Below, piece after piece: positions 1 to 64,000 of a stretch of 64,000 nucleotides of DNA (position 1 is its first letter; each line of letters opens with the position of its first letter). Source of the stretch: Gemmatimonas sp. (lineage in GTDB: Bacteria; Gemmatimonadota; Gemmatimonadetes; Gemmatimonadales; Gemmatimonadaceae); NCBI RefSeq assembly GCF_021298855.1, contig NZ_JAJTHI010000032.1, positions 1-64,000 of the forward strand, written 5' to 3'. Position numbers and translations under genes: made by a program. Under the pieces are notes generated by a model that saw only the letters and a program-made list of their open reading frames with translations, ran no database searches and was not told the origin of the DNA.

Positions 1-1695
1 AGTGAATCGACCATGGGCCCGCGTGCGGAAAGTCGCCCGGAGCCCCGCACGGAGCGCGCCGCGGAGCACCGCACGGAACCGCCCGCCGAACCGCGGGTGG
101 AGCGCTATCAGCCTCCGGTCTATGACCCCGCCGAACGCGTCACCACCGACCGCCACGAAACGGAAAACCGGTACGACCGCGCGTTCAATCGGACGGATGG
201 GCCGGAGCGCACGGAGCGGCCCGACCGCCCCGAGCGGCCGGATCGCCCGGAGCGCCCCTTCGACAATCGCCGCGAACGTGGTGGCCGCCGTCGTGGGCGG
301 CACCGTAACCGCGACCGTGGTGAGCGGGTGGGTTCCGACCGGCCCGGCGCACCGCCGGGGGAGCGGCCGGAGCGCGTGGAGCGACCCGCCCCCGAACAGG
401 GGGGCGAGCGGCCCGATCGGTTCGAGGGGGGCGAGGGGAGCTTCCGTCGCAACGGGCGCCGCGGACGCAACCGCTTCCGCCGCGGGGGCGGCGGCGGTGG
501 TGGTGGCGGAGGAGGCGGTGGTGGTGGAGCCCCGGTGGAAGGTGGCATCGATCGGGTACCGCCGACCCCGGTAGCGGTCGAAGGCACGATGGGCGGATGG
601 TTCGACGCCTCACGCGACGGGGGGTTCCTGCGGCGCGGGGTAAACAGCTACCTGCCGGACCCCACCGATCCCTTCGTGCCCCCTGCCCTGGTGCGATTGC
701 ACCAGTTGCGTCGCGGGGACAAGCTCGAGGTCACCTATGGTCGCGACCCGCGCGGACGGTACGTGGTCGTGGAAGTGCAGCAACTGAACGATGGGTCGCC
801 GGTGGTGCTGGAAAAGCGCCCCGATTTCAACACGCTCATCGCCAGCTACCCGGATAGGAAGTTGACGTTGGAGACCGGGCGCCCGGCGAAGACCGGCCCC
901 GAGCTGACGCGTCGCGCCATCGACCTCATCGCGCCGATCGGCTACGGCCAGCGGGCACTCATCGTCGCCCCGGCGCGCGCCGGCAAGACCACCTTGCTGC
1001 AGGCCATTGTCGAAGGGGTGGCCATCAACCATCCCCAGGCAGCGCTGCTCGTGCTGCTCGTGGACGAACGTCCCGAGGAAGTGAGCGAGATGATCACCTG
1101 GGGCTACGGCGAAGTGGTCGCCTCCAGCTTCGACATGCCGCCCAAGCGGCATGTGGAAGTGGCGGAGATGACGCTCGAACGCGCCCGCCGCCTTGTGGAG
1201 CAGGGGAAGGATGTGGTGATCGTGCTCGATTCGATCACCCGCCTGGCTCGCGCGCACAACACGGTCGACCGCGGCACGGGGCGCACCATGTCCGGCGGCC
1301 TCGACGCCACCGCCATGCAGAAACCGAAGGCGTTCTTCGGCTCGGCGCGCATGATTGCCCCGCAGCATGGGGGCGGATCACTCACGATCATCGCCACGGC
1401 GCTGGTGGAAACCGGTTCGCGCATGGACGACGTGATCTTCGAGGAGTTCAAGGGCACCGGCAACTGCGAGATCAAGCTCGATCGCTCGCTGGCAGATCGG
1501 CGCATCTTCCCGGCCTTCGACATCGCCACCAGCGGCACCCGGCGCGAGGAGAAGCTGTACCGCCCGGATCAGCTCGACAAGGTGCACCTGCTGCGCCGCG
1601 GTCTGCACCAGTTGCCACCGCAGGCGGGTATGGAATGGCTCATCAAGCGCATTGCCGCCACCAGCAACAACGACTCACTGCTCGACGGACTGTAG
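1..1695 (+). CDS. rho: Transcription termination factor Rho, 5' end probably outside the window
   Basis: P-loop 'GQRALIVAPARAGKTT', 'LLVLLVDERPEEVSEM', RNA-binding 'GGFLRRGVNSYLPDPTDPFV'. The frame stays open upstream of the ATG at 13 to the window edge. Long RG/RPE-rich N-terminus with 15 consecutive Gly codons (484-528). Confidence 0.95.
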   Translation, partial: SESTMGPRAESRPEPRTERAAEHRTEPPAEPRVERYQPPVYDPAERVTTDRHETENRYDRAFNRTDGPERTERPDRPERPDRPERPFDNRRERGGRRRGRHRNRDRGERVGSDRPGAPPGERPERVERPAPEQGGERPDRFEGGEGSFRRNGRRGRNRFRRGGGGGGGGGGGGGGGAPVEGGIDRVPPTPVAVEGTMGGWFDASRDGGFLRRGVNSYLPDPTDPFVPPALVRLHQLRRGDKLEVTYGRDPRGRYVVVEVQQLNDGSPVVLEKRPDFNTLIASYPDRKLTLETGRPAKTGPELTRRAIDLIAPIGYGQRALIVAPARAGKTTLLQAIVEGVAINHPQAALLVLLVDERPEEVSEMITWGYGEVVASSFDMPPKRHVEVAEMTLERARRLVEQGKDVVIVLDSITRLARAHNTVDRGTGRTMSGGLDATAMQKPKAFFGSARMIAPQHGGGSLTIIATALVETGSRMDDVIFEEFKGTGNCEIKLDRSLADRRIFPAFDIATSGTRREEKLYRPDQLDKVHLLRRGLHQLPPQAGMEWLIKRIAATSNNDSLLDGL

Positions 1696-1725
1696 TTGAC
1701 CGCTGGGGCGCCGTCGTCCGAGCTG

Positions 1726-1773
1726 TCCGCACACGCCCCCCGAAACCGCGCGGTTTCGGGGGGCGTGTGCGGA
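1726..1773. terminator. 48-nt perfect palindrome between convergent rho and M20 genes, likely bidirectional terminator
   Basis: Sequence TCCGCACACGCCCCCCGAAACCGC/GCGGTTTCGGGGGGCGTGTGCGGA: two perfect 24-nt arms with no spacer, in the gap between a + gene ending at 1695 and a - gene ending at 1789. Confidence 0.8.
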
Positions 1774-1788
1774 GGCGGTGGTGAAGCC

Positions 1789-3219
1789 TCAGCGAGGGCG
1801 TTTGCCGTACGCGTCGTACAGCACTGCCGCCGCGCGCATGCCCAGACGGAAGTTCTCCTCGCTCATCCACTCGTCGGGAGCATGCGCGTTTTCTCCCGGC
1901 AGGCCGAAGCCCATGAGCAGGACGGGCGCACCCAGGATGCGTTCGAAGTCGCCCACGACGGGAATACTCCCCCCTTCCCCCGTGACGACCGGCTCACGGC
2001 CGAACGCCGCCTGCAGCGCGGCGCGACCGGCATCGATAATGGGCCCCTGCAGGTCGGCGCGCCACGGGCGCCCCCCGTGCAGATATGCCACCGTCACCGT
2101 GACCCCCGCCGGTGCCACCTGCACCAGATGCTGCTCCACCAGCGCGGCGATGCGATGCGGATCCTGGTCCGGCACAAGGCGGAAGCTCACCTTGGCCATG
2201 CTTTCGGCGGGGAGCACCGTCTTGGCGCCTTCGCCGGTGTAGCCGCTCAGCAGGCCGTTCACTTCGCAGGTGGGACGGGTCCAGAGTCGCTCGAGCGTGG
2301 TGTAGCCCGGCTCCCCCCCCAGCGCCGTCACCCCCACCTCGTGCATCAGCTGCTCGTCGCGGAACGGGAGGGCGCGCATCTGCGCGCGCACGTGGTCGGG
2401 GAACGGGCGCACGTCGTCGTAGAAGCCCGGAATGGCAATCCGGCCCTGCGCATCGTGCATGGTGCTGAGCATGCGGGCGAGGGCCATGGCCGGGTTCACC
2501 ACGGCGCCGCCGTACATGCCGCTGTGCAGGTCGCCGCTGGCTCCGCGCACGGTGATCTCGAGATACGCCATGCCGCGCAGGCTGGAGAGAATGCTGGGGA
2601 TGCCGGGCGCGAACATCGTGCTGTCGGAAATCACGACGGCGTCGCAGGCCAGACGCGTGCGCTCCCGCTCGAGAAACGCCTCCAGGTTCTCGCTCCCCAC
2701 TTCCTCTTCGCCTTCGGCCAGCACGATCACGTTCACGGGCAGCGTGCCGCGTGTCGCGAGGTGCGCCTCGAGCGCCTTGATGTGGAGATAGAGCTGCCCC
2801 TTGTCATCCACGGCGCCGCGCGCATAGATGCGACCGTCACGCAGCGTGGGCTCGAACGGCGGCGAGGTCCACAGCGCGAGCGGCTCCGCAGGCTGCACGT
2901 CGTAGTGGCCGTAAATGAGCAGCGTGGGCGCGCCAGCCGGTGCGCCGCGCCATTCACCGAGCACGATGGGATGTCCCGGTGTGGGTTCGATGCTGGTGGT
3001 GAAGCCGATCCGCGCCAGGGCGTCGGCGAGGAACTGCGCCGCGGCCGCACAGTCACCGGCGTGCTCGGTGCGCGCCGACACCGAGGGAATGCGCAGCAGC
3101 GCGAACAGTTCCTCACGCGCGCGCGCGTCGTTGGCATCGCACCACGCACGCAGGTCGGCGGGAATGGACGTGACGGTCATGGCATCAGGCTCGGGGTAAG
3201 TCGGGGGAGTTGGCGTCAT
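1789..3219 (-). CDS. M20 family dipeptidase/metallopeptidase
   Basis: 'PTLLIYGHYDVQPAEPLALW', 'GRIYARGAVDDKGQLYLHIKA', 'LAEGEEEVGSENLEAFL'. The start at 3219 overlaps the crcB stop by 4 nt. Confidence 0.92.
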   Translation of the reverse strand: MTPTPPTYPEPDAMTVTSIPADLRAWCDANDARAREELFALLRIPSVSARTEHAGDCAAAAQFLADALARIGFTTSIEPTPGHPIVLGEWRGAPAGAPTLLIYGHYDVQPAEPLALWTSPPFEPTLRDGRIYARGAVDDKGQLYLHIKALEAHLATRGTLPVNVIVLAEGEEEVGSENLEAFLERERTRLACDAVVISDSTMFAPGIPSILSSLRGMAYLEITVRGASGDLHSGMYGGAVVNPAMALARMLSTMHDAQGRIAIPGFYDDVRPFPDHVRAQMRALPFRDEQLMHEVGVTALGGEPGYTTLERLWTRPTCEVNGLLSGYTGEGAKTVLPAESMAKVSFRLVPDQDPHRIAALVEQHLVQVAPAGVTVTVAYLHGGRPWRADLQGPIIDAGRAALQAAFGREPVVTGEGGSIPVVGDFERILGAPVLLMGFGLPGENAHAPDEWMSEENFRLGMRAAAVLYDAYGKRPR

Positions 3220-3605
3220 GCACGGGGGCGTCCCAGCACGAGACCGAGGGCGGCCGCGCCCAGCCCGAGCGCGAGACTGAGCGCCACGTAGGCAATGGCG
3301 CGGGCGCCCTTTCCCTGCTGTACCAGCTGCAGCGTCTCGGCACTGAAGGTGGAGAACGTGGTGAATCCGCCACAGAACCCGGTGGTAAGCGCCAGACGAA
3401 CCACGTCCTGCGTGGCGTCACCCGTGAAGAACCGGGCAAACCATCCAATGAGAAACGAGCCCACGACGTTCACGACCAGCGTACCGGCGGGGAAGGCGCC
3501 CGTCGCCGGCACGAGGGCGAGCGTCGCGAGGTAGCGCGCCACCGATCCAACCGCGCCGCCAGCGGCGACCGCGAGGAGCGACGCGGCGGAGACGGCGCCG
3601 TTCAC
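3216..3605 (-). CDS. crcB: CrcB/FluC fluoride channel family protein
   Basis: 'GGAVGSVARYL', 'GTLVVNVVGSFLIGWF', 'LTTGFCGGFTTFSTFSAE', four TM stretches, about 129 aa. Confidence 0.93.
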   Translation of the reverse strand: MNGAVSAASLLAVAAGGAVGSVARYLATLALVPATGAFPAGTLVVNVVGSFLIGWFARFFTGDATQDVVRLALTTGFCGGFTTFSTFSAETLQLVQQGKGARAIAYVALSLALGLGAAALGLVLGRPRA

Positions 3606-5239
3606 GGGATCTCCGGGTGTGTGGGACTCGTCCGGGGTACCTGCTGCGCGATGCGATACAGCCAGAGGCGGCGCGTCGTCACGGTCCCGCCGTTTCGCCG
3701 AAGCGGAACCAGGGCTCCCGGCCGCATGGCCTTGAACCAGGTACCGACCACGCGGGCCAGGGAATCCCCCTTGGCATCAGCGTCGAAGGCCACGATGAGT
3801 CCGTCGCCCGGGCGCACGCGCTGCCAGGCGTTTGGCCACACGTCGTAGTGATTGGTGCGCCCACCGAGATTGAGCGAGAACACCGTGGGCTGATCGGGGA
3901 GATGGAAGGCCAGTTCCGAAGCGTCCTGATAGCGATCGGCGGCGACCCAGCGGTCCACCGTACCGTCCAGGAACGGGTCCCGCCGCGCTGCGGCCACTGA
4001 ATCCGCGAGTGCGCGCCAGCCGTGGGCGCGGGCAATGGGGTCTCGCCTGGGCGCAAGGGGCAAGATGGGGGTGGCCGCCTGCACCGTCACGACAGCCAGG
4101 AGCGCCGCGGCGAGCCACGCGCCGCGGCGCCACCACACGCCCTGCACCACGGGCAGGGGGCTCGTGGCCAGCAGCGTCATGGCGGCGGGATAGATCATGG
4201 CCGGCCAGTTGGCTTCGACCGGTCGCCGCCAGGCACTGATGGCGAAGAAGCCGAGCGGTACGACCGCCACCACCGCCAGCGCGAAACGCCGCGCCGAGAG
4301 GTCGGTGGGCTGGGCGGTGCGGCGGGTACGCCAGCCGTCTCGCAGCGCCACCCACACGACAATGGTGAGGAGCCCGAACAGGATGGGGGAGGCGAGCCCG
4401 GCCTGGGCACCGAGCATCTCGAGTTCGCGCGATACGGGGTTGCCGCGACTCACGGCGTTGAATCCGTGCCCCAACTGGAAGCGGAAGGAGATCCAGTTGT
4501 TGAACAGGTTCCACGCCACCACCGGGGCGAACAGGGCAAGGGCGACGGCTCCGGCCACCCATGGCCCGGCCTCGGCATAGCGCCGGCGCAGCGCCGGGTG
4601 CACCAGACAGGCGATCACGAGCCCCATGGGGAGCAGTACGGCCGTGTACTTGGCCACGAAGGCGCCACCAAGGGCCACCCCGGCCAGCAGCCACCAGAGG
4701 AAGCTGGCCCAACTGCGCACCGGGGTGGCCAGCGCCCGTTCGACGGCCAGCAGCGCAATCATGGCGGTCGCGAAGAGCGCGGCATCGGGGGTGGCCAGCA
4801 CGAGGCCCAGCGTGGCGATGGGCAGCAGGGTCACCAGCATGGCTGCGCGACGGGCGGCCAGTCGTCCGGCATTACCACGTCCGGCCAGTTGCCACGCGCA
4901 CGCGATGGCCGCCAGGTGGGTGCCAAGGGCCGCCAGCGCCGGTCCAGCCCGCACACCGGCCGTGCTGTTGCCAAACAGCAGGGTTCCGGTACGAATGAGC
5001 AGGGCGATGCCGGGCGGGTGGTCGAAGTAGCCGGCCTCGAGGCGCCGGGACCACTCCCAGTAGTAGGTCTCGTCGGGGAGCAGCGGCACGAGCGCCGAGA
5101 GGACCCCGCGCAGGAGCGCTGCGGCCAGGACCCAGCCCCCCACCTGCACCCAAGGGGTAGCCCGCTCCCGTGCGGGGGCGACGTGCGTTCCGGTGGAATG
5201 AGAGGGGGTCGGCATCAGGGGCGAAAGTTGACCGATCAT
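3602..5239 (-). CDS. Glycosyltransferase family 39 (ArnT/PMT-like) membrane protein
   Basis: 'LLPDETYYWEWSRRLEAGYFDHPPGIALLI', multiple TM segments. Start chosen at MIGQLSP (5239) rather than the ORF start at 5404. Confidence 0.82.
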   Translation of the reverse strand: MIGQLSPLMPTPSHSTGTHVAPARERATPWVQVGGWVLAAALLRGVLSALVPLLPDETYYWEWSRRLEAGYFDHPPGIALLIRTGTLLFGNSTAGVRAGPALAALGTHLAAIACAWQLAGRGNAGRLAARRAAMLVTLLPIATLGLVLATPDAALFATAMIALLAVERALATPVRSWASFLWWLLAGVALGGAFVAKYTAVLLPMGLVIACLVHPALRRRYAEAGPWVAGAVALALFAPVVAWNLFNNWISFRFQLGHGFNAVSRGNPVSRELEMLGAQAGLASPILFGLLTIVVWVALRDGWRTRRTAQPTDLSARRFALAVVAVVPLGFFAISAWRRPVEANWPAMIYPAAMTLLATSPLPVVQGVWWRRGAWLAAALLAVVTVQAATPILPLAPRRDPIARAHGWRALADSVAAARRDPFLDGTVDRWVAADRYQDASELAFHLPDQPTVFSLNLGGRTNHYDVWPNAWQRVRPGDGLIVAFDADAKGDSLARVVGTWFKAMRPGALVPLRRNGGTVTTRRLWLYRIAQQVPRTSPTHPEIP

Positions 5240-5442
5240 GCCGGTGATGGCTACGGCGCGCCGTTGACACCGCTTGCTGCGGAATGCCCGTCCGGTCAGG
5301 TTGCAGGGGAGCGTACGCCCCCGGTGAGCCGGAATTGTGACGGTTACGGCGTTCCGAGACCGGGCGTCTTGTGTAGTAGTTCCCGGTGTGTGCCGTATCG
5401 GCACCGTCGTATTCCACTCCTTTTGTTCCAGGACGGACCTGC

Positions 5443-7161
5443 ATGCGGGTCGCAGAGCACATTGTGTCGTTCTCCCGTGGTGCCCGCCGACTGAGCGCCG
5501 CCGCCCTGGTGGCCGCGCTGGGCACCACCGCCGCCTGTCTCGATCTGCGGCCGCCCAGCGCCTGCACGATCAGCGTGGCGCCGGCGACCCTCACGCTGCC
5601 GGTGAACGGCTCGGCGACAATCGTGGGTACCGCGTTCAACTGCGATGGCAATACGATCGCCGACAAGCGGATCAACTATTCGTCGAGCAACACGGCCGTG
5701 GCCACGGTGACCGCCGAGGGCAATGTCATTGCCGTGTCGGTGGGAACGGCCACGGTGTCAGCCGTGGCCGATGGCAAGAGCGCCGCCGTGGCGGTCACGG
5801 TGACCCCCGAAGCGGCGGCCAACGTGACCATCAACCCGGCCGCGATCACCCTGCGGCGCACGAATACGCGCCAGCTGGCGGCCACGGCACGCAACGCCGC
5901 GAACCTGATCATTCAGGGGCGCACCTTCCGATGGACGTCGAGCAATACGGCGATCGCCTCGGTGGACCAGGCGGGCCTCGTCACCGCCGTCGGCACCGGC
6001 ACGGCGGTCATCACCGCGGAGACCGATCAGACGGTGGGCCAGGCGCAGGTCATCGTCACGGAGATTCCGATTGGATCGTGCGCGTTGTCGCCGACGAGTT
6101 TCCGGGTCACGACCGGCCAGGGCGTGCAGCCGACACTGACGCTGCGCGACACCGCCAACAACATCATGCCCACTCTCGGCCGCGCCGTGGCGTGGTCGAG
6201 CAGCAATGAAAACGTGGCCGCCGTGTCGGCGACCGGATTCGCGACCACCCGTCGCGCGGGAACCGCGACCATCACCGCGTCATCCGTCGAGTTCCCGGCG
6301 GTCACCTGCAGCGCCACTGTGGAGGCGGTTGATCCGCGCATTGCCCAGGTGGTGATTGCGCCGCGCATCGGCTCACTGCGGCTGGGCGTCCCGCGCGCCT
6401 TCCAGGCCACACTCTTCGACTCGGCCAACACGGCCATCACCGGCCGGGCGCCGGTGTGGAGCACCAACACGCCCACGGTCATCCAGGTCACGCAGGCCGG
6501 GATCGTCACCGGCCTCTCGCTCGGCACGGCGCGCATCATCGCCCGCGCCGACGACGTGGCCGACACGGTGACGCTGCAGGTGACGCGCATTCCGGTGGCT
6601 ACCGTGCAGGTCACGCCCTTGCAGGCCAGCGTGATCGAAGGGCAGACCGTGCAGTTCCGGGCCACGGTCACCGACTCGGCGGGCACGGAGGTGACCGATC
6701 GGCCCGTGGAATGGCTCAGCTCCGACCCCACGCGTGCCAGCGTGAACCAGAGCGGGTTTGTCACCACTGTGTCCGCTGGCGTCGTCAACATCTTTGCCAC
6801 CTCGGAGAATCGGTCGGCCCAGGCGTCGCTGCTCATTCAGCAGATTGCCGTGGACACGATCGTGGCCCCGCTCTCCTTCTCGCTCCCGCGGGGGGCGACG
6901 CTGCCCTTTGCCATCGAGGTGCGCGATGCCCAGGGGAACGTGCTGCGCAACCGCACCGTCGAGATCCGCAGCGACAATCCGGCGGTGGCCAATGCGCAGT
7001 CGGTCACGACCACGGCGCAGGTGTCGGTGGCAGGACTGCAGGTCGGTACGGCCACGCTGACACTGCAGGCGCTGAACGCGAACGGGCAGGCGCAGGGCAA
7101 GGCCACGCGGGTGAACGTCACGGTGACGCTGCCCGTGGCCGCGCCGGTACGGCGCGAGTAG
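5443..7161 (+). CDS. Secreted Big2-type Ig-like repeat lipoprotein
   Basis: N-terminal signal ending in 'LGTTAACLDL'. About six tandem repeats of roughly 85-95 aa with 'V.W.SSN..VA.V...G.VT....G.A.ITA' pattern. Confidence 0.85.
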   Translation: MRVAEHIVSFSRGARRLSAAALVAALGTTAACLDLRPPSACTISVAPATLTLPVNGSATIVGTAFNCDGNTIADKRINYSSSNTAVATVTAEGNVIAVSVGTATVSAVADGKSAAVAVTVTPEAAANVTINPAAITLRRTNTRQLAATARNAANLIIQGRTFRWTSSNTAIASVDQAGLVTAVGTGTAVITAETDQTVGQAQVIVTEIPIGSCALSPTSFRVTTGQGVQPTLTLRDTANNIMPTLGRAVAWSSSNENVAAVSATGFATTRRAGTATITASSVEFPAVTCSATVEAVDPRIAQVVIAPRIGSLRLGVPRAFQATLFDSANTAITGRAPVWSTNTPTVIQVTQAGIVTGLSLGTARIIARADDVADTVTLQVTRIPVATVQVTPLQASVIEGQTVQFRATVTDSAGTEVTDRPVEWLSSDPTRASVNQSGFVTTVSAGVVNIFATSENRSAQASLLIQQIAVDTIVAPLSFSLPRGATLPFAIEVRDAQGNVLRNRTVEIRSDNPAVANAQSVTTTAQVSVAGLQVGTATLTLQALNANGQAQGKATRVNVTVTLPVAAPVRRE

Positions 7162-7212
7162 GGAGTCGCGGCCGCGGCCCCACCCGGGCCCGGTACCATG
7201 CAGTAGCTTTCG

Positions 7213-7247
7213 CACCGGGGTCGCCACGGCAGGTGGCGGCCCCGGTG
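7213..7247 (+). terminator. Stem-loop terminator-like hairpin after the Big2 gene
   Basis: CACCGGGGTCGCCAC-GGCAG-GTGGCGGCCCCGGTG, 15-bp stem with one T-G pair, 5-nt loop, followed by TGCTTTCC. Confidence 0.6.
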
Positions 7248-7268
7248 TGCTTTCCTCCGGGCTTTCCC

Positions 7269-9122
7269 ATGACCACCACTGCTGCCACACCGTCGTTCCT
7301 GCGCGATCTGTTCGCCGGTGACATCAACGAATCCCTGCTCTTCCCGTATCCGGTCACGTTGGATGTCCGCGATCCGGAGGAGGCGCGCACGGTGCATCGG
7401 CTGGTGGACGCGGTGAATGGGATGGTGGCGTCGGGGCTCATCGACCCGCGGCGCTTCGATGAGCAGGAGGGGATCGACGAAGAGGTGATCCGGGCCTTTG
7501 CTGCCGAGGGGCTGCTGGCACTCACGATTCCCACGGCCTACGGTGGGCTGGGGCTGTCGGCGAGCGCCTATGCGCGGGTGTTCGGCGCCGTGGCGTCCAT
7601 CGATGCGTCGCTCGGGGTACTCATTGGCGTGCACTGCGGCCTGGGGAGCAAGGCGCTGGTCATTGCGGGCAACGAATCCCAGAAGGCGCGATATCTCCCG
7701 GCGCTCGCGCGCGGCGAGACGCTGGCCGCGTATGCGCTCACCGAACCGGAAACCGGATCGGATGCGCAGCACATCGTGACACGCGCCGAACGGCACCCCG
7801 ACGGCACCGGCTGGGTCCTGAACGGGCGCAAGCACTGGATCGGCAACGGCCAGCGGGCAGGCGTGGTGGCCACCTTTGCCCAGACCCCGCTCGAGCGGAA
7901 CGGCGAAACGGTGCGGCGGCCCACCGCCTTCATCGTGCGTCCCGACATGCCCGGCTTTCGCGTCGATGGCACCATCCGCAAGCTTGGCATTCGCGGGTCC
8001 ACGCAGGCAGAGCTCGTGTTCGAGGATCTCTTCGTGCCCGACGACCACGTCCTCGGAGAGGTGGGCAAGGGCTTCCGGGTGGCGGTGAACGCCCTCAATG
8101 CCGGTCGTCTGTCGCTGGCATCGGGGTGCACGGCGGCATGCAAGAAGCTGCTGGGAGAATTCACCCGCTACGCCGAGGCGCGCACGCAGTTCGGCGGTCC
8201 GCTGGCGAGCTTCGAGATCACGCAGCGCAAGATGGCCACCATGGCCAGCGAGACGTACGCCGCCGATGCGATGGTGGGCGCACTCGCCGCAGCGCTGGAC
8301 AGCACGACCGTGGACGCGTCGCTGGAGGCCGCCTGCGTGAAGGTGTTTGCGAGTGAGCTGGTGTGGCGCAGCTCCGACGAGCTGGTGCAGCTGGCCGGCG
8401 GCCGAGGCTTCGTGAAGCCCTGGCCATACGAGCGGTACCTGCGTGATGCCCGCATCAATCGCATCTTCGAAGGCGCCAACGAGATCCTGCGCCTGTTCGT
8501 GGGACTCAACGGCATCCAGGGGCCGGCCGAGGAGCTCAAGGAGCTTGCCGGTGCGCTCAAGAACCCCATCCAGAACTGGGTGCTGGTGTCGGGCTATGCG
8601 GCCGACAAGGTGGCAAGCGCGTTCGGCCGACGTGATCGCTTCCAGGCCACGCTGCACGCCTCACTGCGCACGCATGCCACCTATGTGGAACGGCACGTCG
8701 CCGAGCTCGCCAAGGCCACGCAACAGGCCATCACGACGCACCGCAAGGAGATACTGCAGCGGCAGCTGGTGGTGGAGCGCCTGGCCGACATGGCCATCGA
8801 ACTGTACGCGCGCTGCGCCACCATCTCGCGCACGCAGCAGCTGATCGAGGAGCGCGGGGTGGATGCGTGCGCACGCGAGATCGCCCTGACGGAGCTGTTC
8901 TGCCTGCAGAGCGGCCGTCGCTTCAGCGCCCATCGCGATGAACTCGACGGCAAGACCGGTGAGGGGATCGACGACCTGCGCCGCCGCATCGCCGCGCGCG
9001 TGCGCGACGAGCGCGGCTACGCGTCCAATGATGCGCTGATGGATGTCGCCGTACCGCCGCTCCCGGCGTGGAGTCTCACCCGCGACGCCCAGCAGCGCGC
9101 GGTCGAGCACCTTCCGGACTGA
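7269..9122 (+). CDS. Acyl-CoA dehydrogenase family protein (617 aa)
   Basis: 'AYALTEPETGSDAQHI', 'GRKHWIGNG', 'QLAGGRGFVKPWPYERYLRDARINRIFEGANEILRLFV'. In-frame ATG at 7269 within a longer spurious ORF. Confidence 0.92.
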   Translation: MTTTAATPSFLRDLFAGDINESLLFPYPVTLDVRDPEEARTVHRLVDAVNGMVASGLIDPRRFDEQEGIDEEVIRAFAAEGLLALTIPTAYGGLGLSASAYARVFGAVASIDASLGVLIGVHCGLGSKALVIAGNESQKARYLPALARGETLAAYALTEPETGSDAQHIVTRAERHPDGTGWVLNGRKHWIGNGQRAGVVATFAQTPLERNGETVRRPTAFIVRPDMPGFRVDGTIRKLGIRGSTQAELVFEDLFVPDDHVLGEVGKGFRVAVNALNAGRLSLASGCTAACKKLLGEFTRYAEARTQFGGPLASFEITQRKMATMASETYAADAMVGALAAALDSTTVDASLEAACVKVFASELVWRSSDELVQLAGGRGFVKPWPYERYLRDARINRIFEGANEILRLFVGLNGIQGPAEELKELAGALKNPIQNWVLVSGYAADKVASAFGRRDRFQATLHASLRTHATYVERHVAELAKATQQAITTHRKEILQRQLVVERLADMAIELYARCATISRTQQLIEERGVDACAREIALTELFCLQSGRRFSAHRDELDGKTGEGIDDLRRRIAARVRDERGYASNDALMDVAVPPLPAWSLTRDAQQRAVEHLPD

Positions 9123-9135
9123 CCACGCGCGACGA

Positions 9136-9840
9136 TCAGGCGTCGTTCTTGAGCAACCCCAGCTTGAGCGCGAACTTCACGTAGTCGGTGCGATGCGTGA
9201 GGCCCAGCTTTTCGCCGATGCGCTGCTTGTACGTATCGACCGTCTTGGGCGAGATGGTGAGGTGCTCGCCGATTTCCGGCGCCGTGTACCCCTCGGCGAC
9301 CATGCGCAGCACCACCTGCTCGCGATCGGTGAGCTTCTCGAAGCGCGTCCGCTCCTCGGCGTTGCCGTCGCGCTTGGCCAGCCCGCGCGCGAGCGCCCGC
9401 GCTGCGGTGGGCTGCACGTAGACATCGCCCGCGGCAACGGTGCGCACGGCATCCACGAGTTCGCGATCGGCGACCGACTTGAGCAGATACCCCCCGGCGC
9501 CGGCTTCGAGCAACGCCACGAGGTGCTCGTCTTCGGTGTGCATGGTGAGCACGAGCACACGTCGGGTGACTGGCTCGTCGGGGCTCGGCGTCCGCGCGGC
9601 GTTGGCTTTCTGCAGTTCGCGCGTGGCGGTCAGGCCGTCCATGTCGGGCATGGACAGATCCATGACGATGACGTGCGGATTGAGCCGTTCGGCCAGGACC
9701 AGCGCATCCTTGCCGGTCCCGCCTTCGCCCACGACGATGATGTCCTTGGCCGTGGAGAGCACGGCCTTGAGTCCCGAGCGGACGATCTGGTGGTCGTCGA
9801 CGAGGACCACGCGAATGAGGTCTGGGCGCATGGGCGGCAA
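9136..9840 (-). CDS. NarL/FixJ-family response regulator
   Basis: Receiver 'VVLVDDHQIVRSGLKAVL' and 'VIVMDLSMPDMDG', C-terminal LuxR HTH 'LTDREQVVLRMVAEGYTAPEIGEHLTISPKTVDTYKQRIGEKLGL'. Confidence 0.95.
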   Translation of the reverse strand: MPPMRPDLIRVVLVDDHQIVRSGLKAVLSTAKDIIVVGEGGTGKDALVLAERLNPHVIVMDLSMPDMDGLTATRELQKANAARTPSPDEPVTRRVLVLTMHTEDEHLVALLEAGAGGYLLKSVADRELVDAVRTVAAGDVYVQPTAARALARGLAKRDGNAEERTRFEKLTDREQVVLRMVAEGYTAPEIGEHLTISPKTVDTYKQRIGEKLGLTHRTDYVKFALKLGLLKNDA

Positions 9841-9887
9841 GTTACGGCCGCCCCCGGAGTTCCGGGAAGACCCGTCGTGCCGGGGGG

Positions 9888-10949
9888 TCAGGGCTGATCA
9901 GCGCCAAAGACCGTTTCGCCGCTTTTGAAAACGCGGAACAGATACACGAAGCTCGGCAGCAGGATGGCGGTGCCAACGCCCAAGGCCCCGAGGGTGAGCT
10001 GCAGCGTGATGCGAGGCGCGGCGAGCGCGGTGATGGTGCGATCGGGAGGGAGCAACCAGGGGAATTGCGTCCATGCCCAGCCCCAGAGGATGAAGCTTGC
10101 CTGGGCGGCCGCGGCGAGGCGCGCCAGCTGGAATCGACGGGCCGCGAGCGCCCAGAGCGTGGTGGCGGCGGCCAGCGCCGTGGTGCCGAGCATGGCCAGC
10201 GCGGTGCTTCCGCGCGTGAGCCCGGCGAACAGCCGGGGGTCCTCCGCCCGTGCCACCAGCAGCGTCGCGACCGCCGTGATGAGCAGCGCCACCTGTGATT
10301 GTCGCGCACGGCGACAGAAGAGGTCCCGCAGCGGGCCTTCCGGTGCCTCCACGGTGAGATACGCGGCGGCCAGAAAGGCGAACAAGAGCAGGGTCAGCAA
10401 TCCGACGGCCCAGGGGAACGGCGACAGGAACCAGGGGTTCACGAAGCGGTCTACGAAGGTCAGTGTGGCGGCTTCCGATGCCGGACGCATGGGGACCAGC
10501 CCTCCCGCCACGGCGCCGAGACAGACGCCGAGGACAACGGGCGTAAGCAGGCTGGCGATGGAGAAGATGCGCCCCCAGCGGCGCTGGACCGTGTCGCGCT
10601 TGCTGTCGTACGTGCGGAAGGTGAAGGCCGACCCGCGCAGCACGACCCCCACCAGCATGATGGTGATGGGGACGTGGAGTGCAGTTGCCAGATGCGCGAA
10701 GGCTTTGGGAAAGCAGGTGAAGAGCAGCACCACCACGAGGATGAGCCACACATGATTGGCCTCCCAGATGGGGCCGATGGCCTCGGCGATCAGGGCCCGC
10801 TGCTCGTCGCGTCGGTTGCCGCGAGCGAAGAAGTCCCAGACCCCGCCGCCGAAATCCGCTCCGCCCAGCAGCACATAGGCGTTGAGGGAGAGCACCATGA
10901 CCCCGGCCACGATGTGCGGCAGCGTCCAGGTGAGTTCGGCGGGGTGCAT
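9888..10949 (-). CDS. cydB: Cytochrome bd-type oxidase subunit II
   Basis: 'LNAYVLLGGADFGGGVWDFFARG', 'AIGPIWEANHVWLILVVVLLFTCFPKAFA'. 1-nt overlap with the cydA stop. Confidence 0.94.
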   Translation of the reverse strand: MHPAELTWTLPHIVAGVMVLSLNAYVLLGGADFGGGVWDFFARGNRRDEQRALIAEAIGPIWEANHVWLILVVVLLFTCFPKAFAHLATALHVPITIMLVGVVLRGSAFTFRTYDSKRDTVQRRWGRIFSIASLLTPVVLGVCLGAVAGGLVPMRPASEAATLTFVDRFVNPWFLSPFPWAVGLLTLLLFAFLAAAYLTVEAPEGPLRDLFCRRARQSQVALLITAVATLLVARAEDPRLFAGLTRGSTALAMLGTTALAAATTLWALAARRFQLARLAAAAQASFILWGWAWTQFPWLLPPDRTITALAAPRITLQLTLGALGVGTAILLPSFVYLFRVFKSGETVFGADQP

Positions 10950-12340
10950 CACGGACGCGGGGTGGGATGCGTGCCCGAAAGCCGCGAGGGCAACGGGAGC
11001 TCGCTCGTGACGCCCAACGGGACGGGGGTGACGCCCGTCTTGAGGATCTGTCGCCAGAGCAGGAACACTACCGCGACCGCCAGCCCGATGTACAGCACGG
11101 TGAAGAGGGCAAAGGTCACCCCGAGTCCCGGCATGGGCGTGACGGCATCGGCGGTGCGCAGGATGCCCTGCACGATCCACGGCTGCCGCCCCACCTCGGT
11201 GACCGTCCACCCGGCTTCCAGCGCAATGAACCCCAAGGGCGCGGCCAGCATGATGGCCAGGAGGAAACGCCGATCGTCGGGCAGCGCCACCCCGCGGCCG
11301 CGGCGCCGCTGCCACCAGCGCCAGGCACCCCACAGCGCGAGCATCGCCATGAGGGTACCGCAGCCCACCATGATCTGAAAGGCGAGGTGCACGATGGCGA
11401 GCGGCGGCCGCTCCTCGGCCGGCACGCTGTCGACCCCGGGCACAACCGCGGCCGGATCGCCGTGCAGCAGCCACGAGAGCGCACCGGGGATCTCGATGGC
11501 CCCGCGGTGCTCGAGGGTTTGGGGATTGGGCCAGCCCCCGATCACGAACGCCGCCGGCCCGGTACGCAGGTGCCCCTCCATGGCGGCGAGCTTCACTGGC
11601 TGGCGCTCGGCGACGCCGCGGGCGCTCCAGTCTCCGCTGAGCGGCTGGACGAGCGCCGTCGGCAAGCCGATCAGGAGCGCGATCTGCAGCGCAGCACGAT
11701 GAAAGGCCCGATGCAACGTGCCACGCCAGAGCGCGAAGGCGTGAATGCCGGCGACCGCAAAGCCCGTGGCAGCAAAGGCGGCGAGCGTCATGTGCACGAT
11801 CTGGGCAGGCGCCGCCGCGTTGAACATGGCGGCGATGGGATCGACGCTGGTGACCTCACCGTTCACCATCTCGAAGCCCGCCGGCGCGTTCATCCAGGCG
11901 TTGGCGCACACCACGAAGGCCCCACTGAGCGCGCCGCTCACGGCCACCACGACGCCGGCGGCGAGGTGCGCCCGCGGGGGAATCCGCTTCCACGCGTACA
12001 GGTAGATGCCGAGGAAGATGGCTTCGGTGAAGAACGCGAACCCCTCGAGGGAGAACGGCATGCCGATCACGGCACCGGCGTGCTCCATGAAGGTGGGCCA
12101 GAGCAGCCCCAACTCGAAACTGAGTACGGTGCCGGAGACCGCGCCCACGGCGAAGAGGATGGCGGTCCCCTTGGCCCAGCGCTTGGCCAATTCGAGCATC
12201 ACGGTGTCGCGCGTGCGAAGCCACCGCCATTCGGCCACGACCATGAGTGCCGGCATGCCGATGCCCACCACGGCAAAGACGATGTGGAAGGCGAGCGACA
12301 TCGCCATTTGCGAACGCGCGAACATCAGATCGGACGGCAT
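10949..12340 (-). CDS. cydA: Cytochrome bd-type oxidase subunit I
   Basis: 'ARSQMAMSLAFHIVFAVVGIGMPALMV', 'GTVLSFELGLLWPTFMEHAGAVIGMPFSLEGFAFFTEAIFLGIYLY', 'VGRQPWIVQGILRTADAVTPMPG'. Confidence 0.95.
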   Translation of the reverse strand: MPSDLMFARSQMAMSLAFHIVFAVVGIGMPALMVVAEWRWLRTRDTVMLELAKRWAKGTAILFAVGAVSGTVLSFELGLLWPTFMEHAGAVIGMPFSLEGFAFFTEAIFLGIYLYAWKRIPPRAHLAAGVVVAVSGALSGAFVVCANAWMNAPAGFEMVNGEVTSVDPIAAMFNAAAPAQIVHMTLAAFAATGFAVAGIHAFALWRGTLHRAFHRAALQIALLIGLPTALVQPLSGDWSARGVAERQPVKLAAMEGHLRTGPAAFVIGGWPNPQTLEHRGAIEIPGALSWLLHGDPAAVVPGVDSVPAEERPPLAIVHLAFQIMVGCGTLMAMLALWGAWRWWQRRRGRGVALPDDRRFLLAIMLAAPLGFIALEAGWTVTEVGRQPWIVQGILRTADAVTPMPGLGVTFALFTVLYIGLAVAVVFLLWRQILKTGVTPVPLGVTSELPLPSRLSGTHPTPRP

Positions 12341-12372
12341 GCCTCACTAATGCCCGGTGCCGGGGACGCGTT

Positions 12373-12409
12373 CCGCCCTGCGGGCCGGGCAACGCATCCC
12401 GCAGGGCGG
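12373..12409 (-). terminator. Hairpin downstream of fahA
   Basis: CCGCCCTGCGGG ... CCCGCAGGGCGG, 12-bp perfect stem with 13-nt loop, in the fahA-cydA gap. No T-run. Confidence 0.5.
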
Positions 12410-12419
12410 CGGTTGGGCC

Positions 12420-13742
12420 TCACGCGCTGGCGGCTCGCACCTCGCCGGTACACTGCCCGAAGCCGATGCGAGGCACCCCCTCACGTTCGGCATACGCGGT
12501 GAGCGTCAGTTCGTCGCCATCTTCGAGGAAGGCGCGCGTCTCCCCATTGGGAAGGGTCAAGGGCTCGGCTCCGCGCCAGGTCAACTCGAGCAGGCACCCG
12601 CGGCTGTCGCGCGTGGGACCGGAAATCGTGCCACTGCCCAGCAGATCCCCCGGTCGCATGTTGCAGCCGCCGCTGGCGTGGTGGGCCAGCATCTGCGCGA
12701 AGCTCCAGTACAGATCGAGCGAGGACCCGCGGGAGAGGCGGTGCGACGGGGCGCCGTCGGCGCGCATGCGCGCCGTGCGCAGCCACGCCTCCACCGTGAT
12801 CGCAAAGCCCCCATGCAGGCGATCCTGCTCGCTGGCGAGATACGGCAACGGCGCGGGATCATTGGCAGCACGCGCGGCCAGCGGGGCGCGAAAGGGCTCG
12901 AGGGCCTCGAGCGTCACCACCCACGCGCCGAGTGTGCTGGCGAAGTTCTTGGCCAGGAAGGGGCCCAACGGCTGGTACTCCCAGGCCTGCAGGTCACGCG
13001 CCGACCAGTCGTTGAGCAGGCACAGTCCCCAGAGATGGTCTTCGGCCTGATGGACGTCGATGGAGCGCCCGAGCGGGTTGCCGGTGCCCACGACGGCACC
13101 GAGCTCCAGTTCGTAATCGAGTGAGCGGGAGGGGCCCACGGTGGGCTCGGCGTCGGCCGGCCCTTTGCGTTGTCCGCGCGGGCGCACCACGGGGGTACCG
13201 GACGACACCAGGCTCGAGGCCCGGCCGTGATAGCCGATGGGGATCCACTTGTAGTTGGGCAGCAGCGGCTGATCGGGGCGGAACATGCTCCCCACGTTGG
13301 TCGCATGATGCACCGAGGCGTAGAAGTCGGTGTAGTCACCGACCTGCACCGGCAGCAGGAGCTCGGCCTCCCGCTGCGGCACGAGCGCATGCCGCGCGGT
13401 GAGCTGACGATGCCCCGCGGTGTTCACGTCCAGCAGGTCGAGCAGCGCCCGGCGCAGAGCGCGGCGGGCTGCCGTGCCCATGGCCAGGAGGGCGTTGAGC
13501 GCCGGCGACGCGCAGGCGCGCATCGCTTCCCGGGCCAGCGGCTCGGCCTCATCGCAGCATCCGGCGGCCAGACACGCCGACACGTCGAGGATCTCGTCGC
13601 CAATGGCGACGCCCACGCGCGGGAGTTCCGTGGTGCCGGCACGGCGAAAGACGCCGAAGGGGAGATTCTGCAGCGGAAAGTCGGCGTGACCGTTGGCCGA
13701 CGCCACCCAACTGGCGGCACTATCGTGGTGCTCTGCGTTCAT
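12420..13742 (-). CDS. fahA: Fumarylacetoacetase
   Basis: 'QNLPFGVFRRAG', 'VGDYTDFYASVHHATNVGSMFRPDQPLLPNYKWIPIGYHGRASSLV', 'LDYELELGAVVGTGN', 'MLAHHASGGCNMRPGDLLGSGTISGP'. Confidence 0.95.
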   Translation of the reverse strand: MNAEHHDSAASWVASANGHADFPLQNLPFGVFRRAGTTELPRVGVAIGDEILDVSACLAAGCCDEAEPLAREAMRACASPALNALLAMGTAARRALRRALLDLLDVNTAGHRQLTARHALVPQREAELLLPVQVGDYTDFYASVHHATNVGSMFRPDQPLLPNYKWIPIGYHGRASSLVSSGTPVVRPRGQRKGPADAEPTVGPSRSLDYELELGAVVGTGNPLGRSIDVHQAEDHLWGLCLLNDWSARDLQAWEYQPLGPFLAKNFASTLGAWVVTLEALEPFRAPLAARAANDPAPLPYLASEQDRLHGGFAITVEAWLRTARMRADGAPSHRLSRGSSLDLYWSFAQMLAHHASGGCNMRPGDLLGSGTISGPTRDSRGCLLELTWRGAEPLTLPNGETRAFLEDGDELTLTAYAEREGVPRIGFGQCTGEVRAASA

Positions 13743-13882
13743 GCTGATCCTGGAGGCGGGGTGTCGCGGCGCGACGAACGGCGTGGCGCAGGGCGTCGCG
13801 TGACGAGGGCCACCGCCGTGCCCGTGCATGCGCCCGGCAGCACGCCGGAGGGGGGAGAGTGTGTGCGGTGGTGAACGTCACG

Positions 13883-14824
13883 TCACACCCACCCGAGGGT
13901 GCGACTCTCGTCCACCGGCTCGGTGAAGGAACAGGAGCCGATGCTGGCGATCATGCGCTCGCGCACCTGTTGCAGGGTGGCGCGCGTCATGGTCAGCGTG
14001 TCGTCGGGGCCATGCCAGGTGAGATGCGTGTCGTTGACCTGCAGCGCGGCCGGGTCGCTCTCTTCGAGCACTTGCTGCGCCACGACATCGCGAGCCCCGT
14101 CCGCCATGACGGCGGCGGCCAGGAGGACGTTGAGAAAGCCGAACATGCGGCAGGTGGGCGCATCGGGTTCGTACGTCAGCCGATACGCGCCGCGCACCGG
14201 ATGATGCAATCCGGCCGTGGCCTTGGCGACCACGTTGCAGGTGAGGAGCGCCCGGAGAAACGTCACGATGCCGGCCGACGTGGGAAACGCCTCCGGTGTC
14301 ACGCCACCCGCTCGCATCTTGGCACGGCGACCGGTGCGCGCGATGGTTTCCACATACTGTCCGCACTGCTCGTCGAGCGGGACTTCCATCCACGTGGTGA
14401 GCGTGGTCGGCAGCTGGTGATGCAGCGCGACGATCTCTTCCACGCTGGACACCCGCACCTCGTAGCTGTCGGCCGTCGCCCCGCACTCGTCGAAGCAGAC
14501 GCGATGCCGTTCGTTGAAGGCCCGAATGGCCTCGAGATCCGCCTCCACGTGACCGCTGCCGGTGACCGTGAGGCGCCACGGTATGGCGCCCGCGTCGCGC
14601 GGCAGCAGGGGATCGGCGGCCGCGGAGAACTCGGGCAACCGCGCGGCGGGGCAGACGAAGCGCCCCAGCATCCAGCCGGTGCCGCCGGCGCGATAATGCG
14701 CGAAGTTGCGCACGGCCTTCGTCATCCCGAGCCCTGCGGGAGGAAAGAGGCCGGCGTAGTCCACGATGCCCTCGAGCAGCAGGCGGGCAGGGCGTTCGGT
14801 GAGCGGCAGGAGGCGAACAGGCAT
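13883..14824 (-). CDS. Conserved protein of unknown function (313 aa)
   Basis: Coding-quality ORF starting 'MPVRLLPLTERPARLLLEGIVDYAGLFPPAGLGMTKAVRNFAHYRAGGTGWMLGRFVCPAARLPEF', 29 bp after nadC in the same orientation. Confidence 0.8.
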   Translation of the reverse strand: MPVRLLPLTERPARLLLEGIVDYAGLFPPAGLGMTKAVRNFAHYRAGGTGWMLGRFVCPAARLPEFSAAADPLLPRDAGAIPWRLTVTGSGHVEADLEAIRAFNERHRVCFDECGATADSYEVRVSSVEEIVALHHQLPTTLTTWMEVPLDEQCGQYVETIARTGRRAKMRAGGVTPEAFPTSAGIVTFLRALLTCNVVAKATAGLHHPVRGAYRLTYEPDAPTCRMFGFLNVLLAAAVMADGARDVVAQQVLEESDPAALQVNDTHLTWHGPDDTLTMTRATLQQVRERMIASIGSCSFTEPVDESRTLGWV

Positions 14825-14853
14825 AGGAGAAGGGACAACAGGGATGCGCGTGG

Positions 14854-15813
14854 TCAGAGCCCGTCGAAATCGAGGCCGAGGTCGAGTGCCGGTGCCGAAT
14901 GCGTGAGCGCGCCCACGGAGATGCGCTGCACCCCCGTTTCGGCGATGGCGCGTACGGTATCCAGCGTCACCCCGCCGGAGGCTTCGGTGATGACGCGTCC
15001 CTCGCAGATGCCGACCGCCTGGCGCAACGCGTCGAGCGTCATGTTGTCGAGCAGCACCCCGTCGGCACCGGCGGCAACGGCTGCCTCGACCTGCACCAGG
15101 GTGTCGCATTCGACCTGCACGGGCGTGCCCGGCATCGCGAGCTGCCGCGCGCGCAGCACCGCCAGGGCGATATCGCCCCCGATGGCGGCCAGATGGTTGT
15201 CCTTGATCAGCACGCCGCTGCGCAGATCGAAACGGTGGTTGGTACCACCGCCCGCGCGGACGGCGTACTTCTCGAGCGTGCGCCATCCCGGCGTCGTCTT
15301 GCGGGTGTCGAGGATCCGTGCTCCCGTGCCCTGCACCGCGTCGACGAAGCGACGCGTCACCGTGGCAATCCCCGACAGGCGCTGCAGGTAGTTGAGGGCC
15401 GTGCGCTCGGCCGAGAGCATGCCGCGCGCGTGGCCGGTGAGCGCCAGCACCGTGCCGCCCGCACCGATGCGCGTGCCATCTTCGGCCTCGACGCGGATGG
15501 TGACGCCGGCGTCGAGCTGCCGGAACGCCTCGATGGCGAGCGGCACACCGGCCACGACGCCGCCCCGGCGAGCCACGATGGCACTGCGCACGTGCCGGGT
15601 GCTCACCACCGTGGCGAGCGTGGACACGTCGTTGAACGCTTCGTCTTCCAGCAGCGCCTGGCGTACCCGCGCCGCCGTGTCGGTGGCGTCGAGCGGAAAC
15701 GCCAACGGCGACGCAGGGACCCCGGGCGTGTCGAGCGGGGTGATCGTGCGCGGGGCAATCGGCGCCTGCGACGCCGGCGGTGTGGGACGCAGTGGTGGGT
15801 GAAAGGCGCTCAT
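14854..15813 (-). CDS. nadC: Nicotinate-nucleotide pyrophosphorylase (carboxylating)
   Basis: 'ERTALNYLQRLSGIATVTRRFVDAV', 'ILDTRKTTPGWRTLEKYAVRAGGGTNHRFDLRSGVLIKDNHL', 'EASGGVTLDTVRAIAETGVQRISVGALTHSAPALDLGLDF'. Confidence 0.96.
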   Translation of the reverse strand: MSAFHPPLRPTPPASQAPIAPRTITPLDTPGVPASPLAFPLDATDTAARVRQALLEDEAFNDVSTLATVVSTRHVRSAIVARRGGVVAGVPLAIEAFRQLDAGVTIRVEAEDGTRIGAGGTVLALTGHARGMLSAERTALNYLQRLSGIATVTRRFVDAVQGTGARILDTRKTTPGWRTLEKYAVRAGGGTNHRFDLRSGVLIKDNHLAAIGGDIALAVLRARQLAMPGTPVQVECDTLVQVEAAVAAGADGVLLDNMTLDALRQAVGICEGRVITEASGGVTLDTVRAIAETGVQRISVGALTHSAPALDLGLDFDGL

Positions 15814-16820
15814 TCGCCCGGATCCTCCGGTCCGAAGGGGCTGACGGCCGCCGTGCCACCGATACGGACCATGCGCTCGATGGCGGTCCGGGCACGCGCC
15901 GCGACGTCGTCGGGCACCGTGATGCGATGCTGCAGGTCGCGCAGCGCGTCGCGTACCTTCGGCAGCGTGGTGACCTTCATGTACGAGCACTGCGCACGAT
16001 CATTGGCGGCGATGAAGTGCTTGCGCGGGTTTTCGCGCCGCAACCGGTGCAGGATGCCGATTTCCGTGGCCACGATGAACGTATCCTGCGCGGTTTGCGC
16101 GGGGCGCCGGATCATCCCTTCCGTGGAGAGGATGTGCACGTTGTGCGGGTCCACGGCGCCGGCGCTGATCGCCTCCACGACGGGGGTGGCACAGCCGCAT
16201 TCGGGATGAATGAGGAACTCCGCTCCCGGGTGCTGCGCGCGCGTGCGGGCAATGTGCTCCGGGTCGATCCCCGCGTGCACATGACACTCGCCCATCCACA
16301 CGTGGATGTTGTCGCGCCCCGTTTCGCGACGCACGTGCGCGCCCAGGAACATGTCGGGAAGAAAGAGAATCTCGCGATCGGCGGGGATGGCATTGATCAC
16401 CTCGACCGCGTTGCCGGACGTGCAGCAGTAGTCGCTCTCGGCCTTCACTTCGGCGGTGGTGTTCACATACGCGACGACGACGGCGCCGGGGTGTTCGGCC
16501 TTCCAGACGCGCAGCTGTTCGGCGTCGATCGTGGCGGCCAGCGAGCACCCGGCCGCCAGATCGGGGAGCAGGACGGTCTTCCGGGGCGACAGGATCGCCG
16601 CCGTCTCGGCCATGAAGTGCACGCCGCAGAAGACGATCACGTCGGCATCGGTACGCGCGGCTTCACGCGAGAGCCCCAGGGAGTCGCCCACATAGTCGGC
16701 CACGTCCTGGACTTCCGGGCGCTCGTAGTTGTGCGCGAGGATCACCGCGTTCCTCGCCTTGGCGAGATCGCGGATTTCGGCGGCGAGAGCGGGATCGTAG
16801 TGCGCTTCGAGGATGGTCAT
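15810..16820 (-). CDS. nadA: Quinolinate synthase
   Basis: 'NAVILAHNYERPEVQDVADYVGDSLGLSREAA', 'FCGVHFMAETAAILSP', 'IHPECGCATPVVE'. 4-nt overlap with the nadC start. Confidence 0.96.
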   Translation of the reverse strand: MTILEAHYDPALAAEIRDLAKARNAVILAHNYERPEVQDVADYVGDSLGLSREAARTDADVIVFCGVHFMAETAAILSPRKTVLLPDLAAGCSLAATIDAEQLRVWKAEHPGAVVVAYVNTTAEVKAESDYCCTSGNAVEVINAIPADREILFLPDMFLGAHVRRETGRDNIHVWMGECHVHAGIDPEHIARTRAQHPGAEFLIHPECGCATPVVEAISAGAVDPHNVHILSTEGMIRRPAQTAQDTFIVATEIGILHRLRRENPRKHFIAANDRAQCSYMKVTTLPKVRDALRDLQHRITVPDDVAARARTAIERMVRIGGTAAVSPFGPEDPGE

Positions 16821-16849
16821 GCTGCGGCCGGCCGCCTGTTGGGTTGTCG

Positions 16850-18373
16850 TTACCAGGTGATGTGTCGCCCCTGCCACTTCCGGCGGGTGCGTGGAAAATC
16901 GCTCCGGAAGTGCCCTCCCCGCGACTCCTTGCGCAGCAGCGCGGCTTCCGTGACGAGAAGCGCCGTGGTGTGAAGATTGCGCTCCTCGGTGGCCCCGGGA
17001 GGCAGACGGTCGCCGACCCGCTGCAGTGCGGCGAGACAGCGCCGCAACCCGGCCGCCGTGCGGGAGATGCTGGCGTGGTCCCACATGAGCTGCCGGATCT
17101 CGTCGGCGGCCACCTGAGCCGCTCCGCGGTCGGCGAGCGGCGGCACATCCCACGGGTCCGGCGCAGGGACCGGGAGATCTTCGGGAGTCTGGTTGAGGTC
17201 GCGGGCCACCCGTTCAGCGAACACCAGCCCTTCGAGGAGCGAGTTGGAGGCCAACCGGTTGGCCCCGTGCACGCCGGTGCGCGCCACCTCGCCCACCGCG
17301 TAGAGACGAGGCAGGCTGGAGCGGCCGGCCAGATCGGTGACGACCCCCCCCATCATGTAGTGGGCCGCCGGGGTCACCGGAATGGGTTCGCTGCTGGGGT
17401 CGATACCGCGAGCCCGGCACAGGGCAAAAATGCCCGGGAAACGGGCGGCGAAGCCCGCACCGAGCTTCGTGGCGTCGAGAAAGACGCGACCGTGGGCCTG
17501 CTGCTCCCGGAAGATTTCCCGGGCCACGACGTCACGCGGTGCCAACTCGGCCAGCCGGTGCCGCGCGGGCATGAACCGCTGGCCGCGGGCGTTGAGCAGA
17601 ATGGCCCCTTCGCCGCGGACCGCCTCCGACACCAGCGCGAGCGGGTTCTCGGGGGTATCGAGCGCCGTGGGGTGGAACTGCACGAACTCCATATCGGCCA
17701 GGCGCGCACCGGCCCGGTGCGCCATGGCGAACCCATCCCCTGTCGCCACCTGCGGGTTGGTGGTGTAGCGGAAGATCTGCCCGCAGCCGCCCGTGGCGAG
17801 GACCGTGGCATCGGCCACGATCTCGACCGCGCGGCCGGACAGCGAGGCACGAACGCCGGCCACCTGCACGCCGTCGCCCTCGTCCACGAGCAGCAGATCG
17901 AGCACCCGGGCGGTCTCCCGCACGTCGATGGCGGCAGACTCCCGCACCTTGGCCACGAGCGCCCGGGCCACCTCGGCGCCGGTCTGGTCGCCGCGGGCGT
18001 GCACGATGCGGTGACGGGAGTGGGCGGCTTCCCGGCCCAGCTTGAAGTCGCCGTCGGGATCGAGGTCGAAGCGGGCACCGGCCGCCTGCAGCTCACGCAC
18101 GCGCGCGGGCCCCTCCGCCACGAGCACCTGGACGGCCTCCCGGTCGCACAGTGCGGCCCCGGCGGCCAACGTATCCTCCCGGTGCAAGTCGGGACTGTCG
18201 CCGGCGCCGAGCGCAGCGGCGATGCCTCCTTGTGCGTAGGCAGTCGCCGAGTCGAAGAGGGTGCGCTTGGTGAGCACCGTCACCGATCCGTGGGCGGAGG
18301 CCCGCCAGGCCGTGTGCAATCCCGCCACTCCGCTGCCAATCACCAGGAACCGGGTGCGGATCCGTTCGGTCAT
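16850..18373 (-). CDS. nadB: L-aspartate oxidase
   Basis: FAD motif 'FLVIGSGVAGLHTAWRA', 'AYAQGGIAAALG', 'HPTALDTPENPLALVSEAVRGEGAILLN', 'YMMGGVVTDLAGRSSLPRLYAVGEVARTGVHGANRLASNSLLEGLVF'. Confidence 0.96.
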   Translation of the reverse strand: MTERIRTRFLVIGSGVAGLHTAWRASAHGSVTVLTKRTLFDSATAYAQGGIAAALGAGDSPDLHREDTLAAGAALCDREAVQVLVAEGPARVRELQAAGARFDLDPDGDFKLGREAAHSRHRIVHARGDQTGAEVARALVAKVRESAAIDVRETARVLDLLLVDEGDGVQVAGVRASLSGRAVEIVADATVLATGGCGQIFRYTTNPQVATGDGFAMAHRAGARLADMEFVQFHPTALDTPENPLALVSEAVRGEGAILLNARGQRFMPARHRLAELAPRDVVAREIFREQQAHGRVFLDATKLGAGFAARFPGIFALCRARGIDPSSEPIPVTPAAHYMMGGVVTDLAGRSSLPRLYAVGEVARTGVHGANRLASNSLLEGLVFAERVARDLNQTPEDLPVPAPDPWDVPPLADRGAAQVAADEIRQLMWDHASISRTAAGLRRCLAALQRVGDRLPPGATEERNLHTTALLVTEAALLRKESRGGHFRSDFPRTRRKWQGRHITW

Positions 18374-18466
18374 AGTAGTTTCAATCAAAGGACATCTGGT
18401 CCCCAACTGAACCCCTGGCCGGGACCCCGGCCGGACTCCCCTGCTCTCTCGCTTTCAGGAGACGTC

Positions 18467-19975
18467 ATGCGTTTGACGTTCATCGCTGGTGCTGCGGCCG
18501 CGGCGTCGCTCACCACTGCTGTCCCCGCGACGGCCGTCGCCCAGCCGGGCGGCGTATCGGCGTCGTGCAACATCGATGTGAACCAGCCCAAGGAGCTGGC
18601 GATGCTGTCGCTGTCGTACCAGCAGGCCAAGTCGTCCCAGAACGCCGAGCAGCGCAAGAAGCTGCTGGCGACCATGGCGAAGGAGCTCGACACCAAGCCG
18701 GAGCGGTACGCCAAGAACCTGACCGGCTACCACTTCATGCTCAGTGAAGTGTACAAGATGTGGGCCCTCGAGCCCGGCCAGTCGGCGGTGCCGGTGCGCA
18801 GCAGCATCGGGCTGGTCAGCAACCCCACGGAAACGATCGATCTCGTGACGGCGGTGGACGCGGCCTACAAGGCCATCGTTGCCGCCTCGCCGGCCTGCGA
18901 AGCCGACATCAAGGCGCAGCGCCAGAACGAGCTGTGGCTGGCCCAGACACAGGCGGCGCTGACGGCCTCGAGCGCCGGGAAGCTCGACTCGGCCGAGTAC
19001 TATGCCAAGCGGTCGATGCTGCTGAGCGATGGCCCGTACGCGCACTATGTGCTGGCGAACGTGTCCAACCAGAAGAACGACAAGAAGGCGGCCATCATGC
19101 ACTGGCGCCACGTCATCGAGCGGGCGGGCACCGATACGTCGTACCGGGACCTCAAGAGCGGCTCCATGTACTACGTGGCCATGACGCAGCTCGAGCTGGC
19201 GGGAAGTGCCCAGGGCGCCGACCAGGTTGCCTTGGCCAAGGACGCGGCCGGGTCGTTCAAGGCGCTCATCGCCAATGCGCCCGACAGCCCGGACGTGCCG
19301 AACCACTACAACAACTGGGCCGAAGCGCTCACGCTGTCGAAGGACACGGCGAGCATGGGGCAGGTGTACGCCGAGATGCTCGCCAATCCCGACAAGCAGA
19401 GCGACATGACGCTCGCCGTGGGCGGGGTGATCGCCACGCGGGCGAACAAGAGCGACGACGCGCTCAAGCTGTTCGAGGCGTCGGTGAAGAAGAATCCGAA
19501 CAGCCGTGACGGCCTGCGCAATTTCGCCGCCTCCCTGTACGGCAAGGATCGCTTCAAGGACATGTTCGAGCCGAGCCGCAAGCTGGTGGCACTGGACCCC
19601 AACAACTACGACGCCTGGATGTTCTTCGCCTATGCGTCTCAGGGGATGGGGAAGTCGGCCAAGCTGCCGGCCGAGAAGAAGGCCTGGACCGATTCGCTCG
19701 TGAAGTACCAGACGTACGCCGAAAACCTGCCGGTCAAGGTGGAGGTGGCGGGCTTCTCGCGCGGGGCCGAGCAGGCCACGCTGACGCTGGCCCTCGAGCA
19801 GGTAGCCGCAACCGGTTCCTACACGGTGACGGCGGAGTTCCTCGATGAAGCCGGCACCCTGGTGGCCAGCGCCACCGCGGAAACGGGGGCCTTGAAGAAG
19901 GGCGACCGGAAGAACGTGGAACTCAAGGCGACCGGGCAGAAGATCTACGCCTACCGGTACAAGCCGATCAAGTAG
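18467..19975 (+). CDS. Secreted TPR-like protein of unknown function (502 aa)
   Basis: Signal peptide 'MRLTFIAGAAAAASLTTAVPATAVAQ', repeated helical TPR-like pattern, AGGAG 5-6 nt before the ATG. C-terminal part resembles an Ig/FxLYD-like module. Confidence 0.75.
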   Translation: MRLTFIAGAAAAASLTTAVPATAVAQPGGVSASCNIDVNQPKELAMLSLSYQQAKSSQNAEQRKKLLATMAKELDTKPERYAKNLTGYHFMLSEVYKMWALEPGQSAVPVRSSIGLVSNPTETIDLVTAVDAAYKAIVAASPACEADIKAQRQNELWLAQTQAALTASSAGKLDSAEYYAKRSMLLSDGPYAHYVLANVSNQKNDKKAAIMHWRHVIERAGTDTSYRDLKSGSMYYVAMTQLELAGSAQGADQVALAKDAAGSFKALIANAPDSPDVPNHYNNWAEALTLSKDTASMGQVYAEMLANPDKQSDMTLAVGGVIATRANKSDDALKLFEASVKKNPNSRDGLRNFAASLYGKDRFKDMFEPSRKLVALDPNNYDAWMFFAYASQGMGKSAKLPAEKKAWTDSLVKYQTYAENLPVKVEVAGFSRGAEQATLTLALEQVAATGSYTVTAEFLDEAGTLVASATAETGALKKGDRKNVELKATGQKIYAYRYKPIK

Positions 19976-19999
19976 GCGGCCGCCCTCGCCGGTTGGGCG

Positions 20000-20044
20000 C
20001 CACGAGCACGGGCCACGGGTATCCCCCGTGGCCCGTTCTCGTGG
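20000..20044 (+). terminator. Stem-loop terminator after the TPR gene
   Basis: CCACGAG-C-ACGGGCCACGGG / CCCGTGGCCCGT-T-CTCGTGG, about 19 paired bases with one mismatch and a 5-nt loop. Confidence 0.7.
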
Positions 20045-20091
20045 TGGCAAGGGCTTCCGGCGGGAGCACCGGACGGCGAACCTTCGGGGCC

Positions 20092-21141
20092 ATGCGCCGC
20101 ACCCTCTCTCTGATCGGGGCGCTCCTCCTCGCCCACCTCGCGCTGCTCACCATCCGGCCGGCCGGTGCCACGGTGGCCGACACGACCGATGGCCTCGATG
20201 TCGGCATCGTATTCGACGTGGGCGGCCGCGGGGACAAGTCCTTCAACGATGGCGCCTACCTGGGCGGCGAGCGCGCCGAGCGTGAGCTGGGCGCCCGCGT
20301 GACGTATATCGAGCCCGGCGAAGGATCCGACCGCGAAGCCGGACTGCGCCTGCTGGCCGCCGAGGGAATGGACCTCGTGATCGGCGTGGGCTTCATCTTC
20401 ACCGACGACGTGCTCGCACTGGCGCGCGAGTATCCCAACGTGCGCTTCGCGAACGTGGACATGTCGGTGCCGCTGGATTCCACCGGCAGCCCGCTGCCGC
20501 TGCCGGCCAACCTGCGCGCGCTCAAGTTCCGCGAGGAAGAAGGGTCGTTCCTCGTGGGCGCGCTCGCGGCGCTGGTGGGGAAGAGCAAGCAGGTGGGCTT
20601 CGTGGGCGGCATGGACATCGCCCTCATCCACAAGTTCGAGGCCGGCTATCGCGCGGGCGTCCGGCACGTGTGCCCCGACTGCACGGTCATCGCCAACTAC
20701 GCCGGCGTCACCCCCGAAGCGTTCCGCAATCCTGGCCGCGGCAAGGAGATGGCGTTGGCAATGTACAACCAGGGCGTGAACGTGATCTTCCATGCCTCCG
20801 GCTCCACCGGCCTCGGCGTCTTCGAAGCCGCGCGCACCACCCGCAAGCTCGCCATCGGGGTCGATGCGGATCAGTACACCGAAGCCCCGGGCTTCATCCT
20901 GACCAGCATGATCAAGGGGATCGACGCGTCGGTGGTCGCGGCGGTGCAATCGGTCAAGGACGGCACGTTTACCGGGGGCGTACAGCAATTCGGCCTGGCC
21001 GAACGCGGCGTGGGGTACATCTACGACGACAACAATCGCGCGCTGATCCCTCCCGCCGTGCGGGCGCGACTCGATTCGCTCACCGCGGACATCGTGGCGG
21101 GACGCATCGCCGTGCCGTCCAGCCGCGCGGAGTCGCGATGA
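20092..21141 (+). CDS. BMP-family (PnrA/Med-like) ABC transporter substrate-binding protein
   Basis: 'DVGIVFDVGGRGDKSFNDGAYLGGERA', 'GVGFIFTDDVLALAREYPNVRFANVD', 'EGSFLVGALAALVGKSKQVGFVGGMD'. Confidence 0.93.
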   Translation: MRRTLSLIGALLLAHLALLTIRPAGATVADTTDGLDVGIVFDVGGRGDKSFNDGAYLGGERAERELGARVTYIEPGEGSDREAGLRLLAAEGMDLVIGVGFIFTDDVLALAREYPNVRFANVDMSVPLDSTGSPLPLPANLRALKFREEEGSFLVGALAALVGKSKQVGFVGGMDIALIHKFEAGYRAGVRHVCPDCTVIANYAGVTPEAFRNPGRGKEMALAMYNQGVNVIFHASGSTGLGVFEAARTTRKLAIGVDADQYTEAPGFILTSMIKGIDASVVAAVQSVKDGTFTGGVQQFGLAERGVGYIYDDNNRALIPPAVRARLDSLTADIVAGRIAVPSSRAESR

Positions 21142-22700
21142 GTACCGCACGCCATGGCACACCAGCCATCCGCATGGCCGGCGTGATCAAGACGTTCGGT
21201 GCGGTGGTGGCCAACCGGGATGCGTCGCTCGAGGTGGCGAGCGGCGAAATTCATGCGCTGGTGGGCGAGAACGGCGCCGGCAAGAGTACCCTCATGCGCG
21301 TGCTGGCGGGACTGTACCAGCCCGACGGCGGCACCGTGGAAGTGAATGGGCGCAACGTCACCGGGTGGAAGACCACCCAGGCGATTGCGGCCGGCGTGGG
21401 CATGGTGCATCAGCACTTCATGCTCGTGCCCACCCTCACGGTGGCGGAGAACGTGGTGTTGGGGAGCGAGCCACTCAAGGGAATGACGATCGACCTGCAC
21501 CGGGCCGTGGTCGAGGTGGACGCGTTGTGCCGCCGCTGCGGACTGCACGTGGATCCACGGGCACGCATTGCCGATCTCAGCGTGGGTGAGGCACAGCGCG
21601 TCGAGATTCTCAAGGCGCTCTATCGCGGAGCGCGCGTGCTCATTCTCGACGAGCCCACCGCCGTCCTGTCGCCGCCGGAGGTCCAGGAGCTTTGGGGCGT
21701 GTTGCGCACCCTGCGCGAGGACGGTGGCACCGTGGTGCTCATCACGCACAAGCTCGATGAAGTCGTTGCCGTGTCCGATCACATCACCGTCATGCGCGCC
21801 GGGACGACCGTCTCGCGCTTTGCCACGAAGGGGGTAACGCCGCGTGACATTGCGCGCGCGATGGTGGGGCGCGACGTGAACCTGCATCTCGATGCCGTTG
21901 GCGCCGTGCGCGACAGCTCGGCGCACGGTGCCGCGGCCACCGGCAGCGCGGCGGCCGAGCCGGTGCTGCAGGTCCGCGGCCTGCGGGTACGCAGCGACCG
22001 CGGCACCCCGGCCGTGCTCGACCTGTCGTTCGACCTGCGCGCGGGGGAAATCCTGGGGATTGCCGGCGTGGAGGGCAACGGACAGACGGAGTTGCTCGAG
22101 GCCATCGCCGGCCTGCGTGAGCCGCAGGCGGGACAGGTGCGCCTGGGGACGCACGATCTGACCCGCCTGTCGGTGCGTGAGCGCGCCGATTGCGGCCTGT
22201 CGCATATCCCGGAGGACCGCCATCGGCGAGGGCTGGTGCTCGACTATTCCATCGCGGACAACCTCATTCTGGGTCGACAGCATCACTTCGGCGGCCGCGG
22301 TGGACTCGATCAGGCACGCATCGCCATGCACGCGGCCGAGCAGGTGCAGCGCTTCGATATCCGACCGCCGCTGGCAACGCTGCCGGCGCGCGCGCTCTCG
22401 GGTGGCAACCAGCAGAAGATCGTGATTGCGCGGGAAATGGGACGCGCCTTCAGCGTCCTGCTGGCCGCGCAGCCCACGCGCGGAGTGGACGTGGGCGCCA
22501 TCGAATTCATCCACGCACAGCTGCGCGCGGCGCGTGACGCCGGCAAGGGGATCCTGCTGGTGAGTGCCGACCTGCCGGAGGTGCTGGCGCTCTCCGATCG
22601 CATCGCCGTGATGTATGGCGGCCGCTTCGTGGCGGTGCAGCCGGCCGCCGGCTGCACGGCCGAGCAGCTCGGCCCCTTCATGACCGGAGCGGCAGCATGA
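21138..22700 (+). CDS. ABC transporter, duplicated ATP-binding protein (nucleoside/simple-sugar type)
   Basis: Two NBDs: 'GENGAGKSTLMRVLAG', 'LSVGEAQRVEILKALYRGARVLILDEPTAVL'; 'GVEGNGQTELLEAIAGL', 'LSGGNQQKIVIAREM'. 4-nt overlaps on both sides. Confidence 0.94.
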   Translation: MSTARHGTPAIRMAGVIKTFGAVVANRDASLEVASGEIHALVGENGAGKSTLMRVLAGLYQPDGGTVEVNGRNVTGWKTTQAIAAGVGMVHQHFMLVPTLTVAENVVLGSEPLKGMTIDLHRAVVEVDALCRRCGLHVDPRARIADLSVGEAQRVEILKALYRGARVLILDEPTAVLSPPEVQELWGVLRTLREDGGTVVLITHKLDEVVAVSDHITVMRAGTTVSRFATKGVTPRDIARAMVGRDVNLHLDAVGAVRDSSAHGAAATGSAAAEPVLQVRGLRVRSDRGTPAVLDLSFDLRAGEILGIAGVEGNGQTELLEAIAGLREPQAGQVRLGTHDLTRLSVRERADCGLSHIPEDRHRRGLVLDYSIADNLILGRQHHFGGRGGLDQARIAMHAAEQVQRFDIRPPLATLPARALSGGNQQKIVIAREMGRAFSVLLAAQPTRGVDVGAIEFIHAQLRAARDAGKGILLVSADLPEVLALSDRIAVMYGGRFVAVQPAAGCTAEQLGPFMTGAAA

Positions 22701-23821
22701 GCGATACGGCCACACCATCGTTGCGCGGCGCCCGTGTGCTGGAGGCCGTGTTGCCCGCCGTGGTGGCCCTTGGCCTCGCCGCGGTGCTGGGGGACCTGCT
22801 CATTCTCTCCTTCGGCGAATCCCCGGCGGCGGTGTGGGCGCTGCTCGTGAAGGGGACGTGGGGCAACGCCTATGGCATTGGCCAGGTGCTCTACAAGGCC
22901 ACGACCCTCACCTGCACCGGTCTGGCGTTCGCGGTAGCAGGGCGCGCTGGCCTCTTCAACGTGGGGGCCGAGGGACAGCTCGCGGCCGGCGGATTCGGTG
23001 CCGCCGTGGTGGGGCTGGTACTGCCTGCCGCGACCCCCGCGGTTGTGGCCGTTCCCCTGTGCGTCGGGGCCGCCATGCTGGTGGGCGGTGCCACGGGCGC
23101 CGTGCCGGGGGCCCTGCGCGCGCGGTTCGGCGCCAGTGAAGTGATCGTCACGATCATGCTCAACTTCATCGTGCTGGCCCTGCTCAACTGGATCGTGTCC
23201 GCCAAGCTGCACCTGCCGGAAACGCTGCGCACTCCCGATATCGCGGCGGGCACCGTGCCCCGACTGGCCGACGCCTTCCCGATGTTTCGCGGCAGTGCCG
23301 TCAACTTCACGCTGCTGCTTGCCCTTGGCGCCGCCGCGGTGAGCTGGTGGTATCTCTTCCGCACGCAGCGTGGCTATGAACTGCGCGCCGTCGGCTTGCA
23401 GCCGGACGCGGCAGAGTACGGCGGGGTTCGGGTACCGCGCGTGTGGCTCGTAAGTCTGGTCGTGTCCGGCGCGCTGGCCGGGTTGGGCGGCGTCAATTTC
23501 GTGCTGGGCTACAAGGGCTACTACGAAGAAGGGTTTGCGGGGGGCGCCGGATTTCTCGGCATTGCCGTGGCGCTGGTGGGGCGGAATCATCCGTTCGGCA
23601 TTCTCGCGGCGGCGCTGCTGTTCGCCACGCTCTCGCAGGGCGGATTGGCCGTGAACGCCGTGGTGCCCAAGCAGCTCACCGACATTCTCACCGCGGCCGT
23701 CATCCTGTCGGTGGCCACCGCCGTGCCCGAAGTGCAGCAGCAGATCCGTGCGGCGGCCGCGAGCGTCACGGCCTCGCTGGCCCGCCGAGACCCGTCCGGC
23801 GCCACGAGGGCCGGCGCATGA
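22697..23821 (+). CDS. ABC transporter permease (BmpC/YufP-like)
   Basis: Hydrophobic, 'AGRAGLFNVGAEGQLAAGGFGAAVVG', 'EVIVTIMLNFIVLALLNWIVS'. Confidence 0.92.
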   Translation: MSDTATPSLRGARVLEAVLPAVVALGLAAVLGDLLILSFGESPAAVWALLVKGTWGNAYGIGQVLYKATTLTCTGLAFAVAGRAGLFNVGAEGQLAAGGFGAAVVGLVLPAATPAVVAVPLCVGAAMLVGGATGAVPGALRARFGASEVIVTIMLNFIVLALLNWIVSAKLHLPETLRTPDIAAGTVPRLADAFPMFRGSAVNFTLLLALGAAAVSWWYLFRTQRGYELRAVGLQPDAAEYGGVRVPRVWLVSLVVSGALAGLGGVNFVLGYKGYYEEGFAGGAGFLGIAVALVGRNHPFGILAAALLFATLSQGGLAVNAVVPKQLTDILTAAVILSVATAVPEVQQQIRAAAASVTASLARRDPSGATRAGA

Positions 23822-24696
23822 TCCTGCTCGCCTTTCTGCTGCAGACCATTCGCATTGCCGTCCCCTACCTGCTTGCGGCGGCGGGCGGTGTGATGTCGGA
23901 ACGGGTGGGGATCATCGCCCTGGGGCTCGAGGGGCTCATGCTGTCGGGCGCCTTCGGCGCGGCACTCGGGAGCTACTATGGCAACAGCCCGTGGGCCGGG
24001 CTGCTGGGCGCGCTCGTTGCCGGTGGCATCATCACCAGCCTGCTCGCCGTCTCCACGATTCGGTTCCGGGCGAACCAGGTGGTGGTGGGGGTGGCCATCA
24101 ACCTTATCGTGGCCGCCAGCACGCGGTACTTCCTGCGCCTGGTGTTCGACAGTTCGAGCAACTCCCCGCGCGTACCGGGCTTTGGCGGCGAGGGAGTGGG
24201 GAACGCCATGTTCGCGAGCTTCCTCAATCCGGTCGTCTGGATCGGTCTGGCTGTACTGCCGGCGCTGGCCTGGCTCCTGTATCGCACGCCGTTCGGACTG
24301 CGCGCGCGGGCCGTGGGGGAGAAGCCTGAGGCGGCGGCCACGTTGGGCGTGGCCGTGAACCCCATGCGCCTGAAGGGGCTCTACCTGGCCGGTGCGCTGG
24401 CGAGTCTCGGGGGCGCCTATCTGGCGCTCGACCAGCATCAGTTCACCGACGGCATGACGGCGGGCCGCGGCTTCATTGCCCTCGCCGCCGTGATCTTCGG
24501 TCGTTGGGAGCCGGTCCGCGTGGGCGCGGCCTGCCTGCTGTTCGCCGCTGCCGAGACATTGCAGATTCAGCTGCAGGGGGCGCAGCTGGTGCCAAGCCAG
24601 TTCGTGGAAATGATCCCCTACCTGCTGACCATCGTGGCTCTGGCGGGTGTGGTGGGGCGCAGCGTGGCCCCGGCCGCTCTTGGCAAGACCGACTGA
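23818..24696 (+). CDS. ABC transporter permease (BmpD/YufQ-like)
   Basis: Hydrophobic, 'MSERVGIIALGLEGLMLSGAFGAALGSYYG', 'ANQVVVGVAINLIVAASTRYFLR', 'GGAYLALDQHQFTDGMTAGRGFIALAAVIFGRW'. Confidence 0.92.
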   Translation: MILLAFLLQTIRIAVPYLLAAAGGVMSERVGIIALGLEGLMLSGAFGAALGSYYGNSPWAGLLGALVAGGIITSLLAVSTIRFRANQVVVGVAINLIVAASTRYFLRLVFDSSSNSPRVPGFGGEGVGNAMFASFLNPVVWIGLAVLPALAWLLYRTPFGLRARAVGEKPEAAATLGVAVNPMRLKGLYLAGALASLGGAYLALDQHQFTDGMTAGRGFIALAAVIFGRWEPVRVGAACLLFAAAETLQIQLQGAQLVPSQFVEMIPYLLTIVALAGVVGRSVAPAALGKTD

Positions 24697-24705
24697 CCCC
24701 GCCTC

Positions 24706-25956
24706 GTGAGCCAGCGCAGCGCACCGCATTCCCACACCGACGAACACCCCATCGACGACGGCAAGTCGGCGTTCGGCAAACTCGCGGTCCTGATGGTGAC
24801 GGCGTTCATCGACATGCTGGGCCTGTTGATGATCCTGCCGCTGCTCCCTTTCTACGCCAAGACGCTCGGTGCGGGCGGTGCCGTGGTCGGGCTGCTGGTG
24901 AGTTCATTCAGTGTGGCGCAGCTGCTGAGCGCGCCGGTGTGGGGGCGCTTCAGCGACAAGTACGGGCGCCGCCCGGCGCTCATGGTGGGGCTCGGGGCCA
25001 GCGCGGTGGCTTACGTGGTGTTCGCGTACGCGGACAGTCTGTGGCTGCTGTTTCTCTCCCGCATCGTGCAGGGCGCGGGGGGCGGGACCGTAAGCGTCAT
25101 TCAGGCGTACGTCGCCGATGCGACACGCCCCGAGGACCGCGCGAAGAGTCTTGGCTGGCTTTCCGCGGCCACCAATGCCGGCGTGGCGCTGGGTCCGGTG
25201 ATCGGTTCGTGGGTGCAGCTCTGGAGCAAGAACACCCCCGGGCTGGTGGCTGCCGGGTTGTGTGTGGTGAACATGATCTTCGCATCGAAGTACCTGACCG
25301 AGATTCGCAAACCGGGCGGTGACGGGACCAAGGCCAAACCGAAGGGGTCGCGCGAAGCGGTCATGCGGGTGGTGAGCCATCCCAGCGAGCCGGCGTCACG
25401 ACTCATCCTGATCTACGCGCTGGCGATCGGTGCCTTTCAGGGCACCACGGCAATTCTCGCCCTGTTTCTTGCCGACCGCTTCGGCGTCACGGAAGCCACG
25501 ATCGGCTACTTCTTCATGTACATCGGCGTGCTGAGTGTGGTGGTGCGCGCGCTCATGCTGGGACGCCTCGTGGACAAGGTGGGCGAGCCGCAGCTCAGTC
25601 GCATCGGCCTGTTGCTGCTGGCCAGCGGCCTGGTGGGGCTTTCGTTCGCGCCCAACCTCTCCCTGCTGGCGCTGGCGGTGGGCATGCTCCCGCTCGGCAC
25701 GGCGTTCACGTTCCCGTGTGTGACAGCCATGCTGTCGCGCATCGTGAGCAGCGCCGAGCGTGGCCTCTACATGGGGGTGCAGCAGACCTTCGGCGGAGTC
25801 ACCCGCGTGGCGTTTCCGGTGATCCTTGGCGTGGCCTTCGATACCTTCGGCAAGCAGAGCCCGTTTTGGATCAGCGCCAGCGTCGTGCTGGCCACGTTGC
25901 TCATGGGGCGCGATCTCGAGTTGTATGCACCGCGCGTGACGCCCGCCAAGCCCTGA
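24706..25956 (+). CDS. MFS transporter, TetA-like
   Basis: 'FIDMLGLLMILPLLPFYAKTLGAGGAVVGLLVSSFSVAQLLSAPVWGRFSDKYGRRPALMVG' (MFS motif A), GTG start. Confidence 0.9.
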   Translation: MSQRSAPHSHTDEHPIDDGKSAFGKLAVLMVTAFIDMLGLLMILPLLPFYAKTLGAGGAVVGLLVSSFSVAQLLSAPVWGRFSDKYGRRPALMVGLGASAVAYVVFAYADSLWLLFLSRIVQGAGGGTVSVIQAYVADATRPEDRAKSLGWLSAATNAGVALGPVIGSWVQLWSKNTPGLVAAGLCVVNMIFASKYLTEIRKPGGDGTKAKPKGSREAVMRVVSHPSEPASRLILIYALAIGAFQGTTAILALFLADRFGVTEATIGYFFMYIGVLSVVVRALMLGRLVDKVGEPQLSRIGLLLLASGLVGLSFAPNLSLLALAVGMLPLGTAFTFPCVTAMLSRIVSSAERGLYMGVQQTFGGVTRVAFPVILGVAFDTFGKQSPFWISASVVLATLLMGRDLELYAPRVTPAKP

Positions 25957-26030
25957 CAGGAATCGCCACGCGCCCTGCGGTATCGCGCGCGGTTGGTGTC
26001 CGCGTGACCGTGACGTTCAGCTGGGCGGGG

Positions 26031-27239
26031 TCAGGGCGGCGTTGGCGTGGTTCGGGCCACGCGAATCCGTGCACCGGCCTGCAATCGGTCTCCGGGAAAC
26101 AGGACCACGGTGTCCCCTGGCTGGAGTCCGGCCCGCACTTCAACCTGGTCCGTTCCCCGTTCACCGAGTTGCACGAGGCGACGGTCGGCTCGGCCGCGCG
26201 CAACCACCCAGGTGTTCCATGCTGCGCCATCGCGCGTGAGTGCGCTCGCCGGTACCCGCAGCACACGAGCTGCCTCCCGGACGGTAATCCGGACATCGGC
26301 GCGAAAACGGTCACCAACGTGTACGGCAGTGGCGGGCACACTGACGACCACATTGACGCGCTGTTCCTCGACGCCGAGTGCAGACATGCGGGTGTAGGCC
26401 GACGGTTCGATGCGCACGACCCGGCCGGCCACGGTATCGGTGCGCTGCCCATCCGAAGCCGACACCGCAGTGCCGAAGGACAGGTGGGCGCTCGCGCCTT
26501 CCTGTACGCGCAGCGCGTCGGCGGTGAGTAGCGGAACGACCACCTCGATGTCACGCGGCTCGCCGATCTCGAGCAGGCGTGCTCCCGCCGGCACGACACG
26601 CTCGTGTCCTTCCGCAATGGCCAGGATGGCCCCGTTCATGGGCGCGAACAGGGCGAGGCCGCTGGAGGCACCGGTGGCCCCCTCGAGCGCCGCGCGCGCC
26701 ACGGTGAGGTCATAGCGCGCCACGCGGAGTCGCTCGTCAGCGGCCCGGACGTCGCTCTCCCTCAGCACGACGGCGTCGCGCGCCCGCTCGATATCCTGCG
26801 GCGCGATGGCGCCGGCGGTGCCCAGCGCCTCGGCGCGGCCCTGTGCGCGGCGCGCCTCTTCCAGCGCCGTGCGGGCAGCGGTCCGCCTCGACTCGGCCTC
26901 GGCGACGGACGCGCCCGCACTTCCCACGCGCGCCGTGGCCTGCTGCCGCGCCGATGCATCCAGCGGTGCCGGATAGAGTATGCCAAGGCGGGTCCCGGCG
27001 CTCACCACATCGCCTTCCTTCACAGGGGCCGGGACCCAGCGTCCGCCAACCGGGGCATTCACGTCGGTATGGGCGCGCACCCGCGTGGTCCCCGTCTCCT
27101 CGATCGTGACCCGAAGTGGCCCCACGCTCGCCAGCGCGATCTCGACGGTGAGGACCGGTGGGCGCCGCACCCACCACCACGTCGCGGCGCCAAGCACCAC
27201 CGCACCGCTGAGCACCAATACGCGTCGCTTCTTCACCAT
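26031..27239 (-). CDS. HlyD/MacA-type periplasmic adaptor subunit
   Basis: 'GPLRVTIEETGTTRVRAHTDVNAPVGGRWVPAPVKEGDVVSAGTRLGILYP', coiled-coil region, 'LFAPMNGAILAIAEGHERVVPAGARLLEIGE'. Confidence 0.9.
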   Translation of the reverse strand: MVKKRRVLVLSGAVVLGAATWWWVRRPPVLTVEIALASVGPLRVTIEETGTTRVRAHTDVNAPVGGRWVPAPVKEGDVVSAGTRLGILYPAPLDASARQQATARVGSAGASVAEAESRRTAARTALEEARRAQGRAEALGTAGAIAPQDIERARDAVVLRESDVRAADERLRVARYDLTVARAALEGATGASSGLALFAPMNGAILAIAEGHERVVPAGARLLEIGEPRDIEVVVPLLTADALRVQEGASAHLSFGTAVSASDGQRTDTVAGRVVRIEPSAYTRMSALGVEEQRVNVVVSVPATAVHVGDRFRADVRITVREAARVLRVPASALTRDGAAWNTWVVARGRADRRLVQLGERGTDQVEVRAGLQPGDTVVLFPGDRLQAGARIRVARTTPTPP

Positions 27240-27270
27240 GCACACCCTCCAGGGGATCGCTGTTGCGTGG

Positions 27271-29625
27271 TCATTCGCGGGTCTTCAAAACGGCGACGAG
27301 GTCGAGGTGATCCAGACGCCGTCGCACCAGGAGAGAGGAGGCCACGCCGGCAATGACCAGCACCACCACCGACCAGCCATAGGTACGCGGTGACAGCGTG
27401 AACGGCAGCCGGAAGAGCTCGGAACTCATGCCGGCTGCCATGGCCGCGGCAAGCGCCGCACCGAGGGCGAAGCCGAGTGGTATGGCGAGCACGCCAAGGA
27501 CGGCCAGTTCACCGAACAGCATGGTGGCCACTTCCTGTCGCGAGAATCCGAGCACGCGAAGGCTGGCAAGCTCTCGCCCCCGTTCGGAGAGCGAGATGCG
27601 CGCCGTGTTGTAAACCACGCCCATGGAGAGCACGACGGCGAACCCTAGCAAGGCGAGCAACGTTACCCCGAAGCTGTCGCGCATCACCTTGTCGAAGCTC
27701 GCGAGGACATCGGCGCGCTCGCCGACGCTGGCCACGCCGGGGGTGCGCCGCAGCTGCGCGATGAGCCGGTCCGTTTGCGTCGGGTCCACGGCAAGCACGG
27801 CGCCGTCGTACGCGGTGCCGCCGGCCAGCAGCACCATCCCCTCCCGCCCCATCCACACGCCGGTGCCGATCAGATCGTTCACCAGCGCCCCGATCGTCAG
27901 CGTACGAACGCGCCGCTCACCGGTCAGCACCTGCACCTGCACCGAATCGCCGGCGCCGACCGCGAGGAGTTCAGCGAGCGCGGTGGACATCAGCAGTCCT
28001 TCGCCTGGTATCGTTCTCTCGCGCCGCGCGCCGTCCACCACGCGCCGCAACCGGGCTCGTGGCGTGAGTGCCGTGATGGCGGCACGCCGTTCGCGGGGAC
28101 CGTGCCGGAGCGTTACCGGCAGGGACCAGAGTGGCTCCACCCGGAGCACCCCGGGCAGGTGCGCCAATTCACGAAGTGCCTCGTCACCCTCGCTTCGCGC
28201 AAAGGTGACCGCTACGTCTTCCCGCTGTATTTCGGTGAAATGCACATCGCGCATGACCGCAATGGCATCGTACGCGTACCCGCCAACCATGACCACGGCG
28301 ACGCCGAGCGCCATGCCCAGGGTGGCCAGCGCCGCCCGCGCGGGACGACGGAGCATGCTGCGTACGGTGAGTCGTGCCATGGGGGAGAGACGTCGATGCA
28401 CCCACGACCCGTCGAACCAGCTGTGCCGGAAGCGCAGCGGTGCCTCCGGCCGCATGGCCTCCGCCGCGGGCAGTCGTACGACCCGTCGGACGGCCCCCAC
28501 GGTACCGATCAGCGCCGAAAGACCGGTCACGAGAAACGCGACCGCGATGGTACCCGCACGCGGGGTGAACGTCGCGTCGGGCATGCGATAGTACTGCGAA
28601 TACAGTTCCGCGAGCACGCCGGCGAACCACAGGCCAAGCCCGGTGCCGACGACGGCACCGAGCAGCACCGGCGTGAAGGCGATCAGCGCGTAATGGCGCA
28701 TCAACATCCCGTTGGAGATGCCGAAGGCCTTCATCATGCCGATCTGCTCACGCTGGGCCGCGACCACGCGAGCCAGAACGAGATTCACGAGGAAGGCGGC
28801 GACCCCGAGAAAGATCAGGGGCGCGGCGGTACCGAACGCCGCCGCCTGTCGGATTTCGTCCGTCAGGTATCGGTGGGAGAGCTGCTCGTTGCGCCCGTGC
28901 GCGCCGAGTGAGCCGTACCGCGCCAGCAGAGCATCTACGGTCTCGATCACGGCGGCTTCGGAGGTCGTCCGGTCGAGGGTGAGCGTGGCCTCGTTCCACG
29001 CGTCCTGAAGTCCGAAGGCGGCTTGGGCAGCCCTCTCGGCAATCCAGAGCACACCATAGCGCTGGTTGTCGGGAAAGAAGGCGCCGGGTTGCACTTCCAT
29101 GACGTATTCCGGCGTGAGGGCAACGCCCACCACCTCGAGACGGCGCCAGCGCCCGTTGAGTACGGCTCCGAGCGTGTCCCCCGTGGCGAGGCCGTTGGCC
29201 GTCGCAAACCCGTCGCTGATCACGACCTCGTCATCGCGCAGGGAGGACATGAGCCGCCCGGTGCGCAGGCGCAGCCGATTCACCGCCAGCTCACGACCGG
29301 CGGGGTGACTCATCACGCGACCTGTGGCGGGGCCGGGAAGTCCGGGCACCTCGAGCACCACATCTTCGGCCACGCGCGTTTCCACGGCGTCCACACCGGG
29401 GATGGCGCGCAAGTCGGCGGCGAGCGCGTCGGGAGCCCGCGAGACCGACACCCACAGATCCGCGAAGTGCGCCTGTTGGTAGTAGCGCTGCTGCGAGCCG
29501 CGCAGATGCGGCACCATGGACTGCATGGCCACGAAGCTCGCCACGCCAACCATGACCACGATGGCGATCGCAATGGAGGGGCCGCGCTGATGCCAGACGT
29601 CACGCCACGCCTTGCGCGTGAGCAT
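27271..29625 (-). CDS. FtsX/MacB-like ABC transporter permease
   Basis: Two FtsX-like blocks: 'VFLGVAAFLVNLVLARVVAAQREQIGMMKAFGISNGMLMRHY' type and 'VVYNTARISLSERGRELASLRVLGFSRQEVATMLFGELAVLG'. The ORF extends to 29670; MLTRKAW start chosen. Confidence 0.88.
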   Translation of the reverse strand: MLTRKAWRDVWHQRGPSIAIAIVVMVGVASFVAMQSMVPHLRGSQQRYYQQAHFADLWVSVSRAPDALAADLRAIPGVDAVETRVAEDVVLEVPGLPGPATGRVMSHPAGRELAVNRLRLRTGRLMSSLRDDEVVISDGFATANGLATGDTLGAVLNGRWRRLEVVGVALTPEYVMEVQPGAFFPDNQRYGVLWIAERAAQAAFGLQDAWNEATLTLDRTTSEAAVIETVDALLARYGSLGAHGRNEQLSHRYLTDEIRQAAAFGTAAPLIFLGVAAFLVNLVLARVVAAQREQIGMMKAFGISNGMLMRHYALIAFTPVLLGAVVGTGLGLWFAGVLAELYSQYYRMPDATFTPRAGTIAVAFLVTGLSALIGTVGAVRRVVRLPAAEAMRPEAPLRFRHSWFDGSWVHRRLSPMARLTVRSMLRRPARAALATLGMALGVAVVMVGGYAYDAIAVMRDVHFTEIQREDVAVTFARSEGDEALRELAHLPGVLRVEPLWSLPVTLRHGPRERRAAITALTPRARLRRVVDGARRERTIPGEGLLMSTALAELLAVGAGDSVQVQVLTGERRVRTLTIGALVNDLIGTGVWMGREGMVLLAGGTAYDGAVLAVDPTQTDRLIAQLRRTPGVASVGERADVLASFDKVMRDSFGVTLLALLGFAVVLSMGVVYNTARISLSERGRELASLRVLGFSRQEVATMLFGELAVLGVLAIPLGFALGAALAAAMAAGMSSELFRLPFTLSPRTYGWSVVVLVIAGVASSLLVRRRLDHLDLVAVLKTRE

Positions 29626-29663
29626 CGAGATCCTGGACGGAGGCGGCGGGCGCGACACGGTCG

Positions 29664-30392
29664 TTACCACGAGAGTTGCGCCGGTTCACACGGCGACGCG
29701 TTCACGGACGTTTCGATCACGGCGCCACTGCGCATGCGAAGCACGCGGTCGGCCATGGCGGCAATGCCCACGTTGTGGGTAATCACCACCGCGCTGGTTC
29801 CCAGTTCGCGATTGGCCCGGCGCAGGGCATCGAGCACCAGTTTGCCGGTCTCGAAGTCGAGAGCACCGGTTGGCTCGTCACACAGGAGTACGTCGGGGCG
29901 TTTGGCCACGGCGCGGGCAATGGCCACCCGCTGCTGCTCCCCGCCCGACAGTTGGGCCGGAAAAAAATCGAGCCGGTCACCCAAGCCGACGAGACGGAGC
30001 GCCTCGGCGGGATCTTCGGCGCCACGCCCATGCGGGTCATTCCGGGTGAGGTCCGTGACCAGCTGCACGTTCTCGAGCGCCGTGAGTCCGGGGATGAGAT
30101 TGTAGAACTGAAAGACGAAACCCACGTGCTCGCGGCGATACTGCGTGAGGGCGTCTTCAGAGGCGCCGGTCAGCACATGATCGCGGAAAGTCACGTCCCC
30201 GGCACTCGGGACATCGAGGCCGCCGAGGATGTTGAGCAGGGTGGACTTCCCGCTCCCCGAGGGCCCGAGGATGACGACGAACTCGCCGGCGACGAGGTCC
30301 AGATCGACGGCGCGCAACGCCACGACTTGGGCGGTACCGGTCCCATAGACCTTGGTCAGCCCCCTGGCGCGGAATAGGGTGTCGGCGGCCAT
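29664..30392 (-). CDS. LolD/MacB-like ABC transporter ATP-binding protein
   Basis: '[23 protein letters not shown]', '[32 protein letters not shown]'. Confidence 0.95.
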
Positions 30393-30515
30393 GAGACAAC
30401 GCTACGGGCACGTGGCGTGGCCGGCCATGGGCAGAACCCGGACAGCCGTGTGCGCGATATCTTTGCCACGGTTGCGGCCGCCGGTCGTCGCTCTCCGTCC
30501 TTTCCGGAACCCCCA

Positions 30516-32558
30516 ATGCGCCATACGCTCTCGCTCTCGCTGGGACTCGCCCTGTTCGCCTCGCTCGCGATCGCGGGCGTGCCGACCATTGCCCACGGGC
30601 AGGCACCCTCGCCGTCGACGCTCCCCCGCCCCCTGCGCTCCACCGATCTCTACCGCCTGCGTGACGTAGGCGCCGGCCGCATCTCCCCCGACGGGCAGTG
30701 GATCGCCTACACCGTCGTGACGGTGGACTCGGCGAAGGATCGGAGTGACAGCGATGTGTGGATGGTGAATTGGGAGGGGACCCGCACCATCAAGATGGCC
30801 GGCTCGCCGGAGGGGGAAAGCAACCCCCGCTGGAGCCCGGACAATCGCTACCTGTCGTTCGTCTCGGGGCGGTACGAGTCGAAAGGCGGGCAGATCTGGC
30901 TGCTCGATCGCGCCGGCGGTGAGGCCGTGCGGCTCACCGAGCTCAAGGGTGGGGTCAGCGAGTACGAGTGGTCGCCCGACGGCACGCGCATCGCGCTGGT
31001 GTCACATGATCCGGATCCCGACGACGGCAAGCCGGATTCGCTGCGGTCGCGCACCCCCAAGCCCATCGTGATCGATCGGTACGCGTTCAAGCGCGACGGC
31101 GATGGCTATCTGGATCGCCGCCGTGACCACATTCACGTGGTGCACGTGGCCACGAAGCAGGTGGTGCAGATCACCAGCGGCGACTTCGACGATCGCCAGG
31201 TGCGCTGGTCACCCGATGGCACACGGTTGGTGTTCACGAGTGAACGCACCGAGGGCGACCCTGATCGCTCCAACAACAGCGACCTGTTCGTGGTGGACGC
31301 CGTGGCCGGCGCCACGCCGCGCACGCTGACCACGTGGCGCGGGCCGGATGCTGGTGCGGTGTGGAGCCCCGATGGTACCCGGATCGCCTACCTGCAGGCC
31401 AGTGAGCCCGAACTCTCGGCGTACACGCAGAACACCATCGCGGTGGTCTCCGCCGACGGTGGTGCGCCGCGCCTGCTGACGACCGCGCTCGATCGGGACG
31501 TGAGTCAACTGTCCTGGTCGGCAGATGGCACGTCGCTGCGGTTCCTCGTGGGTGACGATCGTGCCCAGCACCTCGCCCAGGTGGATGTCGGCACGGGCGC
31601 GGTGACCCGGTTGGCGGACGGACGGCGCGTAGTCACGTCGTACGATGTCGCCTCCAGCGGGCGCACCGTGTTGAACACCGGAACGGCGCAACGCTCGGCC
31701 GAAGTGTTTGCGTGGGCCAACGGTGCCCTGCGCGCACTGACGCACGTGAACGACAGCGCCTTCGCGGCGCTGCAGCTGGGCACCACCGAGGACGTGCAGT
31801 TTCGCAACCGGGACGGGCTCACCGTGGGGGCACTGCTCACCAAGCCCGTTGGCTTCGACGCCACGAAGAAGTATCCGCTGCTCTTGCGCATTCACGGCGG
31901 ACCGAATGGCCAGGACCAGCACCTGTTCCAGTTCGAACGCGAGCTGTTCGCCGCCAACGGCTACGTGGTGCTGCAGGTGAACTACCGCGGCAGCAGTGGA
32001 CGTGGTCAGGCGTGGAAGAAGGCCATCTTTGCCGACTGGGGCAACAAGGAAGTGCAGGACCTGCTGGCCGGCGTGGATCACGTGCTGTCGCTTGGCTTCG
32101 TGGACCCGAACCGGTTGGGGATCGGCGGGTGGAGCTACGGGGGGATTCTCACCGACTACACCATTGCCACCACCACGCGGTTCAAGGCGGCCACCAGCGG
32201 TGCGGGCAGCGCGCTGCAGACGAGCATGTACGGCAGTGACCAGTACATCTTCCAGTACGAGAACGAACTCGGTGCCCCGTGGAAGAACCCGAAGGTGTGG
32301 GAAAAGGTGAGCTACCCCTTCTACAAGGCGGATCGCATCCGGACGCCCACGCTCTTCATGGGCGGGGAAAGGGACTTCAACGTGCCGATTGCCGGCAGTG
32401 AGCAGATGTATCAGGCCCTCAAGTCGCTGGGTGTCCCCACGCAGCTGATCGTGTACCCGGGGCAGTTCCACGGCATCTCGCGGCCGAGCTTCGTGCGTGA
32501 CCGGTACGACCGCTATCTCGCGTGGTACGACAAGTACCTCGCCGTGGTTACGCCATGA
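30516..32558 (+). CDS. S9 family (prolyl oligopeptidase-like) serine peptidase
   Basis: Signal peptide, beta-propeller 'WSPDGTRIA' repeats, nucleophile elbow 'GGWSYGGILTDYTI', C-terminal 'PGQFHGISRPSF'. Confidence 0.94.
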   Translation: MRHTLSLSLGLALFASLAIAGVPTIAHGQAPSPSTLPRPLRSTDLYRLRDVGAGRISPDGQWIAYTVVTVDSAKDRSDSDVWMVNWEGTRTIKMAGSPEGESNPRWSPDNRYLSFVSGRYESKGGQIWLLDRAGGEAVRLTELKGGVSEYEWSPDGTRIALVSHDPDPDDGKPDSLRSRTPKPIVIDRYAFKRDGDGYLDRRRDHIHVVHVATKQVVQITSGDFDDRQVRWSPDGTRLVFTSERTEGDPDRSNNSDLFVVDAVAGATPRTLTTWRGPDAGAVWSPDGTRIAYLQASEPELSAYTQNTIAVVSADGGAPRLLTTALDRDVSQLSWSADGTSLRFLVGDDRAQHLAQVDVGTGAVTRLADGRRVVTSYDVASSGRTVLNTGTAQRSAEVFAWANGALRALTHVNDSAFAALQLGTTEDVQFRNRDGLTVGALLTKPVGFDATKKYPLLLRIHGGPNGQDQHLFQFERELFAANGYVVLQVNYRGSSGRGQAWKKAIFADWGNKEVQDLLAGVDHVLSLGFVDPNRLGIGGWSYGGILTDYTIATTTRFKAATSGAGSALQTSMYGSDQYIFQYENELGAPWKNPKVWEKVSYPFYKADRIRTPTLFMGGERDFNVPIAGSEQMYQALKSLGVPTQLIVYPGQFHGISRPSFVRDRYDRYLAWYDKYLAVVTP

Positions 32559-32571
32559 CGCCCGCCGCACG

Positions 32572-32970
32572 GTGACCGGCGAGGTCGGCGGCCTGCGCAT
32601 CCGGGTGGTAGCGGCCGTCATTCGCCGTGGCGAGGAGTTCCTGGTGTGCCAGCGCCCGGTGACGAAGCGTCATGGCGGCCTGTGGGAGTTTCCCGGCGGC
32701 AAGTGCGAGCCTGGCGAGTCGGATCATCACGCCATCGGGCGCGAGCTGCAGGAGGAGCTGGGCGTGGCGGTGGTTCACGTCGATGCGCCGGCAATGGTGA
32801 TTGCCGATCCGGACTCACCCTACGATATCGTCTTCCTGCCAACGCGCATCGCGGGAGAGCCGCGCGCACTGGAACACGAGGCGCTCACGTGGGGCACACT
32901 GGTGACATTGGCCGCACTCCCGCTGGCGCCCAGCGATGCACGATTCGTGGCGTCGCTGCTGGTGACCTGA
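32572..32970 (+). CDS. NUDIX hydrolase (MutT-like)
   Basis: Nudix box 'GGKCEPGESDHHAIGRELQEELGV'. GTG start at 32572 preferred. Confidence 0.9.
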   Translation: MTGEVGGLRIRVVAAVIRRGEEFLVCQRPVTKRHGGLWEFPGGKCEPGESDHHAIGRELQEELGVAVVHVDAPAMVIADPDSPYDIVFLPTRIAGEPRALEHEALTWGTLVTLAALPLAPSDARFVASLLVT

Positions 32971-33003
32971 ACAGCCACGCATCGCCACGCGCGGGGGCTC
33001 CGC

Positions 33004-33038
33004 CCGGTGCGGAGCACGCGACGTGCGCTCCGCACCGG
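33004..33038. terminator. Hairpin between convergent NUDIX and VWA genes
   Basis: CCGGTGCGGAGC ... GCTCCGCACCGG, 12-bp perfect stem, in a convergent intergenic gap. Confidence 0.6.
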
Positions 33039-33076
33039 TACGGCAATACCGCGCATTCAATGGCACAACATCGGCG

Positions 33077-34408
33077 TCATTCGGGAGGCTTGCGCTGCAG
33101 CAGTTCGTCGTACGCCTTCTTGCCGCGCCGCTGATTGTAGGTGCGCTGCAGCTGGTACTTGGCGTCCATTTCCGAGTACGTGCGCTGTGCGTATTTCTCG
33201 GCCAATGCGGCCATGTCGGCAGCCTGCGCCGCAAGGTTGGCGCCGAACTGCGGATGGATGGCCAGGGCGCTGTTGATGAGATCGGCTTCGGCCGTGCGCA
33301 TCACCAACGTGGCCTCGTCGGCCTTCCCCTCGCGCTGGTGTTGCGCGGCCGTCTCGCGCGCCTTGGCCGCCCGGGCCAGCAGGATGGCGAATTCGACGTC
33401 GGGTTCGAGATGACGCTGCCCCTCCAGTGACGAGGCAATGGGCAGTCGCGTGATGCGGCGTTCCACGCTCCCGCTGGCGGTGAGCACGTCGGCACTCACC
33501 TGTACCGTGGCGATGGCGGCACGATGTAACGCATGCCTCGCGAGGCGGTCCTGCGGGACGAACAGTTCGAGCAGCAGAGGCTTGGGTTCTGCCGCATAGA
33601 GATCACCCAGGTCGAACACCGCGGTGCCTGGCGCTGAATGGGAGGTGCTCCAATCGGAGTGCACCACGACCACCGCGACGGCGTCTTCCAGCGAGAGCTG
33701 CACGACCACACCCTGGGCACAGATCGAGAGGAGATTGCCCAGCTCCTCCGCCAGCACATCCTGCGACTGGTCGGGTCGTTCGATGTACCAGGCGTTGCCG
33801 CCTCCGGCATCGGCCATGGCGCGCAGCAGCGCGTCGTCGTAGCCCTCGCCGATCCCCACCGTGGTCGTCGTGATCCCCAGACTGCGGGCGGCGCGGGCCA
33901 GTTCCACCAGCGTGCTCACCTCGGTGATGCCGGCGTTGGCGTGACCGTCGGTGAGCAGCAGGATGCGACGTGAGGAGCCCGGCAGGTTGCCGATCATGCC
34001 CAGCGCATGCTGCATGTGCTCGCGCCCGCGCAGCCAGCCGCCGCTGAGGTTCGTGGAGCCGCGCGCGTCGATCTGCTGCAGCATGGCCGCCAGCTGCTGA
34101 TGGCGCGCGCGCCGATCGGGGATGGCAACGGTCTCGATGAGATCATCGAAGGCCACCACGGAGACGACATCATCGGGGTGCAGGCGTTCAACGGCGCGGG
34201 CAGCGGCAGAGCGCGCCGCCTCGATCCGTTCGCCGCCCATGGAGCCGCTGCGGTCGATGACGAACGAGAGCCCGATGGGCGGGCGCGCCGCATGTTGCGG
34301 TGCCGTGCCGCTGATGGTGAGCAAGACCCGGACGATGACACCGGGGTTGCCATTGGGTGATTGTGACCCGTCGACCGCGAAGTGGTCGAGCTGCAATACA
34401 GTATCCAT
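33077..34408 (-). CDS. VWA-domain protein, predicted cytoplasmic
   Basis: MIDAS 'LSFVIDRSGSMGGERIEAAR', 'ILLLTDGHANAGITEVSTLVELARAARSLGITTTTVGIGEGYDDALLRAMADAGGG'. No signal peptide. Confidence 0.9.
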   Translation of the reverse strand: MDTVLQLDHFAVDGSQSPNGNPGVIVRVLLTISGTAPQHAARPPIGLSFVIDRSGSMGGERIEAARSAAARAVERLHPDDVVSVVAFDDLIETVAIPDRRARHQQLAAMLQQIDARGSTNLSGGWLRGREHMQHALGMIGNLPGSSRRILLLTDGHANAGITEVSTLVELARAARSLGITTTTVGIGEGYDDALLRAMADAGGGNAWYIERPDQSQDVLAEELGNLLSICAQGVVVQLSLEDAVAVVVVHSDWSTSHSAPGTAVFDLGDLYAAEPKPLLLELFVPQDRLARHALHRAAIATVQVSADVLTASGSVERRITRLPIASSLEGQRHLEPDVEFAILLARAAKARETAAQHQREGKADEATLVMRTAEADLINSALAIHPQFGANLAAQAADMAALAEKYAQRTYSEMDAKYQLQRTYNQRRGKKAYDELLQRKPPE

Positions 34409-34706
34409 GCACAAGCTCCACGTTGGAGGGTGCACGGAATGTCGCGGCGGGGTCTGACAATCCCGCGAGGCGCAAACCTTTGCCGGACTTACACTTGTCC
34501 TTCGGTTTCGATTCGGGTGCCGTCGTGCCGCGCCATCGCTCGTGCGGTGCGACCTTCCGCGACAGGGTGAGCACCCCCCCGTTGGTCCATGCCACGCCGT
34601 CCTGTATCGGGTAGTCGCCGCCCCCTGCCCGCTTCGAGAGATCCCTCACGTCGTCGACGTTCGCCTCCGCGGATACGACCGGGCATGGTGGTCGGGACAC
34701 AGGCGA

Positions 34707-36071
34707 TCAGGCGGCCGTCACCCGTGCCTTGCGCACCGACACGAAGGCGCACGCCACGGCGGCGCACCCCAGCAAGGCCCCGGCGAGGCGAATCACATTG
34801 GCGGGATTGCCGCCAAGCAGCGTGTCGTAGAACAGCGGCAGCGTGAGGTTCTGGATGAGCATGGGGATGACGATGAACATGTTGAATACCCCCATGTACA
34901 CCCCCACCCGCTCCTTGGGAATGGAATCGGACAGCATCACATACGGGTTGCCCATCATGCTCCCCCACGCGAGTCCGATGCCGAGCATGGGGACGAACAG
35001 CAGCGCCCGACTTTCAATGGCCGGCAGGGCGAGCATCGCCAGGGAGGCGGCACTCAGCGCAATCACATGCATCCACTTGGCGCCAAGGCGTCGGGTGACG
35101 GGCACCATGGCAAACGCCGACACGAAGGCGACGAAGTTGTAGAAAGCGCCCACCTGACCGGTCACGAGGCCGGCTTCACGGAAGCCGGCCGAGGCGGGAT
35201 CCTTGGTGTCGAAGAGCGTGAGTGCGAGCGCGGGGGCGATGTAGATCCAATAGCAGAACATCGCGTACCACTGGAAGAACTTCATTGCCACCATCTGCCG
35301 CATGGTCGTGGGCATCTCCCGCAGGGCATCGAGGATCTCCTTCAACGTATGGCCGACCCCCCGCGGCATGCGCTCGATCCGCTGGCGCTCCTCAACCGTG
35401 AGCGGCAACTCGGGGACCCGACGGAGAGACCAGAGGATGGACGCCGTGGAGAAGACGGCGCCCATCAGAAAGGCCAGCATGGTGATATCGGGAATACCGC
35501 GGTCGTTCACGGCATCCCGGTTCATGCCAAGGAACACCAGCAGCGATGGCGTGATGTACGACAGGGTCTGGCCAAGTCCCGTGAAGGCGCTTTGGGTGAG
35601 AAACCCGAGCGAGGTCTGGGCATCATCCAGTCGATCGGAGACGTAGGCGCGGTACGGCTCCATGGTGATGTTGTTGGCGGCATCGAGAATCCACAGAATG
35701 CCGGCAGCCATCCACAAGGTCCGACTGAAGGGCATGGCCAACAGCGACAGCGAGCAGAGAAAGGCGCCGATGAGGAAGTACGGGGTGCGCCGCCCTCGGG
35801 GACTGAGCGTGCGATCGCTCATGGCCCCGATGATGGGCTGCACGATGAGTCCCGTGACCGGGCCGGCCAGATAGAGGAGCGGCAGGCTCGCCTCGTCGGC
35901 CCCCAGATACCGGTAGATCGGGCTCATGTTGCTCTGTTGCAACCCGAAGCTGTACTGGATTCCGAAGAAGCCGACGTTCATGTTCACGATCGACAGGAAC
36001 GACAGATGCGGCTTCCTCGGCGCGGTGGAGGCCGCCGTCGGCGTCGGCGCTGCAGTCACGGTACTTGCCAT
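34707..36071 (-). CDS. MFS sugar transporter (SLC45/GPH sucrose/maltose-like)
   Basis: '[57 protein letters not shown]', 'MGNPYVMLSDSIPKERVGVYMGVFNMFIVIP'. Related to the product of 57176-58537. Confidence 0.88.
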   Translation of the reverse strand: MASTVTAAPTPTAASTAPRKPHLSFLSIVNMNVGFFGIQYSFGLQQSNMSPIYRYLGADEASLPLLYLAGPVTGLIVQPIIGAMSDRTLSPRGRRTPYFLIGAFLCSLSLLAMPFSRTLWMAAGILWILDAANNITMEPYRAYVSDRLDDAQTSLGFLTQSAFTGLGQTLSYITPSLLVFLGMNRDAVNDRGIPDITMLAFLMGAVFSTASILWSLRRVPELPLTVEERQRIERMPRGVGHTLKEILDALREMPTTMRQMVAMKFFQWYAMFCYWIYIAPALALTLFDTKDPASAGFREAGLVTGQVGAFYNFVAFVSAFAMVPVTRRLGAKWMHVIALSAASLAMLALPAIESRALLFVPMLGIGLAWGSMMGNPYVMLSDSIPKERVGVYMGVFNMFIVIPMLIQNLTLPLFYDTLLGGNPANVIRLAGALLGCAAVACAFVSVRKARVTAA

Positions 36072-36080
36072 CGATTCTCC

Positions 36081-37238
36081 ATGAAGGATCAACTTCCTTT
36101 CGACGAATCCATCGTCCTGCTGCGTGCACTGGCCACGCCGCAGGGCATCCTCGCGTCACGCAGCGCCGTGGCCAACTATGCGGCGGTATTTGCGCGCGAC
36201 GCGATCATGGCGGGCGTCGCCGGCCTGGCGGTCGGTGACGAGCAGATCGTGACCGGCTTGCGGCGCACGCTCGAACAGTTGCGGACCTTGCAGGGACCGC
36301 AGGGTCAGATCGCGTCCAACTTCCGCACGGGACCGGACGGGCGCCAGCAGGTGAGCTTCGGCACCCTCGCGCCACGCTTCGATTCCGCCACCTGGTATCT
36401 GGTGGGGGTAGCGCTGCTGTGTGCGCGAGGCCACGCCCGCTACGAGGACTTCGCCGAGTCGGTAGAGGGGGTCGTGGCCCTGCTCGAAGGCATCGAGTAC
36501 AATGGCCGCCACCTGGTGTACGTCCCGGCCGGTGGCAACTGGGCCGACGAGTATCCGTTCGATGGCTACATCCTGTACGACCAGGTTCTGCGCGCTTGGG
36601 GGTTGCGCCTGCTGGCGCCGCTGGCCGGCAGGCCAGCCTGGGCCGAGAAGGCGGCGGCCATTGCCCGTGTCATCGACGAGCGGTACTGGCCGTCCACCGA
36701 CTGGCAGTGCGGCGGGCCTCGCCGGTTTCCGGTTGCTGCCACCTCGCCGGTGCGTACCGACGAACACCTCGACCTCGCGGCGTGCGCCCTGCTCGCCATC
36801 GCCGACCTGCTGCCGCACCGCAGCGCAAGCATACTCGACGGGATGGAGCAGGGATTCCTCGCGCACGGCGCGCTGGTCCCGGCGTTCTCGCCGGTCATTC
36901 ACGAAGGGGATCGTGATTGGGACGCGCTGGCAGGCTACCATCTGCATGGATTTCGCAACCGTCCCCACGAATACCATAACGGCGGCATCTGGCCCGTGTG
37001 GCTGGGATGGCTGGGGGTGGCGTTCGCGCGTCATGGGCGCGTGACCGCCAGCGGCACCCTGCACGCGCTCACGGTTGCTCACCTCCTCCGCCTTACGCAT
37101 TTCGACTTCGAGGAGTACTTCCACGGCGAAACGGGCGAAGCGCTGGGCACGGCCGGCATGGCGTACACCGCGACCGGCTTCGTGCTGCTCGATCTCGCGC
37201 GGCAGCGCGGCCCGGAGGCGTGGACATGGATGGCCTGA
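36081..37238 (+). CDS. (alpha/alpha)6-barrel glycoside hydrolase, GH100 (alkaline/neutral invertase)-like
   Basis: 'ARDAIMAGVAGL', 'LAPRFDSATWYLVGVALL', 'YNGRHLVYVPAGGNWADEYPFDGYILYDQV', 'HEYHNGGIWPVWLGWLGVAFARHG'. No signal peptide. Confidence 0.72.
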   Translation: MKDQLPFDESIVLLRALATPQGILASRSAVANYAAVFARDAIMAGVAGLAVGDEQIVTGLRRTLEQLRTLQGPQGQIASNFRTGPDGRQQVSFGTLAPRFDSATWYLVGVALLCARGHARYEDFAESVEGVVALLEGIEYNGRHLVYVPAGGNWADEYPFDGYILYDQVLRAWGLRLLAPLAGRPAWAEKAAAIARVIDERYWPSTDWQCGGPRRFPVAATSPVRTDEHLDLAACALLAIADLLPHRSASILDGMEQGFLAHGALVPAFSPVIHEGDRDWDALAGYHLHGFRNRPHEYHNGGIWPVWLGWLGVAFARHGRVTASGTLHALTVAHLLRLTHFDFEEYFHGETGEALGTAGMAYTATGFVLLDLARQRGPEAWTWMA

Positions 37239-37852
37239 GCACCACCGCGGTTACCCGGCTCGTCCAGGCACTCGACGCGGATGGCGCGTTCGACGGACAT
37301 CGGCTCGTGATTGGCGTGGCGGGGGAGTCGGGCAGTGGAAAGAGTACGACGGCCACCCAGCTGGCCGATGCGCTCAATGCCCGCGGCATTCCCACGGCGT
37401 TCCTCAACCAGGACAACTACTTCATCCGGCCACCGCGCACGAACCACGCCTTCCGGCTGGCCGACCTCGGCGCCGTGGGGCCGCACGAGGTGCAGCTGTC
37501 GCTCATTGACGAGCACATTGCCGCGTTTCGGGCGGGGCACCACGAGGTACGCGCGCCGCTGGTGAACTACCCCGGCAACCGCTTCGATGAGGAAGTCCGC
37601 GATTTTTCGGCGTTGCAGGTGCTGGTGGTGGAGGGCACCTATGTGCTGATGCTCGACGGCCTGGACGTGCGCGTGTTCCTCGAAGCCACGCACCGGGACA
37701 CGCACGAACGGCGTCTCGCCCGCAACCGAGACGCCTGGGAGCCGATCATCGACACCATCCTGGGCATCGAGCATCGCCTGATCGCGCCGCAGGGCGCAAC
37801 AGCACATTGGCTGATCGATGCCGCGTTCGGCCTGCGACGCGGCCCGGCCTGA
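37226..37852 (+). CDS. Uridine kinase-like P-loop kinase
   Basis: 'IGVAGESGSGKSTTATQLADALNARGIPTAFLNQDNYF', 'VLVVEGTYVLML', 'HRDTHERRLARNRD'. 13-nt overlap with the GH100-like gene. Confidence 0.8.
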   Translation: MDGLSTTAVTRLVQALDADGAFDGHRLVIGVAGESGSGKSTTATQLADALNARGIPTAFLNQDNYFIRPPRTNHAFRLADLGAVGPHEVQLSLIDEHIAAFRAGHHEVRAPLVNYPGNRFDEEVRDFSALQVLVVEGTYVLMLDGLDVRVFLEATHRDTHERRLARNRDAWEPIIDTILGIEHRLIAPQGATAHWLIDAAFGLRRGPA

Positions 37853-37875
37853 CGACACGGACGACGGCCCCTCGC

Positions 37876-38091
37876 TCAACGCCTGGCCGCGCGCCGGGCC
37901 AGCGCGAGGAACAGGGCGCCGAAGGCCAGCATGACCCCGCCCCAGACGAGGTTGATGTTCACGCCGGCGCTCCGCTCGTACATGGCCGTATCGCCGTTGG
38001 TCATGATGCCGTAGGTGCCGAGGATGACGCCCAGCACCACGAAGAGCCCGCCGATCGGCAGGCGAAGATCCATCCCTGCGCCACCACTCAT
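37876..38091 (-). CDS. Small two-TM membrane protein (71 aa)
   Basis: Two hydrophobic helices 'LPIGGLFVVLGVILGTYGIM' and 'LVWGGVMLAFGALFLALA'. GGGAG RBS, 15 bp after the SSS gene. Confidence 0.7.
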   Translation of the reverse strand: MSGGAGMDLRLPIGGLFVVLGVILGTYGIMTNGDTAMYERSAGVNINLVWGGVMLAFGALFLALARRAARR

Positions 38092-38106
38092 GGTCGTCGC
38101 TCCCGG

Positions 38107-39831
38107 TCAGTAGAACATCACGTTGAGCGCCACCATGGCCAGCATGACGGCCACGGCGAAGACACTGGGTTTCTCGTACCACGCCTTCACATCGTCCACC
38201 GGCCGCGGTGTCAGCGAGTACACCAGCCCCTCCAGCTCCGCCGCGTGCCGTGCCCGGGTGGCGAGGCTCACCACGATCGTCACGACAAAGCAGGTCGTGA
38301 ACGCCGCCACCGCGGTCCAGAAGGTCTGCGCCATCTCACTGGGATACCTGAGGACCACACCGAAGAAGCCCCCCTTCACGCCCGGGGTGGCGCCATTGGC
38401 CAACGAGATCCCATGGTGGATGGCTGGCGCGACCGTGCCCGCCACCAGCCCCCAGAACGCACCATGCCCGGTGCTGCGCTTCCAGAACATGCCCAGCGCG
38501 AACGTGGCAAAGAGCGGCGCATTCACGAATGCGAAGACCAGCTGCAGCAACTCCATGATGTTGTTGAAGGCGCCCGCCACGTAGGCGGCCGCCACCGACA
38601 GCGCGATCCCACCCACGGTGGCCACGCGCCCCATCCACAGGTAGTGCTCGTCAGTGCCGTGCTTCTTGATGTGCGCCTGGTAGATGTCGTAGGTCCACAC
38701 GGTATTGAACGCCGTGACATTGCCGGCCATGCCCGACATGAATGACGCAATGAGGGCCGTGAGCCCCAGGCCCAGCATGCCGGTGGGGAAGAGCTTCACC
38801 AGCATCATTGGAGTGGCCAGATCGTAGTCCAGCACCACGTTGCCGTTCGTGTCCAGCAGCGGCGTTCCCGCGGCCGTCAGCTTGGCGGGAATGATGTTGT
38901 CCCCCATGGCCAGCGCGATCATGCCGGGCACGATCACGAGGAACGGGAAGAACATCTTCGGCACTGCGGCAATGAGGGGAGTGCGCCGTGCCGCCGTCAT
39001 GGAATCGGCGGCCATGGCGCGCTGCACCACGAGGAAGTCGGTGCACCAGTAGCCGAACGAGAGCACGAAGCCGAGCCCCATGACCATGCCGAACCATTCG
39101 ATGCCGATGGAATTGGTCGTGGCCGAGCCCATGCCTTGCCACACGTTGGTGTAGGCGTACTCGGGGAGGCCACGCTGCACCGCGGCGGCAGACAGCTTGC
39201 TCGTCATGCCGTCCCAGCCGCCGACCTGCTTGAGCCCCACCCACACCAGAGGGGCGAAGCCGAAGACGATCATGAAGAACTGCAGCACTTCGTTGTAGAT
39301 GGCGCTGGTGAGTCCGCCCAGGGTCACATACGCCAGTACGATGACTGCCGACACCAGCACGCTGGTATTGAAATCCCACCCGAGCAGCAGGTTGAGCAGC
39401 TTCCCCATGGCGTACATGGAGATGCCGCTCGAGAAGATCGTCATGGCTGCGAAACCGAGCGCGTTGAAGGTGCGCGTCTTCTCATCGAAACGCAGCTTGA
39501 GGTACTCGGGGACGGAGCGCGCCTTCGAGCCATAGTAGAACGGCATCATGAAGATGCCGACGAATACCATCGCCGGGATGGCGCCGATCCAGTAGAAGTG
39601 ACTGGTCGCAATGCCGTATTTGGCGCCGGAGGCGCCCATGCCGATGACTTCCTGGGCGCCAAGGTTGGCCGAGAGAAATGCCAGTCCGGTCACCCACGGG
39701 GGCAACGACCGACCCGACAGGAAGAAGTCGGTGGATGTGCGCATCATGCGCCGCAGTGCCCAGCCGATGCCGAGCACCACGACGAAGTAGATGGCCATCA
39801 CGACGTAGTCGAGTGTGGTCAGCCGGGTCAT
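38107..39831 (-). CDS. Sodium:solute symporter (SSS/SGLT family)
   Basis: 'DYVVMAIYFVVVLGIGWALRRMMRTSTDFFLSGRSLPPWVTGLAFLSANLGAQEVIGMGASGAKYGIATSHFYWIGAIPAM', many TM segments. 4-nt overlap with the preceding gene's stop. Confidence 0.92.
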   Translation of the reverse strand: MTRLTTLDYVVMAIYFVVVLGIGWALRRMMRTSTDFFLSGRSLPPWVTGLAFLSANLGAQEVIGMGASGAKYGIATSHFYWIGAIPAMVFVGIFMMPFYYGSKARSVPEYLKLRFDEKTRTFNALGFAAMTIFSSGISMYAMGKLLNLLLGWDFNTSVLVSAVIVLAYVTLGGLTSAIYNEVLQFFMIVFGFAPLVWVGLKQVGGWDGMTSKLSAAAVQRGLPEYAYTNVWQGMGSATTNSIGIEWFGMVMGLGFVLSFGYWCTDFLVVQRAMAADSMTAARRTPLIAAVPKMFFPFLVIVPGMIALAMGDNIIPAKLTAAGTPLLDTNGNVVLDYDLATPMMLVKLFPTGMLGLGLTALIASFMSGMAGNVTAFNTVWTYDIYQAHIKKHGTDEHYLWMGRVATVGGIALSVAAAYVAGAFNNIMELLQLVFAFVNAPLFATFALGMFWKRSTGHGAFWGLVAGTVAPAIHHGISLANGATPGVKGGFFGVVLRYPSEMAQTFWTAVAAFTTCFVVTIVVSLATRARHAAELEGLVYSLTPRPVDDVKAWYEKPSVFAVAVMLAMVALNVMFY

Positions 39832-42800
39832 TGGGCGTGTGTCTGGAGAAAGGAGCGCGGAAACGTCAGTAGCTGCAGGGGAGCGCCGTTTCGCGCGACG
39901 GCCATCCATGGGGGCTTGCCCGCGCGCCGCACGGGAGCGAGCGCGCGCACCTGCCCGTCAATGGTCGGGGACACCGTCGCCTCGGCGGGGCGAAACCCAC
40001 CGGCCCCGTCGCCGTGCAGCAGGACACCGCGCGACGCGTCGTAGCGACCGATCACCGGCGGCACGCCGTACGCGTTGCCGGCCAGGAAGATGTCCTGATG
40101 GCCGTCGCCATTCGCGTCGGTGATGAGGGTGGCGAACGTCATCGACAGCTGCGCGGCTACGGGCAGGGGGCGCAGCGTGAAGCGCCCCCGTCCATCGTTG
40201 ATGGCCACTGCGCTCTCGAAGGTGGTCGCTTCCTTGACCTCGGCCTTCGCGATCTCGGCCGGGTCGAAGATCTCCTCGAGGCGACTCGCGCCGAAGGCCG
40301 TGAAGGTAGGATACTTCCCACGGATGGCCGGCATGAGCTTCACGAGCTCGTCGCGGCCAGCCAGGGGATACGCCACGCCCTGCACGAAGCGGGTGATGAT
40401 CTGCTTGGTGCTGCCGGTGCCGGTGAAGTCGTGCACGTACATGCGCACCGGCTCCCTGGCCGAGGCCCGGAGAACACCGTTGGTGCCGGCATTGCCGAGC
40501 ACGAGATCCGGTGCGCCATCACCATTGAGGTCGGCCACGGAGAGGCTGTTCCACCAGCCGCTGGCCGCAGCGAGTCCGCCGGCGGCGGCCTGCTCCTCGA
40601 GCCGATCACCACGATTGATCCAGATGCGCACCGGCATCCACTCGCCCACCACCACGAGATCGGGGCGCGCGTCGCCGTTCACGTCGGCCCACTGTGCCGA
40701 AGTCACCAGCCCCGCTCGTGCCAGGCCGGGAGCCACGGACTCGGTGACGTCGGTGAATTGCCCCGCACCGTTGTTCCGCAGCAGGTGGCTGGTGGGGGTC
40801 CGACCGTATTCACGGGCCACCACGCGACTGCCGACAAAGAGATCCTGATCGCCATCGCCATCGAAATCGGCAGCGGTCACGGTGCTGCCGTTTTCGCGCA
40901 CACCGGCCGGCAGGGCGTTCACGGCGCGGGTGAAGGCGCCTCGGCCGTCGTTCAGGTAGAGCCGGTCGTCCAACTCCGCGAACTCACTCCAGAACTCGTT
41001 GCCCGCGCTCACCACATAGAGATCGAGATCCCCATCGCCATCGGCATCGAAGAAGGTGGCGTCCACATCCTCTGCGGTACTGTCGACAGCGAAGGTGGCC
41101 GCACTCGATTCGGCGAAGCGGCCCGTGCGCTGCTGCAGCAACAGCGTGCCGCGCTGCCACTTGGCACCGCCGACATACAGGTCATCGCGCCCGTCGCCGT
41201 TCACATCCCCCACTGCGAGGGCGGGCCCTTCCGCTGACACCACGTGCGGCATGAGCGGTTCGCGGTTGTAGTCGAGAAAGTCGTTCTCGAGGTGCGGCAC
41301 CGCCGCGTCGACGGCGGGCGCATCGTCCGCCGTCCGCTGCAGGCGGATGGGGGCATACCGCCATTGGCCGGCGCTGCTGTCCTGATGCAGCGTGATGGAG
41401 CGGTCTGCCGCCACGTTGGTACGAATTTCGTACCGTGCATCGGGCCAGACGACGATGAGCGAATCGACGACGGCCGACGCACCCAACCCGAAGTGCAAGC
41501 GCCGATCGACGCTCGACTGAAAGCCGCGTACCGGTTGCTGCTCGAGCAGCTGGCGATGCGCGCCGGTCACGGCCGTGATCTTGGCGCCGATGCCGTCGGT
41601 GTTGCGGCCACTGCCGGCGAGTCGCACCTGCAGCCAGTGCGTGGTGTTGCCGTTGGCGCGCGCCGTGTTGCGATAGACGGCGACTGGCGCGTTGATGCGG
41701 TTGATGATCAGGTCGAGCGCACCGTCGTCATCGAGGTCCACGTACGCCGATCCGTTGCTGAACCCCTTCTCGCCGAGCCCCCACCGTTCGGCCATGTCGG
41801 TGAATCGCAGATCTCCGTCGTTGCGATAGGCATGATTGGCCAGGGGAATCTGCGGCATGCGCTGCAGCAGTTCCCGGTTCTCGGCGCGGGTCACCCCACG
41901 CGCGAGCGCCGCCTGCGCCGCTTCGTTGCCGACATAGTTGATGTAGTCCAGATCGTTCGGACGGCGATAGATGCCGTTGGTGATGAACAGATCCTTGCGT
42001 CCGTCATTGTCGAGGTCGGCGAAGAGGGGCCCCCAGCTCCAGTCACTCGCGGCAACACCGGCGAGCAGCGCCACCTCGGCGAATGTTCCGTCTCCCCGAT
42101 TGAGCTGCAGCGCATTGCGCGGGTACTGCACACTGTACCCGGCGCGGAGACGCATGTCGAAGAGATTCCACCCTTCGTAGCTCGCGGAGGTCTTGAAGAT
42201 GGACTCCTGCTCGGGCAGCATGTCCACCGTCATGATGTCGGGACGCCCATCGTCGTTCATGTCGGCCGCATCGGCGCCCATGGAGAAGCGACTCGTATGG
42301 CTGAAGGCCTGCGTGCCCACTTCGGTGAAGCGGCCACGGCAGTCGTTCAGGTAGAGGAAGTCGTTTTCCTGAAAGTCATTGGCCACGTACACGTCGAGGC
42401 AGCCATCGAGGTTCACATCGCTGGCCACCACTCCCAGACCGAATCCCTCGACCCCCCCGAAAATGCCCGCCGCCGCGCTCACATCGGTGAATCGCGCGCC
42501 GTCGTTGCGATAGAGACGGTCGCCGGCCTGCGGGTGTCGCTGATCGCGACGGGCCGCCACACCGATCTGTCGCTCCGTATGGACGGAGTGATTGAGCAGA
42601 AACAGGTCGAGGTCGCCGTCGCGATCATAGTCGAAAAACAGCGAGTGCGTGGAGAAACCGGAGAAGGCGAGGCCGTAGGCGTCGGTACGGTCGGTGAACA
42701 CGCCGGTGCCGTCGTTGATGTACAGCACGTTGCGTCCGGCCATGGTGAGGTAGTTCACCGCCGACACATAGAGATCGAGCGCGCCATCCCCATTGACGTC

Positions 42801-43214
42801 GGCCATCGAGACGCCGGTCTTCCATCCTGGCGGGCCGGCCACACCGGCGCGCGCGGTGATGTCTTCGAAGGTGAAGTCGCCGCGATTCCGGTAGAGACGG
42901 TTCGACTCGAGGTTGGATGAGAGGTAGACGTCCTGTCGTCCGTCGCCATCCACATCGCCGACCGCGACGCCGCCGCCGTTGTAGTAGTACAGGTAGTTCA
43001 GGATGCTGAACTCAGGCGCCTCCGGCAGCGTGTTGACGAAGGCCATGCCGGTACGGGACGCGGGCAGCGACTCGAAAAGCGGCAGCCCCTCAGCCGCCGA
43101 GTCGGCCGCCGTGGGGCGATCTCCGCCGGGCGGCGCACCGCACGCGGCGAAGGCCGCGACCGCAGCCACGACGCCAGTCCACCGGCGCCACGAAGGCCCA
43201 GCGCCGCTGTTCAC
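39828..43214 (-). CDS. CRTAC1-like lipoprotein: FG-GAP/VCBS repeats plus ASPIC/UnbV domain (copy B, 1128 aa)
   Basis: About 13 Ca-binding D.DxDG motifs, 'YYYNGGGVAVGDVDGDGRQDVYLSSN', ASPIC block 'THWLQVRLAGSGRNTDGIGAKITAVTG...RGFQSSVDRRLHFGLGASAVVDSLIVVWPDA', N-terminal 'AAFAACGAPP'. GTG start overlapping the preceding stop. Confidence 0.88.
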   Translation of the reverse strand: MNSGAGPSWRRWTGVVAAVAAFAACGAPPGGDRPTAADSAAEGLPLFESLPASRTGMAFVNTLPEAPEFSILNYLYYYNGGGVAVGDVDGDGRQDVYLSSNLESNRLYRNRGDFTFEDITARAGVAGPPGWKTGVSMADVNGDGALDLYVSAVNYLTMAGRNVLYINDGTGVFTDRTDAYGLAFSGFSTHSLFFDYDRDGDLDLFLLNHSVHTERQIGVAARRDQRHPQAGDRLYRNDGARFTDVSAAAGIFGGVEGFGLGVVASDVNLDGCLDVYVANDFQENDFLYLNDCRGRFTEVGTQAFSHTSRFSMGADAADMNDDGRPDIMTVDMLPEQESIFKTSASYEGWNLFDMRLRAGYSVQYPRNALQLNRGDGTFAEVALLAGVAASDWSWGPLFADLDNDGRKDLFITNGIYRRPNDLDYINYVGNEAAQAALARGVTRAENRELLQRMPQIPLANHAYRNDGDLRFTDMAERWGLGEKGFSNGSAYVDLDDDGALDLIINRINAPVAVYRNTARANGNTTHWLQVRLAGSGRNTDGIGAKITAVTGAHRQLLEQQPVRGFQSSVDRRLHFGLGASAVVDSLIVVWPDARYEIRTNVAADRSITLHQDSSAGQWRYAPIRLQRTADDAPAVDAAVPHLENDFLDYNREPLMPHVVSAEGPALAVGDVNGDGRDDLYVGGAKWQRGTLLLQQRTGRFAESSAATFAVDSTAEDVDATFFDADGDGDLDLYVVSAGNEFWSEFAELDDRLYLNDGRGAFTRAVNALPAGVRENGSTVTAADFDGDGDQDLFVGSRVVAREYGRTPTSHLLRNNGAGQFTDVTESVAPGLARAGLVTSAQWADVNGDARPDLVVVGEWMPVRIWINRGDRLEEQAAAGGLAAASGWWNSLSVADLNGDGAPDLVLGNAGTNGVLRASAREPVRMYVHDFTGTGSTKQIITRFVQGVAYPLAGRDELVKLMPAIRGKYPTFTAFGASRLEEIFDPAEIAKAEVKEATTFESAVAINDGRGRFTLRPLPVAAQLSMTFATLITDANGDGHQDIFLAGNAYGVPPVIGRYDASRGVLLHGDGAGGFRPAEATVSPTIDGQVRALAPVRRAGKPPWMAVARNGAPLQLLTFPRSFLQTHAQ

Positions 43215-44569
43215 CGGGCAGCGACGGCGGCGCCGGGTTTGGTCACGAGGCGCGCCACCACGTGCTGCCCCACCCGACGCCCCTGCTTCTGGCCTTCTTC
43301 GATGGCCTGCCGGTAGTGAATGCCGCCGTACAGCCGGCTGATGGCCGCCTCGTTGGCGGCCGCCTCGAAGCTCGGGAAAGAGCGCACCGGCAATCCGAAC
43401 GGCACTTCGACGGAGTCGGTAAAGGCGAAGTTCGCGCCGAAGATGCTGGTGAGCACTTCTGCCGCCGAGGTGGAGATGACGCTGTGGCCGCTGGGATACT
43501 CCGGGAAGGGCGGCGTCTGCAACAGCGGCGTCCACTGCTCGTCCACGTAGTTGTTGATCACCGTCTCCGGGCGAATGACGCCCGACCGGAACTTCTCCTC
43601 CCACGCGGCGATGAAGCCGTCGGCCAGCGCGAGGGCCGTGCGCGCGTAGACGTCGGCGCTTTCCACCAGGGAGGCCTTGGCCTGTCGCGAAGCCTGGCCG
43701 GCAATGCCCATCCAGTGGCCACCCGGCGAGATCTTCTTGGTGGCAAACATGGTGTGCCCCTGCACGTTCATGGTGTACGGATTGCAGTCCCAGAACGACG
43801 CAATGAGGCGCTCTTCCTCGGTGAGGGTCTTGCCCTTCTCGTACACCTCGAGCGCCTGCGTATGGAAGGGCGTGCCCTTGAGCGTGTCGAAGGGAATGGC
43901 GGGGGCCGGGCGGAACTGACTGGCCGAATCCATCACGAACGGGATGAGCGTGCCCCAGTTGGGCTCCACGGCATCCATGTAGGCTGGCGGGGTGGGACGC
44001 CAGCGCCCCGGATCCCGCGTGATGCTGTACTTGGGCAACCCGCGCGATTCCTTGAATCGATCCGTGCCGGCCCAGGCCAGCACGAACCGCGCTACGGTAT
44101 CCCCGTAGGCGACACTGCGTTCGTATACGTCGTCGGGGAGCGCGTCGGCGTACCGGCTGGTGATCGCCGTGCGCACGGAGTCCATGCGCTCGCGGGAGAA
44201 GGTGAGCTGGTGACTCACGGTGAGGAAGGCGCGCACGCCCGCGAGCGCGAACGAGTAGTTCCGGGTCCGATCGGGAGCCGGCACGGCGGGCATGTCGCGC
44301 ACCTGTCCGGCCAGGGACCGCCAGGCCGTGTCGCCCTGACGGATGGCCTCGTAGGCGGCAATGCTGGCATAGCTGTAGACGCGACTGGCCTGCGGCGGAC
44401 TGAAGATGTCGTACACCATCGTGCCGGTGAGCTGCTGCATGGCTTCGTGCAGCGGCTCGGTGGAACGCGGCAGCTCGGAGGCCGCCGGACGGCGCGACTC
44501 ACACGCGACGAGGCCCATGGACGCGGCCGCCACGGCGACCGCCTGAAAGAAGTGCCGAGGGCGCATCAT
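43211..44569 (-). CDS. Vanadium-dependent haloperoxidase/PAP2-like lipoprotein
   Basis: 'KFRSGVIRP' (KX6RP), 'PEYPSGHSV' (PSGH) 24 residues later, 'SRLYGGIHYRQA' (SRX5H) 48 residues after PSGH. Lipobox-like 'MGLVACESRR'. Confidence 0.88.
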   Translation of the reverse strand: MMRPRHFFQAVAVAAASMGLVACESRRPAASELPRSTEPLHEAMQQLTGTMVYDIFSPPQASRVYSYASIAAYEAIRQGDTAWRSLAGQVRDMPAVPAPDRTRNYSFALAGVRAFLTVSHQLTFSRERMDSVRTAITSRYADALPDDVYERSVAYGDTVARFVLAWAGTDRFKESRGLPKYSITRDPGRWRPTPPAYMDAVEPNWGTLIPFVMDSASQFRPAPAIPFDTLKGTPFHTQALEVYEKGKTLTEEERLIASFWDCNPYTMNVQGHTMFATKKISPGGHWMGIAGQASRQAKASLVESADVYARTALALADGFIAAWEEKFRSGVIRPETVINNYVDEQWTPLLQTPPFPEYPSGHSVISTSAAEVLTSIFGANFAFTDSVEVPFGLPVRSFPSFEAAANEAAISRLYGGIHYRQAIEEGQKQGRRVGQHVVARLVTKPGAAVAAR

Positions 44570-47500
44570 GGACGTGCAACCGAGAAGACGAGCGGCGCCG
44601 CGTTGTTGCGTGCCACGAGGACGCGCTGGCCGGAACGGCTCTTCAGGCGCGCCAAGGCGCGCGCCTGTCCGGGAACGCGAAAGCCGCTGTCGGCCGGGCG
44701 AACCGCGGTGAACGTGCCAGATTCCTCAGCAAGGAGCACGAGCCCCTCACTGGCCGCCATGCGCCCCAGCTCCGGCTTCACGCCATCGAAGTTCCCGGCC
44801 AGCAGTACGTCGAGCCGGCCATCACCGTTCACATCCGTGGTGGTGATGCCGTACACGGGGGCCAGTTGTGCCTCCAGCGGCAGGTCGGTGAACGTGAACC
44901 GGCCGTCGGCGCCGCGGCGCAGCACGGCACTCGCCAGACGGCGGGCCTGCTTCACGATGGCGCGCTGCCGCTCGGCTACCGGGACCACGTCATCGAGTGT
45001 CTGAAGCGCGTAGTCCTTGTAGTTCAGGAAGCGCGCCTTCCAGGGCGGCACGGTCTTGATCAGGTCGTCGCGCAAGACCAGCGGATAGGGCTTGCCGCCG
45101 TTGTACATGCCGATGAGTTGCTCCACGTACCCATTGTTGTCGAAATCCTTCACGATCAGCAGGAGCGGTTCATCGGGCGTGGCCCGCAGTCGCGTGTTGC
45201 GGCCGAGATTGCCAAGCAGATATTCGTCGCGCCCGTCGCGGTCGAGATCGACGGCCACGATGCGGTTCCACCACCCGTCGCTGGCGCCCAACACGTCGTC
45301 GACCATCCGCTCGAATCGTCCGCCGCCGCGGTTGCGGAACACCGTCACCGGCATCCACTCGCCCACCAGTACCAGATCGACGCGGCGGTCACCGTCCGCA
45401 TCACTCCATACGGCATCGGTCACCATGCCCACGGTCTGCAGCCCCGGCGCATTGGCCACGGCGTCCGTGAAGGTGCCGCGACCGTTGTTGAGCAGCAGTT
45501 GACTCCGGGGGTCGGCGCCGTACTTCCACGGGACACTGCGCCCGCCCACGAAGAGATCGATGTCCCCGTCACCATCCACGTCGGCGGGCGCGACGACGCT
45601 GCCGCTGATGAGCGCAACGGGCAGTCGTCCCTCGGCCTTGCTGAAGCGCCCGCGTCCATCGTTGAAGTACAGTCGATCCTGCAGCGCGGGGCTGTCTTCA
45701 CTGTACTCGTTGCCTCCGCTCACCACGTACAGATCGCGGTCGCCGTCACCGTCGGCGTCGAAGAAGGCGGCACTCACGTCTTCGGAGATGGCGTCCAGCG
45801 CAAACGCCGGGGTCGGCACCAGCGTGAAGGCGCCGCTCGCATTCTGCACATGAAGCGCCCCGGCCTGTTCCTTGGCACCACCCAGGTACACGTCGTCGAG
45901 TCCGTCGCCGTTGACGTCGCCCACCGCGAGTGCGGGGCCTTCGGTGCTCAGCATCTTCGGAATCAACCGCTCGCGGTCGAAGTCGACGAACTCGTTTTCG
46001 GTGTGCGTGAAACCGAGCCCGGACCGCGCCGTGATGTCGGCCAGCAGTGCCGGTGCCCGGCTCGGTGCAAACGGAGCGGCGGGTAACGCGTCGGCTGCCT
46101 GCGCAATGACGAGCGCGCGATCGGCCGCCCCACCGGCCGCGAGCGTCCGGGTCCCGTCGGGCCAGAGCACCACGATGGAATCGACCGTGGTGTGCGCCCC
46201 CAATCCGAACGTGAGCGCGTAGTCCACGCTCGACTGGAACCCACGCGCCGGATAGAGCTCCTGCACGTAGCGGTCGACGCCCGCATGGACCGTGACATGG
46301 GCACCGACGGCGAACGGGTTGCGACCGCGGCCGGTCAGCCGCAGCTGCAGCCAGTGCCGGTCCGTGAGCAACGTCCGGGCATTGTTGCGGTACACGAAGC
46401 TTTCGGCGTTGACGTTGCTGACCACCAGATCGAGTGCCCCGTCGCCGTCGAGATCACCGTACGCCGCGCCGCTCGAGATGTTGGGCGTGGCCAGCCCCCA
46501 GGCATCGGCCTGATTGCTGAAGCTCCAGGCGCCGTCGTTGCGGAAGGCATAGTCGGCAATGGGGGTGGAGCTCATGGCATTGATGAGGCGCATGTAGTCC
46601 ACGCGCTTCGCGCTCGCTTCGCGTTCCATGGTGGTCCGGTCGGCCAGGAACGCCACATAGTCCTGCGAGGTGACGTCCCGGGCGAGGCCGTTGGTCACGT
46701 AGACATCCTTGCGGCCATCCTGATCGAGGTCCGCGAGGAGGGCGCTCCAGCTCCAATCGGTCTCGGCGGTGCGCGTCAGATAGCCCACGTCGCTGAAGGT
46801 CCCGTCGCCATTGTTGCGCTGCAGCATGTTGCGCATGAGCTGGTGGCCATACCCATCGCGCACCTTGGCCATGTAGACATCCCATCCTTCGTACATGGCC
46901 GTGGTTTTGATGCGATACTCGTCCTCCGGCATCATGTCGGTGGTGTAGACGTCCGGCCAGCCGTCGTTGTCCACGTCAGCGATGTCCATGCCCATGGAGA
47001 AGTAGCTCGTAAGCGGCATGGCCGTGTCCAGCACATCCTTGAAGGTGCCGTCCTTCTGATTGAGATAGAGGTAGTCGCGCTCGTGGAAGTCGTTGGCCAC
47101 GTAGATGTCGGGCCACCCGTCGCGATTCACGTCGCCGACACCGACCCCAAGCCCGAACGCGATTTCGGTGCTCCAGATACCGGCGCGCTCGGTGATGTCG
47201 GTGAAGGTGTCGCCGTCATTGCGATAGAAGTGGTCACCGCCGTACGGGTGCCGCTCGTCGCGCGTGTTGCGCACCCCGAAGCTGTTGACCGGGCGCGGCG
47301 AATTGTTGATCACGAACAGGTCGAGATCCCCGTCGCGATCGAAGTCGACAAAAGCGGCGTGCGTGGACCAGCCCTCGTCGGCTATCCCGTACCGGCGCGC
47401 CTGCTCCACGAAGGTGGGCACGGAGTCGGCGCCGAGACCTTGATTGATCCAGAGGGTATTGGCGCGCGTGGCCGGTTCGCCATCGCCGGCATGGCTGATG

Positions 47501-47943
47501 TAGATGTCGAGCCGTCCGTCGCCATTGACGTCGGCCAGGGTGACACCGGTGGTCCATGGCCGATCCGGCTGCACGCCGGCCGCCGCCGTGATGTCGCGAA
47601 AACGGAACGCCCCTTCATTCAGGTAGAGGCGGGGCCCGTCCTGATTGGACGTAAGGACGATCTCGGGCCGGCCGTCACCGGTCAGGTCGCCAATGGCGAC
47701 CCCGCCACCGTTGTAGAAGTTGCGGTACGTGAACACGTTGCGCTCTTGCGAGTCCACCACCCGATTGGTGAACGCCACGCCCGTGTAGGCCGAGGGCATG
47801 AGCGTGAAGAGCGTGCTGTCGACCGACGGCGCGTCAGCCAGTCGGGGAGCGCCACGTTCGCCACAGGCGGCGAGCATGAGTGCCGCCGAGCCGATGACGA
47901 GGGGCTGAAGCGCCACGATCGGGCGCGGGATGAACGAAGTCAC
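44566..47943 (-). CDS. CRTAC1-like lipoprotein: FG-GAP/VCBS repeats plus ASPIC/UnbV domain (copy A, 1125 aa)
   Basis: About 13 D.DxDG-type motifs, 'FYNGGGVAIGDLTGDGRPEIVLTSN', ASPIC block 'RHWLQLRLTGRGRNPFAVGAHVTVHAG...RGFQSSVDYALTFGLGAHTTVDSIVVLWPDG', lipobox 'LMLAACGER'. GTG start. Confidence 0.88.
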   Translation of the reverse strand: MTSFIPRPIVALQPLVIGSAALMLAACGERGAPRLADAPSVDSTLFTLMPSAYTGVAFTNRVVDSQERNVFTYRNFYNGGGVAIGDLTGDGRPEIVLTSNQDGPRLYLNEGAFRFRDITAAAGVQPDRPWTTGVTLADVNGDGRLDIYISHAGDGEPATRANTLWINQGLGADSVPTFVEQARRYGIADEGWSTHAAFVDFDRDGDLDLFVINNSPRPVNSFGVRNTRDERHPYGGDHFYRNDGDTFTDITERAGIWSTEIAFGLGVGVGDVNRDGWPDIYVANDFHERDYLYLNQKDGTFKDVLDTAMPLTSYFSMGMDIADVDNDGWPDVYTTDMMPEDEYRIKTTAMYEGWDVYMAKVRDGYGHQLMRNMLQRNNGDGTFSDVGYLTRTAETDWSWSALLADLDQDGRKDVYVTNGLARDVTSQDYVAFLADRTTMEREASAKRVDYMRLINAMSSTPIADYAFRNDGAWSFSNQADAWGLATPNISSGAAYGDLDGDGALDLVVSNVNAESFVYRNNARTLLTDRHWLQLRLTGRGRNPFAVGAHVTVHAGVDRYVQELYPARGFQSSVDYALTFGLGAHTTVDSIVVLWPDGTRTLAAGGAADRALVIAQAADALPAAPFAPSRAPALLADITARSGLGFTHTENEFVDFDRERLIPKMLSTEGPALAVGDVNGDGLDDVYLGGAKEQAGALHVQNASGAFTLVPTPAFALDAISEDVSAAFFDADGDGDRDLYVVSGGNEYSEDSPALQDRLYFNDGRGRFSKAEGRLPVALISGSVVAPADVDGDGDIDLFVGGRSVPWKYGADPRSQLLLNNGRGTFTDAVANAPGLQTVGMVTDAVWSDADGDRRVDLVLVGEWMPVTVFRNRGGGRFERMVDDVLGASDGWWNRIVAVDLDRDGRDEYLLGNLGRNTRLRATPDEPLLLIVKDFDNNGYVEQLIGMYNGGKPYPLVLRDDLIKTVPPWKARFLNYKDYALQTLDDVVPVAERQRAIVKQARRLASAVLRRGADGRFTFTDLPLEAQLAPVYGITTTDVNGDGRLDVLLAGNFDGVKPELGRMAASEGLVLLAEESGTFTAVRPADSGFRVPGQARALARLKSRSGQRVLVARNNAAPLVFSVARP

Positions 47944-47969
47944 GTCTCGAGGGGGAAACTGCCATGAAA

Positions 47970-48008
47970 GCCACGGCCTGCGTTCGGTTCGTGAACGCAG
48001 GCCGTGGC
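47970..48008 (-). terminator. Intra-operon hairpin between susD-like and CRTAC1-A genes
   Basis: GCCACGGCCTGCGTTC-GGTTCGT-GAACGCAGGCCGTGGC, 16-bp perfect stem with 7-nt loop, TTT on the - strand side. Confidence 0.7.
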
Positions 48009-48033
48009 GACCTTCGGAACCCTTCCCTACAGC

Positions 48034-49608
48034 TTAGTAGCCGGGGTTCTGCTTGAGCAGCGGGTTGGTTTCGATCTGGTTCTGCGGGATGGGCATGAGG
48101 ATGCGGTACGGCGCCGACGCCTGCTTGAAGAGACGGGCGTTGGTGTACGTGCCGGCACGGATCATGTCCTGACGACGCTTGGCTTCGCCGATGAACTCGA
48201 AGAGGCGCTCATCGAAGATCGCCTGTCGCACCTGGGCCTGCGACAGGTTTGCCGCCAGGGGACGGGCCGGGTTGAAGGCACGGGCACGCACCTGATTGAT
48301 GAGCTGAATGGCCGATGCCGTCTGCCCCAGCTCGTTCTGCGCCTCCGCCTTGACCATCATCATCTCGGCCAGACGGAAGTACACGAAGTCGTTGCCGTGG
48401 TTGCCGCCCTCGGTGGCCGCGGGGTCGATCGGGTACTTGTAGACGCGCGCGCCTTCGCCCTCGCCCGCCTGCGTCACATCGCGGATTTCCGGCGTGAAGA
48501 CGAGCGGGTTACCGGCGCGGTCGCGGATGGGCTGACCGGTCTTGAGGTCGACCTGCGGCCCCACGAGGAACACCCTCTTGCGATCGTCCGCGTCGTCGAA
48601 GGTGTTGTACGTGGTGGCGATGGTGGCGAAGCCGTTCCACGGCGACAGGTTGAACGAGTTGTAGTGCAACCCGCGCATCTGGAACGACATGCCGAGGCCA
48701 CCCGGGCTGCTGGTGTGGCGCACGACGAAGATGTTCTCCGGCGAATTCTCGTTGGTGGGCGAGAAGTTGGTGCGCCAGTCGGCGGGCAGGCTGAAGCGGC
48801 CCGAGTTGAGCACGCGATCGGCGGCCACGATGGCTTCGTTCCACTTGGCCGGACCGCGGGTGAGCCCCGTGGCCGTGACCGTGCCGGTGAACACCTGGGC
48901 GTTGAGGTACATGTTCGCCAGGATGGCGTCCGCCGCCGACTTGGTCACGCGGCCGTACTGGTTGGCCGGCCACGCATCGGGGAGCGCGGCGCGCGACTCG
49001 GTGAGTTCCTTTTCGATGAAGGCGAACACCTGGGCACGGGTCGCCTGTTCACGCGGCTTGACTTCGGTCGTCGTGACAATGGGCACGCCGCCGAAGAAGT
49101 CCATCAGGAGGTAGTAGTAGAACGCGCGCAGGGTGCGCATTTCGCCCACGATGGCGGCCTTGTTGGGCACCTCGGTGGTTTCGAGCGCGCTCAGCAGCAC
49201 GTTGGCACGCGCCACGCCACCGAACAGGTCGTTCCAGACGCCCGAGATGTCCTCGAGGCCGGAGCCCGAGGTGGGCGTCCAGGTGTGACGGTACAGATCG
49301 AGCCAACGGCCGTTGTCGAACCAGTCGGAGCCGCGCGTGGGCACGACGGTTTCGTCCGATGACACCTGGCTGAGGTTGTAATAGCCCCACATGGTGGAGC
49401 GGAGCTGCGCGTACACCGACGCCACGCCACCGATCACTTCATCGGCGTTCTTGTAGAAGTTGTCGGGCGTGATGGCGCTGACGGGGGTTTCGTCGAGGTC
49501 GGTGCAGCCCTGCATCGTGAACACGGCGGCGGGCGCCGCCAGCAGGGCGGCGCTGACACGGCCGGCGCGCCAGAGCGACGCGAGTCGGGAAGTGCGGGTG
49601 TTTCGCAT
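48034..49608 (-). CDS. RagB/SusD-family nutrient-uptake outer membrane lipoprotein
   Basis: 'TMQGCTDLDETPVSAITPDNFYKNADEVIGGVASVYAQLR', 'MRTLRAFYYYLLMDFFGGVPIVT', C-terminal 'LPIPQNQIETNPLLKQNPGY'-type ending (here 'LMPIPQNQIETNPLLKQNPGY'). Confidence 0.95.
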   Translation of the reverse strand: MRNTRTSRLASLWRAGRVSAALLAAPAAVFTMQGCTDLDETPVSAITPDNFYKNADEVIGGVASVYAQLRSTMWGYYNLSQVSSDETVVPTRGSDWFDNGRWLDLYRHTWTPTSGSGLEDISGVWNDLFGGVARANVLLSALETTEVPNKAAIVGEMRTLRAFYYYLLMDFFGGVPIVTTTEVKPREQATRAQVFAFIEKELTESRAALPDAWPANQYGRVTKSAADAILANMYLNAQVFTGTVTATGLTRGPAKWNEAIVAADRVLNSGRFSLPADWRTNFSPTNENSPENIFVVRHTSSPGGLGMSFQMRGLHYNSFNLSPWNGFATIATTYNTFDDADDRKRVFLVGPQVDLKTGQPIRDRAGNPLVFTPEIRDVTQAGEGEGARVYKYPIDPAATEGGNHGNDFVYFRLAEMMMVKAEAQNELGQTASAIQLINQVRARAFNPARPLAANLSQAQVRQAIFDERLFEFIGEAKRRQDMIRAGTYTNARLFKQASAPYRILMPIPQNQIETNPLLKQNPGY

Positions 49609-49634
49609 GGTCAGTTGGGAATCGTCCGGAGTGA

Positions 49635-52600
49635 TCAGAACTGGACGCGGAGTCCCGACGTCAGTGTGCGGGCACGCGGGTAAACGAGGTAGTCGACGCC
49701 ACGCGACGCGAGGCCGGCATCGACGAACACCTCTGGATCGTAACCGGTGTACGGCGTGAACAGCAGGAGGTTGTCACCCGACACGTAGAAGCGGGCGGTG
49801 TTGGCCCGGGTTCCCGGGATCTTGAAGGTGTAGCCCACCGTGACGTTCTGGAGGCGGAAGAACGTGCCGTCCTCGATCCAGCGCGACGAGTAGATGGCCG
49901 GCTCCGTGAGGCCGTCGGTCTGGCTGAGCGCGCTGCGCAGGAAGTTGCGGCCCTGCAGCACGGCCGACTGGGTCGAGTAGACCAGCGCCGTGTTGTTGAA
50001 CACGTCGCGGCCGAACTCGCCACGCCAGAGGTAGCTCATGTCGAACTTGCCCCAGCGAAGCCGCCCGTTCCAGCCCAGGCTGAACGCCGGGTTCGCGTCG
50101 CCGATGACCCCGAAGTCGTCACCGTCGGGCGACGTGGTCGTACCGTCGCGGGTGCGGCTGGTGATCTGGCCGTTGGCGTCGCGCGTCACGCGATAGTTGT
50201 TGAAGACCTGCTTGCCCTGGGCGTCCACGTTCACGAATTCCGGACCCCAGAAGGTGCCGAGCGGGCGGCCCGGGATGATGCGCTGCGCGGTGTTGCCCGA
50301 CTGGCCCTGCCCCGATATGCCGGAGGTGGTGATGAACGACCGGCCACCCAGGTCATCGACCTGGTTGCGTTCGATCGAGGCCACGATGCCGGTGTTGAAC
50401 GAGCGGTCCTTCTTTTCGATCAGGTTGGCATCGAAGGTGAACTCGACACCGGTGTTGTGCAGGCTGCCCACGTTCTCGAGACGGGTCGGCACGAGCGCCG
50501 GCTGCGGCACGGCGACCGTCAGCAGCAGGTCGGTGGTGTTCTTGCGGTAGTACTCGATGGAGCCGGTGTACTTGTTGTCCTTGAAGCCGTACTCCGCAGC
50601 GATGTTGTACTGCGCCGTCTGCTCCCACTTGAGATTCGGATTCTCGTTGCGCGTGGGCACGACACCCGTCACCACGTCGTTGCCGAACGGATAGCGCGCA
50701 CCGTTGTTCGGCTCGAGCAGGATGAGCGACGAGTACGGCGACACGGCCTGGTTGCCCTGGAGCCCATAGCCCGCGCGCAGACGCAGGTTGGAGAAGCCCT
50801 TGCCCTGCATCCAGCTTTCGTCGCTCACCTTCCAGCCCACGGAGAAGGCGGGGAAGACGGCCCACTTGTTGCCGGCACCGAATCGCGACGACCCGTCACG
50901 ACGGATCACGCCGGTGAGGAAGTAGCGATCCTTGAAGCTGTAGTTGGCCTTGCCGAAGAAGGAGACCAGGCGGCTCTGCTCGCGGAAGGAGAAGGGCGCC
51001 TCGAGTGTGGCCCCACCGCCAAGGTTGTTGTAGCTGAAGGCGTCGGTCAGGAAGTTGCGCCCTTCCGCGCCGAACTCGCCATTGTCGAAATCGCTGTACT
51101 CGTAGCCACCCACCACTTCGAGTTCCTGCGTATCGGAGATGCGCGGGGCGAAGGTGAGGAGCGTCTGCAGCGTGTTGTTGGAGAGGTTGCGGTTCACCTG
51201 ACGCGCCCGGCCATTCCACTCGGCGCCAACCGCGCTGGCGCGCGGCAGGTACGTGCGACGCACGCCGCTGGTGCGGTCGGTGCCGACGTTCACGGAGGCC
51301 GTGAGGAAGCTGGTCACGCTGTAGGTGGCCTGCAGGTTGCCGAGCGTACGGTTGGTGGTGGCGTCATCGGCCACCTGCTCCGCCACGCCCACCGGGTTGC
51401 GCACCGACTGGCGCCCCGGACCGATTTCGTAAAACGCCGACTGACCGCCCGTGGTGGTCCGGATGGGCTGCGTGGGGTTGAAGATCACCATGTTGGTGAA
51501 CACGCCACCCTCGAAGCCACCCGTGTTCTCGAACGGGAGGTAATCGTTGTCGACCTTCGACGAGGTCAGGTTGAAGTTCATGCGCAGCTTGCCGTCCACG
51601 GCCGTGTGGTTCGCGTTGAGGCGCCCCTGGAAGCGGCGGAAGCCGTTCGAGATGACCACACCGTTCTGATCGAGGAAATTGACCGACGCCCGGTACTGCG
51701 TGGTCGCCGTGCCGCCCGAGAACGCGAGGTTGTGGTTGATCGTGGAACTGTTGCGCATGAGCGCGTCTTCCCAGTCCGTGTTGGCGGAGCCGAGGTTGGC
51801 GAGGGCGCTTTGCTGCAGCCGCCCGGCCGTCACGAGCCCTCGCACGAAGTCGCGATACTCGTTGCCGGAGAGCACGTCGAGGCGGTTCGAGGGCGCCGAG
51901 GCCGCCACGAACGTTTCGTACTCCATGGTCGAGACGCCGCCGGCGCCACGCTTGGTTTCGATGAGCACCACGCCGTTGGCGCCGCGGGAGCCGTAGATGG
52001 CCGTGGCCGAGGCGTCCTTGAGGACGGTGATGTTCGCGATGTCGCTCGGGTTGAGCATGTTGAGCGGATTACGCGCCAGCGCGGGGCCGCCGCCAATGCC
52101 GATACCCGAGGCTTCCGTCTGGTCGTTCTGAATCGGCACACCGTCGATCACGTAGAGCGGATCGTTGGAGGCCGAAATGGACGTGCCGCCACGAATGCGG
52201 ATCTGGGCGCCGCCGCCCGGCTCACCGTTGTTGGCGATCACGTTCACGCCTGCCACGCGGCCGGTGAGCAGGCCGGTCGCGTTGGGCTGCACCCCCACGT
52301 TCGCATCGTCGCCCTTGATCGTGGCGACCGCGCCGGTGATGGCTTCCTTGCGCTGTTGGCCGTAGCCGGTGGTGACGATCGCCGTGAGCTGCGCGGCGAT
52401 GGCGGTCAGCGGGACTTCCACGCTGGCCTGCCCGTTGGCCGTTACCGTGACCGACACCTCCTTCGCGGAGTAGCCGATGCGCGTGACGCGCAGACGCTGC
52501 TGCCCGGCCGGCACTGCCGGCAACAGGAAGCCACCGTCGTTACGCGTGTAGGTGCCGATCTGTGTCCCGACGACCTGGACCGATGCGTTCGCAAGAACGC

Positions 52601-52721
52601 CGGCCGTCGCGGAGTCAACCACGCGGCCAGAGACTCTGCCCGTTTGCTGGGCACTGACCTGGCTTGCCGTGAGCAGCGTACCCGCTGCTGCTGCGGCCAA
52701 CCAACGGACGCCTACCGCCAT
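49635..52721 (-). CDS. SusC/RagA-family TonB-linked outer membrane protein
   Basis: Carboxypeptidase-regulatory-like N-terminus 'GRVSGRVVDSATAGVLANASVQVVGTQIGTYTRNDGGFLLPAVPAG', plug 'GRVAGVNVIANNGEPGGGAQIRIRGGTSISASNDPLYVIDGVPI', 'LKDASATAIYGSRGANGVVLIETK'. Confidence 0.95.
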   Translation of the reverse strand: MAVGVRWLAAAAAGTLLTASQVSAQQTGRVSGRVVDSATAGVLANASVQVVGTQIGTYTRNDGGFLLPAVPAGQQRLRVTRIGYSAKEVSVTVTANGQASVEVPLTAIAAQLTAIVTTGYGQQRKEAITGAVATIKGDDANVGVQPNATGLLTGRVAGVNVIANNGEPGGGAQIRIRGGTSISASNDPLYVIDGVPIQNDQTEASGIGIGGGPALARNPLNMLNPSDIANITVLKDASATAIYGSRGANGVVLIETKRGAGGVSTMEYETFVAASAPSNRLDVLSGNEYRDFVRGLVTAGRLQQSALANLGSANTDWEDALMRNSSTINHNLAFSGGTATTQYRASVNFLDQNGVVISNGFRRFQGRLNANHTAVDGKLRMNFNLTSSKVDNDYLPFENTGGFEGGVFTNMVIFNPTQPIRTTTGGQSAFYEIGPGRQSVRNPVGVAEQVADDATTNRTLGNLQATYSVTSFLTASVNVGTDRTSGVRRTYLPRASAVGAEWNGRARQVNRNLSNNTLQTLLTFAPRISDTQELEVVGGYEYSDFDNGEFGAEGRNFLTDAFSYNNLGGGATLEAPFSFREQSRLVSFFGKANYSFKDRYFLTGVIRRDGSSRFGAGNKWAVFPAFSVGWKVSDESWMQGKGFSNLRLRAGYGLQGNQAVSPYSSLILLEPNNGARYPFGNDVVTGVVPTRNENPNLKWEQTAQYNIAAEYGFKDNKYTGSIEYYRKNTTDLLLTVAVPQPALVPTRLENVGSLHNTGVEFTFDANLIEKKDRSFNTGIVASIERNQVDDLGGRSFITTSGISGQGQSGNTAQRIIPGRPLGTFWGPEFVNVDAQGKQVFNNYRVTRDANGQITSRTRDGTTTSPDGDDFGVIGDANPAFSLGWNGRLRWGKFDMSYLWRGEFGRDVFNNTALVYSTQSAVLQGRNFLRSALSQTDGLTEPAIYSSRWIEDGTFFRLQNVTVGYTFKIPGTRANTARFYVSGDNLLLFTPYTGYDPEVFVDAGLASRGVDYLVYPRARTLTSGLRVQF

Positions 52722-52977
52722 AAACCGATGCCTCCATGGGGCTGGAAAGGACCTGCGACCGGGTGGGGAATCACTGTCGATACAATTCGGACCCATGGGT
52801 CCGGACTCCATCTATAATGAGAGGGTGGTCGCCAAGTGTGGTGGGTGAGCCCTCGCGGGCTCGATCGCTCACGCCCGTGACCGCCACCGGCGGCACGACC
52901 ATGAGCGAGAGGAGAACATGTTCGACCCGCGACCCGGGATGGGGGTGAGTCGCGTGTAGGAAGGGATGTGAAACGCC

Positions 52978-53006
52978 ATGAAACAACGATGCACAAGAAC
53001 TGTCAA
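52978..53006 (-). promoter_or_regulatory. Candidate sigma-70-like promoter for the susCD-CRTAC operon
   Basis: On the - strand: TTGACA (53006-53001), 17-bp spacer, TTTCAT (52983-52978). Implies a roughly 250-nt 5' leader to the ATG at 52721. Confidence 0.45.
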
Positions 53007-53197
53007 GATTGAATCGTGGGAACTTTTGCTTTTCGCGTCCCCAGAACGGGTGCTGGCGCCCGTTCGGTCCACACGCAAGTTTCCCCCGCACGTCTGCGTT
53101 TCATCCGTTACATCCCGCCTGCCGACATCCGGCGCGCCCCTCTCGCGCTCCTGCCCACCCACCCCCGGTCCTGGCGCTTCCACACGAGGCGCCGGCC

Positions 53198-53222
53198 CTG
53201 CAACTTATCTAAAAGGTTGCAG
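53198..53222. promoter_or_regulatory. Candidate operator, 7-11-7 inverted repeat
   Basis: CTGCAAC-TTATCTAAAAG-GTTGCAG, AT-rich spacer, 40 bp upstream of the proposed GTG at 53263. Confidence 0.4.
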
Positions 53223-53262
53223 TGAAACACTTTCCATTGTCCAATACCCTTCGCCTGCGCCT

Positions 53263-55683
53263 GTGAGCCTGCTCGCGCTCTCCCTCGTCGCACAGCTGGC
53301 GGCCGCCGCCCGCCCGTCGCCGCCCGTGCTCGCGTTTCCGGAAGCCGGCCTCGATGACAGCAGCGCCTACGCCGGCTATGTCACCCGATTCCACCGGGAC
53401 GTCGACGGCAACACCGTGCAGCTGTATCTCGATCGCCGGCAGGGGCGCATCGTGCAGTTGCTTGCCAACGGGGAAAACGAGAGCGTGGGGTTCTCCGCGC
53501 GCTCCGCCAACGGGACCCCGGCGCCCGTTCGCTGGCATTCCACCGACGCGCGGGTCTGGCGGGAGGGGCGGCGGCGGCTGTTTCAGTACGACCTCGAGGT
53601 ACCGGAGTCCGAAGTCCACGTGGGGCGCTTCGTGCTGGGGAGCATGCGCGTCGAGCGCGACGTGCAGTACTTCAAGGAGCATCTCAAGCCGTTCACCGAC
53701 TCCGCGTACGCGCTCGCCGAGTACCCGGCGCTGGCCGCCGCTCTGGACGCACAGCCAGTCCCCGTGCGCCGCGCCGCGCTCGCGGCGCTGCGGGCCAGTT
53801 CCCTGGCGCAGCTGCGCGCCCGCTTCCTCCCCCGCCTCGCACGGCGCACTCCCGGCGACAGCGTGGTACTCATCGAGCAGTTGGCCCTCGACGGCCTCGA
53901 CACACTGCGCCTGCGGCTCTCGGCCCTCGACGGCGGGCGCGTTGTGGCGTCCGATGCGCGCGTGGTGACGCTGCAGGCAGCCCACGGACACCCGCTCCGT
54001 TTCCGCGTGACCATAAGTACGACCGGCCGGGCGCTCACCCCCCTCACGCGCCAGGAGATCTTCACGGAGGATTTCCTGGCGTGGACCCGCGACCTGCAGA
54101 CGCGCGGCGACGCGACGCGCGCCCGCTGGATTGAACGGCAGGTCACGGGCGTCGAGCTTCTCGCCTCGCGCGAGAAGCTCATGGCCGGACTCCCCACCTA
54201 CGCCACGTACTTCGGGCGGGACATGCTGCTGTCGGCACTCATGATGCAGCCGATCTGGCGGCCCGAAATGAGTGAATTCGTCATCGCCGCCGCGCTCCGC
54301 AAGCTGTCCCCCACGGGCGAAGTGAGCCACGAGGAGGCGCTCGGCGGGCAGGCCATCCGCGAAGCGGCCGCCGACGCCACCCACCTGCTGCGCGCCGCCG
54401 ACAGTGCCGCGGTCGCGCCCGGTGGGCGGTCACGGGCCGAGGCGCTGCGGGCGCGCGCAGTGCGCGTGCTGCAGGCGCGACGCATGACGCGAGAGAACTA
54501 CCACATGGTCGACGACGAGTACCAGCTGCCGCTGCTGGCGGCGCGGTATCTCGCCGACCGCCGGGTGAGCGCCGCGCGCAAGCGCACCTGGCTCACCGGT
54601 CGCGAAGGCGCGCAGACCCGTCTGGCGTTGCTGCTGGCGGAACTCGCGGTGCTCGCCGATCGCAGCGCCCCGTACGTGGCGCACCCGGTGACCTCGAACT
54701 TCGTGCCCTTCGCCCCCCGCGAAGCGACGGCGACCGCCTACGAGGGCGTGCCGCGCTGGTTCGCGCAAAGCTGGCGCGACAGTGGCGCCGGCTATGGCAA
54801 TGGCAAGTACGCCATGGATGTGAACGCGGTGTATATCCCGCATGCGCTCGCGGCCACCCAGCAGATCCTGCAGGCGCTGCGGGATCTCGGCCTCCTGTCG
54901 CCCGCCACGTGGTCCGCCGTGCCGGCGCTGCGAGCCGACACTCCGCTGGGTCGCTACGCGCGCGATGCGGCGACGCTGTCGAACGCCATCCGCATCTGGC
55001 GTGGTGCCATCGAGGCGTTCGTCGTACGCCGTACACCCGCCGAGGTGCAGCAGCAGGTGGAGGCGCGGATTGCCGTGATGCCGGCGGACGAACGCCGCTA
55101 CTGGCGCGCGTTTCCGCGCACCGGCGAGGGAATCGAATTCTTGGCTCTCGCGCTGAACGATCGCGGCGAACCGATCGGCGTGGTGAACAGCGATCCCGCC
55201 ACGCGCCTGTTTCTCGACGGACTCATGGCGCCGGCCGCCGACAGCCCGGTGAACCGGGCCGCCCTGCGCCGCGATGCGTCGCTCTTCGCCCGGGAGTATC
55301 CGGAAGGGCTGCTCGTCCCGGCGGTGGGCGCGGTCGTGGCCAACGACGCGTACGCGACACCACCGATCTGGCAGGCCTTTCTCGATGATCCCTATCACGG
55401 GCCGCGCGTCGTGTGGGGACGGGAAGTGAACCTGTTCCTGCTTGGCGTCGCGAGTCACCTGCCGCTCGTGCGGGACGATCGCACCGCCACGGAGTTGCTG
55501 CACACGGCGGCCACGCGGGTCCGCGAGGCCGTGGCGGCCTCCGGGTTCCGCAGCGAGCTGTGGAGCTATGCGTTTCCCAATGGGCGGCCCCACCCCACGC
55601 GCTACGGTAGCGGTGGCGATGTGCAGTTGTGGAGCACGACCGACCTCGCCGTGCAGTACGTGTGGGCGAGAATGCCGCAGTAG
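53263..55683 (+). CDS. Secreted protein of unknown function, (alpha/alpha)6/glucanohydrolase-like fold suspected
   Basis: Signal peptide '(V/M)SLLALSLVAQLAAAARPS', 'GLPTYATYFGRDMLLSALMMQPIWRPEMSEFVIAAAL', start of the malQ operon. Start codon uncertain (ORF open from 52978). Confidence 0.7.
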   Translation: MSLLALSLVAQLAAAARPSPPVLAFPEAGLDDSSAYAGYVTRFHRDVDGNTVQLYLDRRQGRIVQLLANGENESVGFSARSANGTPAPVRWHSTDARVWREGRRRLFQYDLEVPESEVHVGRFVLGSMRVERDVQYFKEHLKPFTDSAYALAEYPALAAALDAQPVPVRRAALAALRASSLAQLRARFLPRLARRTPGDSVVLIEQLALDGLDTLRLRLSALDGGRVVASDARVVTLQAAHGHPLRFRVTISTTGRALTPLTRQEIFTEDFLAWTRDLQTRGDATRARWIERQVTGVELLASREKLMAGLPTYATYFGRDMLLSALMMQPIWRPEMSEFVIAAALRKLSPTGEVSHEEALGGQAIREAAADATHLLRAADSAAVAPGGRSRAEALRARAVRVLQARRMTRENYHMVDDEYQLPLLAARYLADRRVSAARKRTWLTGREGAQTRLALLLAELAVLADRSAPYVAHPVTSNFVPFAPREATATAYEGVPRWFAQSWRDSGAGYGNGKYAMDVNAVYIPHALAATQQILQALRDLGLLSPATWSAVPALRADTPLGRYARDAATLSNAIRIWRGAIEAFVVRRTPAEVQQQVEARIAVMPADERRYWRAFPRTGEGIEFLALALNDRGEPIGVVNSDPATRLFLDGLMAPAADSPVNRAALRRDASLFAREYPEGLLVPAVGAVVANDAYATPPIWQAFLDDPYHGPRVVWGREVNLFLLGVASHLPLVRDDRTATELLHTAATRVREAVAASGFRSELWSYAFPNGRPHPTRYGSGGDVQLWSTTDLAVQYVWARMPQ

Positions 55684-55712
55684 TCCGCCGACCCCCCTTC
55701 TCCCACCTTCGC

Positions 55713-57179
55713 ATGTCGTTTGCTCGCGCAGCAGGATTGCTGCTGCACCCCACCTCGCTCCCCGGCCCCAGCGGGATCGGCGACTTCGGTCCCGATGCGC
55801 ACCGGTTCGTCCAGTGGCTCGCCGACGCCGGCCTGAAGATCTGGCAGGTGCTGCCCCTCGGCCCCACGGGGTATGGCGATTCGCCGTATCAGTGCTTCTC
55901 GGCGTTCGCCGGCAATCCGCTGCTCATCCACGTCCCCGGGTTCAACGGCCCGTCCGGGGGGAGCGACCGCACGGTCGATTTCGGCGCCGTCATTCCGGCC
56001 AAGCAGGCGGCGCTGGCGCAGTGGCTCGACACGATCCCCTTTGACGACCGCATCCGCCACTTCGTGCACGAGCACGAGGGGTGGCTCCCCGATTACGCCC
56101 TGTTCATGGCGCTCAAGCAGGCGCACGGCGGGGTATCATGGACCGAGTGGGAGGCCGGCGCGCGGCGGCGGGATCCGCAGGCACTCGAAGACTGGCGCCG
56201 GCGACTCGCGGCCCCGATCGAGCGCCTCTACAAGGAACAGTGCGTCTTCTACGCACAGTTTCACGCCTTGCGGCATGCGTGTCGGGAGCGTGGCATTCGG
56301 CTCATGGGCGATGTCCCCATTTATGTGGCGCACGACTCGGCCGACGTGTGGGCGAACCCCTCACTGTTCCGGCTGCGCGACGACGGCACGCTGACGGTGC
56401 AGGCAGGCGTGCCTCCCGACTACTTCAGCGAGACCGGACAGCTCTGGGGCAACCCGCTGTACGACTGGGAGCGGATGGCGGCGGAGGGGTATCGGTGGTG
56501 GATCGCGCGCATGCGCGCGGGTCTGGCCCTCTTCGATCTGGTCCGCCTCGATCACTTCCGCGGTTTCGAGGCGTACTGGGAGGTGCCAGGCGACGCGCCC
56601 ACCGCCGTGAACGGACGCTGGGTGCAGGGCCCCGGGGCGGCGCTGTTCCATACGCTCACCGCCGCGCTGGGCACACTGCCCATCATCGCCGAGAACCTTG
56701 GCCTCATCACGCCCGAGGTGGAAGCGTTGCGGGCGCAATTCGGGTACCCGGGCATGGCCATCCTGCAGTTCGCCTTCGACGGCCAGGACTCGAACTTCAT
56801 CCCGCACCGGTATGTGCGCGATCTCGTCGTCTACACCGGGACCCACGACAACGACACGACGATGGGCTGGTGGCACTCCACCGGCGAAGGCGACAGCACG
56901 CGGTCGGCCGACGCCGTGGCTCGCGAAAAGGCCTTCGCGCGACGCTATCTCGATACGGACGGCACCGACATGCACTGGACGCTCATTCGCGCCACGCTCG
57001 CGTCGGTGGCCAACACGGTGCTCGTACCCATGCAGGATGTCCTCGGGCTGGGCAGCGAGGCGCGCATGAATCTGCCCGGACGTCAGTCGGGCAACTGGGG
57101 TTTCCGCTTCACGTGGGCGCAACTCACGCCTGCGATCACCGAGCGTCTACACGAGCTCACTTCGGTCTACGAACGATGA
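55713..57179 (+). CDS. malQ: 4-alpha-glucanotransferase
   Basis: 'AAGLLLHPTSLPGPSGIGDFGPDAHRFVQWLADAGLKIWQVLPLGPTGYGDSPYQCFSAFAGNP', 'VRLDHFRGFEAYWEVPGD', 'IAENLGLITPEVEALRAQFGYPGMAILQFAF'. Confidence 0.97.
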   Translation: MSFARAAGLLLHPTSLPGPSGIGDFGPDAHRFVQWLADAGLKIWQVLPLGPTGYGDSPYQCFSAFAGNPLLIHVPGFNGPSGGSDRTVDFGAVIPAKQAALAQWLDTIPFDDRIRHFVHEHEGWLPDYALFMALKQAHGGVSWTEWEAGARRRDPQALEDWRRRLAAPIERLYKEQCVFYAQFHALRHACRERGIRLMGDVPIYVAHDSADVWANPSLFRLRDDGTLTVQAGVPPDYFSETGQLWGNPLYDWERMAAEGYRWWIARMRAGLALFDLVRLDHFRGFEAYWEVPGDAPTAVNGRWVQGPGAALFHTLTAALGTLPIIAENLGLITPEVEALRAQFGYPGMAILQFAFDGQDSNFIPHRYVRDLVVYTGTHDNDTTMGWWHSTGEGDSTRSADAVAREKAFARRYLDTDGTDMHWTLIRATLASVANTVLVPMQDVLGLGSEARMNLPGRQSGNWGFRFTWAQLTPAITERLHELTSVYER

Positions 57180-58537
57180 GCGCATCCACCGGTTCCGCCG
57201 CCACGGCGGCTACCCGTCCGGTCGCACAGGCGGGCGCCGCAACGAACTTCTGGGCCATCTGGAACATGAGCTTCGGCTTTCTCGGCATCCAGTTCGGCTG
57301 GGGGCTGCAGATGGCCAACATGAGCGCCATCTACGAGTACCTGGGGGCGAAACCCGACGAGGTCCCCATGCTGTGGCTCGCCGCGCCGCTCACGGGGCTC
57401 ATCGTGCAGCCGATCATCGGCCACATCAGCGATCGTACATGGTCGCCGCGCTGGGGACGTCGCCGTCCGTTCTTCATGATCGGTGCGGTGCTCAGCTCGC
57501 TCGCGCTGATCGCGATGCCCAACAGCAGCGCCCTCTGGATGGCCGCCGGCCTGCTGTGGGTGCTCGATGCCTCGATCAACATCTCCATGGAGCCGTTTCG
57601 CGCCTTCGTGGCCGACCTGCTGCCGGTGAAGGAGCGCACGCGCGGTTTCGCCATGCAGTCGCTGTTCATCGGTCTGGGCGCGGTCATCGCCTCCGCGATG
57701 CCGTGGATGCTCACCAACTGGTTCGGCGTGGCGGCCAGCGCGCCGGGGACCATTCCCAGTACGGTGAAGCTGTCGTTCTATGTCGGAGCCGTCGCGTTCT
57801 TCGGCGCCGTGATGTACACGGTGCTCACCACGAGGGAGCAGCCCCCCGCCGATCTCGCGGCCTTCGAACGGGAGAAGGCGCAGAGCGCCGGCTTCCTCGC
57901 GGGAGCGCGCGAGATCCTCACCGCCGCGCGCGCGATGCCCGCCACGATGCGCCAGCTCGCGCTCGTGCAGATGTGCACGTGGTTCGGGCTCTTCTGCATG
58001 TGGCTGTACTTCGGCACGGCGGTCGCCACCAACGTGTTCGGCGCCACCGACCCGAGCGATCCACGCTACCAGCAGGGTATCGAGTGGGGCGGCGTGTGCT
58101 TCGGCGTGTACTCGGCCGTGACGTTCGTCTTCTCGTTCTTCCTGCCACCGCTCGCGAAGTCGCGGGGGCCGCGCGCAACACATGCGCTCTGCCTGCTTGC
58201 CGGTGCCGCCGGCCTGGCGAGCGTGTCCATCATCGAGACGCCTGCGTTGCTGCTGCTGTCCATGGTGGGCGTGGGCATCGCCTGGGCCAGCACGATCTCC
58301 ATGCCGTACGTGATGCTCTCCACGTCCCTTCCGGCCGGCAAGACCGGCGTGTACATGGGGCTCTTCAACTTCTTCATCGTGATTCCGGAGATCGTGGCGT
58401 CGCTTGGCTTCGGCTGGGTGATGAACAACTGGCTCGACAACAACCGCATGGCCGCCGTGGTGGCCGGCGGCGTGTTCATGGTGCTGGCGGCGTTGCTGGT
58501 GATGCGCGTCCAGGTACCCACAGAGGTCACCGCGTGA
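57176..58537 (+). CDS. MFS sugar transporter (SLC45/GPH maltose-like)
   Basis: '[74 protein letters not shown]'. 4-nt overlap with the malQ stop. Confidence 0.9.
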
Positions 58538-60381
58538 CGGACGGGCGACGCGTATGCGGCCACCTGCTCGTGGCCGCCCTGCTGCTGTTGCCGACCATGG
58601 CGGCGGCGCAGGCGCCGGTGGTGAGCAAGGTGGAACCGCCCAACTGGTGGGCGAACCACAGCATCAACCCCGTGCGGCTGCTCATTCGCGGCGCCAACCT
58701 CGCGGGGGCGCGCGTCACGTGCCCGCGGCTCGCCTGCGGAGCCGTCGCGGTCAACGCGGCCGGGACGTATGCCTTCGTGGACGTGCGCATTGCGCCGACC
58801 GCCCGCCCGGGTGACTACCCGCTCACGCTGCGCACGGCGCAGGGCACGGCACGGATCCCGTTCACGATCTCGCCGCAACTGCCGGTGATGGGCCGCTTTC
58901 AGGGCTTCGGCCCTGATGATGTGGTGTATCTGCTCATGCCGGATCGCTTCGCGAACGGCGACACCACCAACGACCGCACGCCCAAGTCCCCGGCGATCCT
59001 CGATCGCGGCAAGCCGCGCTTCTATCACGGCGGTGACCTGGCGGGTGTGCGTGAGAAGCTGCCCTATCTCCAGCAGCTCGGCATCACGGCGATCTGGATG
59101 AACCCCATCTACGACAACAACGACGGGGTCGATACGCTCGAGGTGTACGACCGGCAGCCGACTACCGGATACCACGGTTACGGCGCGACCGACTTCTACG
59201 CGGTGGACGAGCACCTCGGCACGATGGCCGAGTTCAAGGCGCTGGTGGACGACGCGCACAAGGCGGGGATCAAGGTCATCCTCGACATGGTGGCCAATCA
59301 CAGCGGCCCGTATCACCCGTGGGTGAAGGATGCCCCCACGCCCACGTGGTACCACGGCACGCAGGCGAAACATCCGAACAACACGTGGCAGACGTGGACG
59401 CTCGCCAACGCCTACGCGCACGACTCGCTGCGGCGCGCCACGCTGGACGGGTGGTTCATCAACATTCTGCCGGACTTCAACCAGGACGATCCGGAGGTGG
59501 CCCGCTATCTCATCCAGAACACGCTCTGGTGGGTGGGGATGAGCGGCATGGATGGGATTCGCCAGGACACGTGGCCGTATGTGCCGGTCCGCTTCTGGCG
59601 CGACTGGATGACGGCCATCAAGCGGCAGTATCCGACGCTGCGGGTGGTCGGTGAAGTGTTCGATGGCGATCCGGCGATGATCCGGTTTTTCGAAGGCTCG
59701 AACCCCACGCACGAGGGGGTCAAGACCGGCGTGGACTATCTGTTCGACTTCCCGCTGTATTACCCCATCCGCGACGCGTTCATTGGTGGCAAGCCGATCA
59801 GGGCCGTCGCGCAGATGCTCATGCGGGACCACCTCTATGATCGACCCGACGCACTCATGCCGTTCCTGGGCTTGCACGACGTGTCGCGGTTCATGGGGGA
59901 ACAAGGCGCGACCATCGAGGGGCTCAAGCTGGCATTCACCACGGTGCTGACCACGCGGGGCACCCCGCTCGTGTACTACGGCGATGAAATCGCCATTCCG
60001 GGAGGGCCGGATCCGGACAACCGCCGGGATTTCCCGGGTGGGTGGCGCAGCGACACGGTGAATGCGTTCGACGCCGCCGGTCGGACCCCGCCGCAGCAGG
60101 CGGTGTGGCGGCACGTCAATACCCTGCTGCGTACGCGTGCAGCGCAGCCGGATCTGCGCCGCGCCCGCACCGAGCACCTGGTCGTGACCGACCAGCAGTT
60201 CGTCTATCGTCGCGGACGCGTCGTGGTGGCCATGAACAACGATACCACCGCCGCGACCGTCGTCGTGCCGTCGGTCGTGCGTGGCACCGACGTGTTGCGC
60301 GCCTGTCCGCCGCCGGTGGTGGCGAATGGCCAGACGACATTCCGCCTGCTGGCTCGCAGCAGCTGCGTGTTCACGCCCTGA
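58534..60381 (+). CDS. Secreted GH13 alpha-amylase-family enzyme (cyclomaltodextrinase/neopullulanase-like)
   Basis: N-terminal 'VSKVEPPNWWANHSINPVRLLIRGANL' (Cyc-maltodext_N-like), 'VILDMVANHSG', 'GMDGIRQDTWPYV', 'VVGEVFDGDP', 'FLGLHDVSRF'. GTG start, 4-nt overlap with the preceding gene. Confidence 0.93.
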   Translation: MTDGRRVCGHLLVAALLLLPTMAAAQAPVVSKVEPPNWWANHSINPVRLLIRGANLAGARVTCPRLACGAVAVNAAGTYAFVDVRIAPTARPGDYPLTLRTAQGTARIPFTISPQLPVMGRFQGFGPDDVVYLLMPDRFANGDTTNDRTPKSPAILDRGKPRFYHGGDLAGVREKLPYLQQLGITAIWMNPIYDNNDGVDTLEVYDRQPTTGYHGYGATDFYAVDEHLGTMAEFKALVDDAHKAGIKVILDMVANHSGPYHPWVKDAPTPTWYHGTQAKHPNNTWQTWTLANAYAHDSLRRATLDGWFINILPDFNQDDPEVARYLIQNTLWWVGMSGMDGIRQDTWPYVPVRFWRDWMTAIKRQYPTLRVVGEVFDGDPAMIRFFEGSNPTHEGVKTGVDYLFDFPLYYPIRDAFIGGKPIRAVAQMLMRDHLYDRPDALMPFLGLHDVSRFMGEQGATIEGLKLAFTTVLTTRGTPLVYYGDEIAIPGGPDPDNRRDFPGGWRSDTVNAFDAAGRTPPQQAVWRHVNTLLRTRAAQPDLRRARTEHLVVTDQQFVYRRGRVVVAMNNDTTAATVVVPSVVRGTDVLRACPPPVVANGQTTFRLLARSSCVFTP

Positions 60382-60405
60382 TCGCCTGACATCCCGAGGC
60401 CACGG

Positions 60406-60678
60406 TCAGGACGCGCCCGGCGACTCCGCGTCGGGCGCTTCGTATGCCCAGTTCATGATCATCGAGACGACCCAACCGATCATCGTCCACCCGGTGAGCA
60501 CGTTCACCGCAATGATCTTCCACTTGCGCCGCTTGCCCCCGGCCAGCGCCAGCATGCTGGGCAGGAAGTAGAGGAGCACCAGAGCCACGATGATGACGGC
60601 ACCCTTGGGCAAGCCGCCGCCGGTATAGCGCGTTGGCGGCTCGGCACGCTGCAACAGCGAAAGCAGGGGGATGAGCAT
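60406..60678 (-). CDS. Small membrane protein of the superinfection-immunity (T4 Imm-like) family
   Basis: 'AVIIVALVLLYFLPSMLALAGGKRRKWKIIAVNVLTGWTMIGWVVSMIMNWA': two TM helices with the 'N.L.GWT.IGWV' signature. Confidence 0.75.
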   Translation of the reverse strand: MLIPLLSLLQRAEPPTRYTGGGLPKGAVIIVALVLLYFLPSMLALAGGKRRKWKIIAVNVLTGWTMIGWVVSMIMNWAYEAPDAESPGAS

Positions 60679-60856
60679 GCCGGCAATCTAGCGCACGACG
60701 CTTCGACCGATCCGCAGCCGCCGGACTCCCGGCAACAGGTCCACCACGCGACGCCGTCCCGTTCCGCCACAGGGACCGGTCAGTCGCGGAGTGGACGCGC
60801 GCGGGGTAACGGTGCGATTTTTCCCTGTTCCTTTTCTCTCTTTCTCCGGAGCCCGC

Positions 60857-61573
60857 ATGTCGTCTCACGCGCGCCGCACGTTTCTCAGGCAGGCCGGTCT
60901 CACCGCCGCATCGCTGATGGCGCTGCCCGGCGCGGCACACGCCGCGCCTCCTTCCCGTGACGGGGTGCCCGCCAGCACGCTCCTGTCGGCGGCGGCGGAA
61001 TGGGACGAGCTGCAGCAGGCCGAGCCGTGGGACGTGTCGTGGCCGAAGAAGCTCACCGGCAAGCACAAGGCGATGTTCGACGTGCCGGAGGTCGAGGGAG
61101 GCGTGGGCGTGTTGCGGGCCGGCATCTGGCAGCGGCAGTACACCGACGTCCTCAAGACACTGCCAGGTGACCTGTCCACGGTGATCGTCGTGCGGCACAA
61201 CGGCATCTTCCTGGGGATGAACCAGGAGTTCTGGACGACCTATCAGGTGGGGAAGGCGGAAAAGCTGAAGGGGGACGACGGCAAGACGCTCAAGCACAAT
61301 CCGGTGTTGCCGGCTCCCGGGCAGGATGCGCCCGCGTCCATGCGCGCGCTCATGCTGGACAAGCAGATCGAGAACGGGGCCATCGTGCTGGGGTGCGGCC
61401 TGGCCTACCGGAGCGTGGTGGGGATGATTCAGCAGCGGGACAAGCTCGACGCGGCCGAGGCGCGCAAGAAGGCCAACAGCATGCTGGTGCCGGGGGTGAT
61501 CATGCAACCCAGCGGCATCTTCGCCAACGTGATGGCCGAAGAAGCTGGCTGCGCGTTCGTCTACGCCGTGTGA
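60857..61573 (+). CDS. Tat-exported protein of unknown function (DsrE-like fold possible)
   Basis: Twin-arginine leader 'MSSHARRTFLRQAGLTAASLMALPGAAHA'. Confidence 0.75.
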   Translation: MSSHARRTFLRQAGLTAASLMALPGAAHAAPPSRDGVPASTLLSAAAEWDELQQAEPWDVSWPKKLTGKHKAMFDVPEVEGGVGVLRAGIWQRQYTDVLKTLPGDLSTVIVVRHNGIFLGMNQEFWTTYQVGKAEKLKGDDGKTLKHNPVLPAPGQDAPASMRALMLDKQIENGAIVLGCGLAYRSVVGMIQQRDKLDAAEARKKANSMLVPGVIMQPSGIFANVMAEEAGCAFVYAV

Positions 61574-61591
61574 CTTGCGCATGAGAAGACG

Positions 61592-61625
61592 AAGCGGTCA
61601 GGCTCCATGCGGGGCCTGACCGCTT
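61592..61625. terminator. Bidirectional hairpin between convergent genes
   Basis: AAGCGGTCAGGC ... GCCTGACCGCTT, 12-bp perfect stem with 10-nt loop. Confidence 0.65.
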
Positions 61626-61649
61626 TGTCGTACCGACGAACCCGCCTGG

Positions 61650-63047
61650 TCAGACCGCGTCGCTGAGGCTCGAGAAGGTGAAATCGCGCACCTTGATGGC
61701 CGGCATGAACACCGCACCGCCGGCGCCGAGGTTTTCGCTGGCGTTGATCCGGACCGAGGGCCCCATCGCTTCCAGGTTGTTCAGGAAGAAGATGGGGCTT
61801 TCGTTGTAACGGAAGTTCTTGATCGGGCGCGTCACCTTGCCGTTCTCGATCAGGAAGGTGCCGTCGCGCGTGAGGCCGGTGTACAGGATCGTGCGCGCAT
61901 CCACCGGCCGGATGTACCAGAAGCGCGTGACCAGCACACCGCGTTCGGTGCTCTTGACCATGTCGGCCACACTCGAGGTGCCGCCCATCATGCGCAACGA
62001 TCGGCCGGCACCGCGAAACCCGCCGCCGCCGGCTCGTGTGGGCTGCACCCCCTGCTTCTGCGCCCAGTAGCGGTCGTAGTTGAGGTTCTTCACCACGCCG
62101 TTCTCGATCCACACGACCTTCTGCAGCGGCATGCCGTCGTCGTCGAAGCCACCGCCGGTGCTCGGGTTGTCGTCGGGATCGGAGAGCAGCGTGACGCGTT
62201 CATCCACCACCTTGAGCCCGATCTTGTTGCCGCCGCCGGGCTTGGTGAAGAATGACCGCCCTTCGTCGGCCGCACGTGCCTGCATGGCCCCGGCGATGAG
62301 CTGCACGAGATTGCCGGTGGCCGTGGGCTCGAGGATCGTGGTATAGCGACCGGGCTCGATCGCCACCGGACTGCGCGAGTCACGTGCCTTCTGCACGGCC
62401 GTGGCGGCGAGGGTGGCGGGATCGAGCTCGTCGAAGCTGTTGCCATCGCTGCATGCCCATCCCGAGCCGGTCCCGTCTGGTGAGCGCACCGTGCTGGTCA
62501 TGGTGACGCTGCTGCTCGAGTCGTAGGCGAACAGCCCCTTGCTGTTGGCCAGCGCGCTCGCGCCCGCACGGCACTCGATGAAGCCGGTGGCGATGAGTTC
62601 GTTCGTGCGGGCAAGCTCCGTCACGATCTTGGCCGCTGCCGCGCGCTCGGCCGGTGTGGGGAGCGACAGCACGCGCTCCTTGAGCGCCGGAAAGCTCTGC
62701 GCGCCCAGCTCCGGCATGCGCTCCGGATTGGGCGGGACGAGCTTGGCGATCTCGTACGCCTGTTTCGCGGCGGCGGCGAGCGACGCCTCGTCGAGGCGAT
62801 TGGTGTTCACGCTGGCCGCACGATTGCCGTCGTAGGCCGTGATGGTGACCTGCGTGTCGCTGTTCTCGCCCGAGGTGGTGACCTGATTGAGCGCGAAGCG
62901 CGTGTCGGCGCGTGCGCTGCTGTTGATGCTCACACGCGTTTCGGGCGCCGGCGAGTTCCTGAGCGCACGCTGCGCGATTTCCTGCGCCTCGGCACGCGAC
63001 AGGATCGTGGCTGGGGCGAAGAGTGAACGGGGGGCGAATTCGCTCAT
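61650..63047 (-). CDS. TldD/PmbA-family protein (TldE-like)
   Basis: 'ILSRAEAQEIAQRAL', 'VTITAYDGNRAASVNTNRLDEASLAAAAKQAYEIAKLVPPNPE', 'YTGLTRDGTFLIENGKVTRPIKNFRYNESP'. Confidence 0.85.
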   Translation of the reverse strand: MSEFAPRSLFAPATILSRAEAQEIAQRALRNSPAPETRVSINSSARADTRFALNQVTTSGENSDTQVTITAYDGNRAASVNTNRLDEASLAAAAKQAYEIAKLVPPNPERMPELGAQSFPALKERVLSLPTPAERAAAAKIVTELARTNELIATGFIECRAGASALANSKGLFAYDSSSSVTMTSTVRSPDGTGSGWACSDGNSFDELDPATLAATAVQKARDSRSPVAIEPGRYTTILEPTATGNLVQLIAGAMQARAADEGRSFFTKPGGGNKIGLKVVDERVTLLSDPDDNPSTGGGFDDDGMPLQKVVWIENGVVKNLNYDRYWAQKQGVQPTRAGGGGFRGAGRSLRMMGGTSSVADMVKSTERGVLVTRFWYIRPVDARTILYTGLTRDGTFLIENGKVTRPIKNFRYNESPIFFLNNLEAMGPSVRINASENLGAGGAVFMPAIKVRDFTFSSLSDAV

Positions 63048-64000
63048 GCCGTCCTCCCGGTGTTGATGATGTTGACCTGCTGGAAGAGCGACGGCACGCA
63101 GCCGTGGCTGACGGAGTTGGACTGGCCGGGCTGCCCCTTGGCGTCGCCGAACGCCCCGCCGAGGTGGTAGCTGCGCGGACCACCGATGGCCTTGAGCGAC
63201 TTCCAGAACTCCGGCGTGCGGAACTGGTATGCCACGTCCTTGAGCTGCCCCACGATCTTGCCGCCCTTCACCTCGTAGAACACCTGGCCGGCGAACTGGC
63301 CGTTGTAGCGCTGCTGGTCGATGGAGAAGGAGCCGTCGCCCACGATGGCGATCCCCTTGTCCATCTTCGCGATCATGCTCTCCCAGGTGTCGTCGTTGTT
63401 GCCGGGCACCATGCTCACGTTGGGCATGCGCTGGAACTGCACGTCGGCCCAGCTCTGGGCGTAGGAGCAGCCGTAGCTGCGCACGGGCTTGCCGATACTC
63501 CGGTAGTAGTCGGCCATCATGGTGGCCTGCTCGCGCGTGGTCTGATAGTCCACGAACACGCCGTTCTTGATGATGTCGAACTTGACCGGCTTCACCGCCT
63601 CGTCGTCCCAGCCGATGGCGCCGAGGGACCCCTTCTGTTCGCGGTCCCCGACGATGTTGAGCAGGTCGGTGCCGATCCGCAGCTTGCCCAGCACATCCTT
63701 GGGTGGGGCGATGAAGCTGGTGCCGGCGTAGTTGGCCTCGAAACCGAGCGCGCGATCGAGCTCGGTCGGGTGCGCGATGACTTCGTGCACCGTGAGCCAG
63801 AGATTGCTCGGATGCAGCAGCAGGTCGTAGCGCCCCGGTTCCACGGGCTTGGCACTCAGTTTCTGCACGGCGAGCTCGGCCCAGCGCGGCGCATGCTCGG
63901 CGAGCTTGCTGTTCACCACGTGCTCGTAGCCGAGACCCATCGGCGCGATCTCGTTGCCCTGTACCGACTGGAAGTCACGGAAGTCGGGGCTCACGGCCGT
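63044..64000 (-). CDS. TldD-family metallopeptidase, 5' end outside the window
   Basis: HExxxH 'LTVHEVIAHPTELDRALGFEANYAGTSF', 'GDGSFSIDQQRYNGQFAGQVFYEVKGGKIVGQLKDVAYQF'. 4-nt overlap with the TldE-like gene. The ORF is shorter than typical TldD and reaches the window edge. Confidence 0.85.
   Translation of the reverse strand, partial: TAVSPDFRDFQSVQGNEIAPMGLGYEHVVNSKLAEHAPRWAELAVQKLSAKPVEPGRYDLLLHPSNLWLTVHEVIAHPTELDRALGFEANYAGTSFIAPPKDVLGKLRIGTDLLNIVGDREQKGSLGAIGWDDEAVKPVKFDIIKNGVFVDYQTTREQATMMADYYRSIGKPVRSYGCSYAQSWADVQFQRMPNVSMVPGNNDDTWESMIAKMDKGIAIVGDGSFSIDQQRYNGQFAGQVFYEVKGGKIVGQLKDVAYQFRTPEFWKSLKAIGGPRSYHLGGAFGDAKGQPGQSNSVSHGCVPSLFQQVNIINTGRTA

What the first reader, a model, noticed from the sequence alone, without database searches (positions are those of the whole stretch)
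53263..55683. Uncharacterised roughly 800-aa secreted protein leading the malQ-MFS-GH13 operon
Seen: signal peptide, 'PTYATYFGRDMLLSALMM', 'YQLPLLAARYLADRRVS', and 29 bp spacing to malQ. It matches no GH family I can name with confidence, though the pattern is reminiscent of six-hairpin (alpha/alpha)6 enzymes. Operon context suggests alpha-glucan processing.
Basis: partly seen in the sequence, partly recalled or inferred. Interest (0 to 1): 0.6.

Follow-up and report, generated by a model that had tools for sequence, protein, structure and literature searches.

The report
Unnamed exported alpha-glucoside-cleaving enzyme family
This gene encodes a member of a widespread but unnamed family of exported sugar-cutting enzymes, distantly related to glycogen-debranching enzymes and usually found next to trehalose-degrading genes, so it probably releases glucose from trehalose-like or maltodextrin-like sugars outside the cytoplasm.

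Summary
Window 53263-55683 is one GTG-started 806-aa gene, 29 bp before malQ and followed by 4-bp-overlapping MFS and GH13 genes. No Pfam, NCBIfam or single-sequence PDB hit exists, but it is not an orphan: 57 of 298 sampled Gemmatimonadota genomes carry it, as do Ignavibacteria, Calditrichota, Neomarinimicrobiota, KSB1, Zixibacteria and Alphaproteobacteria. AlphaFold2 (pLDDT 90, pTM 0.90) gives an N-terminal beta-sandwich plus a helical barrel of the (alpha/alpha)6 type. Profile-profile comparison links the barrel to GDE_N_bis-type amylo-alpha-1,6-glucosidases (97-98%; shuffled and reversed controls below 1%), which link on to GH133 and GH37. The inferred catalytic pair, D506 (WRDS) and E765 (SELWSY), is invariant. 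Elsewhere the family sits with GH37 trehalase, GH65, GH15 trehalase-like, SSF and ABC sugar transporters; 37 of 43 GH37-bearing genomes carry it, within 33 kb wherever both share a contig (24/24), and it is fused to GH37 once. In this window the island's trehalase is deleted, leaving a ~31-codon scar at 34554-34654. Best reading: an exported inverting alpha-glucosidase; substrate untested.

The parts
53263..55683 (+). 806-aa family member (exported beta-sandwich + helical barrel putative glycoside hydrolase), GTG start, TAG stop
53263..53310 (+). probable signal peptide, residues 1-16 (weak n-region in this copy)
   Evidence: sequence; homologues
53311..54042 (+). N-terminal beta-rich domain, residues 17-260
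   Evidence: AlphaFold2 model; no sequence match to GDE_N_bis N-domain
54049..55674 (+). helical barrel of (alpha/alpha)6 type, residues 263-804
   Evidence: profile match
54211..54222 (+). FGRD motif (317-320), glucose-binding subsite motif by homology
   Evidence: invariant; aligned to FGRD of GDE_N_bis type and 7vma
54328..54336 (+). HEE motif (356-358)
   Evidence: invariant including alphaproteobacterial homologues
54778..54780 (+). D506 of WRDS, inferred general acid
   Evidence: invariant; aligned to WKDS/WMDA/GWDFSSRW aspartates
55393..55398 (+). YH (711-712) of YHGPRVVW, equivalent of YHNGSVWP
55555..55557 (+). E765 of SELWSY, inferred general base
   Evidence: invariant; aligned to PELF / AEIFDA glutamates
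55624..55632 (+). QLW (788-790), equivalent of QAW
55713..57179 (+). malQ, 4-alpha-glucanotransferase (GH77)
   Evidence: E 1.6e-166
57176..58537 (+). MFS/GPH-like sugar transporter, 4-bp overlap with malQ
58534..60381 (+). GH13 with cyclomaltodextrinase N-domain, 4-bp overlap
49635..52811 (-). SusC-type TonB-dependent receptor, divergent
48034..49608 (-). SusD-like lipoprotein
38107..39909 (-). SSF sodium:solute symporter of the same island
34554..34654 (-). relic of the C-terminus of a GH37 trehalase (DVRDLSKRAGGGDYPIQDGVAWTNGG), rest deleted
   Evidence: 76% DNA identity to the intact trehalase of sister genome G039 at the same syntenic place

Best explanation
The gene encodes an exported (probably periplasmic) glycoside hydrolase: an N-terminal beta-sandwich followed by an (alpha/alpha)6-type barrel. 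By homology, glucose is held in subsite -1 by the FGRD loop, D506 protonates the leaving group and E765 activates water, i.e. an inverting, exo-acting alpha-glucosidase that releases glucose from the non-reducing end of alpha-glucosides that enter through SusC/TonB receptors. Across the family the likeliest substrates are trehalose-type or other small alpha-glucosides; in Gemmatimonas, where it heads a malQ-MFS-GH13 operon and where this lineage has lost the island's trehalase, maltodextrin or a branched alpha-glucan oligosaccharide is as likely. Shown by computation: family, predicted fold, remote homology, invariance of the pair, gene linkage, trehalase relic. Inferred: export, inverting mechanism, exo mode, substrate.
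For: hhalign of 99 family sequences against 14 GDE_N_bis-type amylo-alpha-1,6-glucosidases: 97.3% (local, E 2.5e-11) and 98.3% (global, E 1.1e-13), aligned along the barrel with every motif in order; the part after residue 375 alone still 91%; 10 column-shuffled and 1 reversed control at or below 0.8%. Those enzymes match GDE_C/GH133 at 99.3% and GH37 at 93.6%, with D506 and E765 falling on the WMDA aspartate and AEIFDA glutamate; in Candida glabrata GDE the mutants D1241A and E1492A lose this activity (PMC4837477). Profile search of the PDB finds, at E below 0.1, only an archaeal amylo-alpha-1,6-glucosidase (7vma) in three co-linear motifs, E 6.9e-4. AlphaFold2 pLDDT 90.3, pTM 0.90; Foldseek best hits are GH65, GH94, GH63, GH139, GH100. 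F317-D320, H356, E357, E358, D417, W504-S507, D644, H712, W718, E765, Q788, W790 are conserved into alphaproteobacterial homologues at 28-31% identity. Neighbours in 83 loci are sugar importers, GH37, GH65, GH13, GH15, malQ. Co-occurrence with GH37 in 298 genomes: odds ratio 77, Fisher p 7e-27, 24 of 24 same-contig cases within 33 kb. One ORF fuses it to GH37.
Against: No activity data. Direct hhalign to archaeal-type GDE_C, GH37, GH15 and GH65 is below 1%, so the link rests on one intermediate family. Foldseek TM-scores for whole chains are low (0.2-0.35, rmsd 13-20 A; best TMt 0.52 to GH100 InvA), and the active-site loops 309-319, 488-493 and 784-789 are low-confidence. I had no coordinates to measure the D506-E765 distance. 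The N-domain has no detectable sequence relative. The Fisher p ignores shared ancestry. The window strain itself has no trehalase.
Confidence: 0.72

Rival explanations
1. It is specifically a trehalose-pathway enzyme in all hosts: it trims a trehalose-containing oligosaccharide or conjugate (glucosyl-, maltosyl-trehalose or similar) to trehalose or glucose, or is itself a trehalase, and the neighbouring GH37/GH65/GH15 enzyme finishes the job.
For: GH37 trehalase near the gene in many Gemmatimonadota and in Ignavibacteria, Calditrichia and Novosphingobium; FAM-SSF-trehalase and TonB-FAM-trehalase operons; fusion with GH37 in L073; 37 of 43 GH37-bearing genomes carry it; trehalase relic in the window's own island.
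Against: 19 of 56 family-bearing genomes lack GH37; in this strain the trehalase was lost while this gene stayed intact; the adjacent genes here are malQ and GH13; GH65 neighbours match a kojibiose-hydrolase model, below its cut-off.
Confidence: 0.4
2. It is an exported debranching or glucoamylase-like enzyme (amylo-alpha-1,6-glucosidase function) serving starch/glycogen breakdown; this genome has no GH15, GDE_C, MGH1-like, GH37 or GH65 hit to do the job.
For: Closest detectable family is annotated amylo-alpha-1,6-glucosidase; operon with malQ, MFS, GH13 conserved in Gemmatimonas; absence of alternatives.
Against: I found no characterised member of the intermediate family in the literature searched; the operon context is restricted to one genus; elsewhere the neighbours are trehalose-type.
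Confidence: 0.35
3. It is a catalytically inactive or non-hydrolytic member (phosphorylase, sugar-binding or sensor protein) of the (alpha/alpha)6 superfamily.
For: Top Foldseek hits are phosphorylases of GH65/GH94/GH149; sequence divergence is extreme.
Against: Both putative catalytic acids are invariant in nearly 100 sequences and in alphaproteobacteria; phosphorylases normally work on cytosolic phosphate whereas homologues carry signal peptides; the nearest sequence relatives are hydrolases.
Confidence: 0.08

Closest known systems
GDE_N_bis-type bacterial amylo-alpha-1,6-glucosidases (PF14742 + MGH1-like/GDE_C)
   Same: Barrel motifs in order: AGxPxxxTxFGRD, HE, W-K/R-D-S, ALALD, YHxxxVW, ExL/F, QxW
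   Different: About 19% identity, no Pfam hit, unrelated or unrecognisable N-domain, insertions around 370-500, signal peptides and trehalase/TonB context
GH133 archaeal-type amylo-alpha-1,6-glucosidase (7vma; GDE_C PF06202)
   Same: FGRD and YH..VW motifs, ALALD..GRP motif, acid/base pair by transitivity
   Different: No direct profile match to GDE_C; those are glycogen enzymes of the cytoplasm as far as I know
GH37 trehalase (PF01204)
   Same: Fold class; Asp of GWDFSSRW and a downstream Glu map to D506/E765 through the GDE_N_bis family; physical neighbour and one fusion partner
   Different: No direct profile match; lacks the GGRFxExYYWDSY and QWDxPNGWP signatures; has an extra N-terminal beta domain
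GH65 / GH63 / GH94 / GH100 (structure only)
   Same: Foldseek E 1e-5 to 5e-3, helical barrel, most with a beta-sandwich before it
   Different: Sequence profile does not match GH65; TM-scores low

Membership tests
GH133 / GDE_C | Match to PF06202 profile | tested here: not met
   0 of 30 members hit; hhalign 0.2-0.6%
GH133 / GDE_C | Asp/Glu acid-base pair in WxD(A/S) and (A/P/S)E motifs | tested here: met
   D506, E765 invariant and aligned through the intermediate family
GDE_N_bis-type amylo-1,6-glucosidase | Homologous catalytic barrel | tested here: met
   97-98%, controls below 1%
GDE_N_bis-type amylo-1,6-glucosidase | PF14742 N-terminal domain | tested here: not met
   no Pfam hit; N-domain alone 0.3%
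GDE_N_bis-type amylo-1,6-glucosidase | amylo-alpha-1,6-glucosidase activity | not testable with these tools
   needs enzyme assay
GH37 trehalase | PF01204 match and trehalase signatures | tested here: not met
GH15 glucoamylase/trehalase | PF00723 match | tested here: not met
   hhalign 0.1%
GH65 | PF03632/PF03636 match | tested here: not met
   hhalign 0.1%; structure-level resemblance only
(alpha/alpha)6 glycoside hydrolase superfamily | Helical barrel after a beta-sandwich | tested here: met
   AlphaFold2 pLDDT 90; Foldseek E down to 1e-5, with low TM-scores

The most novel reading that the evidence does not exclude
A new glycoside hydrolase family (no Pfam, NCBIfam or solved representative), spread over at least six phyla of soil, sediment and marine bacteria, with a new specificity for a trehalose-containing or other alpha-glucoside that reaches the cell through TonB/SusCD receptors and is finished by a co-encoded trehalase.
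Probability: 0.45. Interest if true: 0.65.

Novelty: new variant of a known kind. Interest (0 to 1): 0.5.

Why it matters
The family is labelled 'hypothetical protein' where I could see an annotation (WP_062784170.1), yet it sits in the same island as trehalase in most trehalase-bearing Gemmatimonadota sampled. Placing it gives a testable catalytic pair, a predicted fold and a short substrate list, and would fill a blank in how these abundant soil bacteria use trehalose or other alpha-glucosides. It is also a case where a partner gene has been lost (the trehalase scar) while the enzyme stayed, which makes the division of labour testable by comparing sister species.

Tried and rejected
Single-sequence searches of Pfam, NCBIfam and PDB: nothing. 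Phages and viral contigs: none. A GH37 match at hhalign E 1e-56 in a first run was an artefact of a fusion protein (L073) left in the alignment; after trimming it vanished. Direct GH15, GH65, GDE_C relations: not supported. A window ORF at 34542-37238 (+) first looked like a long GH100 protein, but its first part is antisense to an MFS gene; the likely gene is about 36111-37238. No sigma-70-like promoter, terminator or Rfam RNA near the gene. Literature searches found no description of the family.

Full report
OBSERVATION. The ORF, quoted peptides and spacing are exact. The gene starts at GTG 53263: third-position GC is 0.87 inside and 0.55 in the in-frame extension 52978-53262, and that GTG is conserved in related loci. 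malQ starts 29 bp downstream; malQ/MFS and MFS/GH13 overlap by 4 bp each, so the four genes look co-transcribed. SusC and SusD are divergent on the other strand.

FAMILY. The protein has no Pfam, NCBIfam or PDB single-sequence match, and its relatives have no consistent Pfam match either. It is nevertheless conserved: 57 of 298 Gemmatimonadota genomes, and 80 kept loci of 114 confirmed in a genome-wide scan, including Ignavibacteria, Calditrichota, Neomarinimicrobiota, KSB1 and Zixibacteria. More distant relatives lie on Novosphingobium and Niveispirillum plasmids, 28-31% identical, the first annotated 'hypothetical protein'.

FOLD AND CATALYTIC PAIR. AlphaFold2 with 68 sequences gives pLDDT 90.3 and pTM 0.90: a beta-rich domain (17-260) and a helical barrel (263-804). 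Foldseek's best matches are carbohydrate enzymes with beta-sandwich and (alpha/alpha)6 domains of GH65, GH94, GH63, GH139 and GH100; the E-values are convincing as a group but TM-scores are low, so this supports the superfamily and not a family. Profile-profile comparison is more specific: 97-98% to GDE_N_bis-type amylo-alpha-1,6-glucosidases over the barrel, with shuffled and reversed controls at or below 0.8%, and 91% even without the FGRD region. That intermediate family matches GDE_C at 99.3% and GH37 at 93.6%. Through it D506 of WRDS aligns with the WMDA aspartate of GDE_C and the GWDFSSRW aspartate of trehalase, and E765 of SELWSY with the AEIFDA glutamate. In Candida glabrata GDE the mutants D1241A and E1492A lose glucosidase activity (PMC4837477); that these are the same two positions is my inference. 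Both residues and about a dozen others are invariant down to the alphaproteobacterial relatives. A PDB profile search finds one convincing entry, archaeal amylo-alpha-1,6-glucosidase 7vma, by three co-linear motifs (E 6.9e-4).

GENE COMPANY. In 83 loci the commonest neighbours within about 10 kb are SSF symporters (39 loci), FG-GAP/ASPIC proteins (34), SusC (32), GH37 trehalase (19), GH13 (17), GH15 (14, TreH1-like), ABC sugar-binding proteins (13), TonB receptors (12) and GH65 (9). Typical operons are FAM-SSF-trehalase, TonB-GH65-FAM, TonB-FAM-trehalase and FAM-SBP-permeases-MalK. The malQ-MFS-GH13 arrangement was found only in the Gemmatimonas group. The tree shows repeated changes of company. 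One ORF (L073) fuses the family to GH37 with a roughly 10-residue junction and without the trehalase's own N-terminus; another (L045) fuses it to GH3. Among 298 genomes 37 have both this family and GH37, 19 only the family, 6 only GH37 (Fisher p 7e-27, ancestry not corrected); in all 24 genomes where both lie on one contig they are within 33 kb.

THE MISSING TREHALASE. In the sister genome G039 the same island carries an intact GH37 trehalase between an MFS and a VWA gene. In the window the corresponding 271-bp gap holds only about 31 codons of the trehalase C-terminus (DVRDLSKRAGGGDYPIQDGVAWTNGG; 76% DNA identity over 101 bp, E 5e-16). In G078, the closest relative, the same comparison skips that stretch, so it seems to lack even the relic. 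The window's genome has no other GH37, GH15, GH65, GDE_C or MGH1-like hit at E 0.001. So this lineage lost the trehalase and kept the studied gene.

READING. I take it as an exported inverting exo-alpha-glucosidase (0.72). Whether its substrate is trehalose-type (0.4) or maltodextrin/branched-glucan-type (0.35) cannot be settled by sequence. It should not be filed as GH133, GH37, GH15 or GH65, each of which failed a direct test; it probably works like them. The likely outcome of a CAZy-type classification is a separate family, but dbCAN and AlphaFold DB were not available.

Noticed in passing
window 34554-34654 (-): Relic of a GH37 trehalase C-terminus in the gap between a VWA gene and an MFS gene; intact trehalase at the same place in sister genome G039.
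   Followed up: yes
window 36111-37238 (+): GH100-like (alkaline/neutral invertase-like) ORF, only the C-terminal 90 residues match Pfam; probably another (alpha/alpha)6 enzyme of the same island, start codon unsure.
   Followed up: partly
window 52961-52990 and 53097-53112: Conserved intergenic block GAAGGGATGTGAAACGCCATGAAACAA and an inverted near-copy (CGTTTCATCCGTTACA) between the divergent SusC and studied genes, kept in five Gemmatimonas loci: candidate operator pair.
   Followed up: partly
window 39828-47943 (-): Two related FG-GAP/ASPIC (CRTAC1-like) proteins flanking a PAP2 / vanadium-haloperoxidase-like gene (43211-44569), a block that recurs beside SusCD in many of the related loci; role unknown.
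   Followed up: no
L041:3633-5399 and L096:7127-8983: Two recurrent neighbouring ORF clusters (about 590 and 620 aa) of the family with no Pfam match; may be antisense shadow ORFs or real unknowns.
   Followed up: no
L045:9950-14308: Single ORF fusing the family to a GH3 enzyme; a second GH3 follows directly.
   Followed up: partly
L123:7344-12378: Novosphingobium operon TonB receptor - family member - tryptophan halogenase-like FAD protein - treA; the halogenase-like gene in a trehalose operon is odd.
   Followed up: no
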